Positions 1-59,878 of a DNA stretch of 59,878 bases are shown here, in pieces. Under the pieces are notes generated by a model. It searched no databases. It saw only the letters and a program-made list of their open reading frames with translations, and was not told the origin of the DNA. Made by a program: the position numbers and the translations under genes. This DNA comes from a virus, in IMG/VR virus record IMGVR_UViG_3300010938_000042, positions 1 through 59,878 of that record; one strand, given 5' to 3'. Position 1 is the first letter of the stretch, and each line of letters opens with the position of its first letter.

Positions 1-33
1 TATTAAAGTTTGTGCTGATTAACCGCAGCCATC

Positions 34-166
34 CTATAACACGGGTTTGGCAAAAGTGGGGGTTCAGTAGTAAATTGAACCTTTGTGCTTCTATCAAACT
101 TCGGTGCTAAAACGACCAGTAGTGCTTCTAATTCCCCACCTTCGCCAAGCCCGAAACCGTTAGGTG
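34..166. other. attC-like site A
   Basis: Imperfect palindrome of about 130 bp. On the plus strand the outer boxes are CTATAAC (34-40) and GTTAGG (159-164). Inside them CGGGTTTGGC pairs with GCCAAGCCCG. The unpaired spacers are short on the left (AC) and five bases on the right (AAACC). Its arms and part of its loop are clearly related to sites B, E and F. It is the right boundary of a cassette that continues off the left edge of the window; that boundary is repeated inverted at 59201-59216. Integron attC sites have this build (R-box, spacer, L-box, variable loop). Identity as a working attC is inferred. Confidence 0.7.
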
Positions 167-186
167 CAATGCCGTGACCGTCTCCG

Positions 187-834
187 TCAGAACATTCGCA
201 GTTGACTATTCCAGTCATTAAAACGCTTTTCTTGTTTCTCATAATATTCTTTGTCAATTTCAAATCCTATAAATTGTTTACCCGCCTTTGCTGCTGCTAT
301 TCTTGAACTTCCGCTTCCAACATGGGTATCTAAAATCAAATTTGCCTCCGCACAATAGTTTTGAATAATCCAGTCATAAAGTTTAATTGGCTTTTGTGTT
401 GGGTGTATCGTTCCTCCTTCAACCATTAATTGCCCTCTATTAATCTTTACCCTTCTTAATGCCCGATTAAACGATGTATAGGCAAGCTCCCCGTCACTCA
501 TTGATAAGTCTTGCCCTTTGTCCCAAAATATCCAACCCCTTGAAGCGGGCAAGTATTTAGTAAAGTAATTTGCACCCCACACAATTTGATTTTTAGATAC
601 CCTAAACAGTTCGTTCCAATATTCCGCAGCGGGCGTTTCAGTATCCCATCCTTTATCAGCAAAGTGTTTGCGTTTGTGTTTTGGGTTCTTTGTAAAGGTT
701 TCCGTTTGCCCGCTTCTCCCTATTCCGTAAGGCGGGTCAACAATTGCCACATCAAAGAAATTGTCAGAAAAGCGTTTTAATGCCTTAGTGCAATCTTCCA
801 AATAAACCTCCGATAATGGCACTGCACCTAACAT
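187..834 (-). CDS. DNA methyltransferase (N6-adenine/N4-cytosine type), cassette gene
   Basis: A 215-residue protein with the SAM-dependent amino-methyltransferase signature: DPPY (motif IV, residues 33-36) and THVGSGSS (FxGxG-like motif I, about 170-177). This is the motif order of the beta-class, seen in solitary phage adenine methylases. No restriction enzyme is adjacent, so it probably protects phage DNA or mimics host methylation. The start is taken at 834, where the ATG straddles the predicted crossover of site B (ATG followed by TTAGGTGC). A longer ORF reaches 900 but would read through the attC-like palindrome. The cassette ends carry a matched inverted repeat: TTAGGTGCAATGCC at 160-173 and its near complement at 818-831. 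Confidence 0.85.
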   Translation of the reverse strand: MLGAVPLSEVYLEDCTKALKRFSDNFFDVAIVDPPYGIGRSGQTETFTKNPKHKRKHFADKGWDTETPAAEYWNELFRVSKNQIVWGANYFTKYLPASRGWIFWDKGQDLSMSDGELAYTSFNRALRRVKINRGQLMVEGGTIHPTQKPIKLYDWIIQNYCAEANLILDTHVGSGSSRIAAAKAGKQFIGFEIDKEYYEKQEKRFNDWNSQLRMF

Positions 835-956
835 GGCATTGCCAAAAGCGGGGCTGACTTGCTCCGATGAAACTTTTGTATGTATATCAACTTCCTGCAT
901 CTATTTAACTTTTGTGCTATTAATCCCCGCCTTCGCAAAGCGGCAAAACGTTAGCA
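826..956. other. attC-like site B
   Basis: Palindromic spacer between two cassettes. The plus-strand boxes are CACCTAAC (825-832) and GTTAGC (950-955). The inner arms (GCCAAAAGCGGGG and CCCCGCCTTCGCAAAGCGGC) pair with a few mismatches. The right arm also closely resembles the corresponding arms of sites A and F. It lies between the methyltransferase at 187-834 and the small gene at 951-1173, whose TAA stop is embedded in the GTTAGC box. Confidence 0.65.
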
Positions 957-1173
957 ACAATTTTTCTGAAGCCACACGTACATATTATCTCTTGTCGGTG
1001 TATCACTTACACCCCATTTTAACGCATCTAACTTTATATGTTCTGGAAACATATTCCAGTATTCCATAATCTGTTCGTTAGTTAAATCTTCCTTATCTAA
1101 TGCGTTAAAAATAACATCGTGTAAGGTGTTTAAATCATCTTGGTCAAATTCTACTTTTGTTAAATCAAATTTC
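951..1173 (-). CDS. Small acidic cassette protein of unknown function
   Basis: A 74-residue protein rich in Asp/Glu and Leu, with no domain I recognise. It may be mostly helical (segments such as NDLHDVIF and NEQIMEYW). The ATG at 1173 is preferred over a longer ORF that would cross site C. The stop codon is part of the GCTAAC box of site B. The gene is framed by the inverted repeat TTAGCAACA / TGTTGCTAA (951-959 and 1185-1193), so it is the sole content of a cassette of about 240 bp. Typical of the short unknown genes found in integron cassettes. Confidence 0.6.
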
Positions 1174-1188
1174 ATAATTAAAACTGTT

Positions 1189-1279
1189 GCTAACAAGGTA
1201 TATACGAAATACCCTATTAAGGTTTTTACTAAATTTAAAGTTTTTGGTAAGGGTACTTCGTATATACCCAACCGTTAGC
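1189..1279. other. attC-like site C
   Basis: The cleanest palindrome of the set. The plus strand begins GCTAAC and ends GTTAGC. Inside, an 18-bp arm GGTATATACGAAATACCC pairs with its partner at one mismatch. The spacers are AA on the left and five bases (CAACC) on the right. Sites C and D sit back to back with their boxes almost overlapping (GTTAGCGGTAAC), so there is practically no cassette body between them. Confidence 0.75.
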
Positions 1280-1381
1280 GGTAACATGGAATAAACGCAA
1301 AATTTCCTCTGCAATTTCTTCATCACTATTTCCGTATTTGAAGCCATCTGCAATTATTTTTATTATTTTCTTTTTCATCAT
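1235..1381 (-). CDS. Possible 48-aa ORF inside attC-like site D
   Basis: The ORF starts MMKKKIIKIIADGF and has an acidic helix (NSDEEIAEEILRLF). Its last 17 codons run through the palindromes of sites D and C. It lies in the loop of site D rather than between two attC-like sites. Either the loop of this site happens to be open, or a very small gene has been trapped in it. Start alternatives at 1381 and 1378 are equivalent. I would not assign a function. Confidence 0.3.
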   Translation of the reverse strand: MMKKKIIKIIADGFKYGNSDEEIAEEILRLFHVTANGWVYTKYPYQKL

Positions 1382-1408
1382 TCTGCGTTTATTCCAGATA
1401 CCGTTACT
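1280..1408. other. attC-like site D
   Basis: Plus-strand boxes GGTAAC (1280-1285) and GTTACT (1403-1408). Arms TGGAATAAACGCAAAAT (about 1287-1303) and ATTCTGCGTTTATTCCA pair with one mismatch. The right spacer GATACC is like that of site E. The long loop holds the small ORF at 1235-1381. It follows the C5-methyltransferase gene, whose cassette is closed by an exact 9-bp inverted repeat (GTTACTGGC at 1403-1411, GCCAGTAAC at 2698-2706). Confidence 0.65.
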
Positions 1409-1434
1409 GGCAAGCTCTACATTTGTGCTTCGAT

Positions 1435-2661
1435 TTAACATTTCGGTTCAGTTTTAAATAATTTTTTTTCCTCCCCTTTTAAGAACACAAAGAAATGAGC
1501 AATAACATCAACTGTCCATCCATTGCCAAGCATTCTATATCGTTGTGTATCACTTACGCCATCGGTATATCCAACAGGTACGGTTTGAAGCCTTTCGCAT
1601 TCAGTTGGTGTAAGCCTTCTCAATCTTCTATCGCACATTGAAGTCAAAACGGCTTTCCCATTTTCATCACGATTTCTTTCTCCAGTAGCCAAATAAGCAT
1701 CAGGCGTAAGTGTATTTGCTTTGTTGCCCATTATTTCACAAATAATATTATCTTTGGTTATGGCAGTTGTTAATGTATTCATCTTTTCAAAGTCAATCTC
1801 ATTTATTTGTTTTTTCTGAAATGGAGTATGGTCTTTGCCTTTTGCCATACTTTCTTTCCGTAATTGCTTTGCCTCGTCTGTTCTTCCAAATTTTAAGCAG
1901 CCCTTTAGGTTTTCAATCAATGTTGTGCTGTTATCAATTGCCAATTGTCCGCTTTGATTTTTTAATGTGATTGTTCCGCTTTTCAAAGGGTCTATTTTTG
2001 CTTTTATTCCAAGAGTTGCAGCCTTTTCAATTCTTGCTAAAGCCTTTTCGGTTAAATAAAACTTATCAGGCACATTGTTATCTAAAACGTCTTGCAATAA
2101 TATACCCTTGTCTTTTGGTTGTGGTATATCAGCCACCATATCGCCAAATAATCCATAAGGCTTTTCATTTATGTTTGTCCAATACAGGCGAACACGATTT
2201 TGAGCCGATACCAAAGCACTATTTATTTCAATAGGTGCAACTTTCATATATTGGCTAATAACTAATTCGTGTTCTTTTTTCATCCGCACATTTTCTAAAA
2301 AAAACCATTTCGGATTACACTCTTTAATCAATCTTACAAATTCAAAAAACAGTTTACTTCTTGGGTCTTCAAAATTCAATCCTTTCCCGGCAAATGAAAA
2401 TCCCTGACAAGGCGAACCACCAATTATCAAATCAATCTTAGGTAAGTCCGAACCTTTTACTTTCGTTACATCACCCAATTGGATAGTGTTTGGAAAATTC
2501 TTTTGAGTTACTTGTATTGCATATTTATCAATTTCGGCAGCGTAATATTGATTTACTTTTATTCCTGCTCTTTGTAGTGCCAATTGTCCGCAGCTCATTC
2601 CGTCAAATAAGGAAAGAACATTAAGACCATCCGCACAAAAATTATTTAAAACTGTTTCCAT
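1435..2661 (-). CDS. DNA (cytosine-5) methyltransferase, cassette gene
   Basis: A 408-residue C5-cytosine methyltransferase. Visible conserved blocks are LSLFDGMSCGQLAL (motif I, about residues 16-29), GGSPCQGFSFAG (motif IV with the catalytic Cys, about 81-92), FFLENV (motif VI), QNRVRLYWTNI (motif VIII) and a C-terminal RRLTPTECERLQTVP...RYRMLGNGWTVDVI (motifs IX-X). It should transfer a methyl group from SAM to C5 of cytosine in a target I cannot predict. No endonuclease accompanies it, so protection from host restriction is the likely role. It fills a cassette between sites D and E. A second related gene is cut off by the right edge of the window. Confidence 0.93.
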   Translation of the reverse strand: METVLNNFCADGLNVLSLFDGMSCGQLALQRAGIKVNQYYAAEIDKYAIQVTQKNFPNTIQLGDVTKVKGSDLPKIDLIIGGSPCQGFSFAGKGLNFEDPRSKLFFEFVRLIKECNPKWFFLENVRMKKEHELVISQYMKVAPIEINSALVSAQNRVRLYWTNINEKPYGLFGDMVADIPQPKDKGILLQDVLDNNVPDKFYLTEKALARIEKAATLGIKAKIDPLKSGTITLKNQSGQLAIDNSTTLIENLKGCLKFGRTDEAKQLRKESMAKGKDHTPFQKKQINEIDFEKMNTLTTAITKDNIICEIMGNKANTLTPDAYLATGERNRDENGKAVLTSMCDRRLRRLTPTECERLQTVPVGYTDGVSDTQRYRMLGNGWTVDVIAHFFVFLKGEEKKLFKTEPKC

Positions 2662-2697
2662 CTTCGTATCAAATTTTGTTTTTAATTAACCGAGCCA

Positions 2698-2781
2698 GCC
2701 AGTAACACAGGTTTGGCAAAATGGCTTTCCGACACACAAGCCAACGCACAAAGCCACTTCGCCAAGCCCGATACCGTTATC
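2698..2781. other. attC-like site E
   Basis: Plus-strand boxes CCAGTAAC (2699-2706) and GTTATC (2776-2781). Inner arms CAGGTTTGGCAAAATGGC and GCCACTTCGCCAAGCCCG pair with few mismatches and share their sequence with site A (GGTTTGGCAAAA and TTCGCCAAGCCCGA). The A/E similarity suggests two cassettes drawn from one pool of related attC sites. An ORF (2682-2873) crosses this site, but it is a read-through of the palindrome and not called. Confidence 0.7.
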
Positions 2782-2877
2782 TGCAACCGCCTTTCTTCGT
2801 AGCAAGTGTAGTGGTAACTTGAACGAAAAAAAGAAAACAATAATTTTTGCCAACGCTCCCATATTTTTTTCAAAAAA

Positions 2878-3861
2878 TTAAAAGGTTAGTTCTTGATTAA
2901 CTACTTTATTAAATCGTTTCGGTGCATCATTCATGTTCAGTATTGCCTGTTTAAAATAACTATCTTTTAACTCAATTCCTATTGCTTTTCTACCCATTGA
3001 AACAGGGCTGTAAACTTCCGAACCAACACCCATGAACGGAGTTAATACTAACTCATTCGGGTTGCTATAAAGTTCCACCAACCTATCAATTACATCAAGT
3101 TGCAGAGGGTGAACATGCTTTTCATCATCTTCCTCTTTTGAATCTCTGAATGGTAAAACATTGTCAATTCTAATATCATCCCATACACTACTTGCGTATC
3201 GTTGCCAAATCAAATGCGACATTTTATTTTCTTTTGCATCACCTTCAAACGCCATCCACTTTTTACGGAAGTCCGCATAATTGCCGTAGGTTTCAATGTG
3301 CGCAGGTAAAAAAGGAACTTCGCCAAAATATTCATTCAACCCGAAAGGATGTGTTACAGGCACTTCGTTTTCTCCGTCTTTAGTAAATATCAATACATAG
3401 TCGGGAATCGCTGTAAAGCAGCGTGTGGTGTCCTCAACAATAAATTTGTGCATCAGTGATTGAACCATTGTTCTCATTCGCACTTTCAAAGGTTCTTTCC
3501 AAATCGTAATTCTGTTACGATAATGAAAACCATGTTTCTCATGCAGCCTAATTATTTCGTGCGGAAAATCCCACAGAAAACTTTTATTGTCGTGTATGTC
3601 GGCGCAATGCACAGCGTTTATTCTCCCTGCTTTTGTAACCCTTGACATTTCCGCAATCAGGAAATCGTATTGCTCCAAAAACTGTTCTTTGCTTTCACAG
3701 TTTGAAAAATCATTTTCGGAACTGGAATAATTATACAACCCCGCAAACGGAGGGCTGTAAATTGCTAAGTCAATACTTGCATCAGGCAAAGTAGGTAATA
3801 CATACATGCAATCTGAATTATACAGTGCATAGTTTTCTTTGATAACTTGTTCTTTAATCAT
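2878..3861 (-). CDS. DNA methyltransferase (SPPF type, N4-cytosine/N6-adenine)
   Basis: A 327-residue amino-methyltransferase. SPPF (about residues 36-39) is the catalytic motif IV in the form seen in N4-cytosine and some adenine enzymes. TPFMGVGSE near residue 278 is the SAM-binding motif I, giving the beta-class order. The ATG lies inside the 3' end of the upstream helicase gene (8-nt overlap), so the two are co-translated. A helicase plus solitary methyltransferase pair recurs in phage genomes. The two genes together form the largest cassette here, between sites E and F. Confidence 0.88.
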   Translation of the reverse strand: MIKEQVIKENYALYNSDCMYVLPTLPDASIDLAIYSPPFAGLYNYSSSENDFSNCESKEQFLEQYDFLIAEMSRVTKAGRINAVHCADIHDNKSFLWDFPHEIIRLHEKHGFHYRNRITIWKEPLKVRMRTMVQSLMHKFIVEDTTRCFTAIPDYVLIFTKDGENEVPVTHPFGLNEYFGEVPFLPAHIETYGNYADFRKKWMAFEGDAKENKMSHLIWQRYASSVWDDIRIDNVLPFRDSKEEDDEKHVHPLQLDVIDRLVELYSNPNELVLTPFMGVGSEVYSPVSMGRKAIGIELKDSYFKQAILNMNDAPKRFNKVVNQELTF

Positions 3862-5236
3862 TGCGTTTTAGTTTTATGAAAGTTGGTAATTGAATTTCTT
3901 TGTTGAACTCTTTTTTTACAATCTTAAAATCTGAATTTGTTTGGGCAGTCAAGTTTTCAAACATCTGAATTGCTTTATCTTTTTTCATCATCAAACTTTC
4001 CAATATTCGGGTTTGACCATCCGACAAAATCAAATCTACAATCACTTTTCTTTTTTGCCCGAACCTCCAAAACCTTCTTATTGCTTGGTAGTATTGTTCA
4101 TAGGAGTAAGTAGGAAAGTATGTTGTGTGGTTACAATGTTGCCAGTTTAAACCAAAGGCAGTAATTGAAGTTTTGGTAATCAGTTTTTTTATTTCGCCTT
4201 TGGAGAATGAAAGTAAAATTTCTTCCTTTTCATCAATGTTCATTTTACCTTTTACCTCAATAGTATTTTTGTCCAGTTTAGAAATTAAATCTGCTTCATC
4301 ATTTAAGTTCACCCAATAAACTGAAATCTCATGTTCATTCGCTTTGCTTACCGCAGCTTCGCAGCGTTCATGTATTGTTGCCCTCACTTCTGCTTTTATT
4401 TCAAAAAAGTTTTGTGCAGGGAAGTTGAACATTTGCGTTTGCCCATTTATTGAAATAGGGTTCATGTTGTTTACAATGGTTTGAAATTCTTGCAGTTCAG
4501 GTAAAATGTGCAGAGTGTCGCTAAATCCTAAATCGGAAGGTTTACGCATTGATACACTCCATGAAGAAATTCATTGCCAAAAGTTTCTTTCAGCGTGTGG
4601 TTTCAAATACATTTCATCACCGGCTCTTTTCACATCAACAGCGTTATTGTTTTTTTTGAAAAATCTTGAAATCATATCTGCATAGCCCATGTAACCTAAT
4701 GCCTCTGAACTTGTGCCGAGTTCTAAATAATCATTCGGGCTTGGTGTTGCAGTAAATAAATATCTGTATTTCACCTTGCGTAAAAAGTTAGTGCATTGTT
4801 GCCTTATTGCTCCTTCAAAGTTTTTCAGAATAGAACTTTCGTCCAGTATTACACAATCAAAATCATGTGCGTTAAAATGTTCCAACCTTTCATAATTGCA
4901 CACTACAATTTTAGTTTTGTAGTTGCCGTCTTTTGAGTAGGAAATATCATCTATCCCAAACTTTTCCGCTTCCTTAATAAACTGAAAAGCCACAGCCAGA
5001 GGGCAAATAATAAGCACAGGTTTATTAGTGTGCTGAATGTAATTTTTGGCAATAGTCAATTCAATAATCGTTTTACCTAATCCAGTATCAAGGAAAACGG
5101 CACAACGACCTTTTTTTATTGCATAGTTTGCAACATGCTTTTGAAAGTCAAACATTGCATCAGGAATAAAAGAAGGTTCTATTCCATAGTTCATTATTGA
5201 ATGTTTTTTGCTCTCTAAAAATTCTGTGTAGTTCAT
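3854..5236 (-). pseudogene. SNF2/DEAD-like helicase, split by an in-frame TGA
   Basis: Two consecutive reading frames in the same phase. The upstream part (4571-5236) has Walker A GLGKT, the DExx box VILDESS and TATPSPND (motif III). The downstream part (3854-4549) has the C-terminal helicase lobe ending in QAIRRFWRFGQKRK (motif VI). They are separated by one TGA (4568-4570) where related proteins have tryptophan (the context reads FWQ-stop-ISSWSV). Restoring one residue gives a continuous helicase of about 460 residues. TGA is a normal stop elsewhere here (for example for the primase), so recoding is unlikely. A nonsense mutation or sequencing error is more probable. The product would remodel or translocate on DNA together with the downstream methyltransferase. 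Confidence 0.8.
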
Positions 5237-5329
5237 ATTGTAGTTTTTAAAATTGCCACCGCACCCCACCTTAAAAAATTATTGTTTTCTTTTTTTGTGC
5301 TTCGTAGAAAAGTTCACTGGAAGCAACTG

Positions 5330-5457
5330 TGCATAACACCGTATTAAAAGAAAGCGGGGGTTCGTGGTTAATTGAAGTGTCTGCATCTTATTATAATTTG
5401 TGGTAGGCGGAAGTGTAGTGCTTCTAAACCCCGCCTTCTTTAACTTTTTCGTTAGCG
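5330..5457. other. attC-like site F
   Basis: Plus-strand boxes GCATAAC (5331-5337) and GTTAGC (5451-5456). The arms ATTAAAAGAAAGCGGGG and CCCCGCCTTCTTTAA pair with single-base bulges. The loop resembles the loop of site A along its length: GGGGGTTC, TTAATTGAA and GTAGTGCTTCTAA occur in the same order in both. The C-terminal codons of the gene at 5424-5810 are written in its right arm. Confidence 0.7.
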
Positions 5458-5810
5458 TAATTGTAACGCACCTTAAACAACTCATACGTTTCCGAAAAGC
5501 TACCTTCGTTTTTATCTTGCTCTATTGCCAATTTTTCTGACAAATCTTTATCTACTTCTACTACTCTCCAAAAATCCAACTTGCAACAATCACGTTCTGT
5601 TGTTCGGTCAAAGTTTGGTATATCTTCTTCTGTTTCTTTGTCAGTATCAAAGTATTTTGAACAACTTGGATTTTCTGAATACACGCCACCAAAGTCGCTA
5701 TCACCTATTTCTTCGTGTTGAAAAAATTGGCAGAAAGAACAACTACGCATAACAGCACCTAAACAAGATGGCTGGCTTTCGTTTTCTAATGAAGTTTTAT
5801 CCGTATTCAT
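5424..5810 (-). CDS. Cysteine-rich protein of unknown function, cassette gene
   Basis: A 128-residue acidic protein with clustered cysteines (SCSFCQFF near residue 24, PSCSKYF near 49, RDCCKLDFW near 75). These could bind a metal or form disulphides. I do not recognise a family. Its last dozen residues (NYANEKVKEGGV) are encoded inside attC-like site F, so the C-terminus came with, or was altered by, the recombination site. I see no matching inverted-repeat partner upstream, so the far boundary of this cassette is unclear. A 6-bp hairpin (CGAGGT/ACCTCG) lies upstream at about 5835-5856. Confidence 0.55.
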   Translation of the reverse strand: MNTDKTSLENESQPSCLGAVMRSCSFCQFFQHEEIGDSDFGGVYSENPSCSKYFDTDKETEEDIPNFDRTTERDCCKLDFWRVVEVDKDLSEKLAIEQDKNEGSFSETYELFKVRYNYANEKVKEGGV

Positions 5811-5897
5811 AATTTATTGCTTTTAATTAAGTTTCGAGGTATAATCAGCCACCTCGTTTAGCTGCAAAATTTAGCGGTCAGGCTAAAAGACACCCTG

Positions 5898-6134
5898 CTA
5901 ATCTTCATCTTTGGTAATTTGAACATCTAAAAATTCATCATCGCTTTTGAGAATATCCATAAAATTTAGGTAGCCTTCAATAACCGAATATTGCTCTCTA
6001 TCTCTTATTTCGTGCACATCTTCAAAATCCAAATCTTTGATTTTCTCATAATCACTTTCCGACATTTCAACGCTTTGTTCAAAGTGCATTACTTGTTTGC
6101 ATTTAATCGTAACTAATACTTTTTTTTCTGACAT
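5898..6134 (-). CDS. Hypothetical acidic protein
   Basis: A 78-residue protein (MSEKKVLVTIKCKQ...) with a beta-strand-like N-terminus followed by a Glu/Asp-rich helix. No recognisable domain. The ATG at 6134 is chosen because the longer frame starts in non-coding-looking sequence. It lies at the left edge of the block of small phage-type genes (5.9-8.1 kb) that interrupts the attC-like array. No palindromic site of the attC kind was found directly beside it. Confidence 0.5.
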   Translation of the reverse strand: MSEKKVLVTIKCKQVMHFEQSVEMSESDYEKIKDLDFEDVHEIRDREQYSVIEGYLNFMDILKSDDEFLDVQITKDED

Positions 6135-6218
6135 TTTTTTGTTGTTTAAAATTGATACCCTTGTCAATTACTCACCGCAAAAACAGGTGGGGTTTCTCGC
6201 ACGTCAATCCTAAAATCA

Positions 6219-6554
6219 TTAATATTTAATTAAATCATCATCTAAACAAACTTTTTTATCAAATAGTTTACTTGACAAGAACTTTTCTGAGGTCAAATTC
6301 TTATTCTTTTCATAATATATTTCATTTAATTTTCTCCTGGAGATTTCTTTATCAAGCAACTGCCGTATGTACAAAACTAATTTTTCATTATTAAGATAAA
6401 CATCCGGTTCCTTTCTTATACCCTCTGCTTTTCGTTTCAATTCATTCTCATATTCGCATTGACGACATACATTCTTGCGTCCATCTTTTGATCTTTTGTT
6501 GCGACCAAAAGAAGAATTATTTTTATTAAAATAACATTTTTTACATAATTTCAT
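6219..6554 (-). CDS. Small zinc-finger protein
   Basis: A 111-residue basic protein. The N-terminus has paired cysteines (CKKCYFNKNNSSFGRNKRSKDGRKNVCRQC at residues 4-33, CxxC-x24-CxxC), the arrangement of small phage zinc-binding proteins that often sit near HNH or recombination genes. No HNH catalytic motif is visible in the remainder. It overlaps the 3' end of the upstream gene by 14 nt, so the two are translationally linked. It probably binds nucleic acid; the exact role is unknown. Confidence 0.65.
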   Translation of the reverse strand: MKLCKKCYFNKNNSSFGRNKRSKDGRKNVCRQCEYENELKRKAEGIRKEPDVYLNNEKLVLYIRQLLDKEISRRKLNEIYYEKNKNLTSEKFLSSKLFDKKVCLDDDLIKY

Positions 6555-6882
6555 CGAATAATGTTATAGTATTAGGGTGTTTTTGATTCCAATTTCTTAT
6601 TAAAGAATTCTTTCTTATTGCGATTGCTTCGGCTTTCGCATCAAGATATGCTACTGCTTTATCCAGTTTGGCTTTATTATCTATCAATGAATATCCAGAT
6701 TCAGAGGATGATATTAAATACCCCTTATGAATCATTTCTTCTATCTCTTTTCTCATAGCCCGATCTGACAACTCAGGAAAATATAATCTCAAATAAGATA
6801 AAAGGATGCTTCTTTTAACAGAACCTTTTAAACGGCTTTGATTTGAGATAAAATAATTTATGTGTTCATGCAATAAGTTCAT
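6541..6882 (-). CDS. Winged-helix-like phage protein
   Basis: A 113-residue protein when started at MNLLHEHINYF (6882). A longer frame reaches 6912. The central part (RSILLSYLRLYFPELSDRAMRKEIEEMIHKGYLISSSESGYSLI) reads like a winged helix-turn-helix with a beta wing, as found in phage regulatory or replication-accessory proteins. It overlaps the zinc-finger gene downstream, consistent with an operon. Function inferred only from fold-like pattern. Confidence 0.6.
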   Translation of the reverse strand: MNLLHEHINYFISNQSRLKGSVKRSILLSYLRLYFPELSDRAMRKEIEEMIHKGYLISSSESGYSLIDNKAKLDKAVAYLDAKAEAIAIRKNSLIRNWNQKHPNTITLFDEIM

Positions 6883-6964
6883 TATTATTAAAAAAAGCCG
6901 CCCCGGTTCCATACGTTCCCCGGCTGTTTCAGTGCGGACTACGAGGATAGCAAGCGGCCATTTG

Positions 6965-7183
6965 TTAATTCAATCGTGTTAATTGGTATATGGTTTTAAA
7001 TATTAGGTTAAAATCCTTTGGAAGAAACAAGCCAAGATTCTTTTCTACAATTACCATCATTTGAAGGTGCGCTCTGGCTTGGTTTAAAGTTAATTTCTTT
7101 TCGTTCATGAGGCGTTCTAAATACCTCACTTGCGCCCCCGGTGTTAGTCCGGTCTTGATTACTAATTGATCTGTTATGGTCAT
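6965..7183 (-). CDS. Hypothetical small protein
   Basis: A 72-residue protein (MTITDQLVIKTGLTPGAQVRYLERLMNEKKLT...), predominantly helical and weakly basic, unrecognised. An overlapping frame starts upstream at 7247 (MNISHTITTERPPFNEWIK) and reads into a different phase. The first 40 residues of that frame may be a separate short gene, but its C-terminal half is low-complexity and unconvincing. Confidence 0.45.
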   Translation of the reverse strand: MTITDQLVIKTGLTPGAQVRYLERLMNEKKLTLNQARAHLQMMVIVEKNLGLFLPKDFNLIFKTIYQLTRLN

Positions 7184-7255
7184 AGATTTGTTTTATCCAC
7201 TCATTAAATGGTGGTCGTTCTGTGGTTATTGTGTGGCTGATATTCATTATATTTT

Positions 7256-7351
7256 TTAGTTAAAAATTGCTAATGCCATTGCAAAGATTATAGTCATTGC
7301 AGATAATGCAATGAAGAATAAAATGCCCTTAATTATCTTCTTCATTGTCAT
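7256..7351 (-). CDS. 31-aa single-span membrane peptide
   Basis: Start at 7351, stop TAA at 7256-7258. The product is MTMKKIIKG followed by about 20 hydrophobic residues (ILFFIALSAMTIIFAMALAI), so nearly the whole peptide is one membrane span with a basic N-terminus. Its ATG overlaps the TGA of the gene upstream (ATGA), which supports translation. Such peptides are common in phages; role unknown. Confidence 0.5.
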   Translation of the reverse strand: MTMKKIIKGILFFIALSAMTIIFAMALAIFN

Positions 7352-7560
7352 TTCGATTTATTGCTGTCCCATGAATCAATTACTGTCTTGCGTGGTTCTG
7401 TCGGATTTCCAGATTGTACGTGATCTAATATTTTATTGAATACTTTTATTGCATCCTCCTCGTTAAATTGTACTGATCCGCCAATGAACCTACCATCAAC
7501 TTTCGTATAGAAGTGTGTTGGTTTAGAGATGCTTTCTTCTTTAATTAATTCTACTTTCAT
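7348..7560 (-). CDS. Hypothetical protein
   Basis: A 70-residue protein (MKVELIKEESISKPTHFYTKVDGRFIGGSVQFNEEDAIKVFNKIL...). The strand-strand-helix pattern, with a charged Lys-rich end, is of a type often seen as small early phage genes in Bacteroidota. No domain assignment. It overlaps the downstream membrane peptide by 4 nt. Confidence 0.55.
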   Translation of the reverse strand: MKVELIKEESISKPTHFYTKVDGRFIGGSVQFNEEDAIKVFNKILDHVQSGNPTEPRKTVIDSWDSNKSK

Positions 7561-7629
7561 AGTTTTGGGTTGTTTTGTTTATGTTTATGAAGTGGATTTT
7601 CTAAACTCGCTCATATTGTTGTTTGGTTA

Positions 7630-7830
7630 TCAGAATGGACAATTATCGAGTGTCTTTTGCTTGCGTTTCGCTTCCGCTTCCAGAATCTTTGGCATATCCC
7701 GTTGTATCTTCTCCCTAAAGGCATCCCTAATAAACACCGTAACCTTCACCCGCTTCTTCCTTAAATCATCCATCAGTTTTGTATCATCTTTTGAGAACCT
7801 TATCCTTCTGGTTTCTGTCAAGAACTTCAT
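7630..7830 (-). CDS. Ribbon-helix-helix-like DNA-binding protein
   Basis: A 66-residue basic protein. The N-terminus RRIRFSKDDTKLMDDLRKKRVKVTVFIRDAFREKI follows the beta-helix-helix pattern of ribbon-helix-helix regulators (R-x-R-F strand, then an amphipathic helix and an IRDAFREKI helix). It probably binds DNA as a dimer and regulates small neighbouring genes. No toxin-like partner is evident. Confidence 0.6.
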   Translation of the reverse strand: MKFLTETRRIRFSKDDTKLMDDLRKKRVKVTVFIRDAFREKIQRDMPKILEAEAKRKQKTLDNCPF

Positions 7831-7881
7831 AGTGCGGGTGCGTACATTTATTACGGCAATCCAGATTTATAAGCAATAAGC

Positions 7882-8097
7882 CTATATACGTTTTATCACA
7901 TCACACCATTTACTGAAACATTCAGGGTCAACTACTTTCTTTGAACCTTTAGGCTTACTGCTTATAACAGCAGGTTGGCGTAATGCTTTGTTCAGTTTTT
8001 CATGGATAGGTGAGTTAGGGTGTATCTCTATTCCATCAGTCAGCAGTCTATCAATCTCTACTGTTATTTCCATTATTTTCTTTTCTCGTTTTGTCAT
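7882..8097 (-). CDS. Small protein whose coding region spans half of attC-like site G
   Basis: A 71-residue basic protein (MTKREKKIMEITVEIDRLLTDGIEIHPNSPIHEKLNKALRQPAVISSKPKGSKK...). The codons for KALRQPAVIS are the left arm of attC-like site G. The coding region therefore begins in the loop of the palindrome and leaves through one arm. No family recognised. It could be a genuine phage gene into which a cassette was recombined, the attC arm having been pre-existing. Confidence 0.45.
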   Translation of the reverse strand: MTKREKKIMEITVEIDRLLTDGIEIHPNSPIHEKLNKALRQPAVISSKPKGSKKVVDPECFSKWCDVIKRI

Positions 8098-8153
8098 TCT
8101 AATCAATTTTTGTTGTTAATAAATCGCACTACGCCAACCTGCGAACCGTTATC
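7963..8153. other. attC-like site G
   Basis: The longest palindrome (about 190 bp). Plus-strand boxes are TTATAAC (7962-7968) and GTTATC (8148-8153). Inner arms GCAGGTTGGCGTAATGC and GCACTACGCCAACCTGC pair at 16 of 17 positions. It marks the boundary between the array proper and the block of small phage-type genes. The left arm lies within a coding sequence. Confidence 0.65.
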
Positions 8154-8406
8154 TTCCATTCTTTTTGGCGGACAAATCCACTTGTTGCCAATAATATCGT
8201 GAGTTCTCGGTTTCAAAAATTGAATCATTAATTATCTTTGTTACCCTACTTGTGCGATAATTGTCTATTACGAATGGTTTTCCTACTGTTGGTTTGTCTG
8301 GGAATACCCATCCATCTTCTATTATTCCTACTTTACATTCTCCTGCTTTCATTGAACTCGGACTGCTTTCAGTCCCTTCAATTTTTGTTAGTTTAATCTG
8401 TTTCAT
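8149..8406 (-). CDS. Hypothetical cassette protein
   Basis: An 85-residue protein with a beta-rich look (VGIIEDGWVFPDKPTVGKPFVIDNYRTSRVTKIINDSIFETENSRYYWQQ), reminiscent of a small barrel, but unassigned. The TAA stop lies in the GATAAC box of site G. The cassette ends are strongly matched: the stretch at 8149-8172 and that at 8423-8446 share TTATCTTC and TTCTTTTTGGCGGA in inverted orientation. Confidence 0.65.
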   Translation of the reverse strand: MKQIKLTKIEGTESSPSSMKAGECKVGIIEDGWVFPDKPTVGKPFVIDNYRTSRVTKIINDSIFETENSRYYWQQVDLSAKKNGR

Positions 8407-8440
8407 TTTGTTTTGTTTAAATCCGCCAAAAAGAACGAGA

Positions 8441-8572
8441 AGATAACAAGCAATTTGCGTTATTGCCTCTTTTTGCTTCGGGCTTCGGTTTATATTTATT
8501 TATTTTTCTCATTCGGTTTTCCTAATTGTGTTTTCTGCATAGGCAACAAACGCAAATCGCCAATCCGTTAAA
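8441..8572. other. attC-like site H
   Basis: Plus-strand boxes AGATAAC (8441-8447) and GTTAAA (8567-8572). The arms AATTTGCGTTATTGCC and GGCAACAAACGCAAAT pair with one bulged base. Right spacer AATCC. Loop about 75 bp and AT-rich. Separates the cassettes encoding 8149-8406 and 8584-8838. Confidence 0.65.
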
Positions 8573-8583
8573 TGAAATAAAAT

Positions 8584-8838
8584 TTACTTGCATTCTCGTT
8601 CCAAATAATCACGCAATTTTTTTTCGTCCTCTGGCTTAAACAGAAACTCGTCCCAATCTCCAAAGTTGCTTGTATATCCAAATGCGTATTTCAATCCCTT
8701 CCATAGTCGCTTAAAAAAGTTTCTGTGAGTTATTAGGTGCATTGTTACATACAAACTTTTTTCTTCTTCATCCCACCAAAAAATTGCTTGATGGCAGTAT
8801 GAATGGCACTCGCATATAAATATCTTTTGTTCTATCAT
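8584..8838 (-). CDS. Conserved phage-type hypothetical protein in a cassette
   Basis: An 84-residue protein. The pattern ECHSYCHQAIFWWDEEEKSLYVTMHLI...FFKRLWKGLKYAFGYTSNFGDWDEFLFKPEDEKKL matches a small family common in phages of many hosts (Cys/His pair at the N-terminus, then FGY and a D-x-F-x-F-x-P-E-D end). Function unknown. The start at 8838 is preferred. An upstream ATG (8865) straddles the crossover position of site I (ATG followed by TTAAATG). Cassette ends match over about 20 bp (TTAAATGAAATAAAATTTAC at 8568-8587, its near complement at 8843-8862). Confidence 0.7.
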   Translation of the reverse strand: MIEQKIFICECHSYCHQAIFWWDEEEKSLYVTMHLITHRNFFKRLWKGLKYAFGYTSNFGDWDEFLFKPEDEKKLRDYLERECK

Positions 8839-8856
8839 AGTCGTAAATTTTACTTC

Positions 8857-8962
8857 ATTTAACATATTGTTTAACGCAAATTTTACAGGCAATTAAGTTT
8901 ATCGGTAATCGGAAAGTTCGTGCTGATGCCTGTAAAATCAGCGTAAACAATCCACCGTTAGC
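8857..8962. other. attC-like site I
   Basis: Plus-strand boxes CATTTAAC (8856-8863) and GTTAGC (8957-8962). Inner arms TTGTTTAACGC...TTTTACAGGCA and TGCCTGTAAAA...GCGTAAACAA pair over about 24 positions with one extra base on the left arm. The left spacer is ATA and the right spacer is TCCACC. An extrahelical base on one arm is also a feature of integron attC sites. Confidence 0.7.
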
Positions 8963-8968
8963 ACCAAT

Positions 8969-9115
8969 TCAAATTTGCTTCTTTTGGCGAACAGCCGTGC
9001 GCTCCAATATTCCCTCTACATAATTTTTAAAGTTCGTTCCTTTCTTTATCGCTTGGATTGAAAGTAATTCAATCGCTTTTACTGTAAGGTGTATGTTCTT
9101 TATTTTCTTTTTCAT
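8969..9115 (-). CDS. Small ribbon-helix-helix-like protein (48 aa)
   Basis: The sequence begins MKKKIKNIHLTVKAIELL and ends AVRQKKQI. A short strand (IHLTV) is followed by two helices (AIELLSIQAIKKG and NFKNYVEGILE), the ribbon-helix-helix layout. It begins one base after the stop of the 9117-9323 gene, so they form a two-gene unit. Its stop codon lies in the terminal inverted repeat of the cassette. A dyad overlaps the promoter upstream (9356-9380), so autoregulation by this protein is plausible. It might be the antitoxin of a toxin-antitoxin pair, but the partner is not a recognisable toxin. Confidence 0.6.
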   Translation of the reverse strand: MKKKIKNIHLTVKAIELLSIQAIKKGTNFKNYVEGILERTAVRQKKQI

Positions 9116-9116
9116 T

Positions 9117-9323
9117 TTAATCTTGTAATTGTGTTACTGATGTAAATTCTTTTTTCAAAATATTGATTGCCTTTTTTACAGATGTAATATTTGCACACGC
9201 CCATTGTCCATTGTGCCAGATGGAAAATTTTCTTTGATTAGCATTTTCAAAATCAATCTGATAATAACCATCCTTCCAATCTTTCTTTGCGCCCTCGCAA
9301 TTATATGTTCCTAATTTTTTCAT
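9117..9323 (-). CDS. Hypothetical protein, first gene of a two-gene cassette
   Basis: A 68-residue protein (MKKLGTYNCEGAKKDWKDGYYQIDFENANQRKFSIWHNGQWACANITSVKKAINILKKEF). Three or four beta strands, then a helix. Unassigned. It is transcribed with the ribbon-helix-helix-like gene immediately downstream, from a promoter carrying a dyad. The cassette (8958-9518) has the longest matched ends of the array: AATTCAAATTTGC and TTTTGGCG occur on both sides in inverted orientation. Confidence 0.6.
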   Translation of the reverse strand: MKKLGTYNCEGAKKDWKDGYYQIDFENANQRKFSIWHNGQWACANITSVKKAINILKKEFTSVTQLQD

Positions 9324-9355
9324 GATTTGTTTTTTTAGCTTGTGTTGTTTTATAC

Positions 9356-9380
9356 ATCAAATATACTTATTATACTTGAT
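9356..9380 (-). promoter_or_regulatory. Promoter -7 box within a 25-bp dyad (operator)
   Basis: ATCAAATATA and TATACTTGAT form an inverted repeat with one mismatch around a 5-bp centre. The minus-strand -7 element TATATTTG (9358-9365) lies inside it. A repressor bound here would block transcription of the 9323-8969 gene pair. The small RHH-like protein of the pair is the obvious candidate. Confidence 0.55.
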
Positions 9381-9383
9381 ATA

Positions 9384-9624
9384 CACGCAATATGTTTCAA
9401 CTATTTTTCAGTATTTTTGCTTAATCTATGCAACTGCTTGATAATCAAAGCAATAAATTTATGCAAACAGCCCGCCAAAAAAAGCAAATTTGAATTCAAG
9501 CCCTAAAGGGGGTGCTAACATTTGCGCTATGCTCTACAAACTCATAGAGCGCATCATCTACCCATTTTAAAACTTCTATAGTGCGCTCATCTGACTTCTC
9601 CAACGGCTAAAGCACGTTGGTAGT
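9384..9624. other. Array edge: interrupted cassette end and degenerate attC-like site J
   Basis: No gene seen. The right terminal repeat of the last cassette (9472-9518) is broken by about 14 bp containing CCCTAAAGGG, a hairpin of the TnpB-element type (9497-9510). From GCTAAC (9514-9519) onward there are short inverted repeats (GCGCTATG and CATAGAGCGC, later TAGTGCGC). A hairpin CCAACG/CGTTGG follows at about 9600-9620. This may be a decayed attC-like site; beyond it the conserved lysis genes begin. Confidence 0.45.
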
Positions 9625-9876
9625 TCACGGAACAATAGACGAAATGAAATCGAGTAAATCTTTAACCGGCAATATGCCTTTGGCCGCTAAATAGACAAGC
9701 CCACCAACGCAGATAACCTCAACGGCTATAACATTCCAATTAATTTTCTTTGGTTCTCCAGTAGCTACGTCCTTACCGGTAGCTGATTCTACCCCCGAAA
9801 TAACCGCGTTACCCAAAGGGAAGGACTTAGCCACGCCCTTCAAAAATGTTCCTGCGAATTTTAATACTTTCTTCAT
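9625..9876 (-). CDS. Small membrane protein, holin-like
   Basis: An 83-residue protein. The first half is amphipathic with basic residues (MKKVLKFAGTFLKGVAKSFPLGNAVISG). A clear membrane span follows (VIAVEVICVGGLVYLAAKGIL, about 50-70). Located directly after the M15 peptidase gene in the lysis cluster, so it may be a holin or an accessory membrane lysis protein. Two holin-like candidates flank the endolysin; which one sets lysis timing cannot be told from sequence. Confidence 0.6.
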   Translation of the reverse strand: MKKVLKFAGTFLKGVAKSFPLGNAVISGVESATGKDVATGEPKKINWNVIAVEVICVGGLVYLAAKGILPVKDLLDFISSIVP

Positions 9877-9929
9877 GTTATTTTTTTTAATGTTAATAAA
9901 TAGTTGCTCTCTTTTATCTATTGCTATCT

Positions 9930-10418
9930 TTATGTGAAGGGGATATATTTGGTTTTGCCGTTTTCTTTAATTGCTCGAAGCACCTGTTTGCGGTTGCCAT
10001 ATTTATTGTAACTGACATGAACCCAAGCCGGTTGTGATGAATCGTTTGGTTCGGTAAATTCAAATATCAATTGGTCAAAAGCCGCTTTCTCTTTAATAGC
10101 CATAAACAAATCCTTGTTGTTAAAATCTGAATAGTGACATTCAATGTCCATAGCTTGGCCTAAACAATGCTGGCTCGTAGGGCTTCCATTGATTCTCTTA
10201 TTTAACTCCGGAGACCTATAAAATGAATTGATGTGTATTGGGCTGTCCTTTCCGCGCTTCATGCTGACGTATTTCCGTAAAGGTTCAAATACCTTCTCGG
10301 CTATCAGTTTCATGTTTTCAAGATGTTCTTCCGTTGGAACATTGTCTATACAAAGTCGGATGGCTTCGGATGACCTCGTTGCCTCTGCGTAGCTTATATG
10401 CTCACTTATTCGATTCAT
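9930..10418 (-). CDS. Peptidase M15 family endolysin (D-Ala-D-Ala carboxypeptidase-like)
   Basis: A 162-residue protein with the M15A zinc-peptidase signature: SQHCLGQAMDIE (about residues 80-91, the H and D zinc ligands of the SxHxxGxAxD motif) and AWVHVSY near 131, providing the third ligand His. It is preceded by the typical INSFYRSPELN segment. It should cleave peptidoglycan peptide cross-links. No signal peptide, so export would depend on the adjacent holins. The start overlaps the upstream holin-like gene by 17 nt. Confidence 0.88.
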   Translation of the reverse strand: MNRISEHISYAEATRSSEAIRLCIDNVPTEEHLENMKLIAEKVFEPLRKYVSMKRGKDSPIHINSFYRSPELNKRINGSPTSQHCLGQAMDIECHYSDFNNKDLFMAIKEKAAFDQLIFEFTEPNDSSQPAWVHVSYNKYGNRKQVLRAIKENGKTKYIPFT

Positions 10419-10653
10419 TCTTCTTGCCAGATTTTCTTACTCCAACATAGGTTAATATTCCAAGACCGGCTCCAATAGACCAAAAGAATATTTGAATGAG
10501 CTGCATATAAATATTTGGTATTTCTACATTCAAAAAATAATGTGGTAACAAACTTCCGTTAATTGTTAGTCCAAAGGCCATTAAAATTCCTGCAATAGGA
10601 TGTTTCATAAAAAATGAAAAAAAGAAGTTTGATGTATCACTATCTGGTATCAT
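10402..10653 (-). CDS. Holin-like two-span membrane protein
   Basis: An 83-residue protein with two hydrophobic spans (HPIAGILMAFGLTINGSLLP, about 18-37, and IQIFFWSIGAGLGILTYVGV, about 52-71) and a basic C-terminus (RKSGKKNESNK). Layout and position immediately upstream of the endolysin fit a class II holin. Transcription likely starts at the promoter at 10666-10673, just after a strong terminator, making the lysis genes a separate unit. Confidence 0.68.
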   Translation of the reverse strand: MIPDSDTSNFFFSFFMKHPIAGILMAFGLTINGSLLPHYFLNVEIPNIYMQLIQIFFWSIGAGLGILTYVGVRKSGKKNESNK

Positions 10654-10665
10654 ATTTTTTTATAG

Positions 10666-10673
10666 CAAATATA
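10666..10673 (-). promoter_or_regulatory. Promoter -7 box of the lysis operon
   Basis: Minus-strand TATATTTG, the Bacteroidota -7 consensus TAnnTTTG, 13 bases before the ATG at 10653. TTTTTG about 22 bases upstream could serve as the -33 element. It follows directly on the terminator of the preceding gene. Confidence 0.6.
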
Positions 10674-10681
10674 TAAAAAAA

Positions 10682-10716
10682 ATAAATCCCTCTGGCAAAA
10701 ACCAAAAGGGATTTAT
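10682..10716 (-). terminator. Intrinsic terminator
   Basis: On the minus strand ATAAATCCC and GGGATTTAT form a stem with further pairing (TTTTGG/CCAGAG region), followed by a run of eight T. It separates the small gene at 10734-10889 from the lysis operon. Confidence 0.75.
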
Positions 10717-10733
10717 CAACCTAAAAATAAAAA

Positions 10734-10889
10734 TTACCGAGGCATTATCGTAATGGGACCTTGTACAAGATCGCAACTATACTTTGCACACAGGGCTTTC
10801 AGTTCTTCCATGAACTTTTTTGCATTTTCTTCTTTCTGTCTTTCAAGAATATCTTTTGCCTTTTTTATTTCTTCCTGATTTAATTCCAT
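10734..10889 (-). CDS. 51-aa helical protein
   Basis: MELNQEEIKKAKDILERQKEENAKKFMEELKALCAKYSC... is a charged helix of about 38 residues, then a short tail ending IMPR. Unrecognised; the N-terminal part could form a coiled coil. It has its own -7 box (TATCTTTG, minus strand, 10908-10915) and is closed by a terminator, so it is a monocistronic unit. Confidence 0.6.
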   Translation of the reverse strand: MELNQEEIKKAKDILERQKEENAKKFMEELKALCAKYSCDLVQGPITIMPR

Positions 10890-10940
10890 ATGAATTGTTT
10901 TTTAAAACAAAGATAATATATTTTTCAATAAACCAATCCA

Positions 10941-11399
10941 TCATTTTTTTTTGAACACCAGCATTGCTGCATCCCTCGAATGAAATGAACTTGGCTGATC
11001 CCACCTTGTCAGTTTTTTGAAATATTCAGCACTTACCTTTGTTTTGTTGTTTTTTGGCGCAACCAATTCATACGGACATAAAATATCAGTTAAGAAATCT
11101 TCCCATATAGATGCGTCTCTCTTTACGGAACCAACCCCCTGAAGCACTTCCCTTCCGGAATATTGAGGGATCCATTTTCTCATACGCGCATCTTCCACCC
11201 TAACCATTATATCATATCCATCGTGTAAAAACTTAACCCGATCCATTGCACGATGAATTTTTGTTGTTTCAATAGAAATGAATCTATCTTCTTGCGGCGA
11301 CCAGATCGCTATGCCCGTATTAACTCCCGTGTCTATCCCTATCCAAAAATCTATTCTTTTTGCGGCTGTACGAACTATCTTGGAATTATTTGATTCCAT
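10941..11399 (-). CDS. RuvC-like Holliday junction resolvase
   Basis: A 152-residue RNase H-fold protein. FWIGIDTGVNTGIAIW (about 18-33) carries the first Asp. MVRVEDARM (about 65-73) gives the second acidic residue. SFHSRDAAMLV near the C-terminus gives the last Asp pair of the RuvC D-E-D-D set. It should cut branched DNA before packaging. The neighbour upstream is a NinB-like recombination protein, so the two make a small late recombination module next to lysis genes. Confidence 0.75.
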   Translation of the reverse strand: MESNNSKIVRTAAKRIDFWIGIDTGVNTGIAIWSPQEDRFISIETTKIHRAMDRVKFLHDGYDIMVRVEDARMRKWIPQYSGREVLQGVGSVKRDASIWEDFLTDILCPYELVAPKNNKTKVSAEYFKKLTRWDQPSSFHSRDAAMLVFKKK

Positions 11400-11414
11400 C
11401 TTCTATCAATTTGA

Positions 11415-11816
11415 TTAGTCGAATAGTTGCTCTCCTGGATTTGGAAGTATTACGCTTAATGTCTGAGCTGCCCATTGTAATAGTTTTTCAATAAGTTCTG
11501 AAAATTCTTCTTTTGTTAGTTTTGCTGTACTGCCAATGTATGAATAAACCTCGTCCGTTTTTTCATTAACAAGTTCTTTTTTTAAAAACATAAACTTGCA
11601 TATTTCGTGAATTTCTTCCTTTGTGAATTCAGTGTGTTCTGACAAAATAGACATATACTTCCACCATAAATTGTTTTGACGATCTGTACGACGTGTCCTA
11701 TCGGAAATGGTAACGATAAGGTTTTTACCTTCTGGATATGATAAAATTGCTGATTCAAGTTTATGCACATTTGAATATCCAGATTCACTTCTCTGCAAGA
11801 AAATTGTTTTTATCAT
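11415..11816 (-). CDS. NinB/Orf-like recombination mediator
   Basis: A 133-residue protein resembling the lambda NinB (Orf) family: SDRTRRTDRQNNLWWKYMSIL in the first half, FTKEEIHEICKFMFL in the middle and FSELIEKLLQWAAQTLSVILPNPGE at the end. In lambda it binds ssDNA and SSB and helps load recombinase. Sits 15 bp upstream of the RuvC-like gene. Family call by pattern, moderately sure. Confidence 0.72.
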   Translation of the reverse strand: MIKTIFLQRSESGYSNVHKLESAILSYPEGKNLIVTISDRTRRTDRQNNLWWKYMSILSEHTEFTKEEIHEICKFMFLKKELVNEKTDEVYSYIGSTAKLTKEEFSELIEKLLQWAAQTLSVILPNPGEQLFD

Positions 11817-11848
11817 AATATATTGTCAACAAAATACTCTGAAACATT

Positions 11849-12709
11849 TTATTTCAATGCAATGAAATCCGTCGTCTTTAATCTCTTGCGTAACTCATCT
11901 GCAAGCGATCCGGGAATGGTGTGACCGCTTAATATCTCATCAAGTACGGCATCAGCTATTGCTGATGCACTCATATTTCCTATAATGTTTCCTGCTGTAC
12001 CCGCACCATAAGAACCTGGTAATGATGTTAACCAGGGGTCTCCGGCCGTACCGGCCGCATTTAACGCATAACCCATTGATCCCGGAGAATTATAATTTGC
12101 CGTTAAAGCATTCCAAACCCCATCTACTAATTGTTGTACGTCGGCTTCTGATTGATTAACATATATTGCAGCCGACATAGATAATGTCCCTCTCAAGTTT
12201 GCAGTAGCTGTTGATGTTCCCGAAAGGATAGAGTTTATGTAAGCAATCAAATTCAACCCTGCTGTTAAATTGCCTGTTCCATAAAAACTTGAAGCAAGCG
12301 CAACAACTCCTACAAGATTTGCAACCGTTATAGTTCCGTTACCAGATAACGAAGACGCAAGTTGAACTATAAGTGATAAATTTGAATTTGTAATTATGCC
12401 CATCCCGGAAAGAGCAGCATCACATCCTTTACCCATTGACAAATTTGTGACAACTTCACTTTCCCCTTTTATGGTTGTTGTTGAACTTAAAGATGCTCCT
12501 TTATTACCTAAAATTATAGAATAGGGCGGATTTGTACCTGTCGGAAAAGAATCCCTTTTTATTGAGTTATATGTTCCTTCATCTTCATATTGAAATTTGA
12601 CATAGTAACCCCTCATTGTATGAGGGGATATGTAAAAAAAAGGATTTGTTACGCCACTATGATTATGGCCACAAATTTGGTTTACATAGGAATAATTTCT
12701 AATCAACAT
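11849..12709 (-). CDS. Tail fibre / baseplate-type structural protein
   Basis: A 286-residue protein with a central run of Ser/Ala/Gly/Thr-rich repeats (SLSGNGTITVANLVG, SFYGTGNLTAGLNL, SILSGTSTATANLRG), each of about 25 residues. The C-terminus (VWNALTANYNSPGSMGYALNAAGTAGDPWLT...IADAVLDEILSGHTIPGSLADELRKRL) has a form common at the end of phage structural proteins. The start overlaps the stop of the small gene upstream (TAATG). Confidence 0.6.
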   Translation of the reverse strand: MLIRNYSYVNQICGHNHSGVTNPFFYISPHTMRGYYVKFQYEDEGTYNSIKRDSFPTGTNPPYSIILGNKGASLSSTTTIKGESEVVTNLSMGKGCDAALSGMGIITNSNLSLIVQLASSLSGNGTITVANLVGVVALASSFYGTGNLTAGLNLIAYINSILSGTSTATANLRGTLSMSAAIYVNQSEADVQQLVDGVWNALTANYNSPGSMGYALNAAGTAGDPWLTSLPGSYGAGTAGNIIGNMSASAIADAVLDEILSGHTIPGSLADELRKRLKTTDFIALK

Positions 12710-12946
12710 TATTGCAATCGTATCGCTTCGGCTATTTCTTGGCTCCCGGCAAGTTCTGCTATCTTAGCGTCCATTTCTTTCTGAATAGCTATAAATTCTG
12801 CCATTATCCTAAAGGCATCCCAATTTTCTTCTATGGCTTTTTTAGCCATTTCTATATATTCCCTTTTCATCTGCTTGTCGGCAAGGAAATCCCTATCCCT
12901 TTAGGGCTTCTTCTTTTTTTAAATGGTTAATAATATTTTGTTGCAT
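12709..12946 (-). pseudogene. Small virion-region gene interrupted by a hairpin insertion
   Basis: Translation can start at 12946 (MQQNIINHLKKEEALKG, stop at 12893) or at 12870 (MKREYIEMAKKAIEENWDAFRIMAEFIAIQ..., 53 residues, stop at 12709). Between the two starts lies a CCCTTTAGGG hairpin with the flank GTCGGCAAGGAAATCCC. The first frame ends inside the hairpin and the second continues in another phase. The simplest reading is one gene of about 75 codons broken by a hairpin mini-element. The second part, with its own ATG and TAATG coupling to the next gene, may still be translated. Confidence 0.5.
12879..12909. repeat. CTAAAG-loop hairpin (TnpB-element end type)
   Basis: Plus strand reads CGGCAAGGAAATCCC, then CCCTTTAGGG (12897-12906). 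The flank and loop match the motifs at 46470-46515, 55563-55592 and 56578-56621. It breaks the reading frame of a small gene. Confidence 0.55.
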
Positions 12947-12951
12947 AATGT

Positions 12952-12998
12952 TTTTAATCGAAAGAATTCCTCGCAGCTCTGCTGCGGGGTCATTCATT
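12952..12998. mobile_element. Solo end remnant of the IS200-like element
   Basis: TTTTAATCGAAAGAATTC, the hairpin CCTCGCAGC-TCT-GCTGCGGGG (12969-12989), then TCATTCATT. The left flank plus hairpin equals the left end of the complete element at 59252-59289. The hairpin plus tail equals its right end (59790-59819). So this 47-bp unit is a left end joined to a right end with the transposase lost: an internal deletion, or a minimal non-autonomous copy. Confidence 0.8.
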
Positions 12999-13021
12999 CT
13001 CTCCAATATTTACTGTTTTAT

Positions 13022-14194
13022 TTAACCCCATATAAAGTTTAATTGTCCTGAAATAGCCGAAGATGCAGGTGTTGCTACACCTGAACCCCATGCGAAATAT
13101 ATTGCCGCCCCATCATATATCCGGGGCATAGATGGATATTCAAACATGAAATTTCTCTCCGATGCTAATCCCAATGTTGAAATTGGAAAGCGTCCGAGTT
13201 CTTTTATTAATGCAACCGAATATTCACCACTCACATAAGAGGATGCGTTTTGTATTGTGTTTATTTCAGCAATACCCGCATCGCCGCTTTGCAACGGTAC
13301 CATGTAATTATACTTACCCGTTCCAGTTGCGCCTGTGTACAGAATATGACTATTAGATGCAGCAGATTTTCCTATTGGTAAAACTGTTGGAGTAGCTCTT
13401 GATGTGACTTGCTGTGAATTTGTGTACCCAAGCGATAAGTTTGGTGTGGCCGCCCCAAGCGCTGTTGCATTTGAATTGAAAAATATTGCCTGGACTCCGG
13501 CTCCATTAGTATATCTGGGTAAAAGCCAATTCAAAGTATGTGTTCCCGATCCGGCATCCGTAATGTTGATAGGATTTGAATCAATAGCATTACTATAAGA
13601 AGCCGCCAATTTATATGTGCTATCTGATATTCTTATGTAATAATAATCTGTTGCTGTGGATAATCCAGCGGGTAGTGTTCCGCTTGTTGTACACCTGCAC
13701 CTTGTGCCGGTCAAAATATTGCTTGGAATACTTGTTGTCGTAGTGTGCGTTAAAGTATCTGTTCCCGCATCTGCTGTAAAATTTGCAGTCCTGCCAAGAG
13801 TGTTTGTAGTTGATTGGGCAGTTGTAGTCGTGACAGATGTTACACGATAAAACCCAATTACATCTAAAATAACTAATGTTCCTGGTGCCATTGTTGCCGC
13901 TGCCGTAACAGCATGACCGCTTAGTAAATATTTGTAGTATGTTGGCTGTACATTTCCACCATGTTGCAATGTTCCTGCATTTGATGTTGTATCTTCTACG
14001 GATTGAAATGCAAGATTGGTGCCTGTATTGAATAAAGCATCAGCGGGTGGATTACCTGCTCCCCTGAAAAGGGTATGCCATTCATTCGCAACCGCTGCTG
14101 CTGTTGGATTAAAGTTTTTACCGAAAGGTGCATTCCATGTTTGTCCAAAAGAAAGAGCTTGTATAATTTGATCGTTGCTTGAAAATCCAGCCAT
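13022..14194 (-). CDS. Virion surface/tail fibre protein, paralogue of the next gene
   Basis: A 390-residue protein related to the 299-residue product at 14213-15112. Both share a middle block (LPRYTNGAGVQAIFFN / LPRYSDGKGVQMMAV), a segment ending in SGDAGIAEINTI / SGDSGVRAVESV and a C-terminus ...QLNFIWG / ...DLKVIWS. This copy carries an extra Thr-rich domain (about residues 115-225: TARTVTSVTTTT..., LPAGLSTATDYYYIRISDSTYKLA), a fold often inserted in fibre proteins. It begins the row of fibre or decoration genes. Confidence 0.65.
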   Translation of the reverse strand: MAGFSSNDQIIQALSFGQTWNAPFGKNFNPTAAAVANEWHTLFRGAGNPPADALFNTGTNLAFQSVEDTTSNAGTLQHGGNVQPTYYKYLLSGHAVTAAATMAPGTLVILDVIGFYRVTSVTTTTAQSTTNTLGRTANFTADAGTDTLTHTTTTSIPSNILTGTRCRCTTSGTLPAGLSTATDYYYIRISDSTYKLAASYSNAIDSNPINITDAGSGTHTLNWLLPRYTNGAGVQAIFFNSNATALGAATPNLSLGYTNSQQVTSRATPTVLPIGKSAASNSHILYTGATGTGKYNYMVPLQSGDAGIAEINTIQNASSYVSGEYSVALIKELGRFPISTLGLASERNFMFEYPSMPRIYDGAAIYFAWGSGVATPASSAISGQLNFIWG

Positions 14195-14212
14195 ATGTTT
14201 TTATTTTTTTTG

Positions 14213-15112
14213 TTATGACCATATTACTTTTAAATCACCCATTAAAACAGTTGTACTTAATGATGCTTGGGGTAATACTATAAAATTTAAAAAAGCATCA
14301 TCATATATTCTCTGAAGATCGGATGTCGGAATAAGATAATCCTTTTCATAGGGCACAGCTATTGTTCCTGCGGTGGAAATACCTCCCTCTCTAAAACAAG
14401 TTTGAACAATAGGTTTTACTAAAATAATAGAAAATAATCCTACATCTGTGCCACTAATCATAGTAACAGATTCTACGGCTCTTACACCGCTATCCCCTGA
14501 TTGAAGTGGAATCATCCATCCCGCACTGTTTGTAACAGCTCTATCACTATTGGTTATTGATCCTATAAATGTCGCCGAATTTTGGGTACAAACTTCACTT
14601 AATCTCCCAGTTACCCCGTCCTGATTAGTGTATTTAACCTGAAATGTTTGTCCACCTGTTCTTACACCCGTTGTTACTGCCATCATTTGAACACCTTTAC
14701 CATCCGAATATCTTGGTAATGAAACAGTATTAGTCATAACTTGTTCGTCCGTCGTTCCATCATCAATAGAAGGATAGTATAATAAATAATCAAGCAATAT
14801 GGCATTCATAGGAGTTGCCTGAGTTGTATTTGTTGCTTTAGATGCCGTAGTTATACCCCTTAAATATTTGTTTTGTGGACTTACATTTGGGCCATGATAT
14901 AATCCGCCGTCAGAACTTTGTGTAATAGCTTTTGATACTAAAGGAGCCGCATCAAACCAATATTTTGGCGTTGGCATACCCGGACTCATTGATAAATCAA
15001 ACCATATGCCTATGGTTGTAATTTGTGATGGCGTTTTTCTCCAAATATAATTCCTCGTCTTCCCGACTAATTCACAATCGACAACTTCACTTATGGTGTT
15101 TAAATAACCCAT
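14213..15112 (-). CDS. Virion surface/tail fibre protein
   Basis: A 299-residue protein, the shorter paralogue of the product at 13022-14194, lacking its Thr-rich insert. It begins MGYLNTISEVVDCELVGKTRNYIWRKTPSQITTIGIWFDLS. The ATG overlaps the TAA of the small zinc-ribbon gene upstream (TAATG), so it is translationally coupled. No enzymatic motif. The duplication suggests a capsomer- or fibre-type component with two copies. Confidence 0.62.
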   Translation of the reverse strand: MGYLNTISEVVDCELVGKTRNYIWRKTPSQITTIGIWFDLSMSPGMPTPKYWFDAAPLVSKAITQSSDGGLYHGPNVSPQNKYLRGITTASKATNTTQATPMNAILLDYLLYYPSIDDGTTDEQVMTNTVSLPRYSDGKGVQMMAVTTGVRTGGQTFQVKYTNQDGVTGRLSEVCTQNSATFIGSITNSDRAVTNSAGWMIPLQSGDSGVRAVESVTMISGTDVGLFSIILVKPIVQTCFREGGISTAGTIAVPYEKDYLIPTSDLQRIYDDAFLNFIVLPQASLSTTVLMGDLKVIWS

Positions 15113-15273
15113 TATTTTTGTTTAAGATCACTTTTTCCGTGCATTTCCCCCTCCATTTCTAAAACAATTGTTGCCGGAGTAACTCCATCATCCTTTGTGC
15201 AATTACACGCTCTGACAGGAATTGGTAAATCTTTTACCAAAACACCCTTCCCGCATTTTGAACATTTATACAT
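15112..15273 (-). CDS. 53-aa zinc-ribbon protein
   Basis: MYKCSKCGKGVLVKDLPIPVRACNC... has a CxxC pair (residues 4-7) and a second CNC pair (about 23-25), probably one zinc site, followed by a polar tail ending DLKQK. It lies between fibre genes with TAATG coupling downstream. It may be a small chaperone or assembly protein, but the role is unknown. Confidence 0.65.
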   Translation of the reverse strand: MYKCSKCGKGVLVKDLPIPVRACNCTKDDGVTPATIVLEMEGEMHGKSDLKQK

Positions 15274-15285
15274 ATTTTTTGTTTT

Positions 15286-15726
15286 TTAATCTTCTGTTAT
15301 TGTTAAAGCGGATGCGGCAAATTGCGGCTGAATACCACTTGACACAGATCGAGAAGCAGTTAATGCTCCACTATAAAGTATTACGGATGCTCCGGAAGAT
15401 AACATCCCGACACTAACATGAGTTATAATTTCAGAACCTCCGGTGCATTCTGGAAATTGAACTAAAGCTGTATTAGAAACTGAATTTCCAGATACTGTCC
15501 ATCCACCAACCGTCCTTGCAACCCCAACCCTTGCATACGAAGTGTAAGTACATTCGTTTGTGGTTTGGTCTCCTGCCTCCCCCGGATCAGCCGTATGTAG
15601 CGCAAGATATAAGCTGCCGGCGGTAGCTGAATTTTGTAACCCTGCGGCATCCCCTATATTTGCTATATCCACATTGTTAAACAAGAGTTGCAATAAACTG
15701 TTTTCAAATGAATTACTTTTTGACAT
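15286..15726 (-). CDS. Small virion-associated beta protein
   Basis: A 146-residue protein starting MSKSNSFENSLLQLLFNNVDIANIGDAAGLQNSATAGSLYLALHTADPGEAGDQTTNECTY. This N-terminus (a helix, then SLYLALHTADPG) is a widespread motif of phage tail fibre or head-fibre-like proteins. The rest is Ser/Thr-rich beta sequence. A -7 box TAACTTTG (minus, 15742-15749) lies 15 bases upstream, so a transcript may begin here. Confidence 0.65.
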   Translation of the reverse strand: MSKSNSFENSLLQLLFNNVDIANIGDAAGLQNSATAGSLYLALHTADPGEAGDQTTNECTYTSYARVGVARTVGGWTVSGNSVSNTALVQFPECTGGSEIITHVSVGMLSSGASVILYSGALTASRSVSSGIQPQFAASALTITED

Positions 15727-15755
15727 GATGTTTTATTTTTACAAAGTTAATTATT

Positions 15756-16229
15756 TTAGGAATATGTGTAGATAGCCCTATTGTTCCAAATATTATCAAA
15801 ATATCCATTCCCATCTGCCCATTTTATATTAGTTCCAGATGATGTATCCATCTTACTTATTGACCATACCGCCGACGCAGTAGAACTGCCGTATATTGCT
15901 TTGCCTATATATGTTACCGTAGAAGATGCTTCATCAATTAAAGTAGTTAAATTATTTGAACTTATCATAAGATTAGTAAGTTTCTCATAAAGGTCCTGAT
16001 CACTGGTTGGGGCCACCCCATTTACAGAATCTACTATACTTAATGTATTCCAATATACGTGGATCTTAAAATAACCTTCTATGGTTATTATTACCCCCCC
16101 GTCCGTTTTGTATTGAAAACCATAATGATCCTTTTTCGTTGTGATACTTTTCGTCTTATATTTAGACGAAAAATCATTAAAATCTATACGAATGCTTGAA
16201 TCTAATGATTGTATAACAATATTAGCCAT
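15756..16229 (-). CDS. Hypothetical tail-region protein
   Basis: A 157-residue protein (MANIVIQSLDSSIRIDFNDFSSKYKTKSITTKKDHYGFQYK...), strand-rich, ending in a Trp/Tyr-rich stretch (WADGNGYFDNIWNNRAIYTYS). No recognisable domain. Adjacent genes on both sides are within two bases to 30 bases, so it belongs to the fibre operon. Confidence 0.55.
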   Translation of the reverse strand: MANIVIQSLDSSIRIDFNDFSSKYKTKSITTKKDHYGFQYKTDGGVIITIEGYFKIHVYWNTLSIVDSVNGVAPTSDQDLYEKLTNLMISSNNLTTLIDEASSTVTYIGKAIYGSSTASAVWSISKMDTSSGTNIKWADGNGYFDNIWNNRAIYTYS

Positions 16230-16230
16230 A

Positions 16231-17031
16231 TCAGTTGTCTATTAAATAAGCTGTGAACCCTGCCGTTACATCCACGTCGGCGGTATTGGATATTGCCTGT
16301 ATCTTAACAATGGCCGGACCTGGGATAGTATTTGTAATATCAATTTCATTGATTATTCCAGAAGATCCTTGATTCTGTATTTGCATATTTAATCCATTTA
16401 CAAAACCCAATCTTTGTATATTTGGATTGAAATTTATTCTAAATTGGAGATCAACCCTTGTTCCCCCCGCCGAATCATTCATGTAAGCAAAGAATGATTT
16501 TATGTATAAACTCTGTGTTGACGGTATACCATATATAGCCATTTGCGTAGTCCCTGCATTAGCATCTATTTGAGCTGTAATCGTACCATCTGTTACCGCA
16601 GTAGCCCTTATAATCCCTCCATTTATACCAACCGACGTAGTAGTTGCCTGCGCTACGGCCGTCATTCTGTGAATGATCACATACGAATTGACTGTTGGAA
16701 CGCTGGCCACACCATTTAGAGTAACAACTTCACTTATCTCCTTTGACGACCATGATGTAAGTCCATATACAATTACAGAAACTGCGCCGGTGCCCCCTAT
16801 ATTATCATTGGCAGAGGTTGATGTTATATTGTGTATTCTTGCCGTTGTCGGCGGAATCCATATTTGTTGCGTAGGGACTACATCGCATCTGCTCCATATA
16901 TCCGATATAGTTGTTTGAACTCCATCTGGCGCACGGCCAATCTGTGTGACGGCAGTTACGCCTTGTACTAATCCTTGAGAAACTAAAAGATTGTACTCCG
17001 TATTATCCCTATAACTTAATCCAGCACTCAT
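16231..17031 (-). CDS. Virion surface protein
   Basis: A 266-residue beta-rich protein (MSAGLSYRDNTEYNLLVSQGLVQGVTAVTQIGRAPDGVQTTISDIWSRCDVVPTQQIWIPPTTARIHNITS...), of a type found in many phage neck/fibre regions: a short helical N-terminus, then jelly-roll-like strands. The ATG overlaps the stop of the gene upstream. No enzymatic motif seen. Confidence 0.55.
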   Translation of the reverse strand: MSAGLSYRDNTEYNLLVSQGLVQGVTAVTQIGRAPDGVQTTISDIWSRCDVVPTQQIWIPPTTARIHNITSTSANDNIGGTGAVSVIVYGLTSWSSKEISEVVTLNGVASVPTVNSYVIIHRMTAVAQATTTSVGINGGIIRATAVTDGTITAQIDANAGTTQMAIYGIPSTQSLYIKSFFAYMNDSAGGTRVDLQFRINFNPNIQRLGFVNGLNMQIQNQGSSGIINEIDITNTIPGPAIVKIQAISNTADVDVTAGFTAYLIDN

Positions 17032-17357
17032 GTTATTTCAACGCCAAATATGTTTACTGATACGCTTGCCCCCGATGAGTACGCTCTGATTGTATCCCCC
17101 GCACCAAGAGTAATCCCTAAAGTCATATCATAAGATGTATTCTTTGGCAAAGATTCTTCATATCTTATATATTGTTTTCCGGTGTCTGCTGATCCACTAA
17201 TAGCAACCGAACACCGGAAAGTTTGCTTTGCGCCTGATCTATTGGTAAAAGTGATAGTACTTACAACCGATTGTGTAGATGCTGGTACGATGTACACATC
17301 CGTTAAAGTGGTTGCCAATAAATCAACCTGTCCTAATATCTTTCTTGTTTCTGTCAT
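17028..17357 (-). CDS. Small beta-sandwich virion protein
   Basis: A 109-residue protein. TETRKILGQVDLLATTLTDVYIVPASTQSVVSTITFTNRSGAKQTFRCSVAISG is the type of small beta-sandwich found as a surface decoration or fibre accessory in many phages. It overlaps the following gene by 4 nt (ATGA-like coupling) and is spaced one base from the next upstream gene. Confidence 0.6.
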   Translation of the reverse strand: MTETRKILGQVDLLATTLTDVYIVPASTQSVVSTITFTNRSGAKQTFRCSVAISGSADTGKQYIRYEESLPKNTSYDMTLGITLGAGDTIRAYSSGASVSVNIFGVEIT

Positions 17358-17358
17358 T

Positions 17359-17784
17359 TTACATCCCTCCTAACATTAAAATATTTGCGTATTTCGTTTC
17401 TGCTCCTATGGCTACATTGCCGGCGAAGGTCAATCTGCCTTTTGAATCTACCGTGAATTGGGGTACATTGGATGCGTTACCATAAGTGCCGGGCGCAACT
17501 GCCGTATTTGCTAATGTTAAAGCCCCCGTAGAATTTATCGTAGCATCCCCGCTCATAGGAACGTCGGTGGCTACATTGGCCGCGCTTCCTACAAATATAT
17601 GATCTTGTGTCAGGGATGTGGAAATAGAACCGGAATTAACCGAATTTTCTATTTCATTCTGATTGGCAACGATCCTTTCAAGATCAGGAAGTATTATTTT
17701 TTTAATGTCCCTCCCTGTAACTACTCTACTTTCAGAATAATTACGAAAGATAGCAGTTAACAGCGACTTGACATTAAATGACAT
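17359..17784 (-). CDS. Short tail fibre protein with attachment domain
   Basis: A 141-residue protein. The N-terminus (MSFNVKSLLTAIFRNYSESRVVTGRDIKKIILPDLERIVANQNEIE) resembles the N-terminus of the 763-residue fibre protein (18051-20342), with the same hydrophobic spacing and V(I)TxxD...DLxxI pattern. It is probably a common virion attachment domain. It is followed by a beta-repeat part (VATDVPMSGDATINSTGALTLANTAVAPGTYGNASNVPQFTVDSKGRLT) typical of phage fibre shafts. Confidence 0.7.
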   Translation of the reverse strand: MSFNVKSLLTAIFRNYSESRVVTGRDIKKIILPDLERIVANQNEIENSVNSGSISTSLTQDHIFVGSAANVATDVPMSGDATINSTGALTLANTAVAPGTYGNASNVPQFTVDSKGRLTFAGNVAIGAETKYANILMLGGM

Positions 17785-17787
17785 TTA

Positions 17788-18033
17788 TCAGGTGTTGGGA
17801 TATTTTTGGGCAATGAAGGCATTAATTGCCGTCATAACCTCTGTATTGACCTGACTTACGGTTTTATTCGCGTAATCGGCAACTTGAACAGTAATGTTAT
17901 CTCCGGCAAGCATTCCGTATGAATCTGGAGTACCTACCACTCCAGTTAAAAAACCCTGATTGATTGTAGCCGACCCGTCATCATTTAGAGATACGGCGGC
18001 TGGCATTGTTTTTTTGAGTTCGTAGTTTGGCAT
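17788..18033 (-). CDS. Small tail-region protein
   Basis: An 81-residue protein (MPNYELKKTMPAAVSLNDDGSATINQGFLTGVVGTPDSYGMLAGDNITVQVADYANKTVSQVNTEVMTAINAFIAQKYPNT). Beta strands, then an amphipathic helix. Unassigned. Lies between two fibre genes and is probably part of the fibre assembly. Confidence 0.55.
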   Translation of the reverse strand: MPNYELKKTMPAAVSLNDDGSATINQGFLTGVVGTPDSYGMLAGDNITVQVADYANKTVSQVNTEVMTAINAFIAQKYPNT

Positions 18034-18050
18034 TGTTTTTATTTTTTATG

Positions 18051-20342
18051 TTATATGACTGCCCTGCCTATTTCTCGCCATGCCTGTGTGCCTCCAATTT
18101 CACTTAGTCGGAGGGTGAGCGTATCACCCGCAGTGGCTGAAAAATCAGCCGCTCCGGCAAGCAATATTACTGCGGTATTAGCCCCGCCTGAAGTATTATG
18201 TTTAACCGTTGGCGTAGATGCAAAGAGCAAGGTAATAATTGCTCCATTTTTCCATCCTGTTATGGTAATGGCATTTATTTGTGTTGTACCTGTAATTTCA
18301 AAACAATTTCCGTCAGACCCTAATGTAAGATCATTAGCCGATGCCACATCAGCCCCCTGACTTTCCAATACCCTTCCATCAAAATTACTTGCACCCCCCT
18401 GAATCCAAAATGAATATGAATTGGTTATGGTAGCGTTTGTACCTGAAATAGGAGAACCTGAAATTGCAAATGTGGCTGCATTAGTGATTGTACTTGCGCC
18501 TACAAAACTATAAGTAGGAGCTTGTATAAGAATTTCCCTTTGTGTTGTAATAGCTCCGGTAGCCCATTGTTTCGTGGCGGAAAAATTAAAATCAGCACCT
18601 ATATCTTCTGTGCTGGCTGTCATAGAGGTGTGTGCCCCCCCTGTAAGATAAAATGCTTTTGGTGTGCCAGACGATTCGGCAGATTGCAAAATATCTAATG
18701 TAGATGAAGGAGAAGAAACTCCCACCCCAATACGCCCATCATCTCTTACATAAAGTAGTGGATTAGATGAACTATTGTCAATTTTTAAAGCATAAGTAGC
18801 AGAAGTATTACCCGAACTTTTTACAGTCAACCTTGTGCCTGATACTCCAATAGTACCAACTCCCATATCTCCAGTAGAAATAATAGAATGGTAATAAGTA
18901 GTTAGGTCAGAATTTCTAACGCTCCAAGTACCCACCGGAGAAGAACCTATATCAACCACTGTGTCTTTTCCATGTCCTGAACTTATCAGTGCTAAATTAG
19001 GATACGGAGTAGCTGTCCCATAAACTCTAATGCTAAAAGTCGTAGATTCATCGTTATTGAAAACGGCTATGACACTGCTTAAAGTGCTGTCTCTTTGTTT
19101 TACTTTTAGAGAATTTCCTGAATTAGAGGTTTCGAGCAAAAACCTTCCTTCATAAATGTGAAGCCTTTCTGAAGGCGAACTTGTCCCTATGCCAATAAAT
19201 CCATCATCTCTGACAACGAAAGCATTGTTTGAACCCGTTGAATTATCGACTTTTAATCCATAAGTTGCTGAAGTATTACCTGAACCTACTACATGAAGTT
19301 TTGCGGATGGAGTAGTAGTATTCATGCCTACATTGCCATCATCTCTTACCACCAGAGCATTGTTTGAACCCGTTGAATTATCGACTTTTAATCCATAAGT
19401 TGCTGAAGTTGCACCTGAACCTACTACATGAAGTTTTGCGGATGGAGTAGTAGTATTCATGCCTACATTGCCATCATCTCTTACCACCAGAGCATTGTTT
19501 GAACCCGTTGAATTATCGACTTTTAATCCATAAGTTGCTGAAGTTGCACCTGAACCTACTACATGAAGTTTTGCGGATGGAGTAGTAGTATTCATGCCTA
19601 CATTGCCATCATCTCTTACCACCAGAGCATTGTTTGAACCCGTTGAATTATGAATTTGCAACCCGTAGGTAGAAGATGTGGTTCCGGAACCTAAAAAATG
19701 CCCCGTTGCCGAAGGGCTATTAGTCCCAACCCCTAATCTGTTATTTGTGTTATCCCAAAATAATTTCGTTGCATCCTGTTGTACTATGTTACCAGAACCT
19801 TCAAATATAATTGCTCCAACTGTACCAGAAGTGATAGGGGTAGCACCAATTTCTATTTCGGATGCCCCTATCTGTATAAAGGTCAAATTCGTAACCCCAA
19901 TAGTAATAGGCGCATTGGCTGAAAGTTCCCACACCGTATCCGCATCCGAAGCCCCTTCAGCCACCGATATAATCATGCCGGCCACCACCTCTGCGCTTTC
20001 ATCCATATCCGTCGCCCTTGACCATGCCCCAGCCGCCGCTACATACACTCCATTATCAAAAGCATTTGTTTGATTCTTTACAAGAATCCTGTCGCCTGCC
20101 GTCAATGCACTACTCCAATCCCCCCCCCCCTGAACTCCAAGACCGGAAAGCGTGATATTAGCCGTAGTAGTAAATCGTGCCGGATCCAAAATAGGCCCAG
20201 ACCCCATCTCGTTATTTATAGCATCAATAATAGATTTCAAATCATTGACAACATATTTCTGCATATCATGAGCAGTTATAATGTTGTCCCTGTTTACTGT
20301 ATTAAATACAGACGACCTTAAAATGGAATATGGTATTGACAT
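18051..20342 (-). CDS. Long tail fibre protein with tandem repeats
   Basis: A 763-residue protein. The N-terminal 45 residues form an attachment domain shared with the gene at 17359-17784. Residues about 90-190 are a beta region (AGDRILVKNQTNAFDNGVYVAAAG..., a motif frequent in phage fibres). Residues about 230-380 contain 45-residue repeats (LHVVGSGATSATYGLKVDNSTGSNNALVVRDDGNVGMNTTTPSAK). They are of the G-x-G-T-x-x-P-x-x-x-L type, three of them near identical at DNA level. The C-terminal part is a fibre tip, and no endosialidase-chaperone domain is apparent. A run of 11 G codes for Gly-Gly-Gly near residue 75. Likely the receptor-binding fibre. Confidence 0.78.
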   Translation of the reverse strand: MSIPYSILRSSVFNTVNRDNIITAHDMQKYVVNDLKSIIDAINNEMGSGPILDPARFTTTANITLSGLGVQGGGDWSSALTAGDRILVKNQTNAFDNGVYVAAAGAWSRATDMDESAEVVAGMIISVAEGASDADTVWELSANAPITIGVTNLTFIQIGASEIEIGATPITSGTVGAIIFEGSGNIVQQDATKLFWDNTNNRLGVGTNSPSATGHFLGSGTTSSTYGLQIHNSTGSNNALVVRDDGNVGMNTTTPSAKLHVVGSGATSATYGLKVDNSTGSNNALVVRDDGNVGMNTTTPSAKLHVVGSGATSATYGLKVDNSTGSNNALVVRDDGNVGMNTTTPSAKLHVVGSGNTSATYGLKVDNSTGSNNAFVVRDDGFIGIGTSSPSERLHIYEGRFLLETSNSGNSLKVKQRDSTLSSVIAVFNNDESTTFSIRVYGTATPYPNLALISSGHGKDTVVDIGSSPVGTWSVRNSDLTTYYHSIISTGDMGVGTIGVSGTRLTVKSSGNTSATYALKIDNSSSNPLLYVRDDGRIGVGVSSPSSTLDILQSAESSGTPKAFYLTGGAHTSMTASTEDIGADFNFSATKQWATGAITTQREILIQAPTYSFVGASTITNAATFAISGSPISGTNATITNSYSFWIQGGASNFDGRVLESQGADVASANDLTLGSDGNCFEITGTTQINAITITGWKNGAIITLLFASTPTVKHNTSGGANTAVILLAGAADFSATAGDTLTLRLSEIGGTQAWREIGRAVI
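19210..19655. repeat. Tandem 135-bp coding repeats
   Basis: Repeat starts at 19321, 19456 and 19591 (same phrase, TTCATGCCTACATTGCC) are exactly 135 bp apart, and a diverged copy precedes them. The units are nearly base-identical, including synonymous positions, so the expansion is recent. Confidence 0.9.
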
Positions 20343-20349
20343 AATATCT

Positions 20350-21213
20350 CTAAGTTAAGTTTACTATTTCTTTACATGGTTCAGAACATAATGTTTTCAA
20401 TTTCTCAAGTATAATTTCAATATCATTATTTGTAATACAATTCTTCGGTTGAATTTTTGGCGCAATACCCCCCTGCAACGAAAGAACAGAAGGCGTAATA
20501 ACCCCAAAATTTGTTCCACTAACCAAAATAGACACATCATTATCTTCATCATAATTTACCCCAGCTAACACTACATTGTCCCCGTAAGCTATTGCCTTGT
20601 ATTTATAGGAATCCGGGTATAAATTATTAATGTGATTTACTATTTCAGTAGCAAAATCTTCCTTCGTTGCAGCCGTACTATTTAAGGCATAAGTCGCATC
20701 CCCTATTGTTATGCTTACCATTTTTAATCCACCGCCTACCGATGTTATAATAAACATATAGGATGCCTGACTCCCGCCTGTTTTCTCTCCCTCTGGAGTT
20801 ATTCCAACCAATGCACCAATGTGATTTATCATTGTCTCCGCCTCATAAAAATAATTTTTACAATCCTTTCCGGCAATTAATGAATCAATGTACTTAACCC
20901 CCTTCTTGGCCGCACAACAGTTGACTATCTTTAATCTTGTCTGAATATCTGATGACGTAAGCAAAAGCTCACGGTTTGCGTATTCCTCCCCGGATTCATT
21001 AAGCTCTGCCAATGGGTTAATGTATATAACGCCAGTACCGTTATGATCCCCAATTACCCTTTCCCCAAGTTCAAATGTAATACCCCTTGTTGCAAGTGAA
21101 GCGTCATTATAGGAATAGGTCTCGCCATTATCAGCAAGCATCGTCCCAGACGTAGAAGATAATACCCCGCTAATTACACCATAAACATTTGTATTGCCGG
21201 GAGGAGGTGCCAT
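20350..21213 (-). CDS. Virion-region protein with cysteines, unassigned
   Basis: A 287-residue protein. Beta-rich N-terminal half (MAPPPGNTNVYGVISGVLSSTSGTMLADNGETYSYND..., compatible with an OB-like fold). A helical middle has a Cys pair (LKIVNCCAAKKG) and is followed by a beta domain (MVSITIGDATYALNSTAATKEDFATEIVNHINNLYP), and the C-terminal segment is Cys-containing. Abuts the collagen-like gene downstream by two bases. Confidence 0.5.
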   Translation of the reverse strand: MAPPPGNTNVYGVISGVLSSTSGTMLADNGETYSYNDASLATRGITFELGERVIGDHNGTGVIYINPLAELNESGEEYANRELLLTSSDIQTRLKIVNCCAAKKGVKYIDSLIAGKDCKNYFYEAETMINHIGALVGITPEGEKTGGSQASYMFIITSVGGGLKMVSITIGDATYALNSTAATKEDFATEIVNHINNLYPDSYKYKAIAYGDNVVLAGVNYDEDNDVSILVSGTNFGVITPSVLSLQGGIAPKIQPKNCITNNDIEIILEKLKTLCSEPCKEIVNLT

Positions 21214-21215
21214 CT

Positions 21216-21647
21216 TTATTGCTCATAATAAAGCGATACACTTCCAATATTTATGCTCTGACTTGTCGGGGCTTTTACCTCAATGGCCAAGATAGCTCCG
21301 GCAGATGGCATAATACTTTGACCCGTATCCGTCTCTATATTAATATTCGATGTACTGGTAATATTCGTATTTTGATACACAACCGTATTAGTTACTTTGT
21401 CACGTATCCTGAATGAACCAGTCCCTCCGCTTACCCATACATTGTATTTTAAAGCATCAAAGGGGTCGGCCATAGACGTTGAAAATACAATCTCCTGAAC
21501 CGTACTGAATGATACGCTATTTGATGTGACATATGCGGACCCGCCTTCAATACACGAAATGGCTATAAATGCAGGTTTGCCAGCAGGCCCAGTAGGCCCA
21601 ACCGGCAATCCTAATTCATTGCAATCATCACAACATCCGTTTGACAT
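21216..21647 (-). CDS. Protein with short collagen-like motif
   Basis: A 143-residue protein starting MSNGCCDDCNELGLPVGPTGPAGKPAF. The GPTGPAGKP triplets are a short Gly-X-Y (collagen-like) stretch that often trimerises fibres. A beta-sandwich-like domain follows (SVSFSTVQEIVFSTSMADPFDALKYNVWVSGGTGSFRIRD). The N-terminal Cys cluster (CCDDC) also appears in the next gene's C-terminus, hinting at a shared metal or disulphide interface. Confidence 0.62.
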   Translation of the reverse strand: MSNGCCDDCNELGLPVGPTGPAGKPAFIAISCIEGGSAYVTSNSVSFSTVQEIVFSTSMADPFDALKYNVWVSGGTGSFRIRDKVTNTVVYQNTNITSTSNINIETDTGQSIMPSAGAILAIEVKAPTSQSINIGSVSLYYEQ

Positions 21648-21659
21648 GGTAATATTATT

Positions 21660-22238
21660 TTAACCGCATCCGCAGTTGGTACATAATTTTGTTAAAATAT
21701 CAATATATTTCTGAATGCTGTTTAAATCGCCACAACACTCTGCCGCTTTTAATAGATGGTAAAATGCAGATACCTTCCTGAATTTATCCTCTAATTCCAT
21801 GCAGGAACAATTACAAGCGGCTACTTCAGCGGATAATTCTTTCACGCAACAATCAATAGATGGATGAAATGATTTGTATTGGGTATTAGTTAGCGTATAT
21901 GGCGTTCCTCCATCATCTCCAGTTACTGTATAAATGATCTTGTAAATTCCATCTGAAAAACTCTCTGAATCAATAGCGTCTGTCGCATCCACATCTACTT
22001 CCCCTCCGATGTCAGACGGTAAATCAGAAAATACACTAAATACAACTGCATCCCCAAATATGCCATCCGATGCCCGCATTGATGTAGATAAAGTAGCCGT
22101 TAAAGCCGTAGAAATGTCATGGTTAGGCGCACCCCATCCGCCTGTATTTAATGAGGAGTATTGCCCCGTTTTGTCCTGTGCGATTAACTCTGTACCATCA
22201 TCGGACAACGAATAACATATTTTTAATGAAATAGCCAC
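21660..22238 (-). CDS. Virion-region protein with cysteine-rich C-terminus
   Basis: A 192-residue protein. The N-terminal beta region (MAISLKICYSLSDDGTELIAQDKTGQYSSLNTGGWGAPNHDISTALTATLS) is a known style of phage tail-attached domain. The C-terminal third is Cys-rich and helical (CCVKELSAEVAACNCSCMELEDKF...CCGDLNSIQKYIDILTKLCTNCGCG). First gene of the fibre operon; a -7 box TAACTTTG (minus, 22255-22262) lies just upstream. Confidence 0.6.
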   Translation of the reverse strand: MAISLKICYSLSDDGTELIAQDKTGQYSSLNTGGWGAPNHDISTALTATLSTSMRASDGIFGDAVVFSVFSDLPSDIGGEVDVDATDAIDSESFSDGIYKIIYTVTGDDGGTPYTLTNTQYKSFHPSIDCCVKELSAEVAACNCSCMELEDKFRKVSAFYHLLKAAECCGDLNSIQKYIDILTKLCTNCGCG

Positions 22239-22254
22239 TTTATGTTTATTTTAG

Positions 22255-22262
22255 CAAAGTTA
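22255..22262 (-). promoter_or_regulatory. Promoter -7 box of the fibre operon
   Basis: Minus-strand TAACTTTG, 16 bases before the ATG at 22238. Fits TAnnTTTG. The fibre genes from here to 15.8 kb are tightly packed, consistent with one transcript. Confidence 0.5.
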
Positions 22263-22308
22263 TAAATTATTGTACATATTTCATCAATTATTGATTAATT
22301 TTTGAACA

Positions 22309-25300
22309 TTATTTGTATCTTTTCTTTATCTCATCCAAAGTTAACTCCGGATTCTCTCTCGAAAATTTCAACATCTTCTGCCCCTTTATAAACGTACTTG
22401 TCATATCTTTTGCCCTTTCATGTTCAATCTGCTTTTCATCAACAGCTTTTTGAATTGACTTTTTGAACTTCAATATTTCATCCTCATCATAAATTTTTTT
22501 GTATGAATTATCAAGCATTTCATATACTATCTTAGTATCCCTGTATTCTGACGGCTTCCCATAAAATGTACGCGCAAAAGGTATATTAGACATTTTTGGA
22601 ATATCACCTTTTGCAAATTCATACGTTCCATTCAATACGTTCATAACAAACCTGCTTAACCCCCCCCCCATAAAATCAATAAAATGATCCAATATTTCCG
22701 GAGATATATCAATATACCCAGCTTCGGTTTTTGTCCCCCCAGTTACATCATTTAACCAATCTGTAACTTCCTTAGATAAAGGACGTACAGAACTAAAATA
22801 TTTTGAACTTTCCTTTGTGCCAGGTTGAAAACCTTTTGTTTCAGGAATAATAGGCGCACCTCTCCAATTTTTATTCTCCGATAATTGAACAAGCGGATCT
22901 GTAATTGTTGGGCTTATCATCTGCGATAATGTCGGACTACTCAAAGGATTGAAAGCATTAGATATGGATAAAAATATTTTCTTTATACCTTCCGACACAT
23001 CTTTTTTCCCTGAAATCATCTCATAAATAGAATCCCCCATTACCTTGAATATATTATATCCATACGGTAACGGTATCTTTATGTAATCACCATCAGTCTT
23101 CATAATGATAATATTCCTTTCTTTTATAACATCATCAATCTTGTCATATTCTTCTTCGTTAATTAAACTATTCATATAATTCATCATCATCGATCCCGCC
23201 ACTCCAGAAGCCACAAGTGCGCGTGTTTTCTTTGACTTTCCAAGAGCTAAAAACATCCTTGCATTTCCCTGTATTCCTGCATTGGCAAATAGGTATAGAG
23301 AATCCATAGCCGCACCTAAATTCCCCTTTTTCTCAAAATTTACAGTAAGATTCTTGGCCAGATATGCGGCTTTCATAGGGCTTACACCAGCATCACGCGC
23401 AGCTTTGTATGCTGAAACCCTTACTGACATTTCTGCAACCTTTGATGCAGAAATGTAATAATCAACAATTGAATTAAACATATTTGCTGCGTTGTCAGCC
23501 GTCTTATTACTATTATATCTATTTATTTTTTTCTCTATTTTAGACGCATACTCATTTATGTCGCCTATTTGCAACCAACTAATATCCCCACCTTCATCTT
23601 TCAACTCCTGAACAATATCAGACCATTCGCTTTTCTTACCCCTTTCATTCTGCCATATTCCTTTTGCGGCATTTGGAATGTTTTTTACCGTATTCCTCTT
23701 TATCTTATCAATGTCCTCCGCACTCAAATTCCCCAACGCCGTTTGTATATCACGTATAAAATTTGATAATACAAATTCTGGGTTTAATACCGTATTTACA
23801 TTCCTTAAAAAGGAATTTACACTTTGAAGTATTGGGACGCCCTTCACTACTCCAATTCCTTTCATGGCTTTTAGCAACGCCGGATCTGATATTTCAATAA
23901 GAACAGGTTTACCATCTATCTTTAACTCAATTGAATTCTCTGATAATTTAGGGTCGTAATTTCTATACACATATTCAACCTCCCCGTTTTGGTTTACTTT
24001 AACATTATATTCTGGTTTCCGAATCTTAAATATAGGTTCTCCTACTTTTTCAGCAAATCGCAGAAAAGTTCGATTCGTTCTGTTTTGCTCCGACCTGATT
24101 ATGCTTTTCTGATAGTTAAACAATGCAGCAAATACCGGATTTATCCTTTGATCCGAACTATACAAATTACTGCCTTTTGCCCTGTAAATATCTTTTCCCT
24201 TCAAATCAATTGATTTTCCTTTTCCTAATATCTTACCTTCCATTTTCTCACCCACAAGAAGCGGAACATAATGCTTATACCCATCTTTTATTTCATTATA
24301 TGCTTCTTCTGTAATTAAACCAGAATCTTTTAATTCTTCAAGATTCTTATCAATTACTTTCTCCCTGAATTCATTTGCGTACTTTTCTAAATAAGCTGTT
24401 TTCCCGGTTAGTTCATATTCCTGCAAAATTTCTTTTGCCTGTTGATTAGTCATCCCAGACCCCCCATCATCCATAAGCATTTTCTCCAATTCTTTTTCTT
24501 TTGCATTCAATCTTGCTTCTTGACGCGCCTTTTCTTCAGGGTCTTTTATTTCATCTATCTCTTTACGCTTTTCTTCTATCTTACCCTTCTCTGCATTATA
24601 TTCTTCCCTGCGGTCGGCCGCTACTTTTGCGTTCCGTTCTGGTGCGTGTTTTGCGTACATATAAAGCCCAATATCTTCTGCATCTACACCTTCTTCTTTT
24701 GCTCTTTCAAACAATGCCTTTTCGCCCTTTGCTTTAGATTTTACAATTTCATTCTCAAGGCGGTCTAATTTTGCTTTTATGCGACCTACGGTTAACTCAT
24801 TTGCAACCTCCGCATTAATTTCATCATATATTTCAACTCCCGTTTTTTCAAGTGCTTTCTGTGTTTGCCCTAACCTGTGAAATCTATTCTGAAATGCGGT
24901 GGCTAACTTATCAACCCACGTTTCCTCTTTTAATTGTATAGATGGGTTTTCATTATCGTATTTAATTTTTTCATTAGCTCTTTTTATCTCTGCCGCCTTT
25001 GCATCCTCTTTTGAATAGAACTTTCTCTTAACAGACATCTTTTCAAAAAATTCAGCCGACACAACAAAAGGATCATATCCTTTGGTTTGATTATACGCAT
25101 CATCCCATGCCCGCTCAAGAAAATCATCTACTCTACGGCCTATATGATCGGCAAATTCTTTCGCAGAAACCACTCCTAATTTGATAGCATCTTTGGCTGC
25201 TTCTACAAGTGCCACATGAAAATCATATAGCTTCTGCGCCTCCCTCTTTGGATCGTGGATTATGCCCAATTCTTCATTGAATATATCCTTGAATTTTTCA

Positions 25301-27807
25301 GAAAGAATCCTGCCAGATTCCTTTAGCCGTTCTTGGGCAAGTTCTCTTGCGCTTTTTGCGCCTTCAATTCCTTTAACTTCTTCCAATTTTTCGCCCTCAC
25401 CAAGAGGTTTTTCGCCTGTAAGTAATGGGTCTCTTTCTTGTTCTGCTCTTTCATAAATATATTCTTTTATGGTTTGTAATTCGTCTGGATTAAATATCAA
25501 ATCATTCTGTTCTTTCCATGCTTCAAAAGTTTCCGGGGTGACTTTATCCGCCTCTATAATATTAGATATATCTGGAACTTTTTTCGCCTCTATTTTTTCC
25601 TCTGGAGTGAGTTCTGATACATCAGACCTCTCTTTCTCCAACATTTTGCGCGCCTCATTTAAATTTATCCCGAATCTTTCGGTCATTCCTTCCGTTTCTC
25701 TTAACATCGGAATAAATCCTTTTTCTATTATCGGCTTTATCTTCTCAATCAATTTCCTTGCAGGGACAGAATTTTTACCGGCTTTTATATCCTTTATGGC
25801 TTTTGTTATTTCATATGTACTAAGTTCAAAATCCGGACGTGCTTCATATACCCTTCCCGCTAAATTAAACCATCCTTCTTCAATGATTTGCTTTGCATTG
25901 TCTATATCCTCTTTTTCATAAACTTCATCCAATGTCTTTCTTTTTTCAACTGGAATCTCTCCCTCCTTATATTTAAATTCTTCAAGTACGAATGGAACTG
26001 TTTCAGATGTCTTTTGCGGTTCATCTGCCATTTTTGATACATCTTCCGTTTTTTCTTCAATCACTTTTGCCGGCTTCTCTATTACCTCTATTGGCTTTTT
26101 CTTTAGTCCTGCATCATTCACAACTTCCTTTAATCCCTGAACATCCATATTGTTAACTGCATCTTGAACAACCTTCATTTCGTCTGCAACTAATGGCTTT
26201 TTATTTTTAATCTTTTCTGCCACATCCATTACCTTTGTTGAACCTTGATTTATTTTGTGCATCAAAATACCTTGTATAACTATATCAGCAATACCTGATA
26301 CGTCACCTGGTTCGTATCCCATCGCTTCAACGGCAGAAGATACCGGGGCCATAAACCATTTATTAATATATTCTCCGTATGGCAACGCATCTACGCCAGA
26401 CATAGATCCGGTAAAAACCCAACCTACTGGCGTAGCCGTCATGGCGGTTGCAAAAGCAGCATCTAATCCTCCTTTCAAAACCTTTATAGGGTCTCCTGAC
26501 TTAAAACCTTTAGCCATTTCCTCACCTCCATGCTTTACTCCTTCAACACCAGTACCTACAATATACCCAATCGGATTCATAACTAATCCGGCCAATCCCT
26601 GATTATTTGGATTTATAAAGGCATCCATTGCCTCGGACATACCTTTTGACCCTACCCATCCTTTCATTCTTTCCTCTATTGTAAGCGGTTCCGCACCTAT
26701 CTCACCTTTTTTTGCCGATTCTATTGCGGCTTCTTTATGCAACCTTACAGCCTCCGTATAGTCCTTTCGGTACATTTCATCAAATAATTCACGTTCTGCT
26801 ATCTCAGCAACCGTATCGACTCCTGCAAGAGCTTTTATATACTTTTTTGCCAAACTATCATCCCCCGCCTGCCTTCCGTATATTTTAGCCCTTTGCATTA
26901 TTAGTTCTGCCATCATAGCCTTATCTTCTGTCTTTGTAAGGCCCATGTTAATATCCTCGATGGCCCCTTTAATATCCCCTACTCTTTGTTTGTAAATTGC
27001 CCTGTTGTTCCATAAAGAAGCATCATCTGGGGCTTGTTCAATAGCCCTATCCATATAATCAATAGCCATCATATTATTGCCGCGATTCCCATATATGTAC
27101 GCCAGTCCATTATATGCAGGAAGATATGATGGATGTTCGGCAATAAGAGTTTCATACATTTTTGTCGCATCCTCATTCTTCCCCGTATTCATAAGATAAG
27201 TAGCAACCCCGTATTGAGCGTTGGGATTGTTCGGTTGTTCTTTAAGTAATTTCTGATATTGCTGAAGGCCGTAAGCGTCCTGCCACATCTTTTCGGCTTC
27301 ATCCCGTATCGCCTGATACTGCTGACTGGCTACATCAAAACCCGCATCCTTCAATTTAGGATACATGGCTTTATATAATTCCTCCCTCGTATCTGCGCTA
27401 TAATATAGGTCAGGATCTGAATTGAATTCAATATTGAAATATTCAAGAACCTTGTCTTTCTCTGTTTTTTCAGGCGCTTTCTTCTCTGCTGGCGTAGGGG
27501 TTGCTCCACCCGAAAAAGTAGATACGGGCTTTATATTTGGTTTTTGTTGAACTACACCTTTCTTTTCAAGATAGAAAGGATCCCATTTATAAGGTTCTGC
27601 GGATGTAGATGGGACTACGGAACCGGATGGCGGCAATGTAGTCGATGGCTTTATGGGCGTAATAGGGCCAACCTTTTCTTTTTTTTTTTCTACCTGAACA
27701 GATGATTTTCCCGAATCTACCAACGTATATCCTTCGGGAATAGGAGGTGCCTCTTCCTTAACTAATGTATATCCTTTGGGGATAGGGGGTAATTTATCTT
27801 GCGACAT
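22309..27807 (-). CDS. Giant internal virion / DNA ejection protein (1832 aa)
   Basis: The largest gene. The N-terminus has two copies of a PPIPxGYTLV motif. Then a low-complexity Lys/Pro/Thr region, TPR-like repeats (about residues 190-330: NPNAQYGVATYLMNTGKNEDATKMYETLIAEHPSYLPAYNGLAYIYGNRG...) and hydrophobic Gly/Ala segments (about 400-500). A long charged helical region follows. The C-terminal half has the pattern of a large polyvalent-protein-associated (LPD38-like) domain (FLRNVNTVLNPEFVLSNFIRDIQTALGNL, NAGIQGNARMFLALGKS). Such proteins are packaged in podovirus heads and ejected with the DNA. A 10-G run codes for Gly-Gly-Gly in the C-terminal part (22660-22669). Confidence 0.75.
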   Translation of the reverse strand: MSQDKLPPIPKGYTLVKEEAPPIPEGYTLVDSGKSSVQVEKKKEKVGPITPIKPSTTLPPSGSVVPSTSAEPYKWDPFYLEKKGVVQQKPNIKPVSTFSGGATPTPAEKKAPEKTEKDKVLEYFNIEFNSDPDLYYSADTREELYKAMYPKLKDAGFDVASQQYQAIRDEAEKMWQDAYGLQQYQKLLKEQPNNPNAQYGVATYLMNTGKNEDATKMYETLIAEHPSYLPAYNGLAYIYGNRGNNMMAIDYMDRAIEQAPDDASLWNNRAIYKQRVGDIKGAIEDINMGLTKTEDKAMMAELIMQRAKIYGRQAGDDSLAKKYIKALAGVDTVAEIAERELFDEMYRKDYTEAVRLHKEAAIESAKKGEIGAEPLTIEERMKGWVGSKGMSEAMDAFINPNNQGLAGLVMNPIGYIVGTGVEGVKHGGEEMAKGFKSGDPIKVLKGGLDAAFATAMTATPVGWVFTGSMSGVDALPYGEYINKWFMAPVSSAVEAMGYEPGDVSGIADIVIQGILMHKINQGSTKVMDVAEKIKNKKPLVADEMKVVQDAVNNMDVQGLKEVVNDAGLKKKPIEVIEKPAKVIEEKTEDVSKMADEPQKTSETVPFVLEEFKYKEGEIPVEKRKTLDEVYEKEDIDNAKQIIEEGWFNLAGRVYEARPDFELSTYEITKAIKDIKAGKNSVPARKLIEKIKPIIEKGFIPMLRETEGMTERFGINLNEARKMLEKERSDVSELTPEEKIEAKKVPDISNIIEADKVTPETFEAWKEQNDLIFNPDELQTIKEYIYERAEQERDPLLTGEKPLGEGEKLEEVKGIEGAKSARELAQERLKESGRILSEKFKDIFNEELGIIHDPKREAQKLYDFHVALVEAAKDAIKLGVVSAKEFADHIGRRVDDFLERAWDDAYNQTKGYDPFVVSAEFFEKMSVKRKFYSKEDAKAAEIKRANEKIKYDNENPSIQLKEETWVDKLATAFQNRFHRLGQTQKALEKTGVEIYDEINAEVANELTVGRIKAKLDRLENEIVKSKAKGEKALFERAKEEGVDAEDIGLYMYAKHAPERNAKVAADRREEYNAEKGKIEEKRKEIDEIKDPEEKARQEARLNAKEKELEKMLMDDGGSGMTNQQAKEILQEYELTGKTAYLEKYANEFREKVIDKNLEELKDSGLITEEAYNEIKDGYKHYVPLLVGEKMEGKILGKGKSIDLKGKDIYRAKGSNLYSSDQRINPVFAALFNYQKSIIRSEQNRTNRTFLRFAEKVGEPIFKIRKPEYNVKVNQNGEVEYVYRNYDPKLSENSIELKIDGKPVLIEISDPALLKAMKGIGVVKGVPILQSVNSFLRNVNTVLNPEFVLSNFIRDIQTALGNLSAEDIDKIKRNTVKNIPNAAKGIWQNERGKKSEWSDIVQELKDEGGDISWLQIGDINEYASKIEKKINRYNSNKTADNAANMFNSIVDYYISASKVAEMSVRVSAYKAARDAGVSPMKAAYLAKNLTVNFEKKGNLGAAMDSLYLFANAGIQGNARMFLALGKSKKTRALVASGVAGSMMMNYMNSLINEEEYDKIDDVIKERNIIIMKTDGDYIKIPLPYGYNIFKVMGDSIYEMISGKKDVSEGIKKIFLSISNAFNPLSSPTLSQMISPTITDPLVQLSENKNWRGAPIIPETKGFQPGTKESSKYFSSVRPLSKEVTDWLNDVTGGTKTEAGYIDISPEILDHFIDFMGGGLSRFVMNVLNGTYEFAKGDIPKMSNIPFARTFYGKPSEYRDTKIVYEMLDNSYKKIYDEDEILKFKKSIQKAVDEKQIEHERAKDMTSTFIKGQKMLKFSRENPELTLDEIKKRYK

Positions 27808-27808
27808 T

Positions 27809-29248
27809 TTACAATTCTTTTCCTGTTTTTATATTATACCATTTCCCGTTCTTAACCCCAATCTTTATCTCGTTACCTTTTGCATCTATTACCAACTTTA
27901 CATTGGTATATCCGCCATTGCTGTCTGTTTTTTCGTCTATTTTATCCTGTGCGCCTACTTGCGCCCCCCCCCCTATTTGTTTATGAAGTTCATCAATATC
28001 GACACCTCCATATTCTCCCATGAATTTCTTCTTATTAATATCTGATTTGGTAATAGGTACATATTCTTTCTTGTATTTGTCAGGCATAGATTCGGGGGAT
28101 GTTTCTGAGAATAGTGCCCACACATCTTGCTCTTTATTTTTAGGCACCAACACTTCCATCATGTAGTTTGTCTCATTTTCTCCACCCATATCATATATCT
28201 TCCCAGTGGGACGACCTGTAATCTCATAACCAGATTCAGATTCAAAACTATTTATGGGCAATGGTGTTCCGCCTTCTTGTCCAAATATAATAAGTCTCTT
28301 TCCCCTTTGCGTTTCAAACCCCTCTTTAGGATTGGCAAAATTATAATAGTATTTTCCTGACTTAATGCCGCCAATGCCTATCTGAATACCTGCTCCTTCC
28401 TCTCTTTCTGGTGCTGCCTTAGAACTAAAGAGTGAATTCCAAAATCTTTCAATACTTTCTGGAGCATCTTCCAATTTATTCCCTGCGGCTATATATTCAG
28501 CAATAGCGGCATTATATGCCGGAGTTTTCATAAAATCAAGAAATTGGGTATTCTTATATTGAGATACAGGCCCTTTTTCGCCCTCCTTTGTTGTATAGGT
28601 CCCTACCATCTTCGCCCTCGTTCTTAAATCCTTTCTCCAATCAATAATATCTGGCTTCGTATCAAACAAACCAAACGTGTAATATTCCCCACCATAAGCA
28701 TCACCATGTATGGCTTGAAGTACCTGATTCCATTCCTCTGGTTCTCCCTTTTGCCACGCATCGAGCAGGGTTGTCTTTCTCCCATCTGGAAGTTGAATTT
28801 CTTTAGTTGATAAATTATTACCTTTGTCCTGATTTAAAATGCTCAAATCTTTTGCAAACTGCGCCGTACTCTGTTGTGCGCGATCGTATTCCTGTTGAAG
28901 TTCAAATAGGGCATTTTTAAATTCACGGTTATTTCGGTAATTGTAACTTGTAGGATTTTCTGACCGGATGCGCTGCATTATATCAAATAATTTTGCCGCT
29001 TTCGTCTGAATAGTGGGCTGATGGACGCGGCCAATCCCGCTTTCATTTTTTAATACCCACTTATCAATTTGATCCCTATACTCGTCCTGTTCCTCAAGAG
29101 CTTTCATCCGTAAAGCATACGATCTTGCCCTTGCCGCTTCTTCCTCATCTCTTTGCTGTTGCATGGATCTAAGAACATACGGAGTGTATGTTTCAGGAGT
29201 TCCCTGAAGCGCAATTCCATATCCTATATTTGTAGTCCCCTTTGCCAT
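27809..29248 (-). CDS. Internal virion protein, helical
   Basis: A 479-residue protein. The N-terminal 150 residues are charged and coiled-coil-like (LRSMQQQRDEEEAARARSYALRMKALEEQDEYRDQ). The rest is mixed. Lies between the giant ejection protein and the Gln-rich protein, all with one- to two-base spacing or overlap, so a single translational unit of presumed internal-virion proteins. A 10-C run (27964-27973) codes for Gly-Gly-Gly. No enzymatic motif seen. Confidence 0.58.
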   Translation of the reverse strand: MAKGTTNIGYGIALQGTPETYTPYVLRSMQQQRDEEEAARARSYALRMKALEEQDEYRDQIDKWVLKNESGIGRVHQPTIQTKAAKLFDIMQRIRSENPTSYNYRNNREFKNALFELQQEYDRAQQSTAQFAKDLSILNQDKGNNLSTKEIQLPDGRKTTLLDAWQKGEPEEWNQVLQAIHGDAYGGEYYTFGLFDTKPDIIDWRKDLRTRAKMVGTYTTKEGEKGPVSQYKNTQFLDFMKTPAYNAAIAEYIAAGNKLEDAPESIERFWNSLFSSKAAPEREEGAGIQIGIGGIKSGKYYYNFANPKEGFETQRGKRLIIFGQEGGTPLPINSFESESGYEITGRPTGKIYDMGGENETNYMMEVLVPKNKEQDVWALFSETSPESMPDKYKKEYVPITKSDINKKKFMGEYGGVDIDELHKQIGGGAQVGAQDKIDEKTDSNGGYTNVKLVIDAKGNEIKIGVKNGKWYNIKTGKEL

Positions 29249-29835
29249 TAATATTCAGGTTCCGGTTCGTTTTTTCCCCTTCGTCCATATTGCTCAAATG
29301 CCATAGCACCAATTCCGCTTAAAGAACTTGCAATATTGGTAAGTCCTGTCTGTGCCGCCAAGCCATAAGCCTGCTCAAGCTGCTGCCTCCGCGCAATCTT
29401 CTCTTGGTCAATCATGTTCCTTTGCTGTTGAATAGCCCTCGCCAATTCGTCCGCATACTGTATATTCTGCGCCTTCATTTGAGCCCCTTGTGCCGCGAAC
29501 TGACTCTGCGCTTGTAAATTCTGTGCTTGAAGTCCAGCCGAAATAGCCCTTGCCAACCCCCCCCCCCCTATATCCGTAGCTTGCCTGAATGCACCTGTTG
29601 TTTGCCTTGATATGCCCTGCTGAAATGCTGCTTCTTCCTCCGGAGAAAAACCTTGCCCTACCCGCGATTGTGCCCTTTCATAAGCACTTTTCAATTCTGG
29701 AGAAATGCTTAATTCCGGATATGGTTGTTTCGATAATTCACGCAAATTTCTATATCCCTGAATAGCCTGTATCGCCCCCAAAACCGCGCGCGGGGCCTCC
29801 GCCAATGCTCCGATTGCTAATGCTGGTATTGCCAT
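29248..29835 (-). CDS. Gln-rich internal virion protein
   Basis: A 195-residue protein. Hydrophobic N-terminus (MAIPALAIGALAEAPRAVLGAIQAIQGY) that could be a membrane-active helix. Then a long amphipathic, Gln/Ala-rich coiled coil (LARAISAGLQAQNLQAQSQFAAQGAQMKAQNIQYADELARAIQQQRNM). This is the style of podovirus internal or ejection proteins. A 12-G tract (29557-29568) encodes four glycines (IGGGGLARA). Stop and start overlap with the downstream gene. Confidence 0.62.
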   Translation of the reverse strand: MAIPALAIGALAEAPRAVLGAIQAIQGYRNLRELSKQPYPELSISPELKSAYERAQSRVGQGFSPEEEAAFQQGISRQTTGAFRQATDIGGGGLARAISAGLQAQNLQAQSQFAAQGAQMKAQNIQYADELARAIQQQRNMIDQEKIARRQQLEQAYGLAAQTGLTNIASSLSGIGAMAFEQYGRRGKNEPEPEY

Positions 29836-29836
29836 G

Positions 29837-30553
29837 TTATTGACCTAAATAATTTATTGTTTTACTCGTTACAAGTGAATTCCAAATGTCCATTATCTGC
29901 CGTTTCTCGTTCCTGAAATTATCTGCCATATCCTCGCCGCGAACTTTGCTCCTTTGAAGTTGCCATTGCTGTTTATAATTCTCTATAATGTACTGATTGT
30001 ATTTTTCAGAATATGCCATTGTAAACATATAACAAGCATACGAAGATAATGCTCTTTCATATCTGCTGTATATTAATGCCCTTCCTTTTTCATCAATACC
30101 CATCCCATAATAAGCAAGCTGACAATCTGATATAACAATACTATCACCAGCATTGAAATGAATATACCCGTTCACTATCTGATAGCCGCCATTTTGTACC
30201 CCGTTAAATATTGATACATCACAACCGCACGTACTTAAAAAACGGGTGTCAGCATATAAAAAGTAATTGCATTGATTGAATTCTCCCTGAATAGGATCGT
30301 TTGTCGATTCCACTATATTAGCCCGAATACCAATTAGCTTGATAAAATCTGATGGAAGTTTTGCCGTTCCTTGCGTTACTGTAATTTGACATCGCTTTTT
30401 AACCATTTGTGAATACGCACCTAATGAGCCAAAGCCCTCCATGACCATCATCTCAAGATAGCTGTCATAATCGGACGTATGAGTAAGACGAAGCTGAACC
30501 TTTGCTCTTGAAATTATCTCGTCAATAGATACAGATTCGTAACGTGGTTGCAT
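29837..30553 (-). CDS. Head-tail adaptor/connector-like protein
   Basis: A 238-residue protein with a helical N-terminal half (SIDEIISRAKVQLRLTHTSDYDSYLEMMVMEGFGSLGAYSQMVKK) and a helical C-terminal part (YERALSSYACYMFTMAYSEKYNQYIIENYKQQWQLQRSKVRGED). This helical-beta-helical plan and the position between the tail and internal-protein genes match adaptor proteins of crAss-like podoviruses. Assignment by layout, not by a conserved motif. Confidence 0.6.
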   Translation of the reverse strand: MQPRYESVSIDEIISRAKVQLRLTHTSDYDSYLEMMVMEGFGSLGAYSQMVKKRCQITVTQGTAKLPSDFIKLIGIRANIVESTNDPIQGEFNQCNYFLYADTRFLSTCGCDVSIFNGVQNGGYQIVNGYIHFNAGDSIVISDCQLAYYGMGIDEKGRALIYSRYERALSSYACYMFTMAYSEKYNQYIIENYKQQWQLQRSKVRGEDMADNFRNEKRQIMDIWNSLVTSKTINYLGQ

Positions 30554-30565
30554 TATTTATTAATG

Positions 30566-31192
30566 TTAGGAGGAATTTAAATCCTTGTTGTCTTGTTTTA
30601 TGTCCGCTGGAGTTTGTGCCTCTATACCCATCTGGGATTGAATTAACAACTGCTTCAAAATAACAATACTTTCATCATCAATAGGGATGTCGTCATATCC
30701 TGTGTTGAATGTAGGAATCTGCCTTGGATCAGCAAAAACTCCATCTAATCTCAAATCCTGTATCATGACATTACCATAAACCTCTAAATATCCATCAGAA
30801 TACAATACCCGCACCCCTTTTTTTGTCGCCCTGTGTTGATCGTATGTCGCCAATTCGGCCCGTGAAGTTAAACGCTTGTACGCTTTATTTCCAATCTTTT
30901 GACCTATATACATAAACCCATCCTGCCGGTCTTCCATAGGAATCGGTGGCGGAACAGAAAATTTCACAAAACACGAATCCTCCTGAAGTTCCTTTGAATA
31001 TTCAGGATAAAATTGCTGGGTCCATGAAGGATGTATCCTTCTTGATTTTGTAAAATTCTGCTTAATAGCAATAGCCCTATATTGAGTAATTAAATCAAAT
31101 AAATACTCCTGATTATTCAATTTTGAATCAACCGTAGATAATCCGCCCTGAACGGTTCTGATTATGTCGTCTGATAATTCTGAATAAGTCAT
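30566..31192 (-). CDS. Structural protein, connector/tail component of crAss-like layout
   Basis: A 208-residue protein (MTYSELSDDIIRTVQGGLSTVDSKLNNQEYLFDLITQYRAIAIKQNFTKSRRIHPSWTQQFYPEYS). The start (helical, with RAIAIKQNF) resembles small connector or tail proteins of crAss-like phages that precede the adaptor. Start at the ATG 31192 in preference to the TTG at 31198. Confidence 0.6.
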   Translation of the reverse strand: MTYSELSDDIIRTVQGGLSTVDSKLNNQEYLFDLITQYRAIAIKQNFTKSRRIHPSWTQQFYPEYSKELQEDSCFVKFSVPPPIPMEDRQDGFMYIGQKIGNKAYKRLTSRAELATYDQHRATKKGVRVLYSDGYLEVYGNVMIQDLRLDGVFADPRQIPTFNTGYDDIPIDDESIVILKQLLIQSQMGIEAQTPADIKQDNKDLNSS

Positions 31193-31194
31193 GA

Positions 31195-31299
31195 TCAATC
31201 TGTAAACATGGTTCGGTTAATCAATTCGGCTTCATCTTCATAATAATTCTTTCTGTTAAGTACACTGAACAAGGTACATACCACCTCAGACAGACTCAT
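31195..31299 (-). CDS. 34-aa small ORF, coupled
   Basis: MSLSEVVCTLFSVLNRKNYYEDEAELINRTMFTD. Its ATG overlaps the TGA of the gene upstream (ATGA), and its TGA lies just before the ATG of the next gene, giving tight coupling on both sides. Small, mostly helical, unassigned; may be a virion or scaffold accessory. Confidence 0.45.
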   Translation of the reverse strand: MSLSEVVCTLFSVLNRKNYYEDEAELINRTMFTD

Positions 31300-31463
31300 T
31301 TATCTGCATCTGTGGTTGGGTTAAGTGGCTTTTCTTCCCTCTTTTGAGGCGGGCATTGCCGATAAATTGTTGCAATTGCCTCTTGGGCCGTGAATTTGCA
31401 AACGTCCTTCATTTCAGGGCGCGGAAGGTCTTTGGCTTTTTTTAGGTTTTCGTATTTACGCAT
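31296..31463 (-). CDS. 55-aa small virion-region protein
   Basis: MRKYENLKKAKDLPRPEMKDVCKFTAQEAIATIYRQCPPQKREEKPLNPTTDADK. Basic N-terminus, an amphipathic segment around TAQEAIATIY, and an acidic/polar tail. Coupled by ATGA to the 34-residue ORF and starting two bases before the large tail gene ends. Unassigned. Confidence 0.5.
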   Translation of the reverse strand: MRKYENLKKAKDLPRPEMKDVCKFTAQEAIATIYRQCPPQKREEKPLNPTTDADK

Positions 31464-31465
31464 GA

Positions 31466-32596
31466 TTATTTGTTTTGTGCTTCACTTACGGAAGCGGTTT
31501 GATATAGTTCAGTAGCAAGATAGGTTTCGGCAAATATCTTTATGCTCTTGTCAAGAATGTACATTAAAAATTCATAAGGATAATAATTTTCAAGATTTAC
31601 GGCTGTATTGGACGACTCAATAAATTGAACATCATTTGAAATATAATCTACCGTTATTTCATCGCACGTAGATGTATCGGGATAAAATTTCAAAAACATA
31701 TCCCCTCGTTCATAACGCGGATCATTGATGGTGGCCATATCATAAACAGAATTTTTCTGATTGGGAAATAATGCTACGGCATAGGAATAATCCACCCTTT
31801 GAACTTTCCCGCCCCCTATATAATCACCGTTACCGAGCGTAGGCCGCGTTAAATCAATATCGTGATACAATTCAACCTTTGTACTATTTATTTTTTTTGC
31901 GTAAAATGTGCCGTTTGCGTTCGTGTTGCCACCTATGCCGGAAACTGCAATATTTTCCGTCGTCTTTATATTATGATTAGAAGTGCTTAAAGTAAGAGTT
32001 ATGGGTCTTGAATTAGTAGCATCAGTTACGGTCAATAACGAATAATTCGTAACCACATCATAACTAAACCTTGTTTTTACATTTAATATATGAAGATAAT
32101 CACTAATCATCTTCTGATACCCTGACAGCTTATGATCTATAATTCTTCCTGTATTTGCCGTATAAGTCCCCACGACCGCCGTTACGGTAAATGTAAATAT
32201 CGTTTCACTAACCACCGTCACGGTAAAATCGGTTCCATTTATGGTCGGTGTAGTAGTTAATCCGGAAACCTCAAACAAAACCACCGTATCTCCAGTTTCA
32301 AGATTATGCGGAATTTCGGTAGTTACTGTAAGCGTAAGACCCAATACGCTAATATTCGTTATTTCAATGGGTTGAACATGAATCCTATTGCTATTTACCT
32401 TGAAAATCTTATTTGTTCTAATGACAGAAAGAAGCGCATCATAATCCCTCTGCTCCCCCATTTGCCGATATTTGTCCTCAATAGATACATACAAAGCATC
32501 CTTGAATATCCTATCTTGTTCCAAATTTGGAACAAACGTAGAATATGCTTTATCTATTCTTTGCTGAAAATATGCACTAAATTCGGATCCGGTCAT
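31466..32596 (-). CDS. Tail/neck structural protein
   Basis: A 376-residue protein: N-terminal helical part (MTGSEFSAYFQQRIDKAYSTFVPNLEQDRIFKDALYVSIEDKYRQ), two beta domains (ITNISVLGLTLTVTTEIPHNLETGDTVVLFEVSG, a motif widespread in phage neck/fibre proteins), then a helical C-terminus ending in LYQTASVSEAQNK. A -7 box (TATCTTTG, minus, 32601-32608) lies just before the ATG. Confidence 0.6.
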   Translation of the reverse strand: MTGSEFSAYFQQRIDKAYSTFVPNLEQDRIFKDALYVSIEDKYRQMGEQRDYDALLSVIRTNKIFKVNSNRIHVQPIEITNISVLGLTLTVTTEIPHNLETGDTVVLFEVSGLTTTPTINGTDFTVTVVSETIFTFTVTAVVGTYTANTGRIIDHKLSGYQKMISDYLHILNVKTRFSYDVVTNYSLLTVTDATNSRPITLTLSTSNHNIKTTENIAVSGIGGNTNANGTFYAKKINSTKVELYHDIDLTRPTLGNGDYIGGGKVQRVDYSYAVALFPNQKNSVYDMATINDPRYERGDMFLKFYPDTSTCDEITVDYISNDVQFIESSNTAVNLENYYPYEFLMYILDKSIKIFAETYLATELYQTASVSEAQNK

Positions 32597-32600
32597 AATA

Positions 32601-32608
32601 CAAAGATA
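32601..32608 (-). promoter_or_regulatory. Promoter -7 box
   Basis: Minus-strand TATCTTTG, 4 bases before the ATG at 32596. Such a short distance predicts a leaderless or nearly leaderless mRNA, as for several other genes here. Confidence 0.55.
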
Positions 32609-32611
32609 AAT

Positions 32612-35600
32612 CTATTTTTCAATTTGTCTGGGGGCTATCCTAAACTTGGTTAAAAAATATATCAGTTCCTGATAAGTGGCTACTTCAAATTTCATAGTAG
32701 CATACAAATACTTTCCATACAACATTGAAGTGGCAAGATTATTAAGACCGGTAGGATTATCCACCGTAACTGTGCTGTCTCTTTTTATGGGAGCATAATA
32801 TAAATCCTCCCTTGTCGTAAATTCAGTTTCATCCAGATAACTGATATGATTCTTGGTTTCAAATTCAAACTTGTATGGAACTATTTCGCTTTTTACTGAA
32901 ATCGCTTCAAAATACTTGGTATCATCCAAATCATTTATAACACCCGTAAGATACCCTTCTTCCGTTTGAGAAGTGGATCCATTGTCATACCATGTTAAAT
33001 AATCCCCAATATTATGTTCGTACAGTTGTGACACATCTGCTATCGGACGAGGGCTAAGAAAAGTATCCCTCCACCTAAGATATATTTTTGGTTTGTGGGT
33101 TAAAAAAGTTGTAAACTTATTCTTAAATTCATTAAGAACTATTGTGTATTCGTTATTATAAAGACCCATAGGTTGTTTTTCCCATACATTAGGATATTGA
33201 TCCGGAGGTTGGTTGGTCGAAAGAACACCTGATACATTCTTATATACATCCCCGTATATCAAAAACGGATCGGTCGAATAATAAACATACGCTCCATTGG
33301 CATAACCTAATCCGGAATCCCATTCAGAAATGGTACTATTTATGCCTCTTATAGTCCATACTACATCCGCGTATCTATTGTCCCATACTCCATGAATCCC
33401 CAACCCATCAGCGGGCATATCGAAATTATCAACCCATGTTAAATTATTGGCAAAAAATGACTGCATACCTTTTATGTCGGATATGCTTACGGTGCCATCA
33501 TACCCAAACCTTGCCACTTTCTTTAATACAGTATTGATCCAATAAAAAACATCATTACCCCCTGGACTATATCCCTTGATGATAGACCATTTATGTTTGC
33601 AACCTATATTTGAAATAGTGACACCATCTCTATCCATTACAGCCCCATCCCCAATTACTACTGATGTTCCTGCGGCTTCAAGTGTTCCGCGCGTGTTGAA
33701 AAACCATCTCTCAAACCTTCGCTCCTGCCAACTGATTAACTCTCCATTCCCATTAGCATGATGAACTATTTCACCATAAGATAAATCGCCATCCCTAAAA
33801 TCAAGCGGCAAATATATCCGATAACTATCCTGTATTGAATTTTGCGGCTTAACGGGGGACCATATAATCCGCGTTGGCAAATCCGTTGCCTGTTCAATAT
33901 CGGGGTCAAATGCCGTATCAATCTTTACTTCGTTACGAATATTATATCCTTTCTGATATTCTTCATTTGGCAAACTTGAAGTTGCAAGCCATTTAGCGGT
34001 TCCAATACCTGGATAAATGTATTGGGTGGTTCCTTCAGCAATCGTCTTCATTTGGGAATTGATCCTATTCTGACAATAAAAAGATATTCCACCACCAAAT
34101 CCATTAAATTCTAAATCACCAGCCCTTTGTTTTAAATACACAAGTTGTGTAAATGTGTCCCCCCCAAATGTATCAATCATTACGGGAGATGCCGTCAAAC
34201 TATCAAATGAGGCATATGCGCCCGTAGATACATATCGAGTTGTAGAAACATCTCCATATTTATCAGACAAAGGCCTAAAATATTGCATATAACGGATCCC
34301 AAAATCATGTACCGATCCTGACGGAGTTAATGGTGAGGGTTGAGTAAATCCTGTTGAATAATATAATACTGGAGATTTTGGACTATCGCAGGTGCTTAAA
34401 GTGCCCCCAATACTTGAATTATCTACATAAATAAATTTTTGGTATGTAATACCGCCTATGGTTGCAGAACCTCCTTTTGCTATGGTCTGCATATCATTAA
34501 GAGTTGCGTCTTGAATAGGATTGGGACCACCACCTACCGAATTTGTATCGAATTTTCCGCCCGTTTGAGAATAATATGAATACTTCTGTTGATTAACATC
34601 AATGTACTGATTGATTAAAGACATATAAAAAGGCTGTCCGAAATTGAGCATCCTGTCCCCAATCGTAAATACAATATCAGTATTACTAAACATTATGTCT
34701 GGACTATAAAAAGACCCATATTGCGGACGGACAGTCACCATCGCACCTACAACCCCGGAATTTGCATAATCTGCAAAAGCATTTGCAACAATAGTATCTA
34801 CCGTATTGGTGGTAGTTATTCCTGATGGGGGATTATCTGATCCAACATAATCATTAAACGGCGACCCTCCAGAATCCAAACCGGGAATAAGAAAAGAAGT
34901 GTTCATTCCCAAAAAAACTATGCCGGATGCCAAAACTTCCTGAACACATTCTGCCCTTACAATTTCTATTCTATCATATATTTCTCTTATAGGTTTCCCA
35001 TTTACCAAATAGTCAAGATTAATATTTTCAAACCGTATGTAGGGGACTTTTATATTATTATTTGTAAACGGAGCGCCGGATGGATCGACAAGATTAAAAT
35101 TGCTTAATGTCGTATTTCTTCTTGCATAAGAAAGTGTATCAAATGTAATATCATCTATATGAAAAACCTGCGTCCATCCACCATTATCCCTCCTTCGTAA
35201 CTTTACCCCAAAACGGTATGTTTCATTGTACATATATCCCACATATCCATTTACATTTTCCGGCTTTTGATATTCCGCAACCCTTAAATTACCCTGAATA
35301 TTACCGCCAACCGTTGGTAAATCTTTCTGAAATAATGAGTGTTCAATTGTTTGCGCCCATGTTGTCAAATCCGCCTGTTCAATGACCGTAATATTTGATA
35401 ACACCATTCTGCTGTCTATAACTGTAATATTCTTAGCTGTTTCAACAGCCGTAGAGAATTGATTAAGTGTTGCAAGATCAAGATCCGTAACGTCACTTTC
35501 TGTACCAGTATGTTCTATTGTAATTGTATCTGATTGATTATCCAATAATTCCCTTCGTATAATATATCCTTCAATAGCACTCCCAACATAATTTACCCCA

Positions 35601-37063
35601 GCTAATTCTATATATTTAAAAAGTCCAGGTATTATGCCCGATACCTCAAATTGATTGATTTTAGGCGTAGTTACTCCGGGCAAATCTCCAATAAGCAAAT
35701 ACGGACTTGCGCCAGTTGACGCTGTAAAAACATTTATTGGATTAGTTAGATCCGTCCATTCAGTAGGAGTCAATGAATCGGATAAAAACCTAATTGAGTA
35801 TCTCCAATTCCCGGATTTTATTGCCCCTCCCCCTTGTACCTGCCCAGTAAAACTTAAATCCACATTAGTAGAAGCCAGAATCAACCGCGTTTCTTCAGCT
35901 ATGCTTCCGTAATCATATCTGCCTCCATTTATTGATAATCCACCATCCTGCACGAAAGGAAGTGTGTAATAAAAACAACGCGGAACATTATAATCATCTG
36001 TCCAATAAACAGAATCTTTTAATGAATTTCTTTCCGCATAAGTATCCGGTTGTTTCTTTGTTCTAAAATTCCACTCTTTTGTACGAAGCAATCTGGTATA
36101 AGTCCATGTCGAGGTATCAAAATTTTTCTGCGCCACTCCAAGTTCGCCAACCGCTTCGTTGTAATAAGACAGGGTAACAACAAACCCTCCTCCGACTGCA
36201 ACAAAATTTGAATAGTATTCTTTAAGATCAATTACAGATGGACTAATAACATCTACAATCCAATCCCCGTCAATAGCCGTACCCGAATTTTCAAGTGATA
36301 TTTTCCACCCATTTGTCAATCCATGAGAACTTGAGAACGTAACCCTAAAACGCCCAGATCCATTGTTCGCTACGCTGGTAACGGTCAGTTGCTGTGAAGT
36401 TGGAAGTTCAGTTTGAGGTGTACTCCAAATGTATAAATCACTTAAAAGATCATTGCTGCCAATTACATTCAAAGATCCGTCAAGAGAGGTATCATATGCC
36501 TCCCGAACCAATATCGAATCAAGACGAGGATCGTCCACAAGTGCAAAAACATCTGCTCTATATGTAGCAAAAAAATCCCAATCATATCCTGATATATCAT
36601 TAAGGGTTATATCAATATACCCAGCCGTATTTGTCCCGCTTGTATCAACACTTGAAAAGGTGGCCGTAGGATCAAAATTGACAGTTATGTTAGATGATAT
36701 TGCCGTAACTTGAGCTGCAAATCCAAGCGACCTATCCCAATAAAAAACTGTCGGAGACGGATATGGCGATGGTGATGAGTTAAGTTGTTCCCCGTTTTGA
36801 CCTATAAAAACCAAATATCCTGTATTAGGGGCGACAACCTGTTCCAAATACAATCTCCACGTCTTGTTTTGGGTTGAAACGGAACCCAATGAAAATGATA
36901 ATTCATTGCCCCTGCGTGGTATTTGCCCTTGTGTACTTTCTGTATTCTGCGTAAGATGTTGAATATTTAAAGCATTCCTGTAATTTCCATCCCCAATATA
37001 TTCAATTGAAGTATCCTGATCCAACCCACCTAAAGGGGAATATTTTTGTAAAAATCGAGGCAT
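32612..37063 (-). CDS. Large tail protein (1483 aa), stabilisation/tail hub-like
   Basis: A 1483-residue beta-rich protein beginning MPRFLQKYSPLGGLDQDTSIEYIGDGNYRNALNIQHLTQNTESTQGQIPRRGNELSF, an N-terminus resembling large tail (stabilisation) proteins of crAss-like phages. It has many aromatic and Gly/Ser-rich stretches (VFYWDRSLGFAAQVTAI, GDWIVDVISPSVIDLKEYYSNFVAVGGGF) and no catalytic motif I can see. It is the first gene of the minus-strand tail operon. Upstream are a -7 box (TACCTTTG, minus, 37080-37087) and a gap in which the plus-strand lipoprotein island begins. Very probably a tail tube, hub or sheath-like component. Confidence 0.65.
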   Translation of the reverse strand: MPRFLQKYSPLGGLDQDTSIEYIGDGNYRNALNIQHLTQNTESTQGQIPRRGNELSFSLGSVSTQNKTWRLYLEQVVAPNTGYLVFIGQNGEQLNSSPSPYPSPTVFYWDRSLGFAAQVTAISSNITVNFDPTATFSSVDTSGTNTAGYIDITLNDISGYDWDFFATYRADVFALVDDPRLDSILVREAYDTSLDGSLNVIGSNDLLSDLYIWSTPQTELPTSQQLTVTSVANNGSGRFRVTFSSSHGLTNGWKISLENSGTAIDGDWIVDVISPSVIDLKEYYSNFVAVGGGFVVTLSYYNEAVGELGVAQKNFDTSTWTYTRLLRTKEWNFRTKKQPDTYAERNSLKDSVYWTDDYNVPRCFYYTLPFVQDGGLSINGGRYDYGSIAEETRLILASTNVDLSFTGQVQGGGAIKSGNWRYSIRFLSDSLTPTEWTDLTNPINVFTASTGASPYLLIGDLPGVTTPKINQFEVSGIIPGLFKYIELAGVNYVGSAIEGYIIRRELLDNQSDTITIEHTGTESDVTDLDLATLNQFSTAVETAKNITVIDSRMVLSNITVIEQADLTTWAQTIEHSLFQKDLPTVGGNIQGNLRVAEYQKPENVNGYVGYMYNETYRFGVKLRRRDNGGWTQVFHIDDITFDTLSYARRNTTLSNFNLVDPSGAPFTNNNIKVPYIRFENINLDYLVNGKPIREIYDRIEIVRAECVQEVLASGIVFLGMNTSFLIPGLDSGGSPFNDYVGSDNPPSGITTTNTVDTIVANAFADYANSGVVGAMVTVRPQYGSFYSPDIMFSNTDIVFTIGDRMLNFGQPFYMSLINQYIDVNQQKYSYYSQTGGKFDTNSVGGGPNPIQDATLNDMQTIAKGGSATIGGITYQKFIYVDNSSIGGTLSTCDSPKSPVLYYSTGFTQPSPLTPSGSVHDFGIRYMQYFRPLSDKYGDVSTTRYVSTGAYASFDSLTASPVMIDTFGGDTFTQLVYLKQRAGDLEFNGFGGGISFYCQNRINSQMKTIAEGTTQYIYPGIGTAKWLATSSLPNEEYQKGYNIRNEVKIDTAFDPDIEQATDLPTRIIWSPVKPQNSIQDSYRIYLPLDFRDGDLSYGEIVHHANGNGELISWQERRFERWFFNTRGTLEAAGTSVVIGDGAVMDRDGVTISNIGCKHKWSIIKGYSPGGNDVFYWINTVLKKVARFGYDGTVSISDIKGMQSFFANNLTWVDNFDMPADGLGIHGVWDNRYADVVWTIRGINSTISEWDSGLGYANGAYVYYSTDPFLIYGDVYKNVSGVLSTNQPPDQYPNVWEKQPMGLYNNEYTIVLNEFKNKFTTFLTHKPKIYLRWRDTFLSPRPIADVSQLYEHNIGDYLTWYDNGSTSQTEEGYLTGVINDLDDTKYFEAISVKSEIVPYKFEFETKNHISYLDETEFTTREDLYYAPIKRDSTVTVDNPTGLNNLATSMLYGKYLYATMKFEVATYQELIYFLTKFRIAPRQIEK

Positions 37064-37163
37064 TTTGCCTTATTTTTACAAAGGTATGTTTTTTATTCAA
37101 TTTTATTTTTATGGTGTTGAAAAATCATAACAAATATATATTGTTGTTTGATATAATATTTCA

Positions 37164-37171
37164 TAAATTTG
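37164..37171 (+). promoter_or_regulatory. Promoter -7 box of the lipoprotein gene
   Basis: TAAATTTG, with a TTG about 20 bases upstream (TTGTTG at 37141) as a possible -33 element. The ATG follows 5 bases later at 37176. Points away from the minus-strand tail gene. Confidence 0.55.
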
Positions 37172-37175
37172 TATT

Positions 37176-37664
37176 ATGAAATACATCGCAATACTCATCA
37201 TCATCTTTGCATCATGCTCCACTTTGCCAAAGGGCGCACCCAAAAATGATACTGTTATCCAATACATTGATGAAGTAATGGGAGAAAAAATCGGGAAAGG
37301 AATGTGTTTTGATTTCGTTCAATCCGCTATGAGAATTAAAATGTCTGACTGGTACAAAAAGGGGTGGGAGCATAAAAGTAAATTCAAAGTAAACCAAGCG
37401 GCACCAGAAGATGTAGTGCATTTTAAAAATCATGTGGGAATTGTTTATTCAGTAACCGACAGTTCCATCTTCATAGCAGAACAAAATGTCTGCGATTCTG
37501 ATGATAGAAAAACAATATGGTATAACACCGGACTCCATTATATCTTTGGTATTGCTATCCCCACTTACGAAAAAACAACAGTTTGTAAAGACAGCAGGGT
37601 TCAAATTCGTGAACTATCTATTGAAAAAATAAAAGAACTAAAATGTAAATTCTACCGTTTTTAA
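37176..37664 (+). CDS. CHAP/NlpC-like lipoprotein (moron, lysis or exclusion)
   Basis: A 162-residue protein. A hydrophobic N-terminus (MKYIAILIIIFASCS) ends in a lipobox-like ASC, suggesting a lipoprotein. The mature part has the pattern of a small cysteine peptidase fold: GMCFDFVQ near residue 45 (candidate nucleophile Cys), NHVGIVYSV near 86 (candidate His), AEQNVCD near 102 (polar residue). CHAP/NlpC enzymes cleave peptidoglycan peptides. As a lipoprotein encoded on the strand opposite to the virion operon, with its own promoter, it could prevent superinfection or aid lysis. The fold call is moderate. Confidence 0.62.
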   Translation: MKYIAILIIIFASCSTLPKGAPKNDTVIQYIDEVMGEKIGKGMCFDFVQSAMRIKMSDWYKKGWEHKSKFKVNQAAPEDVVHFKNHVGIVYSVTDSSIFIAEQNVCDSDDRKTIWYNTGLHYIFGIAIPTYEKTTVCKDSRVQIRELSIEKIKELKCKFYRF

Positions 37665-37666
37665 TA

Positions 37667-37674
37667 TATCTTTG
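37667..37674 (+). promoter_or_regulatory. Promoter -7 box
   Basis: TATCTTTG, 16 bases before the ATG at 37691. May serve the second gene of the island independently of the lipoprotein. Confidence 0.5.
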
Positions 37675-37690
37675 CTTAAACATATTTCCT

Positions 37691-38017
37691 ATGCCAGACG
37701 AAGAATACAAAAAACAGCACAAAACAAATTCAAAGCGCGAATGCAACGCATTTAAAAATTGTGGCTCACTTGGTAAATCCAGAATCCCAGATTCGCGTAG
37801 GCTTTTCGATTCAAAATCAAAAAAATCTAAGGGGGACACTTCAAATGATAAAGACAAAGTAAAGATTAAAGTATACGAAACCCCGGAAAAATTTTCTTAT
37901 CAGGCAGGAACAGCAAAAGCTGGCGAACCGATGCAGGAAAAACCGGAAGTATCTGGAAGCGGTATGTCAAAAGAAGAACGCGACGCCGCTATGAAAAAAT
38001 ACAAAACAAGATATTAA
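37691..38017 (+). CDS. Charged protein of unknown function
   Basis: A 108-residue, strongly charged, Lys-rich protein, probably disordered. The first part has two cysteines and basic residues (YKKQHKTNSKRECNAFKNCGSLGKSRIPDSRRLFDSKSKKSKGD). The end is Lys/Glu-rich (MSKEERDAAMKKYKTRY). It may be a DNA- or membrane-associated accessory. It converges with the minus-strand 47-residue gene, overlapping it by 4 nt. Confidence 0.5.
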   Translation: MPDEEYKKQHKTNSKRECNAFKNCGSLGKSRIPDSRRLFDSKSKKSKGDTSNDKDKVKIKVYETPEKFSYQAGTAKAGEPMQEKPEVSGSGMSKEERDAAMKKYKTRY

Positions 38018-38157
38018 GATTTCTTTTTTTGCGTAAAAGGCACCCATCCCGCACTTCTCATTGTGCCATATATGTACGCTCTTGCCCTTTTTGAATCAAC
38101 AGTACCGAATTTCTTCATGGCCTCTTTTTTCAAGGCCCGCTCCATTTTTTTAGGCAT
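38014..38157 (-). CDS. 47-aa phage protein upstream of the tail operon
   Basis: MPKKMERALKKEAMKKFGTVDSKRARAYIYGTMRSAGWVPFTQKKKS. Basic, helical, ending in a conserved-looking YIYGTMRSAGWVP. This style of small protein recurs next to portal genes in Bacteroidota phages. It starts inside the end of the portal gene (8-nt overlap), so it is probably translated with it. Role unknown. Confidence 0.6.
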   Translation of the reverse strand: MPKKMERALKKEAMKKFGTVDSKRARAYIYGTMRSAGWVPFTQKKKS

Positions 38158-40381
38158 TTGTATTAATTTTGTTCTGTTCCCTGATAACTTCTTTCTTTTT
38201 CTCCCCCTTTAAATCCTCCTTCAATATAGAAGATTCCACCTCCAGCCTCTTTCTCTCATTCATACCTTGCTGCCTTATTTCTTCCGCTTTTACCATACCT
38301 GTGCTTGCCTGCTCCTCAAGCATTGCTTTTGATTGCATCTGTTGTATTTGAGTTTCTTTAGCTTCTTCCTTACGTTTATTTAAACCATACTCAAGCTGAT
38401 TGCGAAGCTCTGTGAGTGTATCTGAACTAAGCATATCAATAAAATCAAGCATATCAATCCGGTCATTTTGGGCCAACGCCTGACCAATAGCCAATATCTG
38501 CTGACGTTGTTGATTATCAATAATATCATGCGGCGAAACAGATACCAAAAGATCCTCAAAAATCCAATCTTTTGTGATCTTTATAACCTTCATTCCTCGA
38601 TCTCCTACAATTAATGGAGCTATCTCGTCCTCATTATTATTTGCATAAATCAGCTTTGCAAGATTAACTTGATATTGAAGATTAATTTCATTGAATTTGA
38701 ATAAGTTGTTATAAAGCATGGCGTTACCAACGGATGATGCAAGAGCCATCCCTTTGAAAACCCCAAGCCCAATTTGCTGATCCTGTTGCCCCTGGACTGC
38801 TTTTGGCAAATTAAGCAAATCCTCTACCATACGCTCCATCTGAAAATAAAGATTGGAATATTCGATAATGGATTGATCCAATGTCATATCTACCGGATAA
38901 ACCCAAGGTTGTCCATCCGTTTGGCCGCCCTCCCCAGAGGTGCCAGGTGCAACATGAACCCCCATAGTCTTCAGATCAGAGATAAATTCTTTACTCCCTA
39001 CTCCATCCCCTAATTTTGAGCCATTTATTACGTATCCTTTGCCGGCATTCTTTCCTGTTATCTCCACTATTTTATACTGATAATAATCCATCTTATCAAT
39101 CAATTGAGCAATGCTTCCTATGATCGATATACCGTCACCTATAATAGTATTTCCGCTAAGAATTTTTATAGGAAGCTCTGGATCAAATCCTTTATTGATG
39201 CTACGAACTGTGTTTTCCGCATATCCGTATTTGACCAGATATTTATTTCCTAAAACCGTAGCGCAATGAACATCCATAATTTTATATTTCCCCTTTGTCT
39301 TTTTCTTGTTTTTAACCAAATAATGATTGCCGTGCTTATCTTCCACGTCAATATAGGTGGTATCTCTTGGCCCGATCCAGAACATAGTGACGGCGGTTAC
39401 GGTCATATCCGTATTTCTATTTACCCACCAACGCAATGAATCCGAATTGTAATAACTCATTACATTATTAAAAAAATCCCCCCCCTTTGCAATTTCTTTC
39501 AATTCATACATTTCGTTGTCGGTTATGCGCCATTCGCCTGAATTTCTTTTTCTTATGATTTCAGGTATAGTTACTCTTTCGATAAACCCGCAAAATTGGC
39601 CGTCCCGCACAAATGGATCGTCACTCCTGGTATCCCAAATCAAATTGTAAAATGGGATCTTTCTTTGCATAACTCGCCCGTTTTCTGCGTAATTATACAT
39701 AGCCATTACATTAGCCGGCGCAAAATCCTGTTTGAATGCCTCAATGTAAAGGGTATCAGAATCATTTGACCATTCCACGTATTTGCCAAGATCCGCCGCC
39801 GCCTGCTCCAATGAATCTTTTAATGAATAAAGATACTTCTCTGCATCTTCCTGTGAATTAAACTTGCGACCAAGGGGCGGCTGATATACAATGCCGAATT
39901 TATCCTCCAACTCTTTCAATACTGCTGATGATTGTTCATCAAACTGAATCATTACGTCCTCCCATAACTTCATCCTATTACTAACCGCCCGTTTGCTATA
40001 ATTTTTAGCTGAAATTTCCTTACTTGAAAGTTGATTAATAAATTGCCCTACAAGCCGATCAATCAGATTTTTTACCTTTTTGCTTTTCACCCATACGGCT
40101 TGCAAATTACCGCCGCCAGGCGATTGAGTCACATGGTTATAATCTATATTCCTTTGTTTCCCAAGATAATACAATGCGTATTGAAGCCCCTTCTCAACTG
40201 GCGACATATTACCTATATAATCGTCCTGATTCCAATAAGAATATGGCCTATTATAATAGTTCTGTGCAAAATACCGAACATTGTCTGTCCACCATTGAGG
40301 GGTTTTTTCATTTTCTGGCACATCCGGGTCCGGCTGTTGATATGTAAGCGGAGATGATGGAATAATGTACGGAAAAGCCAT
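38150..40381 (-). CDS. Portal protein
   Basis: A 743-residue protein with the profile of phage portal proteins: an N-terminal region with many Tyr/Trp (TPQWWTDNVRYFAQNYYNRPYSYW), a central alpha/beta region and a long helical C-terminus (EYGLNKRKEEAKETQIQQMQSKAMLEEQASTGMVKAEEIRQQGMNERKRLEVES). In crAss-like podoviruses the portal is of this size. The C-terminal segment is likely a crown or barrel. The order scaffold, major capsid protein, head proteins, portal supports the call. A G8 tract (39478-39485) codes for Gly-Gly. Confidence 0.78.
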   Translation of the reverse strand: MAFPYIIPSSPLTYQQPDPDVPENEKTPQWWTDNVRYFAQNYYNRPYSYWNQDDYIGNMSPVEKGLQYALYYLGKQRNIDYNHVTQSPGGGNLQAVWVKSKKVKNLIDRLVGQFINQLSSKEISAKNYSKRAVSNRMKLWEDVMIQFDEQSSAVLKELEDKFGIVYQPPLGRKFNSQEDAEKYLYSLKDSLEQAAADLGKYVEWSNDSDTLYIEAFKQDFAPANVMAMYNYAENGRVMQRKIPFYNLIWDTRSDDPFVRDGQFCGFIERVTIPEIIRKRNSGEWRITDNEMYELKEIAKGGDFFNNVMSYYNSDSLRWWVNRNTDMTVTAVTMFWIGPRDTTYIDVEDKHGNHYLVKNKKKTKGKYKIMDVHCATVLGNKYLVKYGYAENTVRSINKGFDPELPIKILSGNTIIGDGISIIGSIAQLIDKMDYYQYKIVEITGKNAGKGYVINGSKLGDGVGSKEFISDLKTMGVHVAPGTSGEGGQTDGQPWVYPVDMTLDQSIIEYSNLYFQMERMVEDLLNLPKAVQGQQDQQIGLGVFKGMALASSVGNAMLYNNLFKFNEINLQYQVNLAKLIYANNNEDEIAPLIVGDRGMKVIKITKDWIFEDLLVSVSPHDIIDNQQRQQILAIGQALAQNDRIDMLDFIDMLSSDTLTELRNQLEYGLNKRKEEAKETQIQQMQSKAMLEEQASTGMVKAEEIRQQGMNERKRLEVESSILKEDLKGEKKKEVIREQNKINTNA

Positions 40382-40395
40382 CGTGCTAATTTTTA

Positions 40396-40403
40396 CAAAT
40401 GTA
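40396..40403 (-). promoter_or_regulatory. Promoter -7 box of the portal gene
   Basis: Minus-strand TACATTTG, 15 bases upstream of the ATG at 40381. Lies just beyond the terminator of the head genes, which suggests a fresh transcript for the portal. Confidence 0.55.
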
Positions 40404-40404
40404 T

Positions 40405-40445
40405 AATAAAAAACCCCGATTTTTTATATCGGGGTTTTATTTTTA
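40405..40445 (-). terminator. Intrinsic terminator after head gene
   Basis: AAACCCCGAT and ATCGGGGTTT form a perfect stem with A- and T-runs on both sides, so it works in either direction. On the minus strand it ends the transcript of the head genes (40456-41493). Confidence 0.82.
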
Positions 40446-40455
40446 TCAACCTATA

Positions 40456-41493
40456 TTAGGCCGTAACCGCCTGAGTTGTGTTTTTCTCAGCAAGGGCAAT
40501 CTTCTCTTTCAGTCTTTCAATAGTCCATGAATGCCCCATTTGGATACCGGCAATACCAAGTGATTTACCCTTTGCAATTAAAGCCGCCTTCTCATCAAAT
40601 ATAGCCGCCTTTTTTGCTTCGATTGCTGCCTTATCGTTGGCCTTATCCGTTGGATTCTTAATCCTTTTTTCGTGAAATTTTACCGAATCATACTCAAACT
40701 TGGATACGGATTTCTCCAAATCCTCCTTGTTTACATCAAGAGGCAATATGTCCTTTTCAGAAACCTGTCTCTTTACATAATCGTAAACTTTATCATTCAC
40801 TTTCATGTAGGCAAGTACGCTTTCAAAATCATCTCCCACAATCTCATTGCCCGCACCTGCGTAATACTTGCCCCCACGCTGATTGATGATATTTAAATTA
40901 ATGGCCTTGCTCACAATTACAGTATGTGTTTTATCAGGTGAAGACCATGTGGAAAGAAACTGTGAAGTGTCACGCATCAAAATACCGTTTGAATAATCAA
41001 GTAAAGAAACAAACACTTCCTCAAATGATTTTCCAACGGGGTTGTATCCTACGAAAAACGCAACATCCATCATGTCTCCAATAGTCATATTGTTAACCAT
41101 ATTAAACACCACATTCTTTTGTTTTAGTAAACGAACCCTTGCTATATCCTTCTTTCTTTTATCCAAAAATTCAAATTGAGGCGTTCCTTGTTTATTTGGA
41201 TTTACAAATCCATCGCATACAACCTGCGGATGCTTTTGTAAATACGTCACAAAATCATTAGTCGCCCTATCCTTCTCATCGTCCCAACGTATAGTAATTT
41301 CTTTGTTGTTTTGATCGAACCATTGGCTGAATATCCTCTCTGTGCTTTTATTCAACTCACGGTTAATTACAACACCATACGGTTCAATAAGAACAATTTT
41401 GTTTCTCTTATCGCGGTCAAAATATTCGCCGCGAAAATTTACAGTTACTTTTCCTTCTGATTGAACAGGTCTTAATGTTACTTCCTGAATCAT
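40456..41493 (-). CDS. Head-region structural protein, unassigned
   Basis: A 345-residue protein between the head protein at 41553-42293 and the portal. Central segment GMKFEYDS...KVNDKVYDYVKRQVSEKD and a Lys/Ala-rich helical C-terminus (NDKAAIEAKKAAIFDEKAALIAKGKSLGIAG). The C-terminus reads like a small coiled region or a SAP-like helical pair (KGKSLGIAGIQMGHSWTIERLKEKIALAEKN), which could bind nucleic acid. No family call beyond that. Confidence 0.55.
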   Translation of the reverse strand: MIQEVTLRPVQSEGKVTVNFRGEYFDRDKRNKIVLIEPYGVVINRELNKSTERIFSQWFDQNNKEITIRWDDEKDRATNDFVTYLQKHPQVVCDGFVNPNKQGTPQFEFLDKRKKDIARVRLLKQKNVVFNMVNNMTIGDMMDVAFFVGYNPVGKSFEEVFVSLLDYSNGILMRDTSQFLSTWSSPDKTHTVIVSKAINLNIINQRGGKYYAGAGNEIVGDDFESVLAYMKVNDKVYDYVKRQVSEKDILPLDVNKEDLEKSVSKFEYDSVKFHEKRIKNPTDKANDKAAIEAKKAAIFDEKAALIAKGKSLGIAGIQMGHSWTIERLKEKIALAEKNTTQAVTA

Positions 41494-41508
41494 TTTATTG
41501 TGTTTTAT

Positions 41509-41542
41509 AAAAAAGAGGGGAAGCGTCCTCCCCCTCTTTCTT
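41509..41542 (-). terminator. Intrinsic terminator
   Basis: AAGAGGGG and CCCCTCTT form a stem with the loop AAGCGTCCTC on the plus strand. The minus strand ends in a T-run. Separates the decoration-like gene (41553-42293) from the next gene. Confidence 0.75.
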
Positions 41543-41552
41543 TTGGTTTTTG

Positions 41553-42293
41553 TTAGTATCCAACTGCAATGATCTCTGGGTCTGCAACACCACCTGCAAG
41601 CGCATTGAGCGTATCCTGCATTTTGGTGTTAAAGGCCGCAAATTGAGCATCACCCTGGTTTACATAGAAATGAAGCGTATTCTTACCCTGAAGTACGCGC
41701 GTGTCCATTTGGGGCGCAGCCTCCTGGTAATAAGTAATACGGTATTCTGTGTAAGTAGTTCCAGAGGTAGCCCCGCTTACTCCGGCTGCGGCAAGGGTAG
41801 CTCCCTGACCAGTAGCCGTTACGCCAGTTACAGTATTAGTGATCGTTCCAATATTCTGAATAGCAGAAACTGAAAAGATCGGATAACCTGTATTGGCAGT
41901 TAAAGTAATCGGAGTTCCAGCACCGGATGCCGTTACCTGAATGGAAGTAAGACCAGTTTGTGCATTGATCTGATTGACAAATGCCGTTGCAATTTCTGCG
42001 GCAGTGCCCGAAGAATCACTGGTGTAGCTTACAATGTAGGTTATGGGGTTTCCATTTACAACCTGATTGATTGCAAACTTATAGGTTGTATCATTGGCTG
42101 CGGTGAACGCAACGGTCCATACGCCGGCCGTTTCAGCTACCCCTGTGATGATTGTTGCGCTTTCAATAAAGCGGTAATCAAGGGTAGGAAATGTTCCGGT
42201 AGTAACAGCCGAAGATGCCAATGACAACTTCCGGTTGGCAAGGGAAATATCCGATGCGCCGGTTGGATTGTTTAAGACAACATTAATATCCAT
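41553..42293 (-). CDS. Head decoration or accessory structural protein
   Basis: A 246-residue beta-rich protein, with Thr/Ser-rich strands (GVWTVAFTAANDTTYKFAINQVVNGNPITYIVSYTSDSSGTAAEIATAFVNQINAQTGLTSIQVTASGAGTPITLTAN) and no enzymatic motif. The position directly after the major capsid gene is that of decoration or head fibre proteins. The strand-rich middle with a helical insertion (AEIATAFVNQINA) is often seen in such phage proteins. Confidence 0.6.
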   Translation of the reverse strand: MDINVVLNNPTGASDISLANRKLSLASSAVTTGTFPTLDYRFIESATIITGVAETAGVWTVAFTAANDTTYKFAINQVVNGNPITYIVSYTSDSSGTAAEIATAFVNQINAQTGLTSIQVTASGAGTPITLTANTGYPIFSVSAIQNIGTITNTVTGVTATGQGATLAAAGVSGATSGTTYTEYRITYYQEAAPQMDTRVLQGKNTLHFYVNQGDAQFAAFNTKMQDTLNALAGGVADPEIIAVGY

Positions 42294-42325
42294 TGTTTTG
42301 TCTGTTTTGTGTTAATGTATTGGAA

Positions 42326-43657
42326 TTACGCAGTCGGCTCGAAGAACGCCATTCCTTTTGCGTCCACGATGTTAATACCATTTTCCACCTGTGCGTGTGC
42401 AGTAATGCCATCTACATCAGAAGAAATAATGGAGTCAGAAGGGTTCATGTAGTCGCTAACGTCTGCGCCAGCGGCGGCAATACCCCTGATATGACCATAA
42501 TACATCTCCTTTTGAAAATGGAATACCTCGATGGCCGGCACCGTTCCGCCACCTTCAACCGGAAGCGGAGTGGTATCAATCAGGAAGAAAGAGTTACTTC
42601 CGCGTGTTCCGGTAGCTCCAGGCAGCGTGCATGGTTCAGGATTCCATACAGGATTGTCCAAAAGCGGGAAATGGAAGAAGTTGATGGTGACACCCTGATA
42701 GGCGTACATCATGTAATTCAGTCCCTTTACAGTTGAACCTCCGAAGGTATTCTGCATTCCTGCAAACTTTCCGGTTTCATTGATGAATTTTTGAATTGAT
42801 CCCATAGCCGCGCGACCAGCAAGCAGAGTTAGATTCTGAGAACCCATAGCCCGCTTAACGGAAATCTGATGAATCAGATCCTGCCAAATACCCTCATCTA
42901 TGATATTCGGGGATTTAACATACGTGCCGTTACGGTTCTGGATAGACCATACCAAACCACCGTTGGTATAGTATTGACCTTGCGAACCTGTTCCGGTAAA
43001 GCGGTCATTGAACACCCATCCCTGTTCGATGTTCCGAGCAAGACGCTGGAGCATTTCCTCCTCCTGTGCATACCACCAATATTCGCCTTTGTAGCGGGTA
43101 TAGGTTGAGTTCATGTCGGCGCGGGCAATAAATGCTGATTCGCGCTGAAGGGTGGGATAATTGTAATCCTTGGTAGGGGTTACATACAAAGATTCCTTAC
43201 CATGAGAAGCGCGCTTTACAGAAGCGTCACTAACTTGTTTTACTGTTGCGTTAGCAACAAAGTGGTTCGCGGCAACCAGGGTGGTATTTACCGGCTCAAT
43301 GGTAATCTGTCCGGGCTGATGTGCAATTACCTTACCTTTAATGCGTTCGCTATCCATTACAATATCCCCCGTGCGGAAGTTATCATAGGAAGCATCCACA
43401 AGATTTATCTGAAGGTTTGCACCCACTTGAGCGTTTGATGAAATTTTTGTAGCAATAGCGAGGTTGTCAACGGTCGCAAATGTGTACTGAATATCGTCAA
43501 TACGCTTTGAAGACCAATTGTTCAAAATATGAACAATGCTCAAAAAAGGCGTATTGTATCCGCCGGAGATATTAGCAACGTGCGGGTACGGATTCGGTTC
43601 ATTTAAACCTGCTGAAAACAAACTATTACTTAGTGAAAGAGGGCTTAAATTTGCCAT
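42326..43657 (-). CDS. Major capsid protein
   Basis: A 443-residue protein following the scaffold gene. The N-terminal arm and an HK97-like mixture of segments (TRYKGEYWWYAQEEEMLQRLARNIEQGWVFNDRFTG, YVKSPNIIDEGIWQDLIHQISVKRAMGSQNLTLLAGRAAMGSIQKFINETGKF, a P-domain-type helical part) are visible. A family match by eye is not decisive, but size, order (scaffold, capsid, decoration) and composition fit. It would form the icosahedral shell. Confidence 0.72.
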   Translation of the reverse strand: MANLSPLSLSNSLFSAGLNEPNPYPHVANISGGYNTPFLSIVHILNNWSSKRIDDIQYTFATVDNLAIATKISSNAQVGANLQINLVDASYDNFRTGDIVMDSERIKGKVIAHQPGQITIEPVNTTLVAANHFVANATVKQVSDASVKRASHGKESLYVTPTKDYNYPTLQRESAFIARADMNSTYTRYKGEYWWYAQEEEMLQRLARNIEQGWVFNDRFTGTGSQGQYYTNGGLVWSIQNRNGTYVKSPNIIDEGIWQDLIHQISVKRAMGSQNLTLLAGRAAMGSIQKFINETGKFAGMQNTFGGSTVKGLNYMMYAYQGVTINFFHFPLLDNPVWNPEPCTLPGATGTRGSNSFFLIDTTPLPVEGGGTVPAIEVFHFQKEMYYGHIRGIAAAGADVSDYMNPSDSIISSDVDGITAHAQVENGINIVDAKGMAFFEPTA

Positions 43658-43692
43658 TTTTCTAAATTTAGTTGTTGTTGTTGTTTACCGAT

Positions 43693-44769
43693 CTATCCCC
43701 AGACACCTTTGATGGTATCTTTGGCTTTATCGGATTTTGTTTTTGGTGGCACCACGTCAGGGGCTGAATTGAACCGCTTGTCCCCAGCCGTTGCTCTGCT
43801 CATCTCAAGAAGTAGGTTTTGCTTTGCATCCGTTACTCCTTTATTATAAGCATTTTGCATAATGGTTTTTTGATTGAGAATGAAATGTCCCACTTGGGCG
43901 TACTTTTCATAATCAAAAGATCCATCATTTTTGGTAAATGAAAGTTGATTTTCAAGAAAATTATCAAGTTTCGATATTTCGGATTGAGTCATTTTGACTC
44001 CCATCCAATCCTTATCCCTGATTTTTTCAAAAAAATTGGCTCTTTCAGCGTTAGCCTTTTCAATAGCAGCTTTTGTTTGTTGCTCTTTGACACGACTATT
44101 TTCGACGCTGGCATCCACGTATTTACTTAAATTTTTTTCATAATTTTCTAAAATCTGTTTTTTGATTGTTTCGGCCTCCTCCCTTTTACGCATTGGGGAT
44201 AATTCTTTGAACCACTCCATTTCCGTTTCTACTTCTTCCGGCGAAAGGCCAATATTTTCACATTTTTTGCGGTACAAGTCCTCCGGCTTCAATCCTTCAA
44301 CTTTTGGGGGCTGAATTTCTGACAAAATTGAAGAAACATCCTTTCCTTCTTTTTTTGCAGTAAAGATAGCATAAATCAACTTGTCATTCAAAATCTCGTC
44401 ATATTTTGATGCTTTATCCTGCCATTCCTTGTACTGATCTTTATTTGTTTTTTCAGATTCTTTTTGCTCTTGTGGCTCATCAGAATCCCACCACAATTTT
44501 TGACTTGGTGTTTCTGATGTTGATTCGGATGTTTGTTCTGAAGTTTGCGGCGTAAGGAGCTCTGCTTCAGTTTGTGGTGTCGGCTTCAAAGATTCGGAAG
44601 GTTTTGGTGTTTCAGCCGACACCGCCTGTTCTACATTCTGTGCAGCGACCAGCGCTTTTTCCTGTTCAGTTTTCCTCGACTCATTCCTTTCTATTACTTT
44701 ATATGCAAGAGCATCCAAAGTATCTACAACAGGAGCAGGAGCAGGCATCTGTACTACATCTTCTGTCAT
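43693..44769 (-). CDS. Capsid scaffold protein
   Basis: A 358-residue, strongly charged, mostly helical protein. A Pro/Ala/Thr-rich N-terminus (MTEDVVQMPAPAPVVDTLDALAYKVIERNESRKTEQEKALVAAQNVEQAV) is followed by Glu/Lys-rich coiled coil (MEWFKELSPMRKREEAETIKKQILENYEKNLSKYVDASVENSRVKEQQTKAAIEKANAERANFFEKIRDK) and a conserved-looking C-terminus (VVPPKTKSDKAKDTIKGVWG). A basic tail is typical of scaffold proteins that bind the inside of the capsid. It is the first gene of the head cluster. Confidence 0.72.
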   Translation of the reverse strand: MTEDVVQMPAPAPVVDTLDALAYKVIERNESRKTEQEKALVAAQNVEQAVSAETPKPSESLKPTPQTEAELLTPQTSEQTSESTSETPSQKLWWDSDEPQEQKESEKTNKDQYKEWQDKASKYDEILNDKLIYAIFTAKKEGKDVSSILSEIQPPKVEGLKPEDLYRKKCENIGLSPEEVETEMEWFKELSPMRKREEAETIKKQILENYEKNLSKYVDASVENSRVKEQQTKAAIEKANAERANFFEKIRDKDWMGVKMTQSEISKLDNFLENQLSFTKNDGSFDYEKYAQVGHFILNQKTIMQNAYNKGVTDAKQNLLLEMSRATAGDKRFNSAPDVVPPKTKSDKAKDTIKGVWG

Positions 44770-44844
44770 GTGATTGTGTGAATTGTTAATAAATTTGTTA
44801 AAAATTATTCAATTTAAAATCAAAAATAAAAACTTCAAAACGAG

Positions 44845-44852
44845 TATTTTTG
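44845..44852 (+). promoter_or_regulatory. Promoter -7 box of the regulator gene
   Basis: TATTTTTG upstream of the plus-strand HTH gene, about 54 bases before its ATG at 44906. A leader of this length leaves room for regulation. A second T-rich box (TATTATTTTTTG) lies closer. Confidence 0.4.
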
Positions 44853-44905
44853 CTAAAAATGCAACGTATTATTTTTTGCCGAAAGTTCAAAACGAAACTT
44901 CAAAA

Positions 44906-45205
44906 ATGAAGGAGCCGATCACAAAAGAACAAGCGCGCGATAGGGTGATTAAACGAATGTCTATCATAGCGAAAAACGTCAAAAGAATTCGTTTTGAAAA
45001 GGGATGGAACAGAGTAACGCCCCTTGCTCACATGATGGAAACATCAGAAGGTCAAATACGCGACATTGAGGCCGGGCGTTGCAAAAGTATAACGCTCATA
45101 ACCCTTGAAAGATTATCATACGCCCTTGACACAACCATTTGCGATTTACTCACAGAGAAAAATTTAAGTGAATTACCCACTACCCTAAAGGGTAGGGGCT
45201 TCTGA
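44906..45205 (+). CDS. XRE-family helix-turn-helix regulator
   Basis: A 99-residue protein. After a basic N-terminus, an HTH_3/XRE-like domain covers about residues 20-80 (IIAKNVKRIRFEKGWNRVTPLAHMMETSEGQIRDIEAGRCKSITLITLERLSYALDTTICDLL). ETSEGQIRDIEAG is the recognition-helix region. It starts divergently from the scaffold operon (44769), so it could repress or activate head genes. The last 11 codons (LPTTLKGRGF) are written in the hairpin of the TnpB element, so the original C-terminus was probably replaced. Confidence 0.72.
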   Translation: MKEPITKEQARDRVIKRMSIIAKNVKRIRFEKGWNRVTPLAHMMETSEGQIRDIEAGRCKSITLITLERLSYALDTTICDLLTEKNLSELPTTLKGRGF

Positions 45206-45211
45206 AAAACA

Positions 45212-46408
45212 TTAAGTATGCGTAGCACACAAAACATTGTCGGAAGATTGACACTTCACAGACCTGACTTTTGCCAGCGTCTCAGCGTCCTCACCCCGCA
45301 TTCCTGCGGTGAATATTTTATTCAAACCAAAATTTTTTTTGTTTATGGCTGAATTGACATCTCTGTCATGTAAAGTATTGCAGTTGGCACAAACCCATTC
45401 TCTGTAGGCTAATGTGAGAGTATGGTTAAGTGTCCCGCAGCAATTACAAAGTTTTGTAGATGGTTCAAATGTTCCTATCTGTAACACATTTTTGCCTTTC
45501 CACTCTGCTTTGTATTTGCAAAACCCGATGAGCATACTCCATCCTGCATCGCCAATGGCTTGGGCAAGTTTGTGGTTTGCCATCATGTTTTGCACTTTAA
45601 GGGTTTCAAATACCAATGTGTCGTGGTTATTGACTAACTGGCTTGAAACTTTATGTAAAAAATCTTTTCTTTGGTTTGATATTTTTTCGTGTCGTAAGGC
45701 AATAGTTCGCTGGTATCGTTTATGTCTATTACTACCCTTTGTTTTTTTGCTTAATCTTTTTTGTAAAATCTTCAATCTGGCAATGGATTGTTTAAGGTAT
45801 TTCGGATTTTCAAAACGAACACCATCAGAACATACGGCAGTTTCTTTTAAGTTCAAATCTATTCCTATTGCAGTGTTCTCTCTGATAGGTTTTTTCTTTG
45901 GTAATTCTTTTTCATTTTCAACTAAAATGCTTGCAAAATATTTATCGGTTGGGGTTCGTGTTATGGTTACTGTTTTTATTTTACCTTTGAATTTCCTGTG
46001 CAGAATGATTTTTATTGCCCCATTGAATTTTGGCAAATGAAGTAATTCTGTTTCAAAATCTATTTCAACGGATTGCGGACATTGGAAACTTTGTGTTCCT
46101 GTTCGTTTTCTGAACTTAGGAAATCCTGCTCCCTGTTTGAAAAATTTATTCCATGCAATTTCTTGGTTTCGTAATGCCATCTGTAAACTTTGGGAATTGA
46201 CTTTTTTCAGCCACTTACATTCCTCTTTTAAATCAGGAAGTTGTTTTGTTATTTCGTGGAGCGAAAGAAATTTTTTGCTTCCGCTATATGCGGTAAGTCG
46301 TGTTTCAAGTGCAAGATTATACACAAAACGAACAGAGCCGAAAACTTTTGCAAGTTCTTTTTTCTGCGGTTCAGTAGGGTATATCCGAAAACGAAACGCC
46401 TTTAACAT
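45212..46408 (-). CDS. tnpB: TnpB, RNA-guided nuclease of an IS605-like element
   Basis: A 398-residue OrfB/TnpB protein. The N-terminus AFRFRIYPTEPQKKELAKVFGSVRFVYNLA is the family signature. The RuvC residues are present: AIGIDLNLKETAV (Asp), TLVFETLKVQNM (Glu) and HDRDVNSAIN (Asp). The zinc finger has CNCC...CANC. Length is normal. It should be an active, guide-RNA-directed nuclease. The guide (reRNA/omega RNA) is expected to lie at its 3' end, towards the hairpin at 45176-45198. The start is at 46408, just after TATCTTTG (46413-46420), so the message may be leaderless. Confidence 0.9.
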   Translation of the reverse strand: MLKAFRFRIYPTEPQKKELAKVFGSVRFVYNLALETRLTAYSGSKKFLSLHEITKQLPDLKEECKWLKKVNSQSLQMALRNQEIAWNKFFKQGAGFPKFRKRTGTQSFQCPQSVEIDFETELLHLPKFNGAIKIILHRKFKGKIKTVTITRTPTDKYFASILVENEKELPKKKPIRENTAIGIDLNLKETAVCSDGVRFENPKYLKQSIARLKILQKRLSKKTKGSNRHKRYQRTIALRHEKISNQRKDFLHKVSSQLVNNHDTLVFETLKVQNMMANHKLAQAIGDAGWSMLIGFCKYKAEWKGKNVLQIGTFEPSTKLCNCCGTLNHTLTLAYREWVCANCNTLHDRDVNSAINKKNFGLNKIFTAGMRGEDAETLAKVRSVKCQSSDNVLCATHT

Positions 46409-46412
46409 AGTG

Positions 46413-46420
46413 CAAAGATA
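46413..46420 (-). promoter_or_regulatory. Promoter -7 box of tnpB
   Basis: Minus-strand TATCTTTG, with TTTG 18 bases upstream as a -33-like box. The ATG of tnpB is 4 bases downstream, giving a leaderless or near-leaderless message. Confidence 0.6.
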
Positions 46421-46469
46421 CAAAAATATTATTACTTACAAATTATTTATTACTTTTGTAAAACAACGG

Positions 46470-46515
46470 CAATTCATCCCCGAACCTAAAGGTGTCGGGG
46501 TTTTCTTGCCGAAAA
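46470..46515 (+). repeat. CTAAAG-loop hairpin plus TTTTCTTGCCG, copy at terminase
   Basis: AATTCATCCCCGAACCTAAA continues into a 6-bp stem (CCCCGA/TCGGGG), then TTTTCTTGCCGAAAAG. The reverse complement of copies at 55563-55592 and 56578-56621 has the same order. It lies 30 bases upstream of the small-terminase-like gene, so it could be a terminator or 5'-leader element, but here it is also the outer end of the TnpB element. Confidence 0.6.
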
Positions 46516-46544
46516 GACTATAAATTAACTTAAACAGCAACTTC

Positions 46545-46886
46545 ATGATAAGCCAGCAATCAGAAAAAGAACTTCAAGAACTATCTCTAAAAAATCCAGC
46601 AGTAAAAGAACTCTTTGACTTCTACTGCGGAATAAAAAAAAACGGGCTTAAACTCTTGTTCATAAAAATGAACGAGAAATATTCTGAACTCGCATCGGAC
46701 ATTGAACGATCTTCCATATCTTTATCCGCCGAAGACAAAACCTTTGAAAGATTTATGAAAATTGCCATCGAAGCCGGCACTATGCAGGAAAACTACTCCA
46801 AACTTGAATCTTATATGTTCGGAGAAAAATCAGAAGAAAAAGAAGGATCATTCCTCGACAAACGCGCTAACCGAAAACGCTCTTGA
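46545..46886 (+). CDS. Possible small terminase subunit
   Basis: A 113-residue, helical, charged protein (MISQQSEKELQELSLKNPAVKELFDFYCGIKKNGLKLLFIKMNEKYSELASDIERSSISLSAEDKTFERFMKIAIEAGTMQEN). Directly upstream of TerL, with the stop TGA overlapping the TTG start of TerL (TTGA). Position is that of TerS, but the protein is small and no HTH is obvious. Confidence 0.5.
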   Translation: MISQQSEKELQELSLKNPAVKELFDFYCGIKKNGLKLLFIKMNEKYSELASDIERSSISLSAEDKTFERFMKIAIEAGTMQENYSKLESYMFGEKSEEKEGSFLDKRANRKRS

Positions 46887-48676
46887 AACCACGATACGAA
46901 ATATCCGAATATCTATCCCGCGTACCATCCGAATTTGACTCCCCAAAAGAAAAAGAACTCTTCTGGGAAGGAGAATACGAAAAATGGCATAACGGCTACA
47001 AAGGACTTACAGGATACCACTATTTTTTCCTCACCCAATGCAAAATCAAATCCGCCGACGGAACCGAAATTACCCCCTTTTGGCGCGATGTGGATGAATT
47101 CATCTTTGAACGCTATGAAGAAGCCCGAAAAACACAGGCAGACATTATATACGTCAAACGCCGCGAAATAGGGCTTACCACCATCTTCGGCGGAGTATTA
47201 CCAATATGCAATTCCCTTATCTACGCCGGAAGCAATAACCTTATTACCTCCGCCGACAAAGACCGCATTAAAAACCTCTTTATAGAAAAAACATCAACCA
47301 TATACGATAACCTCCATAAATACATCAAGCCAAAACGCGCCAATATGCGCCAAGACGGATTCATGTTCTTTGCCGAACGCAACACAAAAACAGGTGAATA
47401 CTCCGGCCTCAAATCTTCCATCATCTGCAAAGAAACCGTCGATAAACCAAATGCCTTTGAAACCTACCGCGCCAAATCCGTCTTCATCGACGAATTCTTC
47501 CTGCACCCAAAAGCACCAGAAGTCAGAATCTCCGCCCAAGCCTGCGTCAAGGCCGGACACGTCAAAATAGCTCCCATCGTCATGGGAGGATCCTGCGGCG
47601 TTACCTCCGCCGAAGGAATGAAAGAAGGAATCAAAATATGGAAAGATGCCCCAGCCCTTAACATCGTCACCGTATTCATACCTGGATGGATGGGCATCTC
47701 ACAAGCCCCAGAACTCGACCAAGAAGGAAAACCAACCGGCAAAATCCTTAACTTCTGCAAAAACGGCTACTCCAACCAACAACTCGCCTCCCAATGGATC
47801 CAACAAACACGAGACCGCCTCGCAAAAGCCTCCGATAAACGCGCATACCTTACCTTCATAAAAGAATACCCACTATCCATCGACGAAGTATTTACCTCAT
47901 CGAACGAAGGTATCCTGCCCCCAGAAGTTATGCAAAATGTCCAACACCAAAAAATCCATATCCTAAATAATAAACCCCCAATCTCATCCTACATCCTCTA
48001 CCGCCAAAATAACCGCGTCATCGCTGAACCCTCCCCTAACGGAAAATTCTTTATCCTCGAAAAACCAATCCCAAACGAACCCTACATCGCAGGATCAGAC
48101 TGCCTCCCCTTCAATACCGAAAATATTAAAGAAGGATCTAAATACGCTATCGTTATCAAAAAACCACTCGCCAATACCTACGTCGCCTTCTACGCAGAAC
48201 GATCACTTAACTCCGACCTCGTTATCCAAAACTGCATCCTCCTCCAAGACTACTTCAACCACGCTAAAACTATGGTCGAAACTAACTCCGCAGGCATTAC
48301 CCTCAAAACATACAAAGACCTCAATAGACTTGACCTCCTCGCTAAACGCCCATCCGCCCTCGGAATTAATTTCGTCGATAAAAAAGAATCCTACGGATAT
48401 TATAAAAACATACATACCACACAACGCGGAATAGACCTACTCATCAAACTACTTATTAACCACTACGATAAAATATTCTTCGACGAAATACTCTCCGAAA
48501 TCCCTAAATTCCCACACGAAAATACAGACCTCCTCGACGCCATCATCGCCTGCGAATTCCATGACGCCAATATCATCGAATCCTTTAAATCAAAAAAAAT
48601 ATCCAAACCACGCCAAATCCCTATCTTCGAACGAGACCCATCAGGAAAAACTATTATCTCATGGAAAACTTTATAA
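46883..48676 (+). CDS. terL: Terminase large subunit
   Basis: A 597-residue DNA-packaging motor. Walker-A-like IYVKRREIGLTT (about residues 90-101), Walker B KSVFIDEFF (about 198-206), and a C-terminal nuclease region (PYIAGSDCLPF... with Asp, LLDAIIACEFHDANII). It starts at a TTG coupled to the gene upstream. Its third codon positions are strikingly C-rich although the genome is AT-rich, unlike the neighbouring genes. This may mark a strand-composition domain near a replication origin or terminus. Confidence 0.85.
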   Translation: MKPRYEISEYLSRVPSEFDSPKEKELFWEGEYEKWHNGYKGLTGYHYFFLTQCKIKSADGTEITPFWRDVDEFIFERYEEARKTQADIIYVKRREIGLTTIFGGVLPICNSLIYAGSNNLITSADKDRIKNLFIEKTSTIYDNLHKYIKPKRANMRQDGFMFFAERNTKTGEYSGLKSSIICKETVDKPNAFETYRAKSVFIDEFFLHPKAPEVRISAQACVKAGHVKIAPIVMGGSCGVTSAEGMKEGIKIWKDAPALNIVTVFIPGWMGISQAPELDQEGKPTGKILNFCKNGYSNQQLASQWIQQTRDRLAKASDKRAYLTFIKEYPLSIDEVFTSSNEGILPPEVMQNVQHQKIHILNNKPPISSYILYRQNNRVIAEPSPNGKFFILEKPIPNEPYIAGSDCLPFNTENIKEGSKYAIVIKKPLANTYVAFYAERSLNSDLVIQNCILLQDYFNHAKTMVETNSAGITLKTYKDLNRLDLLAKRPSALGINFVDKKESYGYYKNIHTTQRGIDLLIKLLINHYDKIFFDEILSEIPKFPHENTDLLDAIIACEFHDANIIESFKSKKISKPRQIPIFERDPSGKTIISWKTL

Positions 48677-49122
48677 CTCATACCCAAATCCCTATCTTCT
48701 CAAACTACTCCTTCTCCTACACCTACAAAAACAATATACCACCAAATTACAAGATTAAATTCAATGAAAACATCCTTTCTAAAAATAATCAAAAAACAAA
48801 ACGAAAAAAATAGTGATTACTACCATTTTTAAGGGGGGGGTGGCAATTTTCCAAAAATACCCCCCTACCCCATAAAATGGGGGTATCTCCAAAAATTCTC
48901 TCAAAATCTCGCTTTTCCAGATTTTCGCGCCAATCAATTAGGCCGCATTTATTGAATCATAGCGTTTTGGGCGCGTGTTCCTTCCATCCATAAAGAAAGT
49001 TGTTTGTGTGCGACCTAATAGCTTTTTAGCTGGTCCCTAGCTTGGTTGTATGAAACCGCCGGGTTGGATTTATGGCCACAATTGAGAACATAATTTACAT
49101 TACATTAAGTAAATGCTCTATA
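48677..49122. other. Intergenic region after terminase with G- and C-tracts
   Basis: No gene seen. Contains a G8 run at 48833-48840, a C-rich stretch with an imperfect hairpin (TACCCCATAAAATGGGGGTA, about 48868-48887) that could terminate the terminase transcript, and then AT-rich sequence up to the convergent HNH gene. GC skew changes sign between here and 49.95 kb. A cos/pac or origin site could lie here, but none is identifiable by sequence alone. Confidence 0.4.
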
Positions 49123-49665
49123 TTATGGTGCAACAAGCGACCATCCATAAACTTCGCATCTGCTAAACTTTGATATTTTACGGCGATCATATCCGGTTGC
49201 CGCGCTTGCAGCTCTCAGCGATGCGTATCTCTTGCCATTGTACGTATACCATCCGATGAATCTGGGATGATTCTCTCCGGTTTTCTTCTCACTCATAATA
49301 GCCCGCGTTACAAGCGTGTGACGCTTCCCGTACCTGTGATGATCCTGCCTTTTACGGTACTTCCTTTCTGAAGTTCGTATGTTCTCGCTTACGCTTATCC
49401 ACTCTAAATTATCCGCTTTATTGTCAGATTTTATGCCGTTCTTGTGTTTGATCCATATTCTACCTGGATGCGGAGCGGGTAAATATGCAAAAGCAACAAG
49501 GCGGTGAACCCCGACCCGCTTATATACATAGTCCGATGTGCGGATGGTTACATACGCATATCCGTCTTTGTAGCTTTGCTTTACTATCTTGCCAGATGTT
49601 ATATTAAAAATCTTGCGCCCGTCCCGGCTTATGGCATAATTTTCAAAAGTCGGTATCTTCCTCAT
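49123..49665 (-). CDS. HNH homing-type endonuclease
   Basis: A 180-residue protein. NUMOD4-like N-terminus (FENYAISRDGRKIFNITSGKIVKQSYKDGYAYVTIRTSDYVYKRVGVHRLVAFAYLPAP), then the HNH core (HPGRIWIKHKNGIKSDNKADNLEWISVSENI), and a basic C-terminal DNA-binding part (GKRYASLRAASAATGYDRRKISKFSRCEVYGWSLV). Often free-standing homing endonucleases inserted next to terminase genes. Start at 49665, with TACATTTG (minus, 49670-49677) 4 bases upstream. Confidence 0.85.
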   Translation of the reverse strand: MRKIPTFENYAISRDGRKIFNITSGKIVKQSYKDGYAYVTIRTSDYVYKRVGVHRLVAFAYLPAPHPGRIWIKHKNGIKSDNKADNLEWISVSENIRTSERKYRKRQDHHRYGKRHTLVTRAIMSEKKTGENHPRFIGWYTYNGKRYASLRAASAATGYDRRKISKFSRCEVYGWSLVAP

Positions 49666-49944
49666 ACAGCAAATGTACAAAAAATGTTTTACGATAATCT
49701 CCGAAAAAGTGTTTTGCCGAGAAAAACGCTATTGGCAAGCTATTTTTGCGGTTTTTAGGTAACGATTTTATGGCGTACCTGGCGAATGTAGGCCAGGTTG
49801 ACTGAGCGAACCCCTTTTTTTTAAAAAAAATACGGTTTTGAGATTTTTTCGGTGTGTTTTGTCGGGGTTTTGCGATACTTTTTTAATTTTGGATGATTTT
49901 TCTTTACAAAAATTTGTAAAAATACCCCCACTAAAAAGTTAAAA

Positions 49945-50307
49945 ATGAAAAATTCTCAAAAACTTAGGGATAAAGCAAATGTATGTGGTTATAGTTATGA
50001 GCGAGGTCGTTATATATGTGAGAGGTTAGGTAGGTTAGTTGGTGTATATTTTAGGAAGCTTGTAGAGGAGAGTGGGGTTGGATATTGGGAGATTGGTGCG
50101 GCGGTTGGGTTACGTGGGGATTTTATAGGGAGGTGCATAAATTACCCGGATAGGATTTGGCGTGGTTCAATGGGCTTTTATGATAGGATGGCGCAGAATT
50201 TAGGATTTGAGGATGTGGTGGATTTGATACATTATTGTCGGGAATTGGAACTGAAGGTGGAGAGGGAGAAGGAGGAGATGCGAGGATGTGTAGAAGATGG
50301 TGTGTAG
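49945..50307 (+). CDS. Small regulator-like protein of skewed composition
   Basis: A 120-residue protein (MKNSQKLRDKANVCGYSYERGRYICERLGRLVGVYFRKLVEESGVGYWEIGAAVGLRGDFIGRCINYPDRIWRGSMGFYDRMAQNLGFEDVVDLIHYC). The centre reads like a helix-turn-helix of the XRE type (GYWEIGAAVGLRGDFIGRCI). The gene is unusually G-rich on the coding strand, in contrast to the C-rich terminase just upstream. Function regulatory by inference. Confidence 0.55.
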   Translation: MKNSQKLRDKANVCGYSYERGRYICERLGRLVGVYFRKLVEESGVGYWEIGAAVGLRGDFIGRCINYPDRIWRGSMGFYDRMAQNLGFEDVVDLIHYCRELELKVEREKEEMRGCVEDGV

Positions 50308-50737
50308 GTTGTTGTTTGTATTTTGGCCGCGGTTCAAAAACTGCGTGAAATTTGGGTGTTGGGGTGAAATTGGCGGGCCTTCTTTAGAAGGCGATTTGCC
50401 AGGCCTGCGGATGCGCCATAAAAATTACGCAAGGGGACTGCATTGCATTAGAAGCCGATTGATTTATCTGTCGGTAGTTCACAGGTCAAATATACTTATT
50501 TACTATGCAAGAAGTCAAGGCAAATAATAATTTTTTTTTGCAAAACATATTTTTGCATCCAATTGTTAATAAAATATTTTTGCCGCTTTTGCTGTTGTAA
50601 TTAGTTTTGCAAAGTAACTAACTGGTCAATGCTTAAATATATTTTTATTTATTAATTACTCCGAGTAAGGGCGCGGGCATACATTCCTTCTGACCAGTTG
50701 GATTACCCCCCGCGACCCCGAAAGGATTTCACATTTT
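50308..50737. other. Regulatory region upstream of replication genes
   Basis: No gene seen. Holds a GC-rich hairpin (CCTTC-TTTA-GAAGG, about 50379-50392), then two -7 boxes (TATTTTTG at 50548-50555 and 50575-50582). A 9-bp inverted repeat follows (AACTGGTCA at 50620-50628, TGACCAGTT at 50691-50699), 62 bases apart. The first gene of the replication operon starts at 50738. The inverted repeat may be an operator or initiator binding site. Confidence 0.45.
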
Positions 50738-51583
50738 ATGGCTAAAGATTGTTATTATTTCCCGCACGATCACCACTCAAGGAACGACGACCGAATACAG
50801 GTTTTGCTGATTGATGGTGGCGCAGCGGCCTATGGCATATTTTGGGCTATCATAGAGATACTTCATGAGGAAGAATCTCATGAAATTGAAATAACTGAAA
50901 TTTTCTACAAATCTTTTGCTAAACAGATGTCAACACCTGTTGAACAGGTGTTGGAAATATTGCGTTTATGCTTAAAATATGGCCTTCTTACTGAAAGGGT
51001 TGACGGAGAATCAGTATTTATCCAATCAGATCGTGTTAATAGAAATATAAAACACATTACAGAACTTCAAACCAAAAAGAGTAAGGCCGGCAAAGCAAGC
51101 GCCCAAAAACGTGCAGAAAATAAACATTTTTCAACACCTGTTGAACACGTGTTAACAGGTGTTGAACACATTCCAACAAATAAAATAAAAGAAAAGGAAA
51201 TAAAAGAAAAGAAAATAAAAGAAAACACATTCGAGCTTTTGTTTGACAAGTTTCGAACCCTTTACCCAGGTACGAAGCGAGGGAACTCAACAGAATTCAC
51301 AAATTTCACTAAAAAGCATTCTGACTGGAAGGAAACAATCAATTTTTTGATGCCTGCACTACAGAAACAGATAGCGCACCGTGCAAAATTGCAAGAAAAT
51401 AAACAATTTGTGCCGCAATGGAAAAATTTGCAGACATGGATAAATCAACGTTGTTGGGAAATTGAAATTGACGACATTGGAAAGAAAAAAGTAGCCGAAA
51501 TAAAAAGGCCTGAAGATTTTGATCCGTTTCAGTGGGAGCAGCTTTCGTATGACCAAAAAATTGAAATCACAAAAACGCATTAG
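50738..51583 (+). CDS. Replication-associated protein with DUF4373/Lin1244-like N-terminus
   Basis: A 281-residue protein. The N-terminal about 110 residues (YYFPHDHHSRNDDRIQVLLIDGGAAAYGIFWAIIEILHEEESHEIEITEIFYKSFAKQMSTPVEQVLEILRLCLKYGLL) match the winged-helix domain that starts many phage replication initiators. The C-terminal part is a Lys-rich helical linker plus a basic end. Followed 11 bases later by the primase-helicase, so together probably the initiator and helicase loader. Confidence 0.75.
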   Translation: MAKDCYYFPHDHHSRNDDRIQVLLIDGGAAAYGIFWAIIEILHEEESHEIEITEIFYKSFAKQMSTPVEQVLEILRLCLKYGLLTERVDGESVFIQSDRVNRNIKHITELQTKKSKAGKASAQKRAENKHFSTPVEHVLTGVEHIPTNKIKEKEIKEKKIKENTFELLFDKFRTLYPGTKRGNSTEFTNFTKKHSDWKETINFLMPALQKQIAHRAKLQENKQFVPQWKNLQTWINQRCWEIEIDDIGKKKVAEIKRPEDFDPFQWEQLSYDQKIEITKTH

Positions 51584-51594
51584 AAGCCCTACAA

Positions 51595-53466
51595 ATGATT
51601 ACAATCTTCAAAGACGGGGTAAGTAAGCAACCATACCCGATAACGCTTCCTAATGCCCTTAAAAGAATAAAAACGGGGCATTCCAAAGCGTTAGTGCTTA
51701 TGGTCAGAATGGAACCGGACAAAGATCGGCGAAATTTGATAAAAATTAAGCTCCCATCAGTTATTTTCTCCGGCCTGTTCAAAACAAGAGATGATTTAGG
51801 ATTGATCCGGCATTCTGGATACGCCATTTTGGATTTCGATCATGTAAGAAACACGGAAGAACTCAAAAGAAAAATATTTGAATTTCCGTTTATTTTGGCA
51901 ACATGGATTAGCCCATCGGGGGATGGTGTAAAAGCAGTTGTAAAAATCAAGAATGGCGAAAGGCACCGGGACCATTACAGGGCATTGCTTAAATTCTTTG
52001 AACCTTACGAAATTAACCCGGATCCAAAAAATATCAACGAGTCGAGATTGTGTTTTGAATCGTGGGATGAAAATTTATTGTCAAAAGAAAGCTGTCAGCC
52101 GTTTGAGGATGTTATCGAAGAAAAGAAATATGAACGGTTACAGGTAAAGAACGGAGAAACAGACGAATATTTAATATACTCAAAGATAAAAAAATGGGCC
52201 GAAAACAGGGGAGAAATATTTATCACAGGAAACAGAAATAACTTCCTTATGAAGATGGCCGCCGCCTGTAATAGAACAGGCGTGAGCAGAGATACCGCCT
52301 TCGGGCTTTTGGCCTCTGATTACCTTCACAATACGGACTTCCCGGTAAAAGAACTTCAGCAAATATTGAAATCTGTTTACACCAATTATACCGATCAGTT
52401 TGGCATAGCACGTTTTGAAAGTACATCTATTGTAAATAAATTAACAAGCGAAAAACTGGACGATAAAGCATTTGATGTGACATTGCCAGTTGCTGATCTA
52501 ATCTATTTTAATGAAGTTTCGAACAATATGAAGAACCGGATAAAATCCGGAATTGTGAGGGGGGAAACAACATACTTTCCGGTTCTTGATAATCATTTCA
52601 GATGGTTTAGAAAAGAAGTTACAGTTATACACGGATACGGAAATCATGGAAAATCGGCGTTTGCATATCAATTGATGCTGATAAAATCGATAATGGAAGG
52701 TAAAAAGTGGGTGGTGTTTAATCCGGAAAACAGCCCGGCGGATATGTTCTACCAGGATATTGCAGAAACGCACTACGGAATGATGTTTAAAGATTGGAAT
52801 AAGATTGATGAAATAAAATTAAACGAATCCATAGAATTCGTCAATGATCATTTTTATTATATTTTTCCGGAGAATGACCTGCCCACGCCGGAATATATTT
52901 TAAAAAGATTTATGGAAACGATAATAAAGCACAGAGTAGATGGTGTTGTAATAGATCCTTTCAATCAGCTATCCCATAAGAATCGCGGACGCAGGGATGA
53001 TCAATATCTTGAAGATCAATTATCAGACTTTAAAAGATTCGCACAATCTCATGATATATTCTTTATAATATGCGCTCATCCTCATTCACCCAAACCAAAT
53101 CAAAAAAATACAAAATACGATATGCCGACTGTTTATGAATTAGCCGGAGGAGCTATGTGGAATCATAAATGCGACAATATTATTTGCTATCACCGCCCAA
53201 ATTACTATATTAATCCCAAAGATAGTTGGTGTCAGGTTGCGAGCCAAAAGATAAAGAAACAAAAGATAAATGGAGTTCCTGGTGTTGTAAACTTTTATTA
53301 CGACCGATTAAGTGGACGATTTTATGAATCAGCTTTTGAGCCGACTATGATTGAAGTAGATGGTACTATATCGTCATCCTTCCAATCCGGATTCAATATA
53401 CTTGATAGAAAAACGCAAACAGAGTATGATATAACTATACCTTCAAAAAATGATTATGAATTCTGA
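51595..53466 (+). CDS. Primase-helicase (BT4734-like primase plus RecA-type helicase)
   Basis: A 623-residue fusion. The N-terminal third (residues 1-170: ALKRIKTGHSKALVLMVRMEPDKDRR..., GYAILDFDHVRN..., WISPSGDGVKAVVKI) is a BT4734/VirE-like primase-polymerase type domain. Middle HTH-like region about 200-260. The helicase part has Walker A GYGNHGKSAFAYQ (about 347-359), FNPENSPADMF, Walker B VDGVVIDPFNQL (about 452-463) and IICAHPHSPKP. This combination is typical of Bacteroidota phages and mobilisable elements. Main replication enzyme; ends overlapping the next gene. Confidence 0.82.
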   Translation: MITIFKDGVSKQPYPITLPNALKRIKTGHSKALVLMVRMEPDKDRRNLIKIKLPSVIFSGLFKTRDDLGLIRHSGYAILDFDHVRNTEELKRKIFEFPFILATWISPSGDGVKAVVKIKNGERHRDHYRALLKFFEPYEINPDPKNINESRLCFESWDENLLSKESCQPFEDVIEEKKYERLQVKNGETDEYLIYSKIKKWAENRGEIFITGNRNNFLMKMAAACNRTGVSRDTAFGLLASDYLHNTDFPVKELQQILKSVYTNYTDQFGIARFESTSIVNKLTSEKLDDKAFDVTLPVADLIYFNEVSNNMKNRIKSGIVRGETTYFPVLDNHFRWFRKEVTVIHGYGNHGKSAFAYQLMLIKSIMEGKKWVVFNPENSPADMFYQDIAETHYGMMFKDWNKIDEIKLNESIEFVNDHFYYIFPENDLPTPEYILKRFMETIIKHRVDGVVIDPFNQLSHKNRGRRDDQYLEDQLSDFKRFAQSHDIFFIICAHPHSPKPNQKNTKYDMPTVYELAGGAMWNHKCDNIICYHRPNYYINPKDSWCQVASQKIKKQKINGVPGVVNFYYDRLSGRFYESAFEPTMIEVDGTISSSFQSGFNILDRKTQTEYDITIPSKNDYEF

Positions 53467-53674
53467 TTTAACCTATGCAGACAGGATAGGGATTTTATTA
53501 CTGTCATTAAAAGAAGATCAGGAATTTATTATATCAGAAAAAGTTCGTCCTGAAAACGTGGAACTATTCATAGATATAGTGAAATCGTATATTGACAGAT
53601 CGTTTGGAAATATGGAAGGATTTTACATTGAATTCAGTAACGATTACAAAAAAATAAGAAAATTTTCTATTTGA
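53450..53674 (+). CDS. Small protein coupled to the primase-helicase
   Basis: A 74-residue protein (MIMNSDLTYADRIGILLLSLKEDQEFIISEKVRPENVELFIDIVKSYIDRSFGNMEGFYIEFSNDYKKIRKFSI). The start overlaps the end of the primase-helicase gene by 17 nt, so translationally coupled. Alternative ATG at 53456. Helix plus strands, no recognisable domain. Confidence 0.6.
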   Translation: MIMNSDLTYADRIGILLLSLKEDQEFIISEKVRPENVELFIDIVKSYIDRSFGNMEGFYIEFSNDYKKIRKFSI

Positions 53675-53849
53675 GAATGTTTACCGACCACTCCGAAAGT
53701 TTGGACTTGACAATTAATTTCAGTTCATCAACTTTTGACAATGGACAGCGAAATGCAACCGTTTTAGTTTGCTCGTTATATTTAGGTTTAGCACCAGAAC
53801 CTTGCCGTGTGCCTCCTCTTTGTTTTTTAATAATATCTTGCAACGCCAC
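53667..53849 (-). CDS. Small basic DNA-binding-like protein
   Basis: A 60-residue protein. MALQDIIKKQRGGTRQGSGAKPKYNEQTKTVAFRCPLSKVDELKLIVKSKLSEWSVNILK. The RGGTRQGSGAKPKY start resembles the RGG-x-R-x-G-A-G-R-P motif of small phage nucleic-acid-binding proteins, followed by an RHH-like TVAFRCPLSKVDELKLIVKSKL segment. It converges with the plus-strand gene and overlaps the 3' end of the next minus gene by 23 nt. Confidence 0.6.
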   Translation of the reverse strand: MALQDIIKKQRGGTRQGSGAKPKYNEQTKTVAFRCPLSKVDELKLIVKSKLSEWSVNILK

Positions 53850-54231
53850 CTTTTTTCATTTTTTTAGCGTTTCTTGCAGTAGCCTTGTTTAATCTCATTT
53901 GCGAGTTTTTTGAACCCCACCCTTTCATTGTTTTGTTAGTGTCTATTTCTTTGGGCTTGTTTTCTTTTTTCATTTGTATTCTGTCATCTTCAATTTGATA
54001 AACGCTAATATCCGAACAAGTGCAAAACACGGGTTTGTTAGCATAATCAAATCCTGCTAATTCAGCTTTTAATTTTTGAACAAACTCGAAAGGTAATGAT
54101 GGATAAGAACCATTTTGAAATATTGGCATAATTCTAACATAGCCTTTCATTGACCCTGCTGAATATTTTTTTACTGATGTTTTTAACCCTGTTTCAGTAA
54201 GAATTTTTGTTTGAATTTCTGATGCTTTCAT
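53827..54231 (-). CDS. Hypothetical phage protein, basic C-terminus
   Basis: A 134-residue protein (MKASEIQTKILTETGLKTSVKKYSAGSMKGYVRIMPIFQNGSYPSLPFEFVQKLKAELAGFDYANKPVFCTCSDISVYQIEDDRIQMKKENKPKEID...). It ends in a Lys/Arg-rich tail (RLNKATARNAKKMKKGGVARYY). Conserved-type Bacteroidota phage protein; a regulatory or DNA-associated role is possible. A -7 box (TATATTTG, minus, 54257-54264) lies about 26 bases upstream. Confidence 0.6.
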   Translation of the reverse strand: MKASEIQTKILTETGLKTSVKKYSAGSMKGYVRIMPIFQNGSYPSLPFEFVQKLKAELAGFDYANKPVFCTCSDISVYQIEDDRIQMKKENKPKEIDTNKTMKGWGSKNSQMRLNKATARNAKKMKKGGVARYY

Positions 54232-54370
54232 TTTGTTGTTGTTTTTAAATCTGATACAAATATACAACACTTATTTTTGATTTTGCAAACTTTTTCAAAG
54301 ATATTTTTAAATTATTTTCTAAAGTGTTGATAATCAAAGAGAAAAAAATATATAAAATCCACCCTAAAAA

Positions 54371-54517
54371 ATGAAAGTCATAGACCGAAATGAGTCCCAC
54401 GCCAGCAAATGCAGTTTCTTGGACAAAGAAAAGTTAAAGCATCAGGAGAAAAATGCTGGCAGGAGAATTAAAAGGGGATTGTTTCGTAACTATTTTGTCA
54501 ACACTCGCAAAAAATAA
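54371..54517 (+). CDS. 48-aa basic small ORF
   Basis: [48 protein letters not shown]. Basic throughout, with Cys/His at SHASKCS, and ends in front of a plus-strand -7 box. It is not in an operon with its minus-strand neighbours. Weak evidence: length and composition only. Confidence 0.4.
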
Positions 54518-54519
54518 TA

Positions 54520-54527
54520 TATATTTG
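54520..54527 (+). promoter_or_regulatory. Promoter -7 box of the membrane-protein island
   Basis: TATATTTG, 3 bases before the ATG at 54531, implying a leaderless or near-leaderless message. Drives the two overlapping membrane-protein genes to 55114. Confidence 0.55.
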
Positions 54528-54530
54528 CAC

Positions 54531-54725
54531 ATGAAATATACTAAATTCATATTTTCAAAGAAGTGGCGCATCTGGACTGTCTTCTTTCTTGTATTTGATG
54601 TTTTATGCGCTTGGACTATGCTTAATGATAGTTCAAATTGGTATTGGATCACATCCGGAATAGTATTTTTTAACTCCATGTTTATTCTGTTTTCGTATAA
54701 CGAATACAAAATAGCCAATCCATAA
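54531..54725 (+). CDS. Small two-span membrane protein
   Basis: A 64-residue protein: basic N-terminus (MKYTKFIFSKKWRIW), then a span (TVFFLVFDVLCAWTML) and a second (WITSGIVFFNSMFILFSY). The start at 54531 is preferred over a longer frame that begins at 54453 and shares no upstream promoter. Stop and start overlap with the next gene (TAATG). With that gene it is probably a membrane-associated moron, perhaps for superinfection or cell-surface change. Confidence 0.65.
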   Translation: MKYTKFIFSKKWRIWTVFFLVFDVLCAWTMLNDSSNWYWITSGIVFFNSMFILFSYNEYKIANP

Positions 54726-55114
54726 TGGCTGAATCTGCTCTGATTTTAATATTTGTATGTTATTCTCTATTACAGGGCTTTATAGATGCACACACATATC
54801 ATTACCAAAATACCTCAAGTAGTCCAGGGGGGTTGAATCTACACCCATTTCTATCAACAATAAGGGGTTTTATACTTATTTTGATATACTTTATTTGCAA
54901 TCATATATTATTTATAGTTGGCTTAGTCCTTATTTTTAGTTTTTTCCATAATGGGATGTACTATTTGACACGAAACAAACTTGATCCGAACCTCTATAAA
55001 AAAAAATGGATGGACTCATCTACCACCTCTACATCTTTTTTTGAATTTGATTTTGTGGAAAGGATCCTTCTAATGGCCAGTGGAATGGTTTTAATTGCGA
55101 TGTCATTCATATAG
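54725..55114 (+). CDS. Membrane protein of unknown function
   Basis: A 129-residue protein with three or four spans (ALILIFVCYSLLQGFIDA, GFILILIYFICNHILFIVGLVLIFSFF, ILLMASGMVLIAMSFI) and a soluble loop. Encoded by TAATG coupling right after the small membrane protein. Followed by the CTAAAG-loop hairpin at 55138-55158, which may act as its terminator. No family recognised. Confidence 0.65.
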   Translation: MAESALILIFVCYSLLQGFIDAHTYHYQNTSSSPGGLNLHPFLSTIRGFILILIYFICNHILFIVGLVLIFSFFHNGMYYLTRNKLDPNLYKKKWMDSSTTSTSFFEFDFVERILLMASGMVLIAMSFI

Positions 55115-55137
55115 TTTGTGGCTTTTGCTGACATACT

Positions 55138-55158
55138 CCCACGCCTAAAGGCGGTGGG
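55138..55158. repeat. CTAAAG-loop hairpin (between island and NinG-like gene)
   Basis: CCCAC-GCC-TAAA-GGC-G-GTGGG on the plus strand, followed by CTTTCTGGCGAA. Same loop as the element ends around tnpB, with the flank in the form of the 45176 copy (GGGCTTCTG). Convergent to the minus gene at 55171-55542, in a position where a terminator would be expected. Confidence 0.5.
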
Positions 55159-55170
55159 CTTTCTGGCGAA

Positions 55171-55542
55171 TTACTCGTAATATTCCGTTTTTAATTCGTC
55201 TTTAAGATCGTATATAAATATTGCTTTAGGATATATGCTCAACAAGTATTCTTTTGACCCATTATCGTACAAATGATGTATGTCTGGCAACGTCATCACA
55301 ATATTTTTTTTATAGAGACGGAATCTTGGATATGCCCCCTTGGAAAGCACATGAAGAAATGATGTGGGATGAAAATCTACCCTTTGCCACGTGACCTGAC
55401 ACAGACCCTTTCGTTGCTCATAAATTTGTCTAAATAAAGTAAGCTCTCCAGATGGCTCGCGCTTTTTGGATATTGTTTTTTTCTCCTTTGGCGTAGAATA
55501 TTTCTTTTCGTAAGGATAAAAGCTATTTGATAGATCAATCAT
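55171..55542 (-). CDS. NinG/HNH-like recombination-associated protein
   Basis: A 123-residue protein. SGELTLFRQIYEQRKGLCQVTWQRVDFHPTSFLHVLSKGAYPRFRLYKKNIVMTLPDIHHLYDNG carries the pattern seen in small phage HNH-type or NinG-family proteins (Cys, FLHVLSKG with His, and HHLYD). A first Cys/His set may bind metal. Third gene of the minus operon after SSB-like and exonuclease genes, so probably part of early recombination. The function is inferred. Confidence 0.62.
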   Translation of the reverse strand: MIDLSNSFYPYEKKYSTPKEKKTISKKREPSGELTLFRQIYEQRKGLCQVTWQRVDFHPTSFLHVLSKGAYPRFRLYKKNIVMTLPDIHHLYDNGSKEYLLSIYPKAIFIYDLKDELKTEYYE

Positions 55543-55562
55543 CGGATAGTATTTATTTTTTT

Positions 55563-55592
55563 CGGCAAGAAAACTCCGATACCTTTAGGTTT
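55563..55592. repeat. CTAAAG-loop hairpin (overlapping exonuclease stop)
   Basis: Plus strand CGGCAAGAAAACTCCG then ACC-TTTA-GGT. The reverse complement reads ACCTAAAGGT...GGAGTTTTCTTGCCG, like the 46470 copy. The TAA of the exonuclease gene (55585) lies in the loop, and the NinG-like ATG follows about 21 bases later. Confidence 0.55.
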
Positions 55593-56571
55593 CTGATGTA
55601 TCTTCTTCAATAATATCTGCGACTTTAGATAGTTCATTTACGTCATATCCCTCCTTTTCCATTTCTTCAATTACTATTTTGTTCTTATCCGTAATTTTTG
55701 CACCATCCTTTACTCGTTTTAAAACCCTATTGAACCTGTTTATTTTTGCCGTTACTTCGTTTCTATAATCTTCCGGCTGATTAAATCCATAAATCATTGT
55801 AAGATATGGAGAATATTCAACCCCTGGTGATTTATTAAATCTTCCATCAAATATAATAAGAGGCTCCTTCGTCGGCATCTCATTAGCAGAAATATAGCCG
55901 TGTAATTTCTCCAACTCATTATAATATTGAGATTTTAAAATATCCGGTTGTTCAATATCAAATTCCAGTAAACGACAATCATCACGACAAATATAAGCCA
56001 CTGAACCCCGTCCGATATTAAGGCCCATTTGATAGTGAAGTAATTGCAATTGATGATTTACCAACGGACCTTTTATTTTTACCCGATCAAACATAAAAGA
56101 TGAAAGTGATTTTATCTCTTTAACGGATACAGCAATTTCTCCAGTATATTCTAATGACATAGTTTCAATCACATTGTTAAAAAACCATTTAATTTCTTCG
56201 CTCATAGGATATTTGTCGAGTTCTTGTCTTGCCTTGTCGTAATCCGGTTTGCCACCAATCAAAAAATCTATCTTGCCTTTTACAGGTATCTTTCCATCCT
56301 TTATCCATACTTCCTCTTGTCTGGAAATGACTATGCCGGAGGTATTCAATACCATAAATACAATCCATTCGTATAAGTTTCCTGCAAAAAATTTCCTTTT
56401 TGCCCGATCATTTGGAGGATTAGATGGGACTATCCCATTCATTTTCAAATACCTGTCAATGAGTGGGGATCCCATTTCAGATGCCCATGCGTAGTCTCTT
56501 GGTTTTAAATCACGGTCTTTTTTTGAAATAATAGTCCGATTCCATATTTCATATAGTGTTTTTCCTTTCAT
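55585..56571 (-). CDS. PD-(D/E)XK exonuclease (YqaJ/RecB-like)
   Basis: A 328-residue protein started at MKGKTLYEIW (56571). Upstream extension to 56595 would begin inside a hairpin. The nuclease core is visible: GKIDFLIGG (about residues 103-111, acidic residue of motif II) and VSVKEIKSLSS (motif III E-x-K, about 155-165). The remaining protein is helical. Phage exonucleases of this class make 3' ssDNA for annealing. Located between SSB-like and NinG-like genes. Confidence 0.72.
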   Translation of the reverse strand: MKGKTLYEIWNRTIISKKDRDLKPRDYAWASEMGSPLIDRYLKMNGIVPSNPPNDRAKRKFFAGNLYEWIVFMVLNTSGIVISRQEEVWIKDGKIPVKGKIDFLIGGKPDYDKARQELDKYPMSEEIKWFFNNVIETMSLEYTGEIAVSVKEIKSLSSFMFDRVKIKGPLVNHQLQLLHYQMGLNIGRGSVAYICRDDCRLLEFDIEQPDILKSQYYNELEKLHGYISANEMPTKEPLIIFDGRFNKSPGVEYSPYLTMIYGFNQPEDYRNEVTAKINRFNRVLKRVKDGAKITDKNKIVIEEMEKEGYDVNELSKVADIIEEDTSET

Positions 56572-56577
56572 AATACT

Positions 56578-56621
56578 TTCGGTAAGGAAACCCACTTGTC
56601 TTTAGCAAGTGGGATGAATTG
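56578..56621. repeat. CTAAAG-loop hairpin (upstream of exonuclease gene)
   Basis: Plus strand CGGTAAGGAAACCCACTTG (start of an 8-bp stem, CCCACTTG/CAAGTGGG, 56591-56613, loop TCTTTAG), then GATGAATTG. The reverse complement, CAATTCATCCC...GGGTTTCCTTACCG, is nearly the same as at 46470-46515 (AATTCATCCC...GGGGTTTTCTTGCCG). Lies between the SSB-like gene and the exonuclease, 7 bases upstream of its ATG. Confidence 0.65.
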
Positions 56622-56631
56622 CAAGCCGGTA

Positions 56632-57261
56632 TCAAAATGGCAAATAGGCATCTCCTTCAGCTACTTCAACAGGCGGTTTTGATGAATCAAACTTGAATGA
56701 GTTTATATAGTTGCAATAGAAATCGCGTTCCATAAGTTTAAACGATTTGTATTCACGATCACCCATTTTTTCCTCTTTTGGGAATGGCTTCCCCATTGGA
56801 TTTTCTTTAGAAAAGAAATAAGGCAGCTTTCCTTTTTCATCAGCCCTTGGATTGCCATTTTGGTAAATATTCATCCCAATTATTTTATTGCCTTCTTTAC
56901 CTTCAAAAGAAAACGGGGCAAGCTCAATGGATGTATGAAGATCGGCACATCCTATTTTGGCACAGAACGAATCAAAATATCTTGATTCAACAGGCAGTGA
57001 AACAATATATTTTTCTCCTACATCCTCAATGTGAATGTCGAGGTATTCGCCAAAATCCTTTTTTTCTATTTTCATTTCTTTTATTTTACCCGATACGCGG
57101 TCGTGGTGAAGCTCCCATGTATCTTGCCCTGCATTTTTGCCCTTTGTCTTTTGACGTGTAACAGCCCCCAGTGTTCCTTTTTCTACGGTCTGAGCGAACT
57201 TGCCGCCAATGATCGTAAGATAGATTCTTTTTGATGGCCCATGCCCTGATGTGAGTCCCAT
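56632..57261 (-). CDS. Single-stranded DNA-binding protein-like
   Basis: A 209-residue protein. Beta-rich, with basic residues in the first half (RIYLTIIGGKFAQTVEKGTLGAVTRQKTKGKNAGQDTWELHHDRVSGKIKEMKIEKKDFGEYLDIHIEDV), like an OB fold. It ends in an acidic, aromatic tail EVAEGDAYLPF, reminiscent of the acidic C-terminal tip by which SSBs recruit partners. It is followed by an exonuclease gene, fitting a recombination role. Call by features, not by close match. Confidence 0.62.
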   Translation of the reverse strand: MGLTSGHGPSKRIYLTIIGGKFAQTVEKGTLGAVTRQKTKGKNAGQDTWELHHDRVSGKIKEMKIEKKDFGEYLDIHIEDVGEKYIVSLPVESRYFDSFCAKIGCADLHTSIELAPFSFEGKEGNKIIGMNIYQNGNPRADEKGKLPYFFSKENPMGKPFPKEEKMGDREYKSFKLMERDFYCNYINSFKFDSSKPPVEVAEGDAYLPF

Positions 57262-57288
57262 AATAAATTGATTTGGTTTATATTGGTT

Positions 57289-57489
57289 TTAATTATTATT
57301 TTTTTTACGTGGCGCACCCGGTTTTCCTGGACCAATTGGCTGAAATAAAACTGAATCTATATACATACATGGGTTTCCACGCTTATTGCGCCCCAATTCA
57401 GGAATAATAGTACCCTTTTTGATCCTGCGCCGTATTACTACTCCAGATACATTTGATTTTTTCGCGTATTCTGCTATTGTTAATTTCAT
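57289..57489 (-). CDS. Small helix-turn-helix-like protein
   Basis: A 66-residue protein. MKLTIAEYAKKSNVSGVVIRRRIKKGTIIPELGRNKRGNPCMYIDSVLF resembles a MerR/excisionase-type HTH (AEYAKKSNVSGVVIRRRIKKGTI), then a Pro/Lys-rich tail. First gene of the early operon; a -7 box TATCTTTG (minus, 57503-57510) lies 13 bases upstream. Perhaps an excisionase or early regulator. Confidence 0.6.
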   Translation of the reverse strand: MKLTIAEYAKKSNVSGVVIRRRIKKGTIIPELGRNKRGNPCMYIDSVLFQPIGPGKPGAPRKKNNN

Positions 57490-57636
57490 GTAATTTTTAT
57501 TACAAAGATAATATATTTTTTAAGGTAACTACATACTTATCTGACCCACTTTCCTCGTTCATTTTAGCCTCATTTTTCATGCGTTTTTGATGGTCTATTT
57601 AGTTCGTTTTATCCTGTTTCTTTTTAGCGATTATTT

Positions 57637-57849
57637 TCATTGCCGTTTCCAATCAATCTCCCGTACATCCTCCAAGTCCGACCTCAATTCAATGAGAGTG
57701 GATTGGAGTAATCCCTGTTCCGCCTTATTGAACTTGGCAGGATGGTCGGGATTGAGTTTGTTTTCAAATTCCGATAAAGATATACCGACCTTAGATGCCA
57801 GAAACTCCTTATTCAGATTCCATTTGTCAATCACATCTACTATATCCAT
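57637..57849 (-). CDS. HTH (Cro/XRE-like) small regulator, coupled to recombinase
   Basis: A 70-residue protein (MDIVDVIDKWNLNKEFLASKVGISLSEFENKLNPDHPAKFNKAEQGLLQSTLIELRSDLEDVREIDWKRQ). NKEFLASKVGISLSEFENKLNP is an HTH-like segment. The ATG overlaps the TAA of the recombinase gene (TAATG), so the two are made together. A directionality or control role for the recombinase is a reasonable inference. Confidence 0.6.
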   Translation of the reverse strand: MDIVDVIDKWNLNKEFLASKVGISLSEFENKLNPDHPAKFNKAEQGLLQSTLIELRSDLEDVREIDWKRQ

Positions 57850-58718
57850 TACGCTTGTTTTAAGAGTTTAGTTTTAGAATTAGTGTCAAGAATGAATTGT
57901 AAAGGTGTAGTGATTTTACTAATCATATTATGGCTTATATGACCATATATTTGAGTAGTCTTAATCGTTGAATGTCCGAGTAATCTTTGAAGTATGCTCA
58001 TATCCGTTCCCGCTTCAAGAAGATGAGTTGCATAACAATGACGGATTAGATGCGGGTGAACTCTCTTTTTTATTCCTGCAAGAGAAGCATACTTCTGTAA
58101 AAATTCCGAAATACTCCTTTCAGAATATCTTGGAGCATTATTCTGTCCATTGAATAAATACTCCTGAGGTCTATATTCTTTGTAATAGATTCGGAGCAAC
58201 TCAAGTAAGGTAGGGTCAAGAGTTACCTGTCTGTCTTTTCCACCTTTTGCATCACGGACATTAATAATCATTCGTGAATTATCAATATCGCATATCTTTA
58301 GATTGATTACTTCTCCAACTCTTACACCTGTACTATACATTAGGCAAAGAATAGTTTTGTGTTTGAGATTTGAACACGAAAAAATTATGCTCTGCATTTC
58401 TTCCACAGAAAGAACAATAGGCAATCTTCTGTTCCGTTTTGCATATTCAATATATTTGAATTTGTTTGGTTGGCGAAGAACATATTTATAGAAACATTTA
58501 ATTGCCGAGTGATGCGCCCTTTGAGTATTCTGTTCATCAAATTGCCATAGATAGTCCTTGATGTCAGATTCATTAATCTTTATGGGATGCGTTTTCTTCT
58601 CATTAAAATAATTCAAAAATACCCCAATACAAGACACATAATTATCAATACTCTTGGGACGAAAGAATTTTCGTTCTAATTCTTTTCTAAACTCGTTCAT
58701 ATACTTGGAAATTTCCAT
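57849..58718 (-). CDS. Tyrosine recombinase (XerC/IntI-like), candidate cassette integrase
   Basis: A 289-residue tyrosine recombinase. N-terminal SAM-like core-binding domain (residues 1-90: FRPKSIDNYVSCIGVFLNYFN). The catalytic set includes SVEEMQSII, STGVRVGEVINL (Arg, about 130), VHPHLIRHCYATHLLEAGTDM (His-x-x-Arg, about 220-240), QRLLGHSTIKTTQIYGHIS (second His, Tyr about 257). It resembles XerC and integron integrases. By eye the segment before HxxR is short, without the extra IntI-specific domain, so it may be a Xer- or phage-type enzyme. Its start lies 54 bp from the first cassette boundary, and it reads away from the array, the typical position of an integron integrase. Confidence 0.8.
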   Translation of the reverse strand: MEISKYMNEFRKELERKFFRPKSIDNYVSCIGVFLNYFNEKKTHPIKINESDIKDYLWQFDEQNTQRAHHSAIKCFYKYVLRQPNKFKYIEYAKRNRRLPIVLSVEEMQSIIFSCSNLKHKTILCLMYSTGVRVGEVINLKICDIDNSRMIINVRDAKGGKDRQVTLDPTLLELLRIYYKEYRPQEYLFNGQNNAPRYSERSISEFLQKYASLAGIKKRVHPHLIRHCYATHLLEAGTDMSILQRLLGHSTIKTTQIYGHISHNMISKITTPLQFILDTNSKTKLLKQA

Positions 58719-58772
58719 TACTCTTTATCTTAATTATCAATTAGTTACCTTATGTGTAATCTATATTCTATG
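58719..58772. other. attI-like junction between recombinase and first cassette
   Basis: AT-rich stretch with GTTACC (58744-58749) and TATG followed by the first cassette boundary (GTTAGCGG, 58772-58779). On the plus strand the order is recombinase start, this region, then TTAGC of the first cassette, as attI precedes cassettes in integrons. No matching arms; attI sites are not palindromic, so this is consistent. Confidence 0.5.
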
Positions 58773-58788
58773 TTAGCGGAAATAAAAT

Positions 58789-59022
58789 TTAACTGCCAAC
58801 GCTCTTGGTATTATTGTTTTCATCAAACACTTTATCAAATTGAATTTTCATAAACTTGATAGTTTCTACGATTTTAGTCCTTAATTCTTTTCCATCGCCT
58901 TTCCCAAATGAGTAATCGCCCATATCGTATCCTAAATCGTAATCAATTTCTTCCCAAGTTTTATTGAAATCTACTCTACGCATTAGAGCAAATACTACTT
59001 CTTTGTCGTTGTTGTATTCCAT
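58789..59022 (-). CDS. First-cassette protein, unknown function
   Basis: A 77-residue acidic protein (MEYNNDKEVVFALMRRVDFNKTWEEIDYDLGYDMGDYSFGKGDGKELRTKIVETIKFMKIQFDKVFDENNNTKSVGS). Helix-strand-helix look, no recognisable domain. Sole gene of the cassette next to the recombinase, framed by 22-bp inverted ends (58773-58794 and 59059-59081, core TAAAATTTAAC). Transcribed towards the recombinase, so not served by a promoter in the attI region. Confidence 0.6.
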   Translation of the reverse strand: MEYNNDKEVVFALMRRVDFNKTWEEIDYDLGYDMGDYSFGKGDGKELRTKIVETIKFMKIQFDKVFDENNNTKSVGS

Positions 59023-59076
59023 TTTATTTATTTTTAGTTAATAATTCCTTCGCTCAAAAAGTTAAATTTTACTTCT

Positions 59077-59206
59077 GCTAACAAGGGGTTGCTGCAATGG
59101 CTTGTTCTGTTCTTCGTTTGACATTTGTAGTTTATTTTAAGTTTATATTTTCAAATTAAGTTCATCGGTTAAGGTCGCCACTGACAGCAACCCCCGAACC
59201 GTTATA
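59077..59206. other. attC-like site K
   Basis: Plus-strand boxes TGCTAAC (59076-59082) and GTTATA (59201-59206). Arms GGGGTTGCTG (plus CAATGGC) and CAGCAACCCC pair over at least 10 bp. Left spacer AA, right spacer CGAACC, as in the other sites. It ends the first cassette and starts the one cut by the window ends. Confidence 0.7.
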
Positions 59207-59306
59207 GGAAAGCTGCTACATTCGTGTTCCATTTGACAGTTCCGTTTCAACTTTTAATCGAAAGAATTCCTCGCAGCTCTGCTGCGGGGTGGCTGTTGGT
59301 GTTTAG

Positions 59307-59314
59307 TATCTTTG
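59307..59314 (+). promoter_or_regulatory. Promoter -7 box of tnpA
   Basis: TATCTTTG, 4 bases before the GTG at 59319. Same leaderless arrangement as tnpB. Confidence 0.5.
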
Positions 59315-59318
59315 TGTT

Positions 59319-59768
59319 GTGAGTGAGCATATTTATAAGAGGCATAATAAAAGCCTATTGTTGTATCATTTGGTTTGTCCGATAAAATATCGGAGAAGTG
59401 TTTTGACCGAGGAAGTAGAAAAGAGTTTGGTTGAGGTGTGTACGGGAATAGAGAAAAGATTTGAGATACATTTTATTGAAATTGGTGCAGATGAAAACCA
59501 TGTTCATTTTTTGATGCAAAGTGTCCCAATGATGTCTCCCAAACAGATTACGCAAACGGTAAAAAGTATCACCGCGAAAGAACTGTTCAGGCTTCATCCA
59601 GAGGTAAAACAACAGCTTTGGGGCGGCCAATTTTGGAGTGATGGGTATTATATTAATACGGTTGGCCAGTATGCCAATGAAGAAGTGATTCAGCGATATA
59701 TCCATGAACAAGGAATCGATAAGAGTGCGTACAAAAAAATTCATAAGAATCAATTGCGCCTATTTTAG
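59319..59768 (+). CDS. tnpA: IS200/IS605-family transposase TnpA (Y1 HUH)
   Basis: A 149-residue Y1 transposase, the usual length. It has LLYHLVCPIKYRRSVL at the start and the HUH pair in ADENHVHFLMQ (His-Val-His, about 66-70). The catalytic Tyr is in NTVGQYANEEVIQRYI near the C-terminus. It cuts and joins single-stranded DNA at the hairpin ends. GTG start at 59319 (SEHIYKRHNK). Probably active, as all motifs are intact. It could also mobilise the solo copy at 12952 in trans. Confidence 0.9.
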   Translation: MSEHIYKRHNKSLLLYHLVCPIKYRRSVLTEEVEKSLVEVCTGIEKRFEIHFIEIGADENHVHFLMQSVPMMSPKQITQTVKSITAKELFRLHPEVKQQLWGGQFWSDGYYINTVGQYANEEVIQRYIHEQGIDKSAYKKIHKNQLRLF

Positions 59769-59878
59769 TATTGTGTATTTGTATTGATACCTCGCAGCTC
59801 TGCTGCGGGGTCATTCATTTTTCCCTCCCCTTTTAAGAAAGAGAAAATGTAAGCGATAACATCAACCGTCCAACCATC
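59765..59878 (-). CDS. C-terminal part of a second C5-cytosine methyltransferase (partial)
   Basis: Continues off the right end. The visible residues are DGWTVDVIAYIFSFLKGEGK, homologous to the C-terminus of the enzyme at 1435-2661 (NGWTVDVIAHFFVFLKGEEK). Then the frame enters the right end of the IS200-like element (MNDPAAELRGINTNTQY) and stops at 59765, so the original tail was replaced by the insertion. The N-terminus should lie beyond the left edge, if the genome is circular. Confidence 0.8.
   Translation of the reverse strand, partial: DGWTVDVIAYIFSFLKGEGKMNDPAAELRGINTNTQY

Follow-up and report, generated by a model that had tools for sequence, protein, structure and literature searches.

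An Array of attC-Like Sites and Gene Cassettes beside a XerA-Like Recombinase in a Bacteroidota Phage: A Candidate Integron-Like Platform

Organization of the Phage Genome and Its Cassette Array

The window analyzed here is the entire IMG/VR record IMGVR_UViG_3300010938_000042 (59,878 bases), which is a phage of Bacteroidota bacteria. Its phage genes, assigned with PHROGs, include a large terminase, a portal, an endolysin, and a primase-helicase. The large terminase (46883-48676) showed weak similarity, about 23%, to those of crAss-like phages, and a TnpB-like (IS605 OrfB) transposase (45212-46423; PHROG 506 "transposase", 396 bits) was found within the structural gene region. No close relatives were retrieved from the IMG/VR viral contigs with the primase-helicase as query, no close match to the window was found at the DNA level in the phage collection, and an Rfam scan of the window returned no match.

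A gene for a tyrosine recombinase of 289 amino acids lies on the minus strand at 57849-58718, with about 54 bp between its ATG and the R-box end (58772-58777) of a cassette, here called cassette K (58772-59207, minus strand). This cassette consists of an attC-like site, a 77-aa ORF (58789-59022), and an R box; its inverted ends (58771-58794 and 59060-59083) match over 24 nt at 92%, and its attC-like site, site K (59072-59211, minus strand), scored 103.4 bits with our covariance model R1. This confirmed the arrangement described in the first-pass annotation, namely a recombinase gene 54 bp from a cassette with matched ends and a palindrome. Between the last cassette and the recombinase start we observed a conserved, attI-like junction, CGCTAAC-ATAGAA-TATAGATTACACATAAGG (58748-58777, minus strand).

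From site K the array of 10-11 attC-like palindromes continues through 30-8967. The architecture was judged with R1 and an in-house structure scan requiring a TAAC, a stem, and a GTTA. All nine sites found by the structure scan fell within the 10.2 kb of the array, the remaining 49 kb had none, and shuffled sequence gave a mean of 0.3 sites and a maximum of 2. R1 found site K and nine sites in 30-8967, all on the minus strand, and nothing else in the window beyond an 18-bit partial match at 1402-1469. The annotation had reported nine further palindromes through the first 9 kb. R1 was trained on 28 sequences, and because site A (30-169, 116.7 bits), site B (822-960, 93.4 bits), and site K were among them, the scores of these three are partly by construction. 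The other seven window sites were outside the training set: C (1184-1284, 67.6 bits), E (2696-2786, 57.4 bits), F (5327-5460, 63.1 bits), Fb (5743-5880, 79.9 bits), G (7958-8158, 63.9 bits), H (8437-8577, 56.9 bits), and I (8853-8967, 33.2 bits). Site D (1279-1412, minus strand) was found by the structure scan only. Together, the two methods revealed the features of tandem attC sites in the window, that is, the R/L architecture, the TAAC/GTTA cores, and a folded stem. A plain TAAC..CGTTA pattern search gave counts no higher than chance. A first structure scan, in which R'' and R' of one site had to match, stayed at the shuffle level overall; at a junction, each of the two R boxes comes from a different cassette, and for this reason the scan was redone with the cores only.

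The cassette genes described here, all on the minus strand, include many methyltransferases. The cassette at 159-953 carries an N4/N6 DNA methyltransferase gene (187-900; Pfam N6_N4_Mtase) together with site B and recurs in two other phages (L174 and L015). A C5 cytosine methyltransferase gene follows at 1435-2661 (Pfam DNA_methylase, 2.9e-50), and one cassette (2878-5269; Pfam, PHROGs) holds an N4/N6 methyltransferase gene (2878-3861) and two helicase parts. The helicase comprises two adjoining ORFs, the C-terminal part at 3854-4549 and the N-terminal part at 4571-5269, and is possibly one broken or split gene. The ORF list also includes a 128-aa ORF (5424-5810) whose start codon lies within site Fb, and the loop of site G holds the start of ORF 7882-8106. 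The array terminates next to the lysis genes, on their downstream side, in a distal cassette (8960-9523, minus strand; ORF 9117-9323) that has no attC-like site upstream of it. The lysis genes, a holin-like ORF and an endolysin (9625-10418), lie upstream of the array on the same strand (endolysin, PHROG 894, 2e-25; the holin was called from sequence alone).

The annotation had joined this array to the recombinase on the condition that the genome is circular. Of 15 positions, 13 pair between the start of the left-end cassette (41 to 30) and the cassette end at 59204-59211, and no other end reaches more than 9/15; in five clear cassettes, the two ends of the same cassette match at 13-14 of 15 positions, each cassette bringing its own R-box pair. 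The segment at 59205-59878 (minus strand) thus forms the 3' portion of a cassette that begins, with its 5' portion, at 41 to 1 of the window. It encodes the C-terminus of a second C5 methyltransferase, a near-duplicate of the 1435-2661 gene, and the contig break falls inside this copy. With one cassette divided between the two contig ends, a circular or permuted genome is very probable. The contig-end cassette also carries an inserted IS200/IS605 TnpA transposase gene (59319-59768, plus strand; NF033573, 129.5 bits; Pfam Y1_Tnp), which is flanked by GCAGCTCTGCTGC hairpins, the whole element spanning 59265-59812.

A XerA-Like Recombinase without the IntI Insertion

The recombinase possesses all of the catalytic residues (R133, K158, H223, R226, H249, and Y258) and matches Pfam Phage_integrase at 1e-36. 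Its top-scoring NCBIfam family was XerA (NF040815; 212.6 bits over the full length, below the curated cut-off of 220), XerD was also among the best matches, and the score against IntI (TIGR02249) was 169 bits, which fails the cut-off of 265. The closest PDB sequences were the Pyrococcus XerC-like protein 4a8e and XerA 5hxy. In alignments A1 and A4, a gap was present in place of the IntI-specific insertion near patch III. Across 20 viral records, including that of the window, no protein scored above the IntI cut-off of 265; the window recombinase and most of the recombinases in these records skipped TIGR02249 positions of about 182-238, so that the match fell into two pieces, mostly 2-181 and 239-314, with a few extending to about 207. 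Judged from these comparisons, the window recombinase is XerA-like, not IntI.

As a lone query against viral contigs, the recombinase retrieved no relatives, because such a search reaches close relatives only; relatives were then found with alignment A2. The nearest were those of L014 (79%), L015 (65%), and L016 (63%), and arrays are present in all three. In the tree, the recombinases of array-bearing phages group together (8 changes vs. 36 when shuffled) and apart from an IntI clade. The earlier suggestion of a Xer-like enzyme is supported. On plasmids with related recombinases no arrays were seen, and in L012 and L013 related XerA-like recombinases adjoin IS91 transposases.

Architecture and Orientation of the attC-Like Sites

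In an alignment of 28 phage sites, a 19-bp stem was observed in which 90% of cells were paired, compared with 56% after shuffling. Covariation along this stem was 0.784, compared with 0.19 in shuffled and 0.12-0.17 in slid alignments, and 17 of the 19 stem pairs showed changes on both sides. A G.T pair, at columns 32 and 127 of alignment A3 and about 13 bp into the stem, was present in 27/28 sites; this pair may be a strand mark of the folded strand, like the extrahelical bases of canonical attC sites. The phage sites fell into length classes of about 49, 57, 87, 116, and 125 nt (L048/L049 and others).

Read along the recombinase strand, the sites have the form CTAACG...TGTTA, which resembles the bottom strand of canonical attC, both in a by-eye comparison with the sites of phages L002-L004 and against well-known attC sequences. 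Polarity relative to canonical attC was assigned from the core and spacer sequences together with the direction of the genes in bacterial arrays. Among the phages, 104/112 of the longest cassette ORFs lie on the folded strand of attC, which is the recombinase strand, whereas the bacterial cassettes scored, few in number, were all (16/16) in canonical orientation. Thus, the phage genes are inverted relative to canonical cassettes, and the attC-like site precedes its gene. This comparison of polarity with canonical attC also removed an initial impression that the recombinase stood at the wrong array end.

A start codon was located in the attC-like loop at 48/88 sites, compared with 42% at random places in these dense loci and 1/88 on the opposite strand, and we treat this feature as descriptive only. 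In many phage site loops, the start codon comes with N-terminal peptides that recur, QPSCLGAV and PQLNIGAV being examples. Among the larger cassette ORFs, 19/53 matched the N6/N4 methyltransferase family.

Linkage of Arrays to the Recombinase in Other Phages

We collected 80 viral loci by a profile search with recombinase alignment A2, so these loci are recombinase-selected. R1, itself trained on sites 5' of recombinases, gave 129 matches in them, 125 of which were on the recombinase strand and nearly all 5' of the recombinase, and the locus counts are affected by truncated contigs. The structure scan, which is blind to side, found 39 sites in the first kilobase 5' of the recombinase compared with 3 on the 3' side; the 5' sites decayed with distance to 2 in the tenth kilobase, and the 3' side was at background throughout.

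An attI-like junction beside the recombinase had also been proposed by the first-pass annotation, and a conserved motif was indeed found. YTAAC-N6-TATAT stands directly ahead of the recombinase start in many phage loci, and the motif TAAC-N3..7-[AG]TAT occurred in 26/41 array-bearing phage loci, compared with 4/31 other viral recombinase loci (Fisher 2.6e-5, an optimistic value because the motif was loosened after inspection of the loci). It is missing from 15/41 array-bearing phage loci, and the stricter first version was present in 10/41. In Leef_1, a cultured Polaribacter phage described as potentially temperate (L008/L215), a recombinase relative is accompanied by one cassette-like unit (27760-28136 of its record) ending at the attI-like CTAACGCCCCTATATA; Leef_1 would be a convenient laboratory model.

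Six array-bearing phage records were reached via the methyltransferase gene, and none of them (0/6) contained the recombinase. In four (L174, L175, L179, and L180) the sequence on the expected side is present and the recombinase is missing, which indicates that arrays can exist without it. The cassettes of such phages are presumably moved in trans, and the recombinase might work in trans as well.

Evidence of Cassette Exchange between Phages

Comparison of related loci provided evidence of cassette exchange between phages at TAAC boundaries. L020 and L021 are 92-96% identical; their cassettes differ between a TAACG and the junction TAAC, and the recombinase side is common to both from exactly CTAAC onward. 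The window cassette at 159-953 matches L174 at 90% over 796 bp in unrelated flanks, and the homology stops at TAAC on both sides, which delimits a mobile unit of palindrome and gene. With L015, the identity is 98.4% over 192 bp at the 3' end of this window cassette; the match stops at TAACG, and the next palindrome differs. These boundaries bear on whether the sites are ordinary palindromic repeats, such as terminators, REP, or MITE-like elements. Intergenic palindromes are common, but in the present case the sites lie on one strand and in one region, share a stem architecture with covariation, and delimit cassettes that match their own ends and whose homology stops at TAAC; in addition, 14 genomes outside Bacteroidota gave one marginal R1 match in total (E 0.006). 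We therefore consider ordinary repeats scarcely credible as an explanation.

Arrays and Related Recombinases in Bacteroidota Chromosomes

At the loci where Bacteroidota genomes carry related recombinases, 70/73 R1 matches were on the strand opposite to the recombinase and nearly all 3' of it. Among 148 sampled Bacteroidota genomes, R1 sites were found in 75 and true IntI above the cut-off in 46, the latter exceeding what published surveys of complete genomes suggest; in the IntegronFinder 2 survey, the sole complete integron in Bacteroidetes proper was that of Salinibacter (PMC9024848). IntI was present in 3/25 genomes with at least five R1 sites, compared with 29/73 genomes without R1 sites. 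Twelve genomes were picked solely for many R1 sites and no IntI, and eight of them held a strong recombinase relative; in all eight, an R1 site lay about 0.3-12 kb away on that contig. Two Flavobacterium genomes gave 89 and 77 R1 matches, and in six array-bearing genomes no IntI above the cut-off was found.

On these distributions, it is very improbable that the array is a cluster of ordinary integron cassettes lacking an integrase (CALIN), which a canonical IntI moves and which the recombinase adjoins by chance. CALINs are known in phages (PMC9892861), and 46 of the 148 sampled genomes do carry true IntI; however, the recombinase linkage recurs across viral loci, IntI is the rarer where R1 sites are many, and R1 had no match at E < 1 in the phages with canonical attC sites, L002-L004.

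Another explanation is that the recombinase is an ordinary phage integrase or dimer resolvase acting on the junction as attP or dif, and that a host enzyme, either IntI or a host XerA-like protein, inserts the cassettes in trans. An attP usually adjoins int, Leef_1 combines potential temperance with a recombinase relative and a single cassette-like unit, and the four records with recombinase-less arrays would also fit; moreover, IntI1 recombined attC sites from phages in vivo, including one site of Polaribacter phage P12002L (PMC9892861). On the other hand, the array-bearing recombinases cluster on the tree, the arrays stop at the junction in many phages, and in Bacteroidota chromosomes related recombinases also stand beside arrays in genomes from which IntI is mostly absent. 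In addition, no tRNA gene was found in the window, which leaves no tRNA-type att core to be seen there. Taken together, we regard this explanation as unlikely.

Proposed Mechanism and Its Implications

We thus proposed that the locus is an integron-like cassette-capture platform run by a XerA-like recombinase without the IntI insertion (I2), a reading to which we assign a probability of roughly three in four and in which the enzyme is the presumed catalyst. The recombinase would join folded, single-stranded attC-like sites to each other and to the attI-like site that immediately precedes the recombinase gene, and the mobile unit would consist of an attC-like palindrome, a gene, and an R box. 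Cleavage is predicted at TAA/C on the recombinase strand, which corresponds to the G/TT position on the other strand. The near-invariant G.T pair may mark the strand that would fold in vivo. The attC-like site ahead of a gene often appears to carry the start codon of that gene, and the cassettes might be expressed by read-through from the end of the lysis genes together with these built-in starts. Within this scheme, the structure of the sites with its covariation, their linkage to the recombinase, the junction motif, the exchange at boundaries, and the sharing of cassettes are observed, and catalysis by the enzyme, folding in vivo, the precise cut, the transfer direction, and expression are inferred.

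With somewhat less assurance, we favor the broader view that such systems form a separate integron branch, widespread in Bacteroidota chromosomes and phages, in which an insertion-less XerA-like recombinase captures and shuffles cassettes, the phage form being inverted, with the site upstream of the gene and often supplying its translation start.

The insertion of IntI is regarded as the defining feature of integron integrases and as a requirement for recognizing folded attC sites. With search tools that depend on IntI, these arrays would be filed under CALINs, that is, orphan arrays of unknown origin. Should a XerA-like enzyme be what runs them, many "orphan" arrays of Bacteroidota would have an owner, and integrons would have arisen or worked with a simpler recombinase; phages would then possess a cassette exchange of their own for anti-restriction methyltransferases. 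It also becomes testable whether the folded-site chemistry or the IntI insertion came first.

Comparison with Known Systems

The known XerA members resolve chromosome dimers at dif, and we know of no XerA member that works on cassette arrays. The window recombinase falls just under the cut-off of XerA NF040815, a family named "site-specific tyrosine recombinase/integron integrase". Integron recombination is reported to need the IntI insertion (PMC9668308 and PMC8138268, as cited there), which counts against the proposed platform. Smyshlyaev (2021) distinguished an "integron-like" subgroup of simple tyrosine recombinases and termed the insertion essential for integron function; in contrast to our loci, no arrays appear to be described there beside insertion-less members (PMC8138268).

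Qi et al. (2023) described CALINs in phages, including two methyltransferases in P12002L (PMC9892861). Their arrays and ours share attC-like sites and DNA methyltransferase cassettes in Bacteroidota phages, but for the CALINs of virulent phages no recombinase was described, and P12002L, whose sites are shorter, was not matched by R1 at E < 1. Thus, the first-pass claim that a recombinase-linked, phage-borne array of methyltransferase cassettes would be new was too strong as regards the array, whereas the recombinase does look new.

With integrons, the present system shares arrays of one-gene cassettes between folded palindromes with TAAC/GTTA cores, a recombinase at one end of the array reading away from it, a candidate attI-like junction adjoining it, and exchange that fits the G/TT position. 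It differs in that the recombinase is XerA-like and lacks the IntI insertion, the R boxes are extended (about 11-15 nt), and the phage genes are inverted relative to attC, which lies upstream of the gene. If integrons are defined strictly by IntI, the array counts as a CALIN, having two or more attC sites and no integron integrase. The integron-like capture system proposed in the annotation is partly supported, with respect to its attC-like cassettes, its linked Xer-like recombinase, the attI-like junction, the probable continuity across the contig ends, and signs of exchange between phages; it is not an integron sensu stricto, because its integrase is not IntI and the IntI-specific insertion is absent. 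We conclude that the platform appears to work like an integron while standing outside the strict class. Judged against the open-access literature, three features look new: the recombinase, the fact that it recurs in phages and in chromosomes of Bacteroidota, and the inversion of the cassettes.
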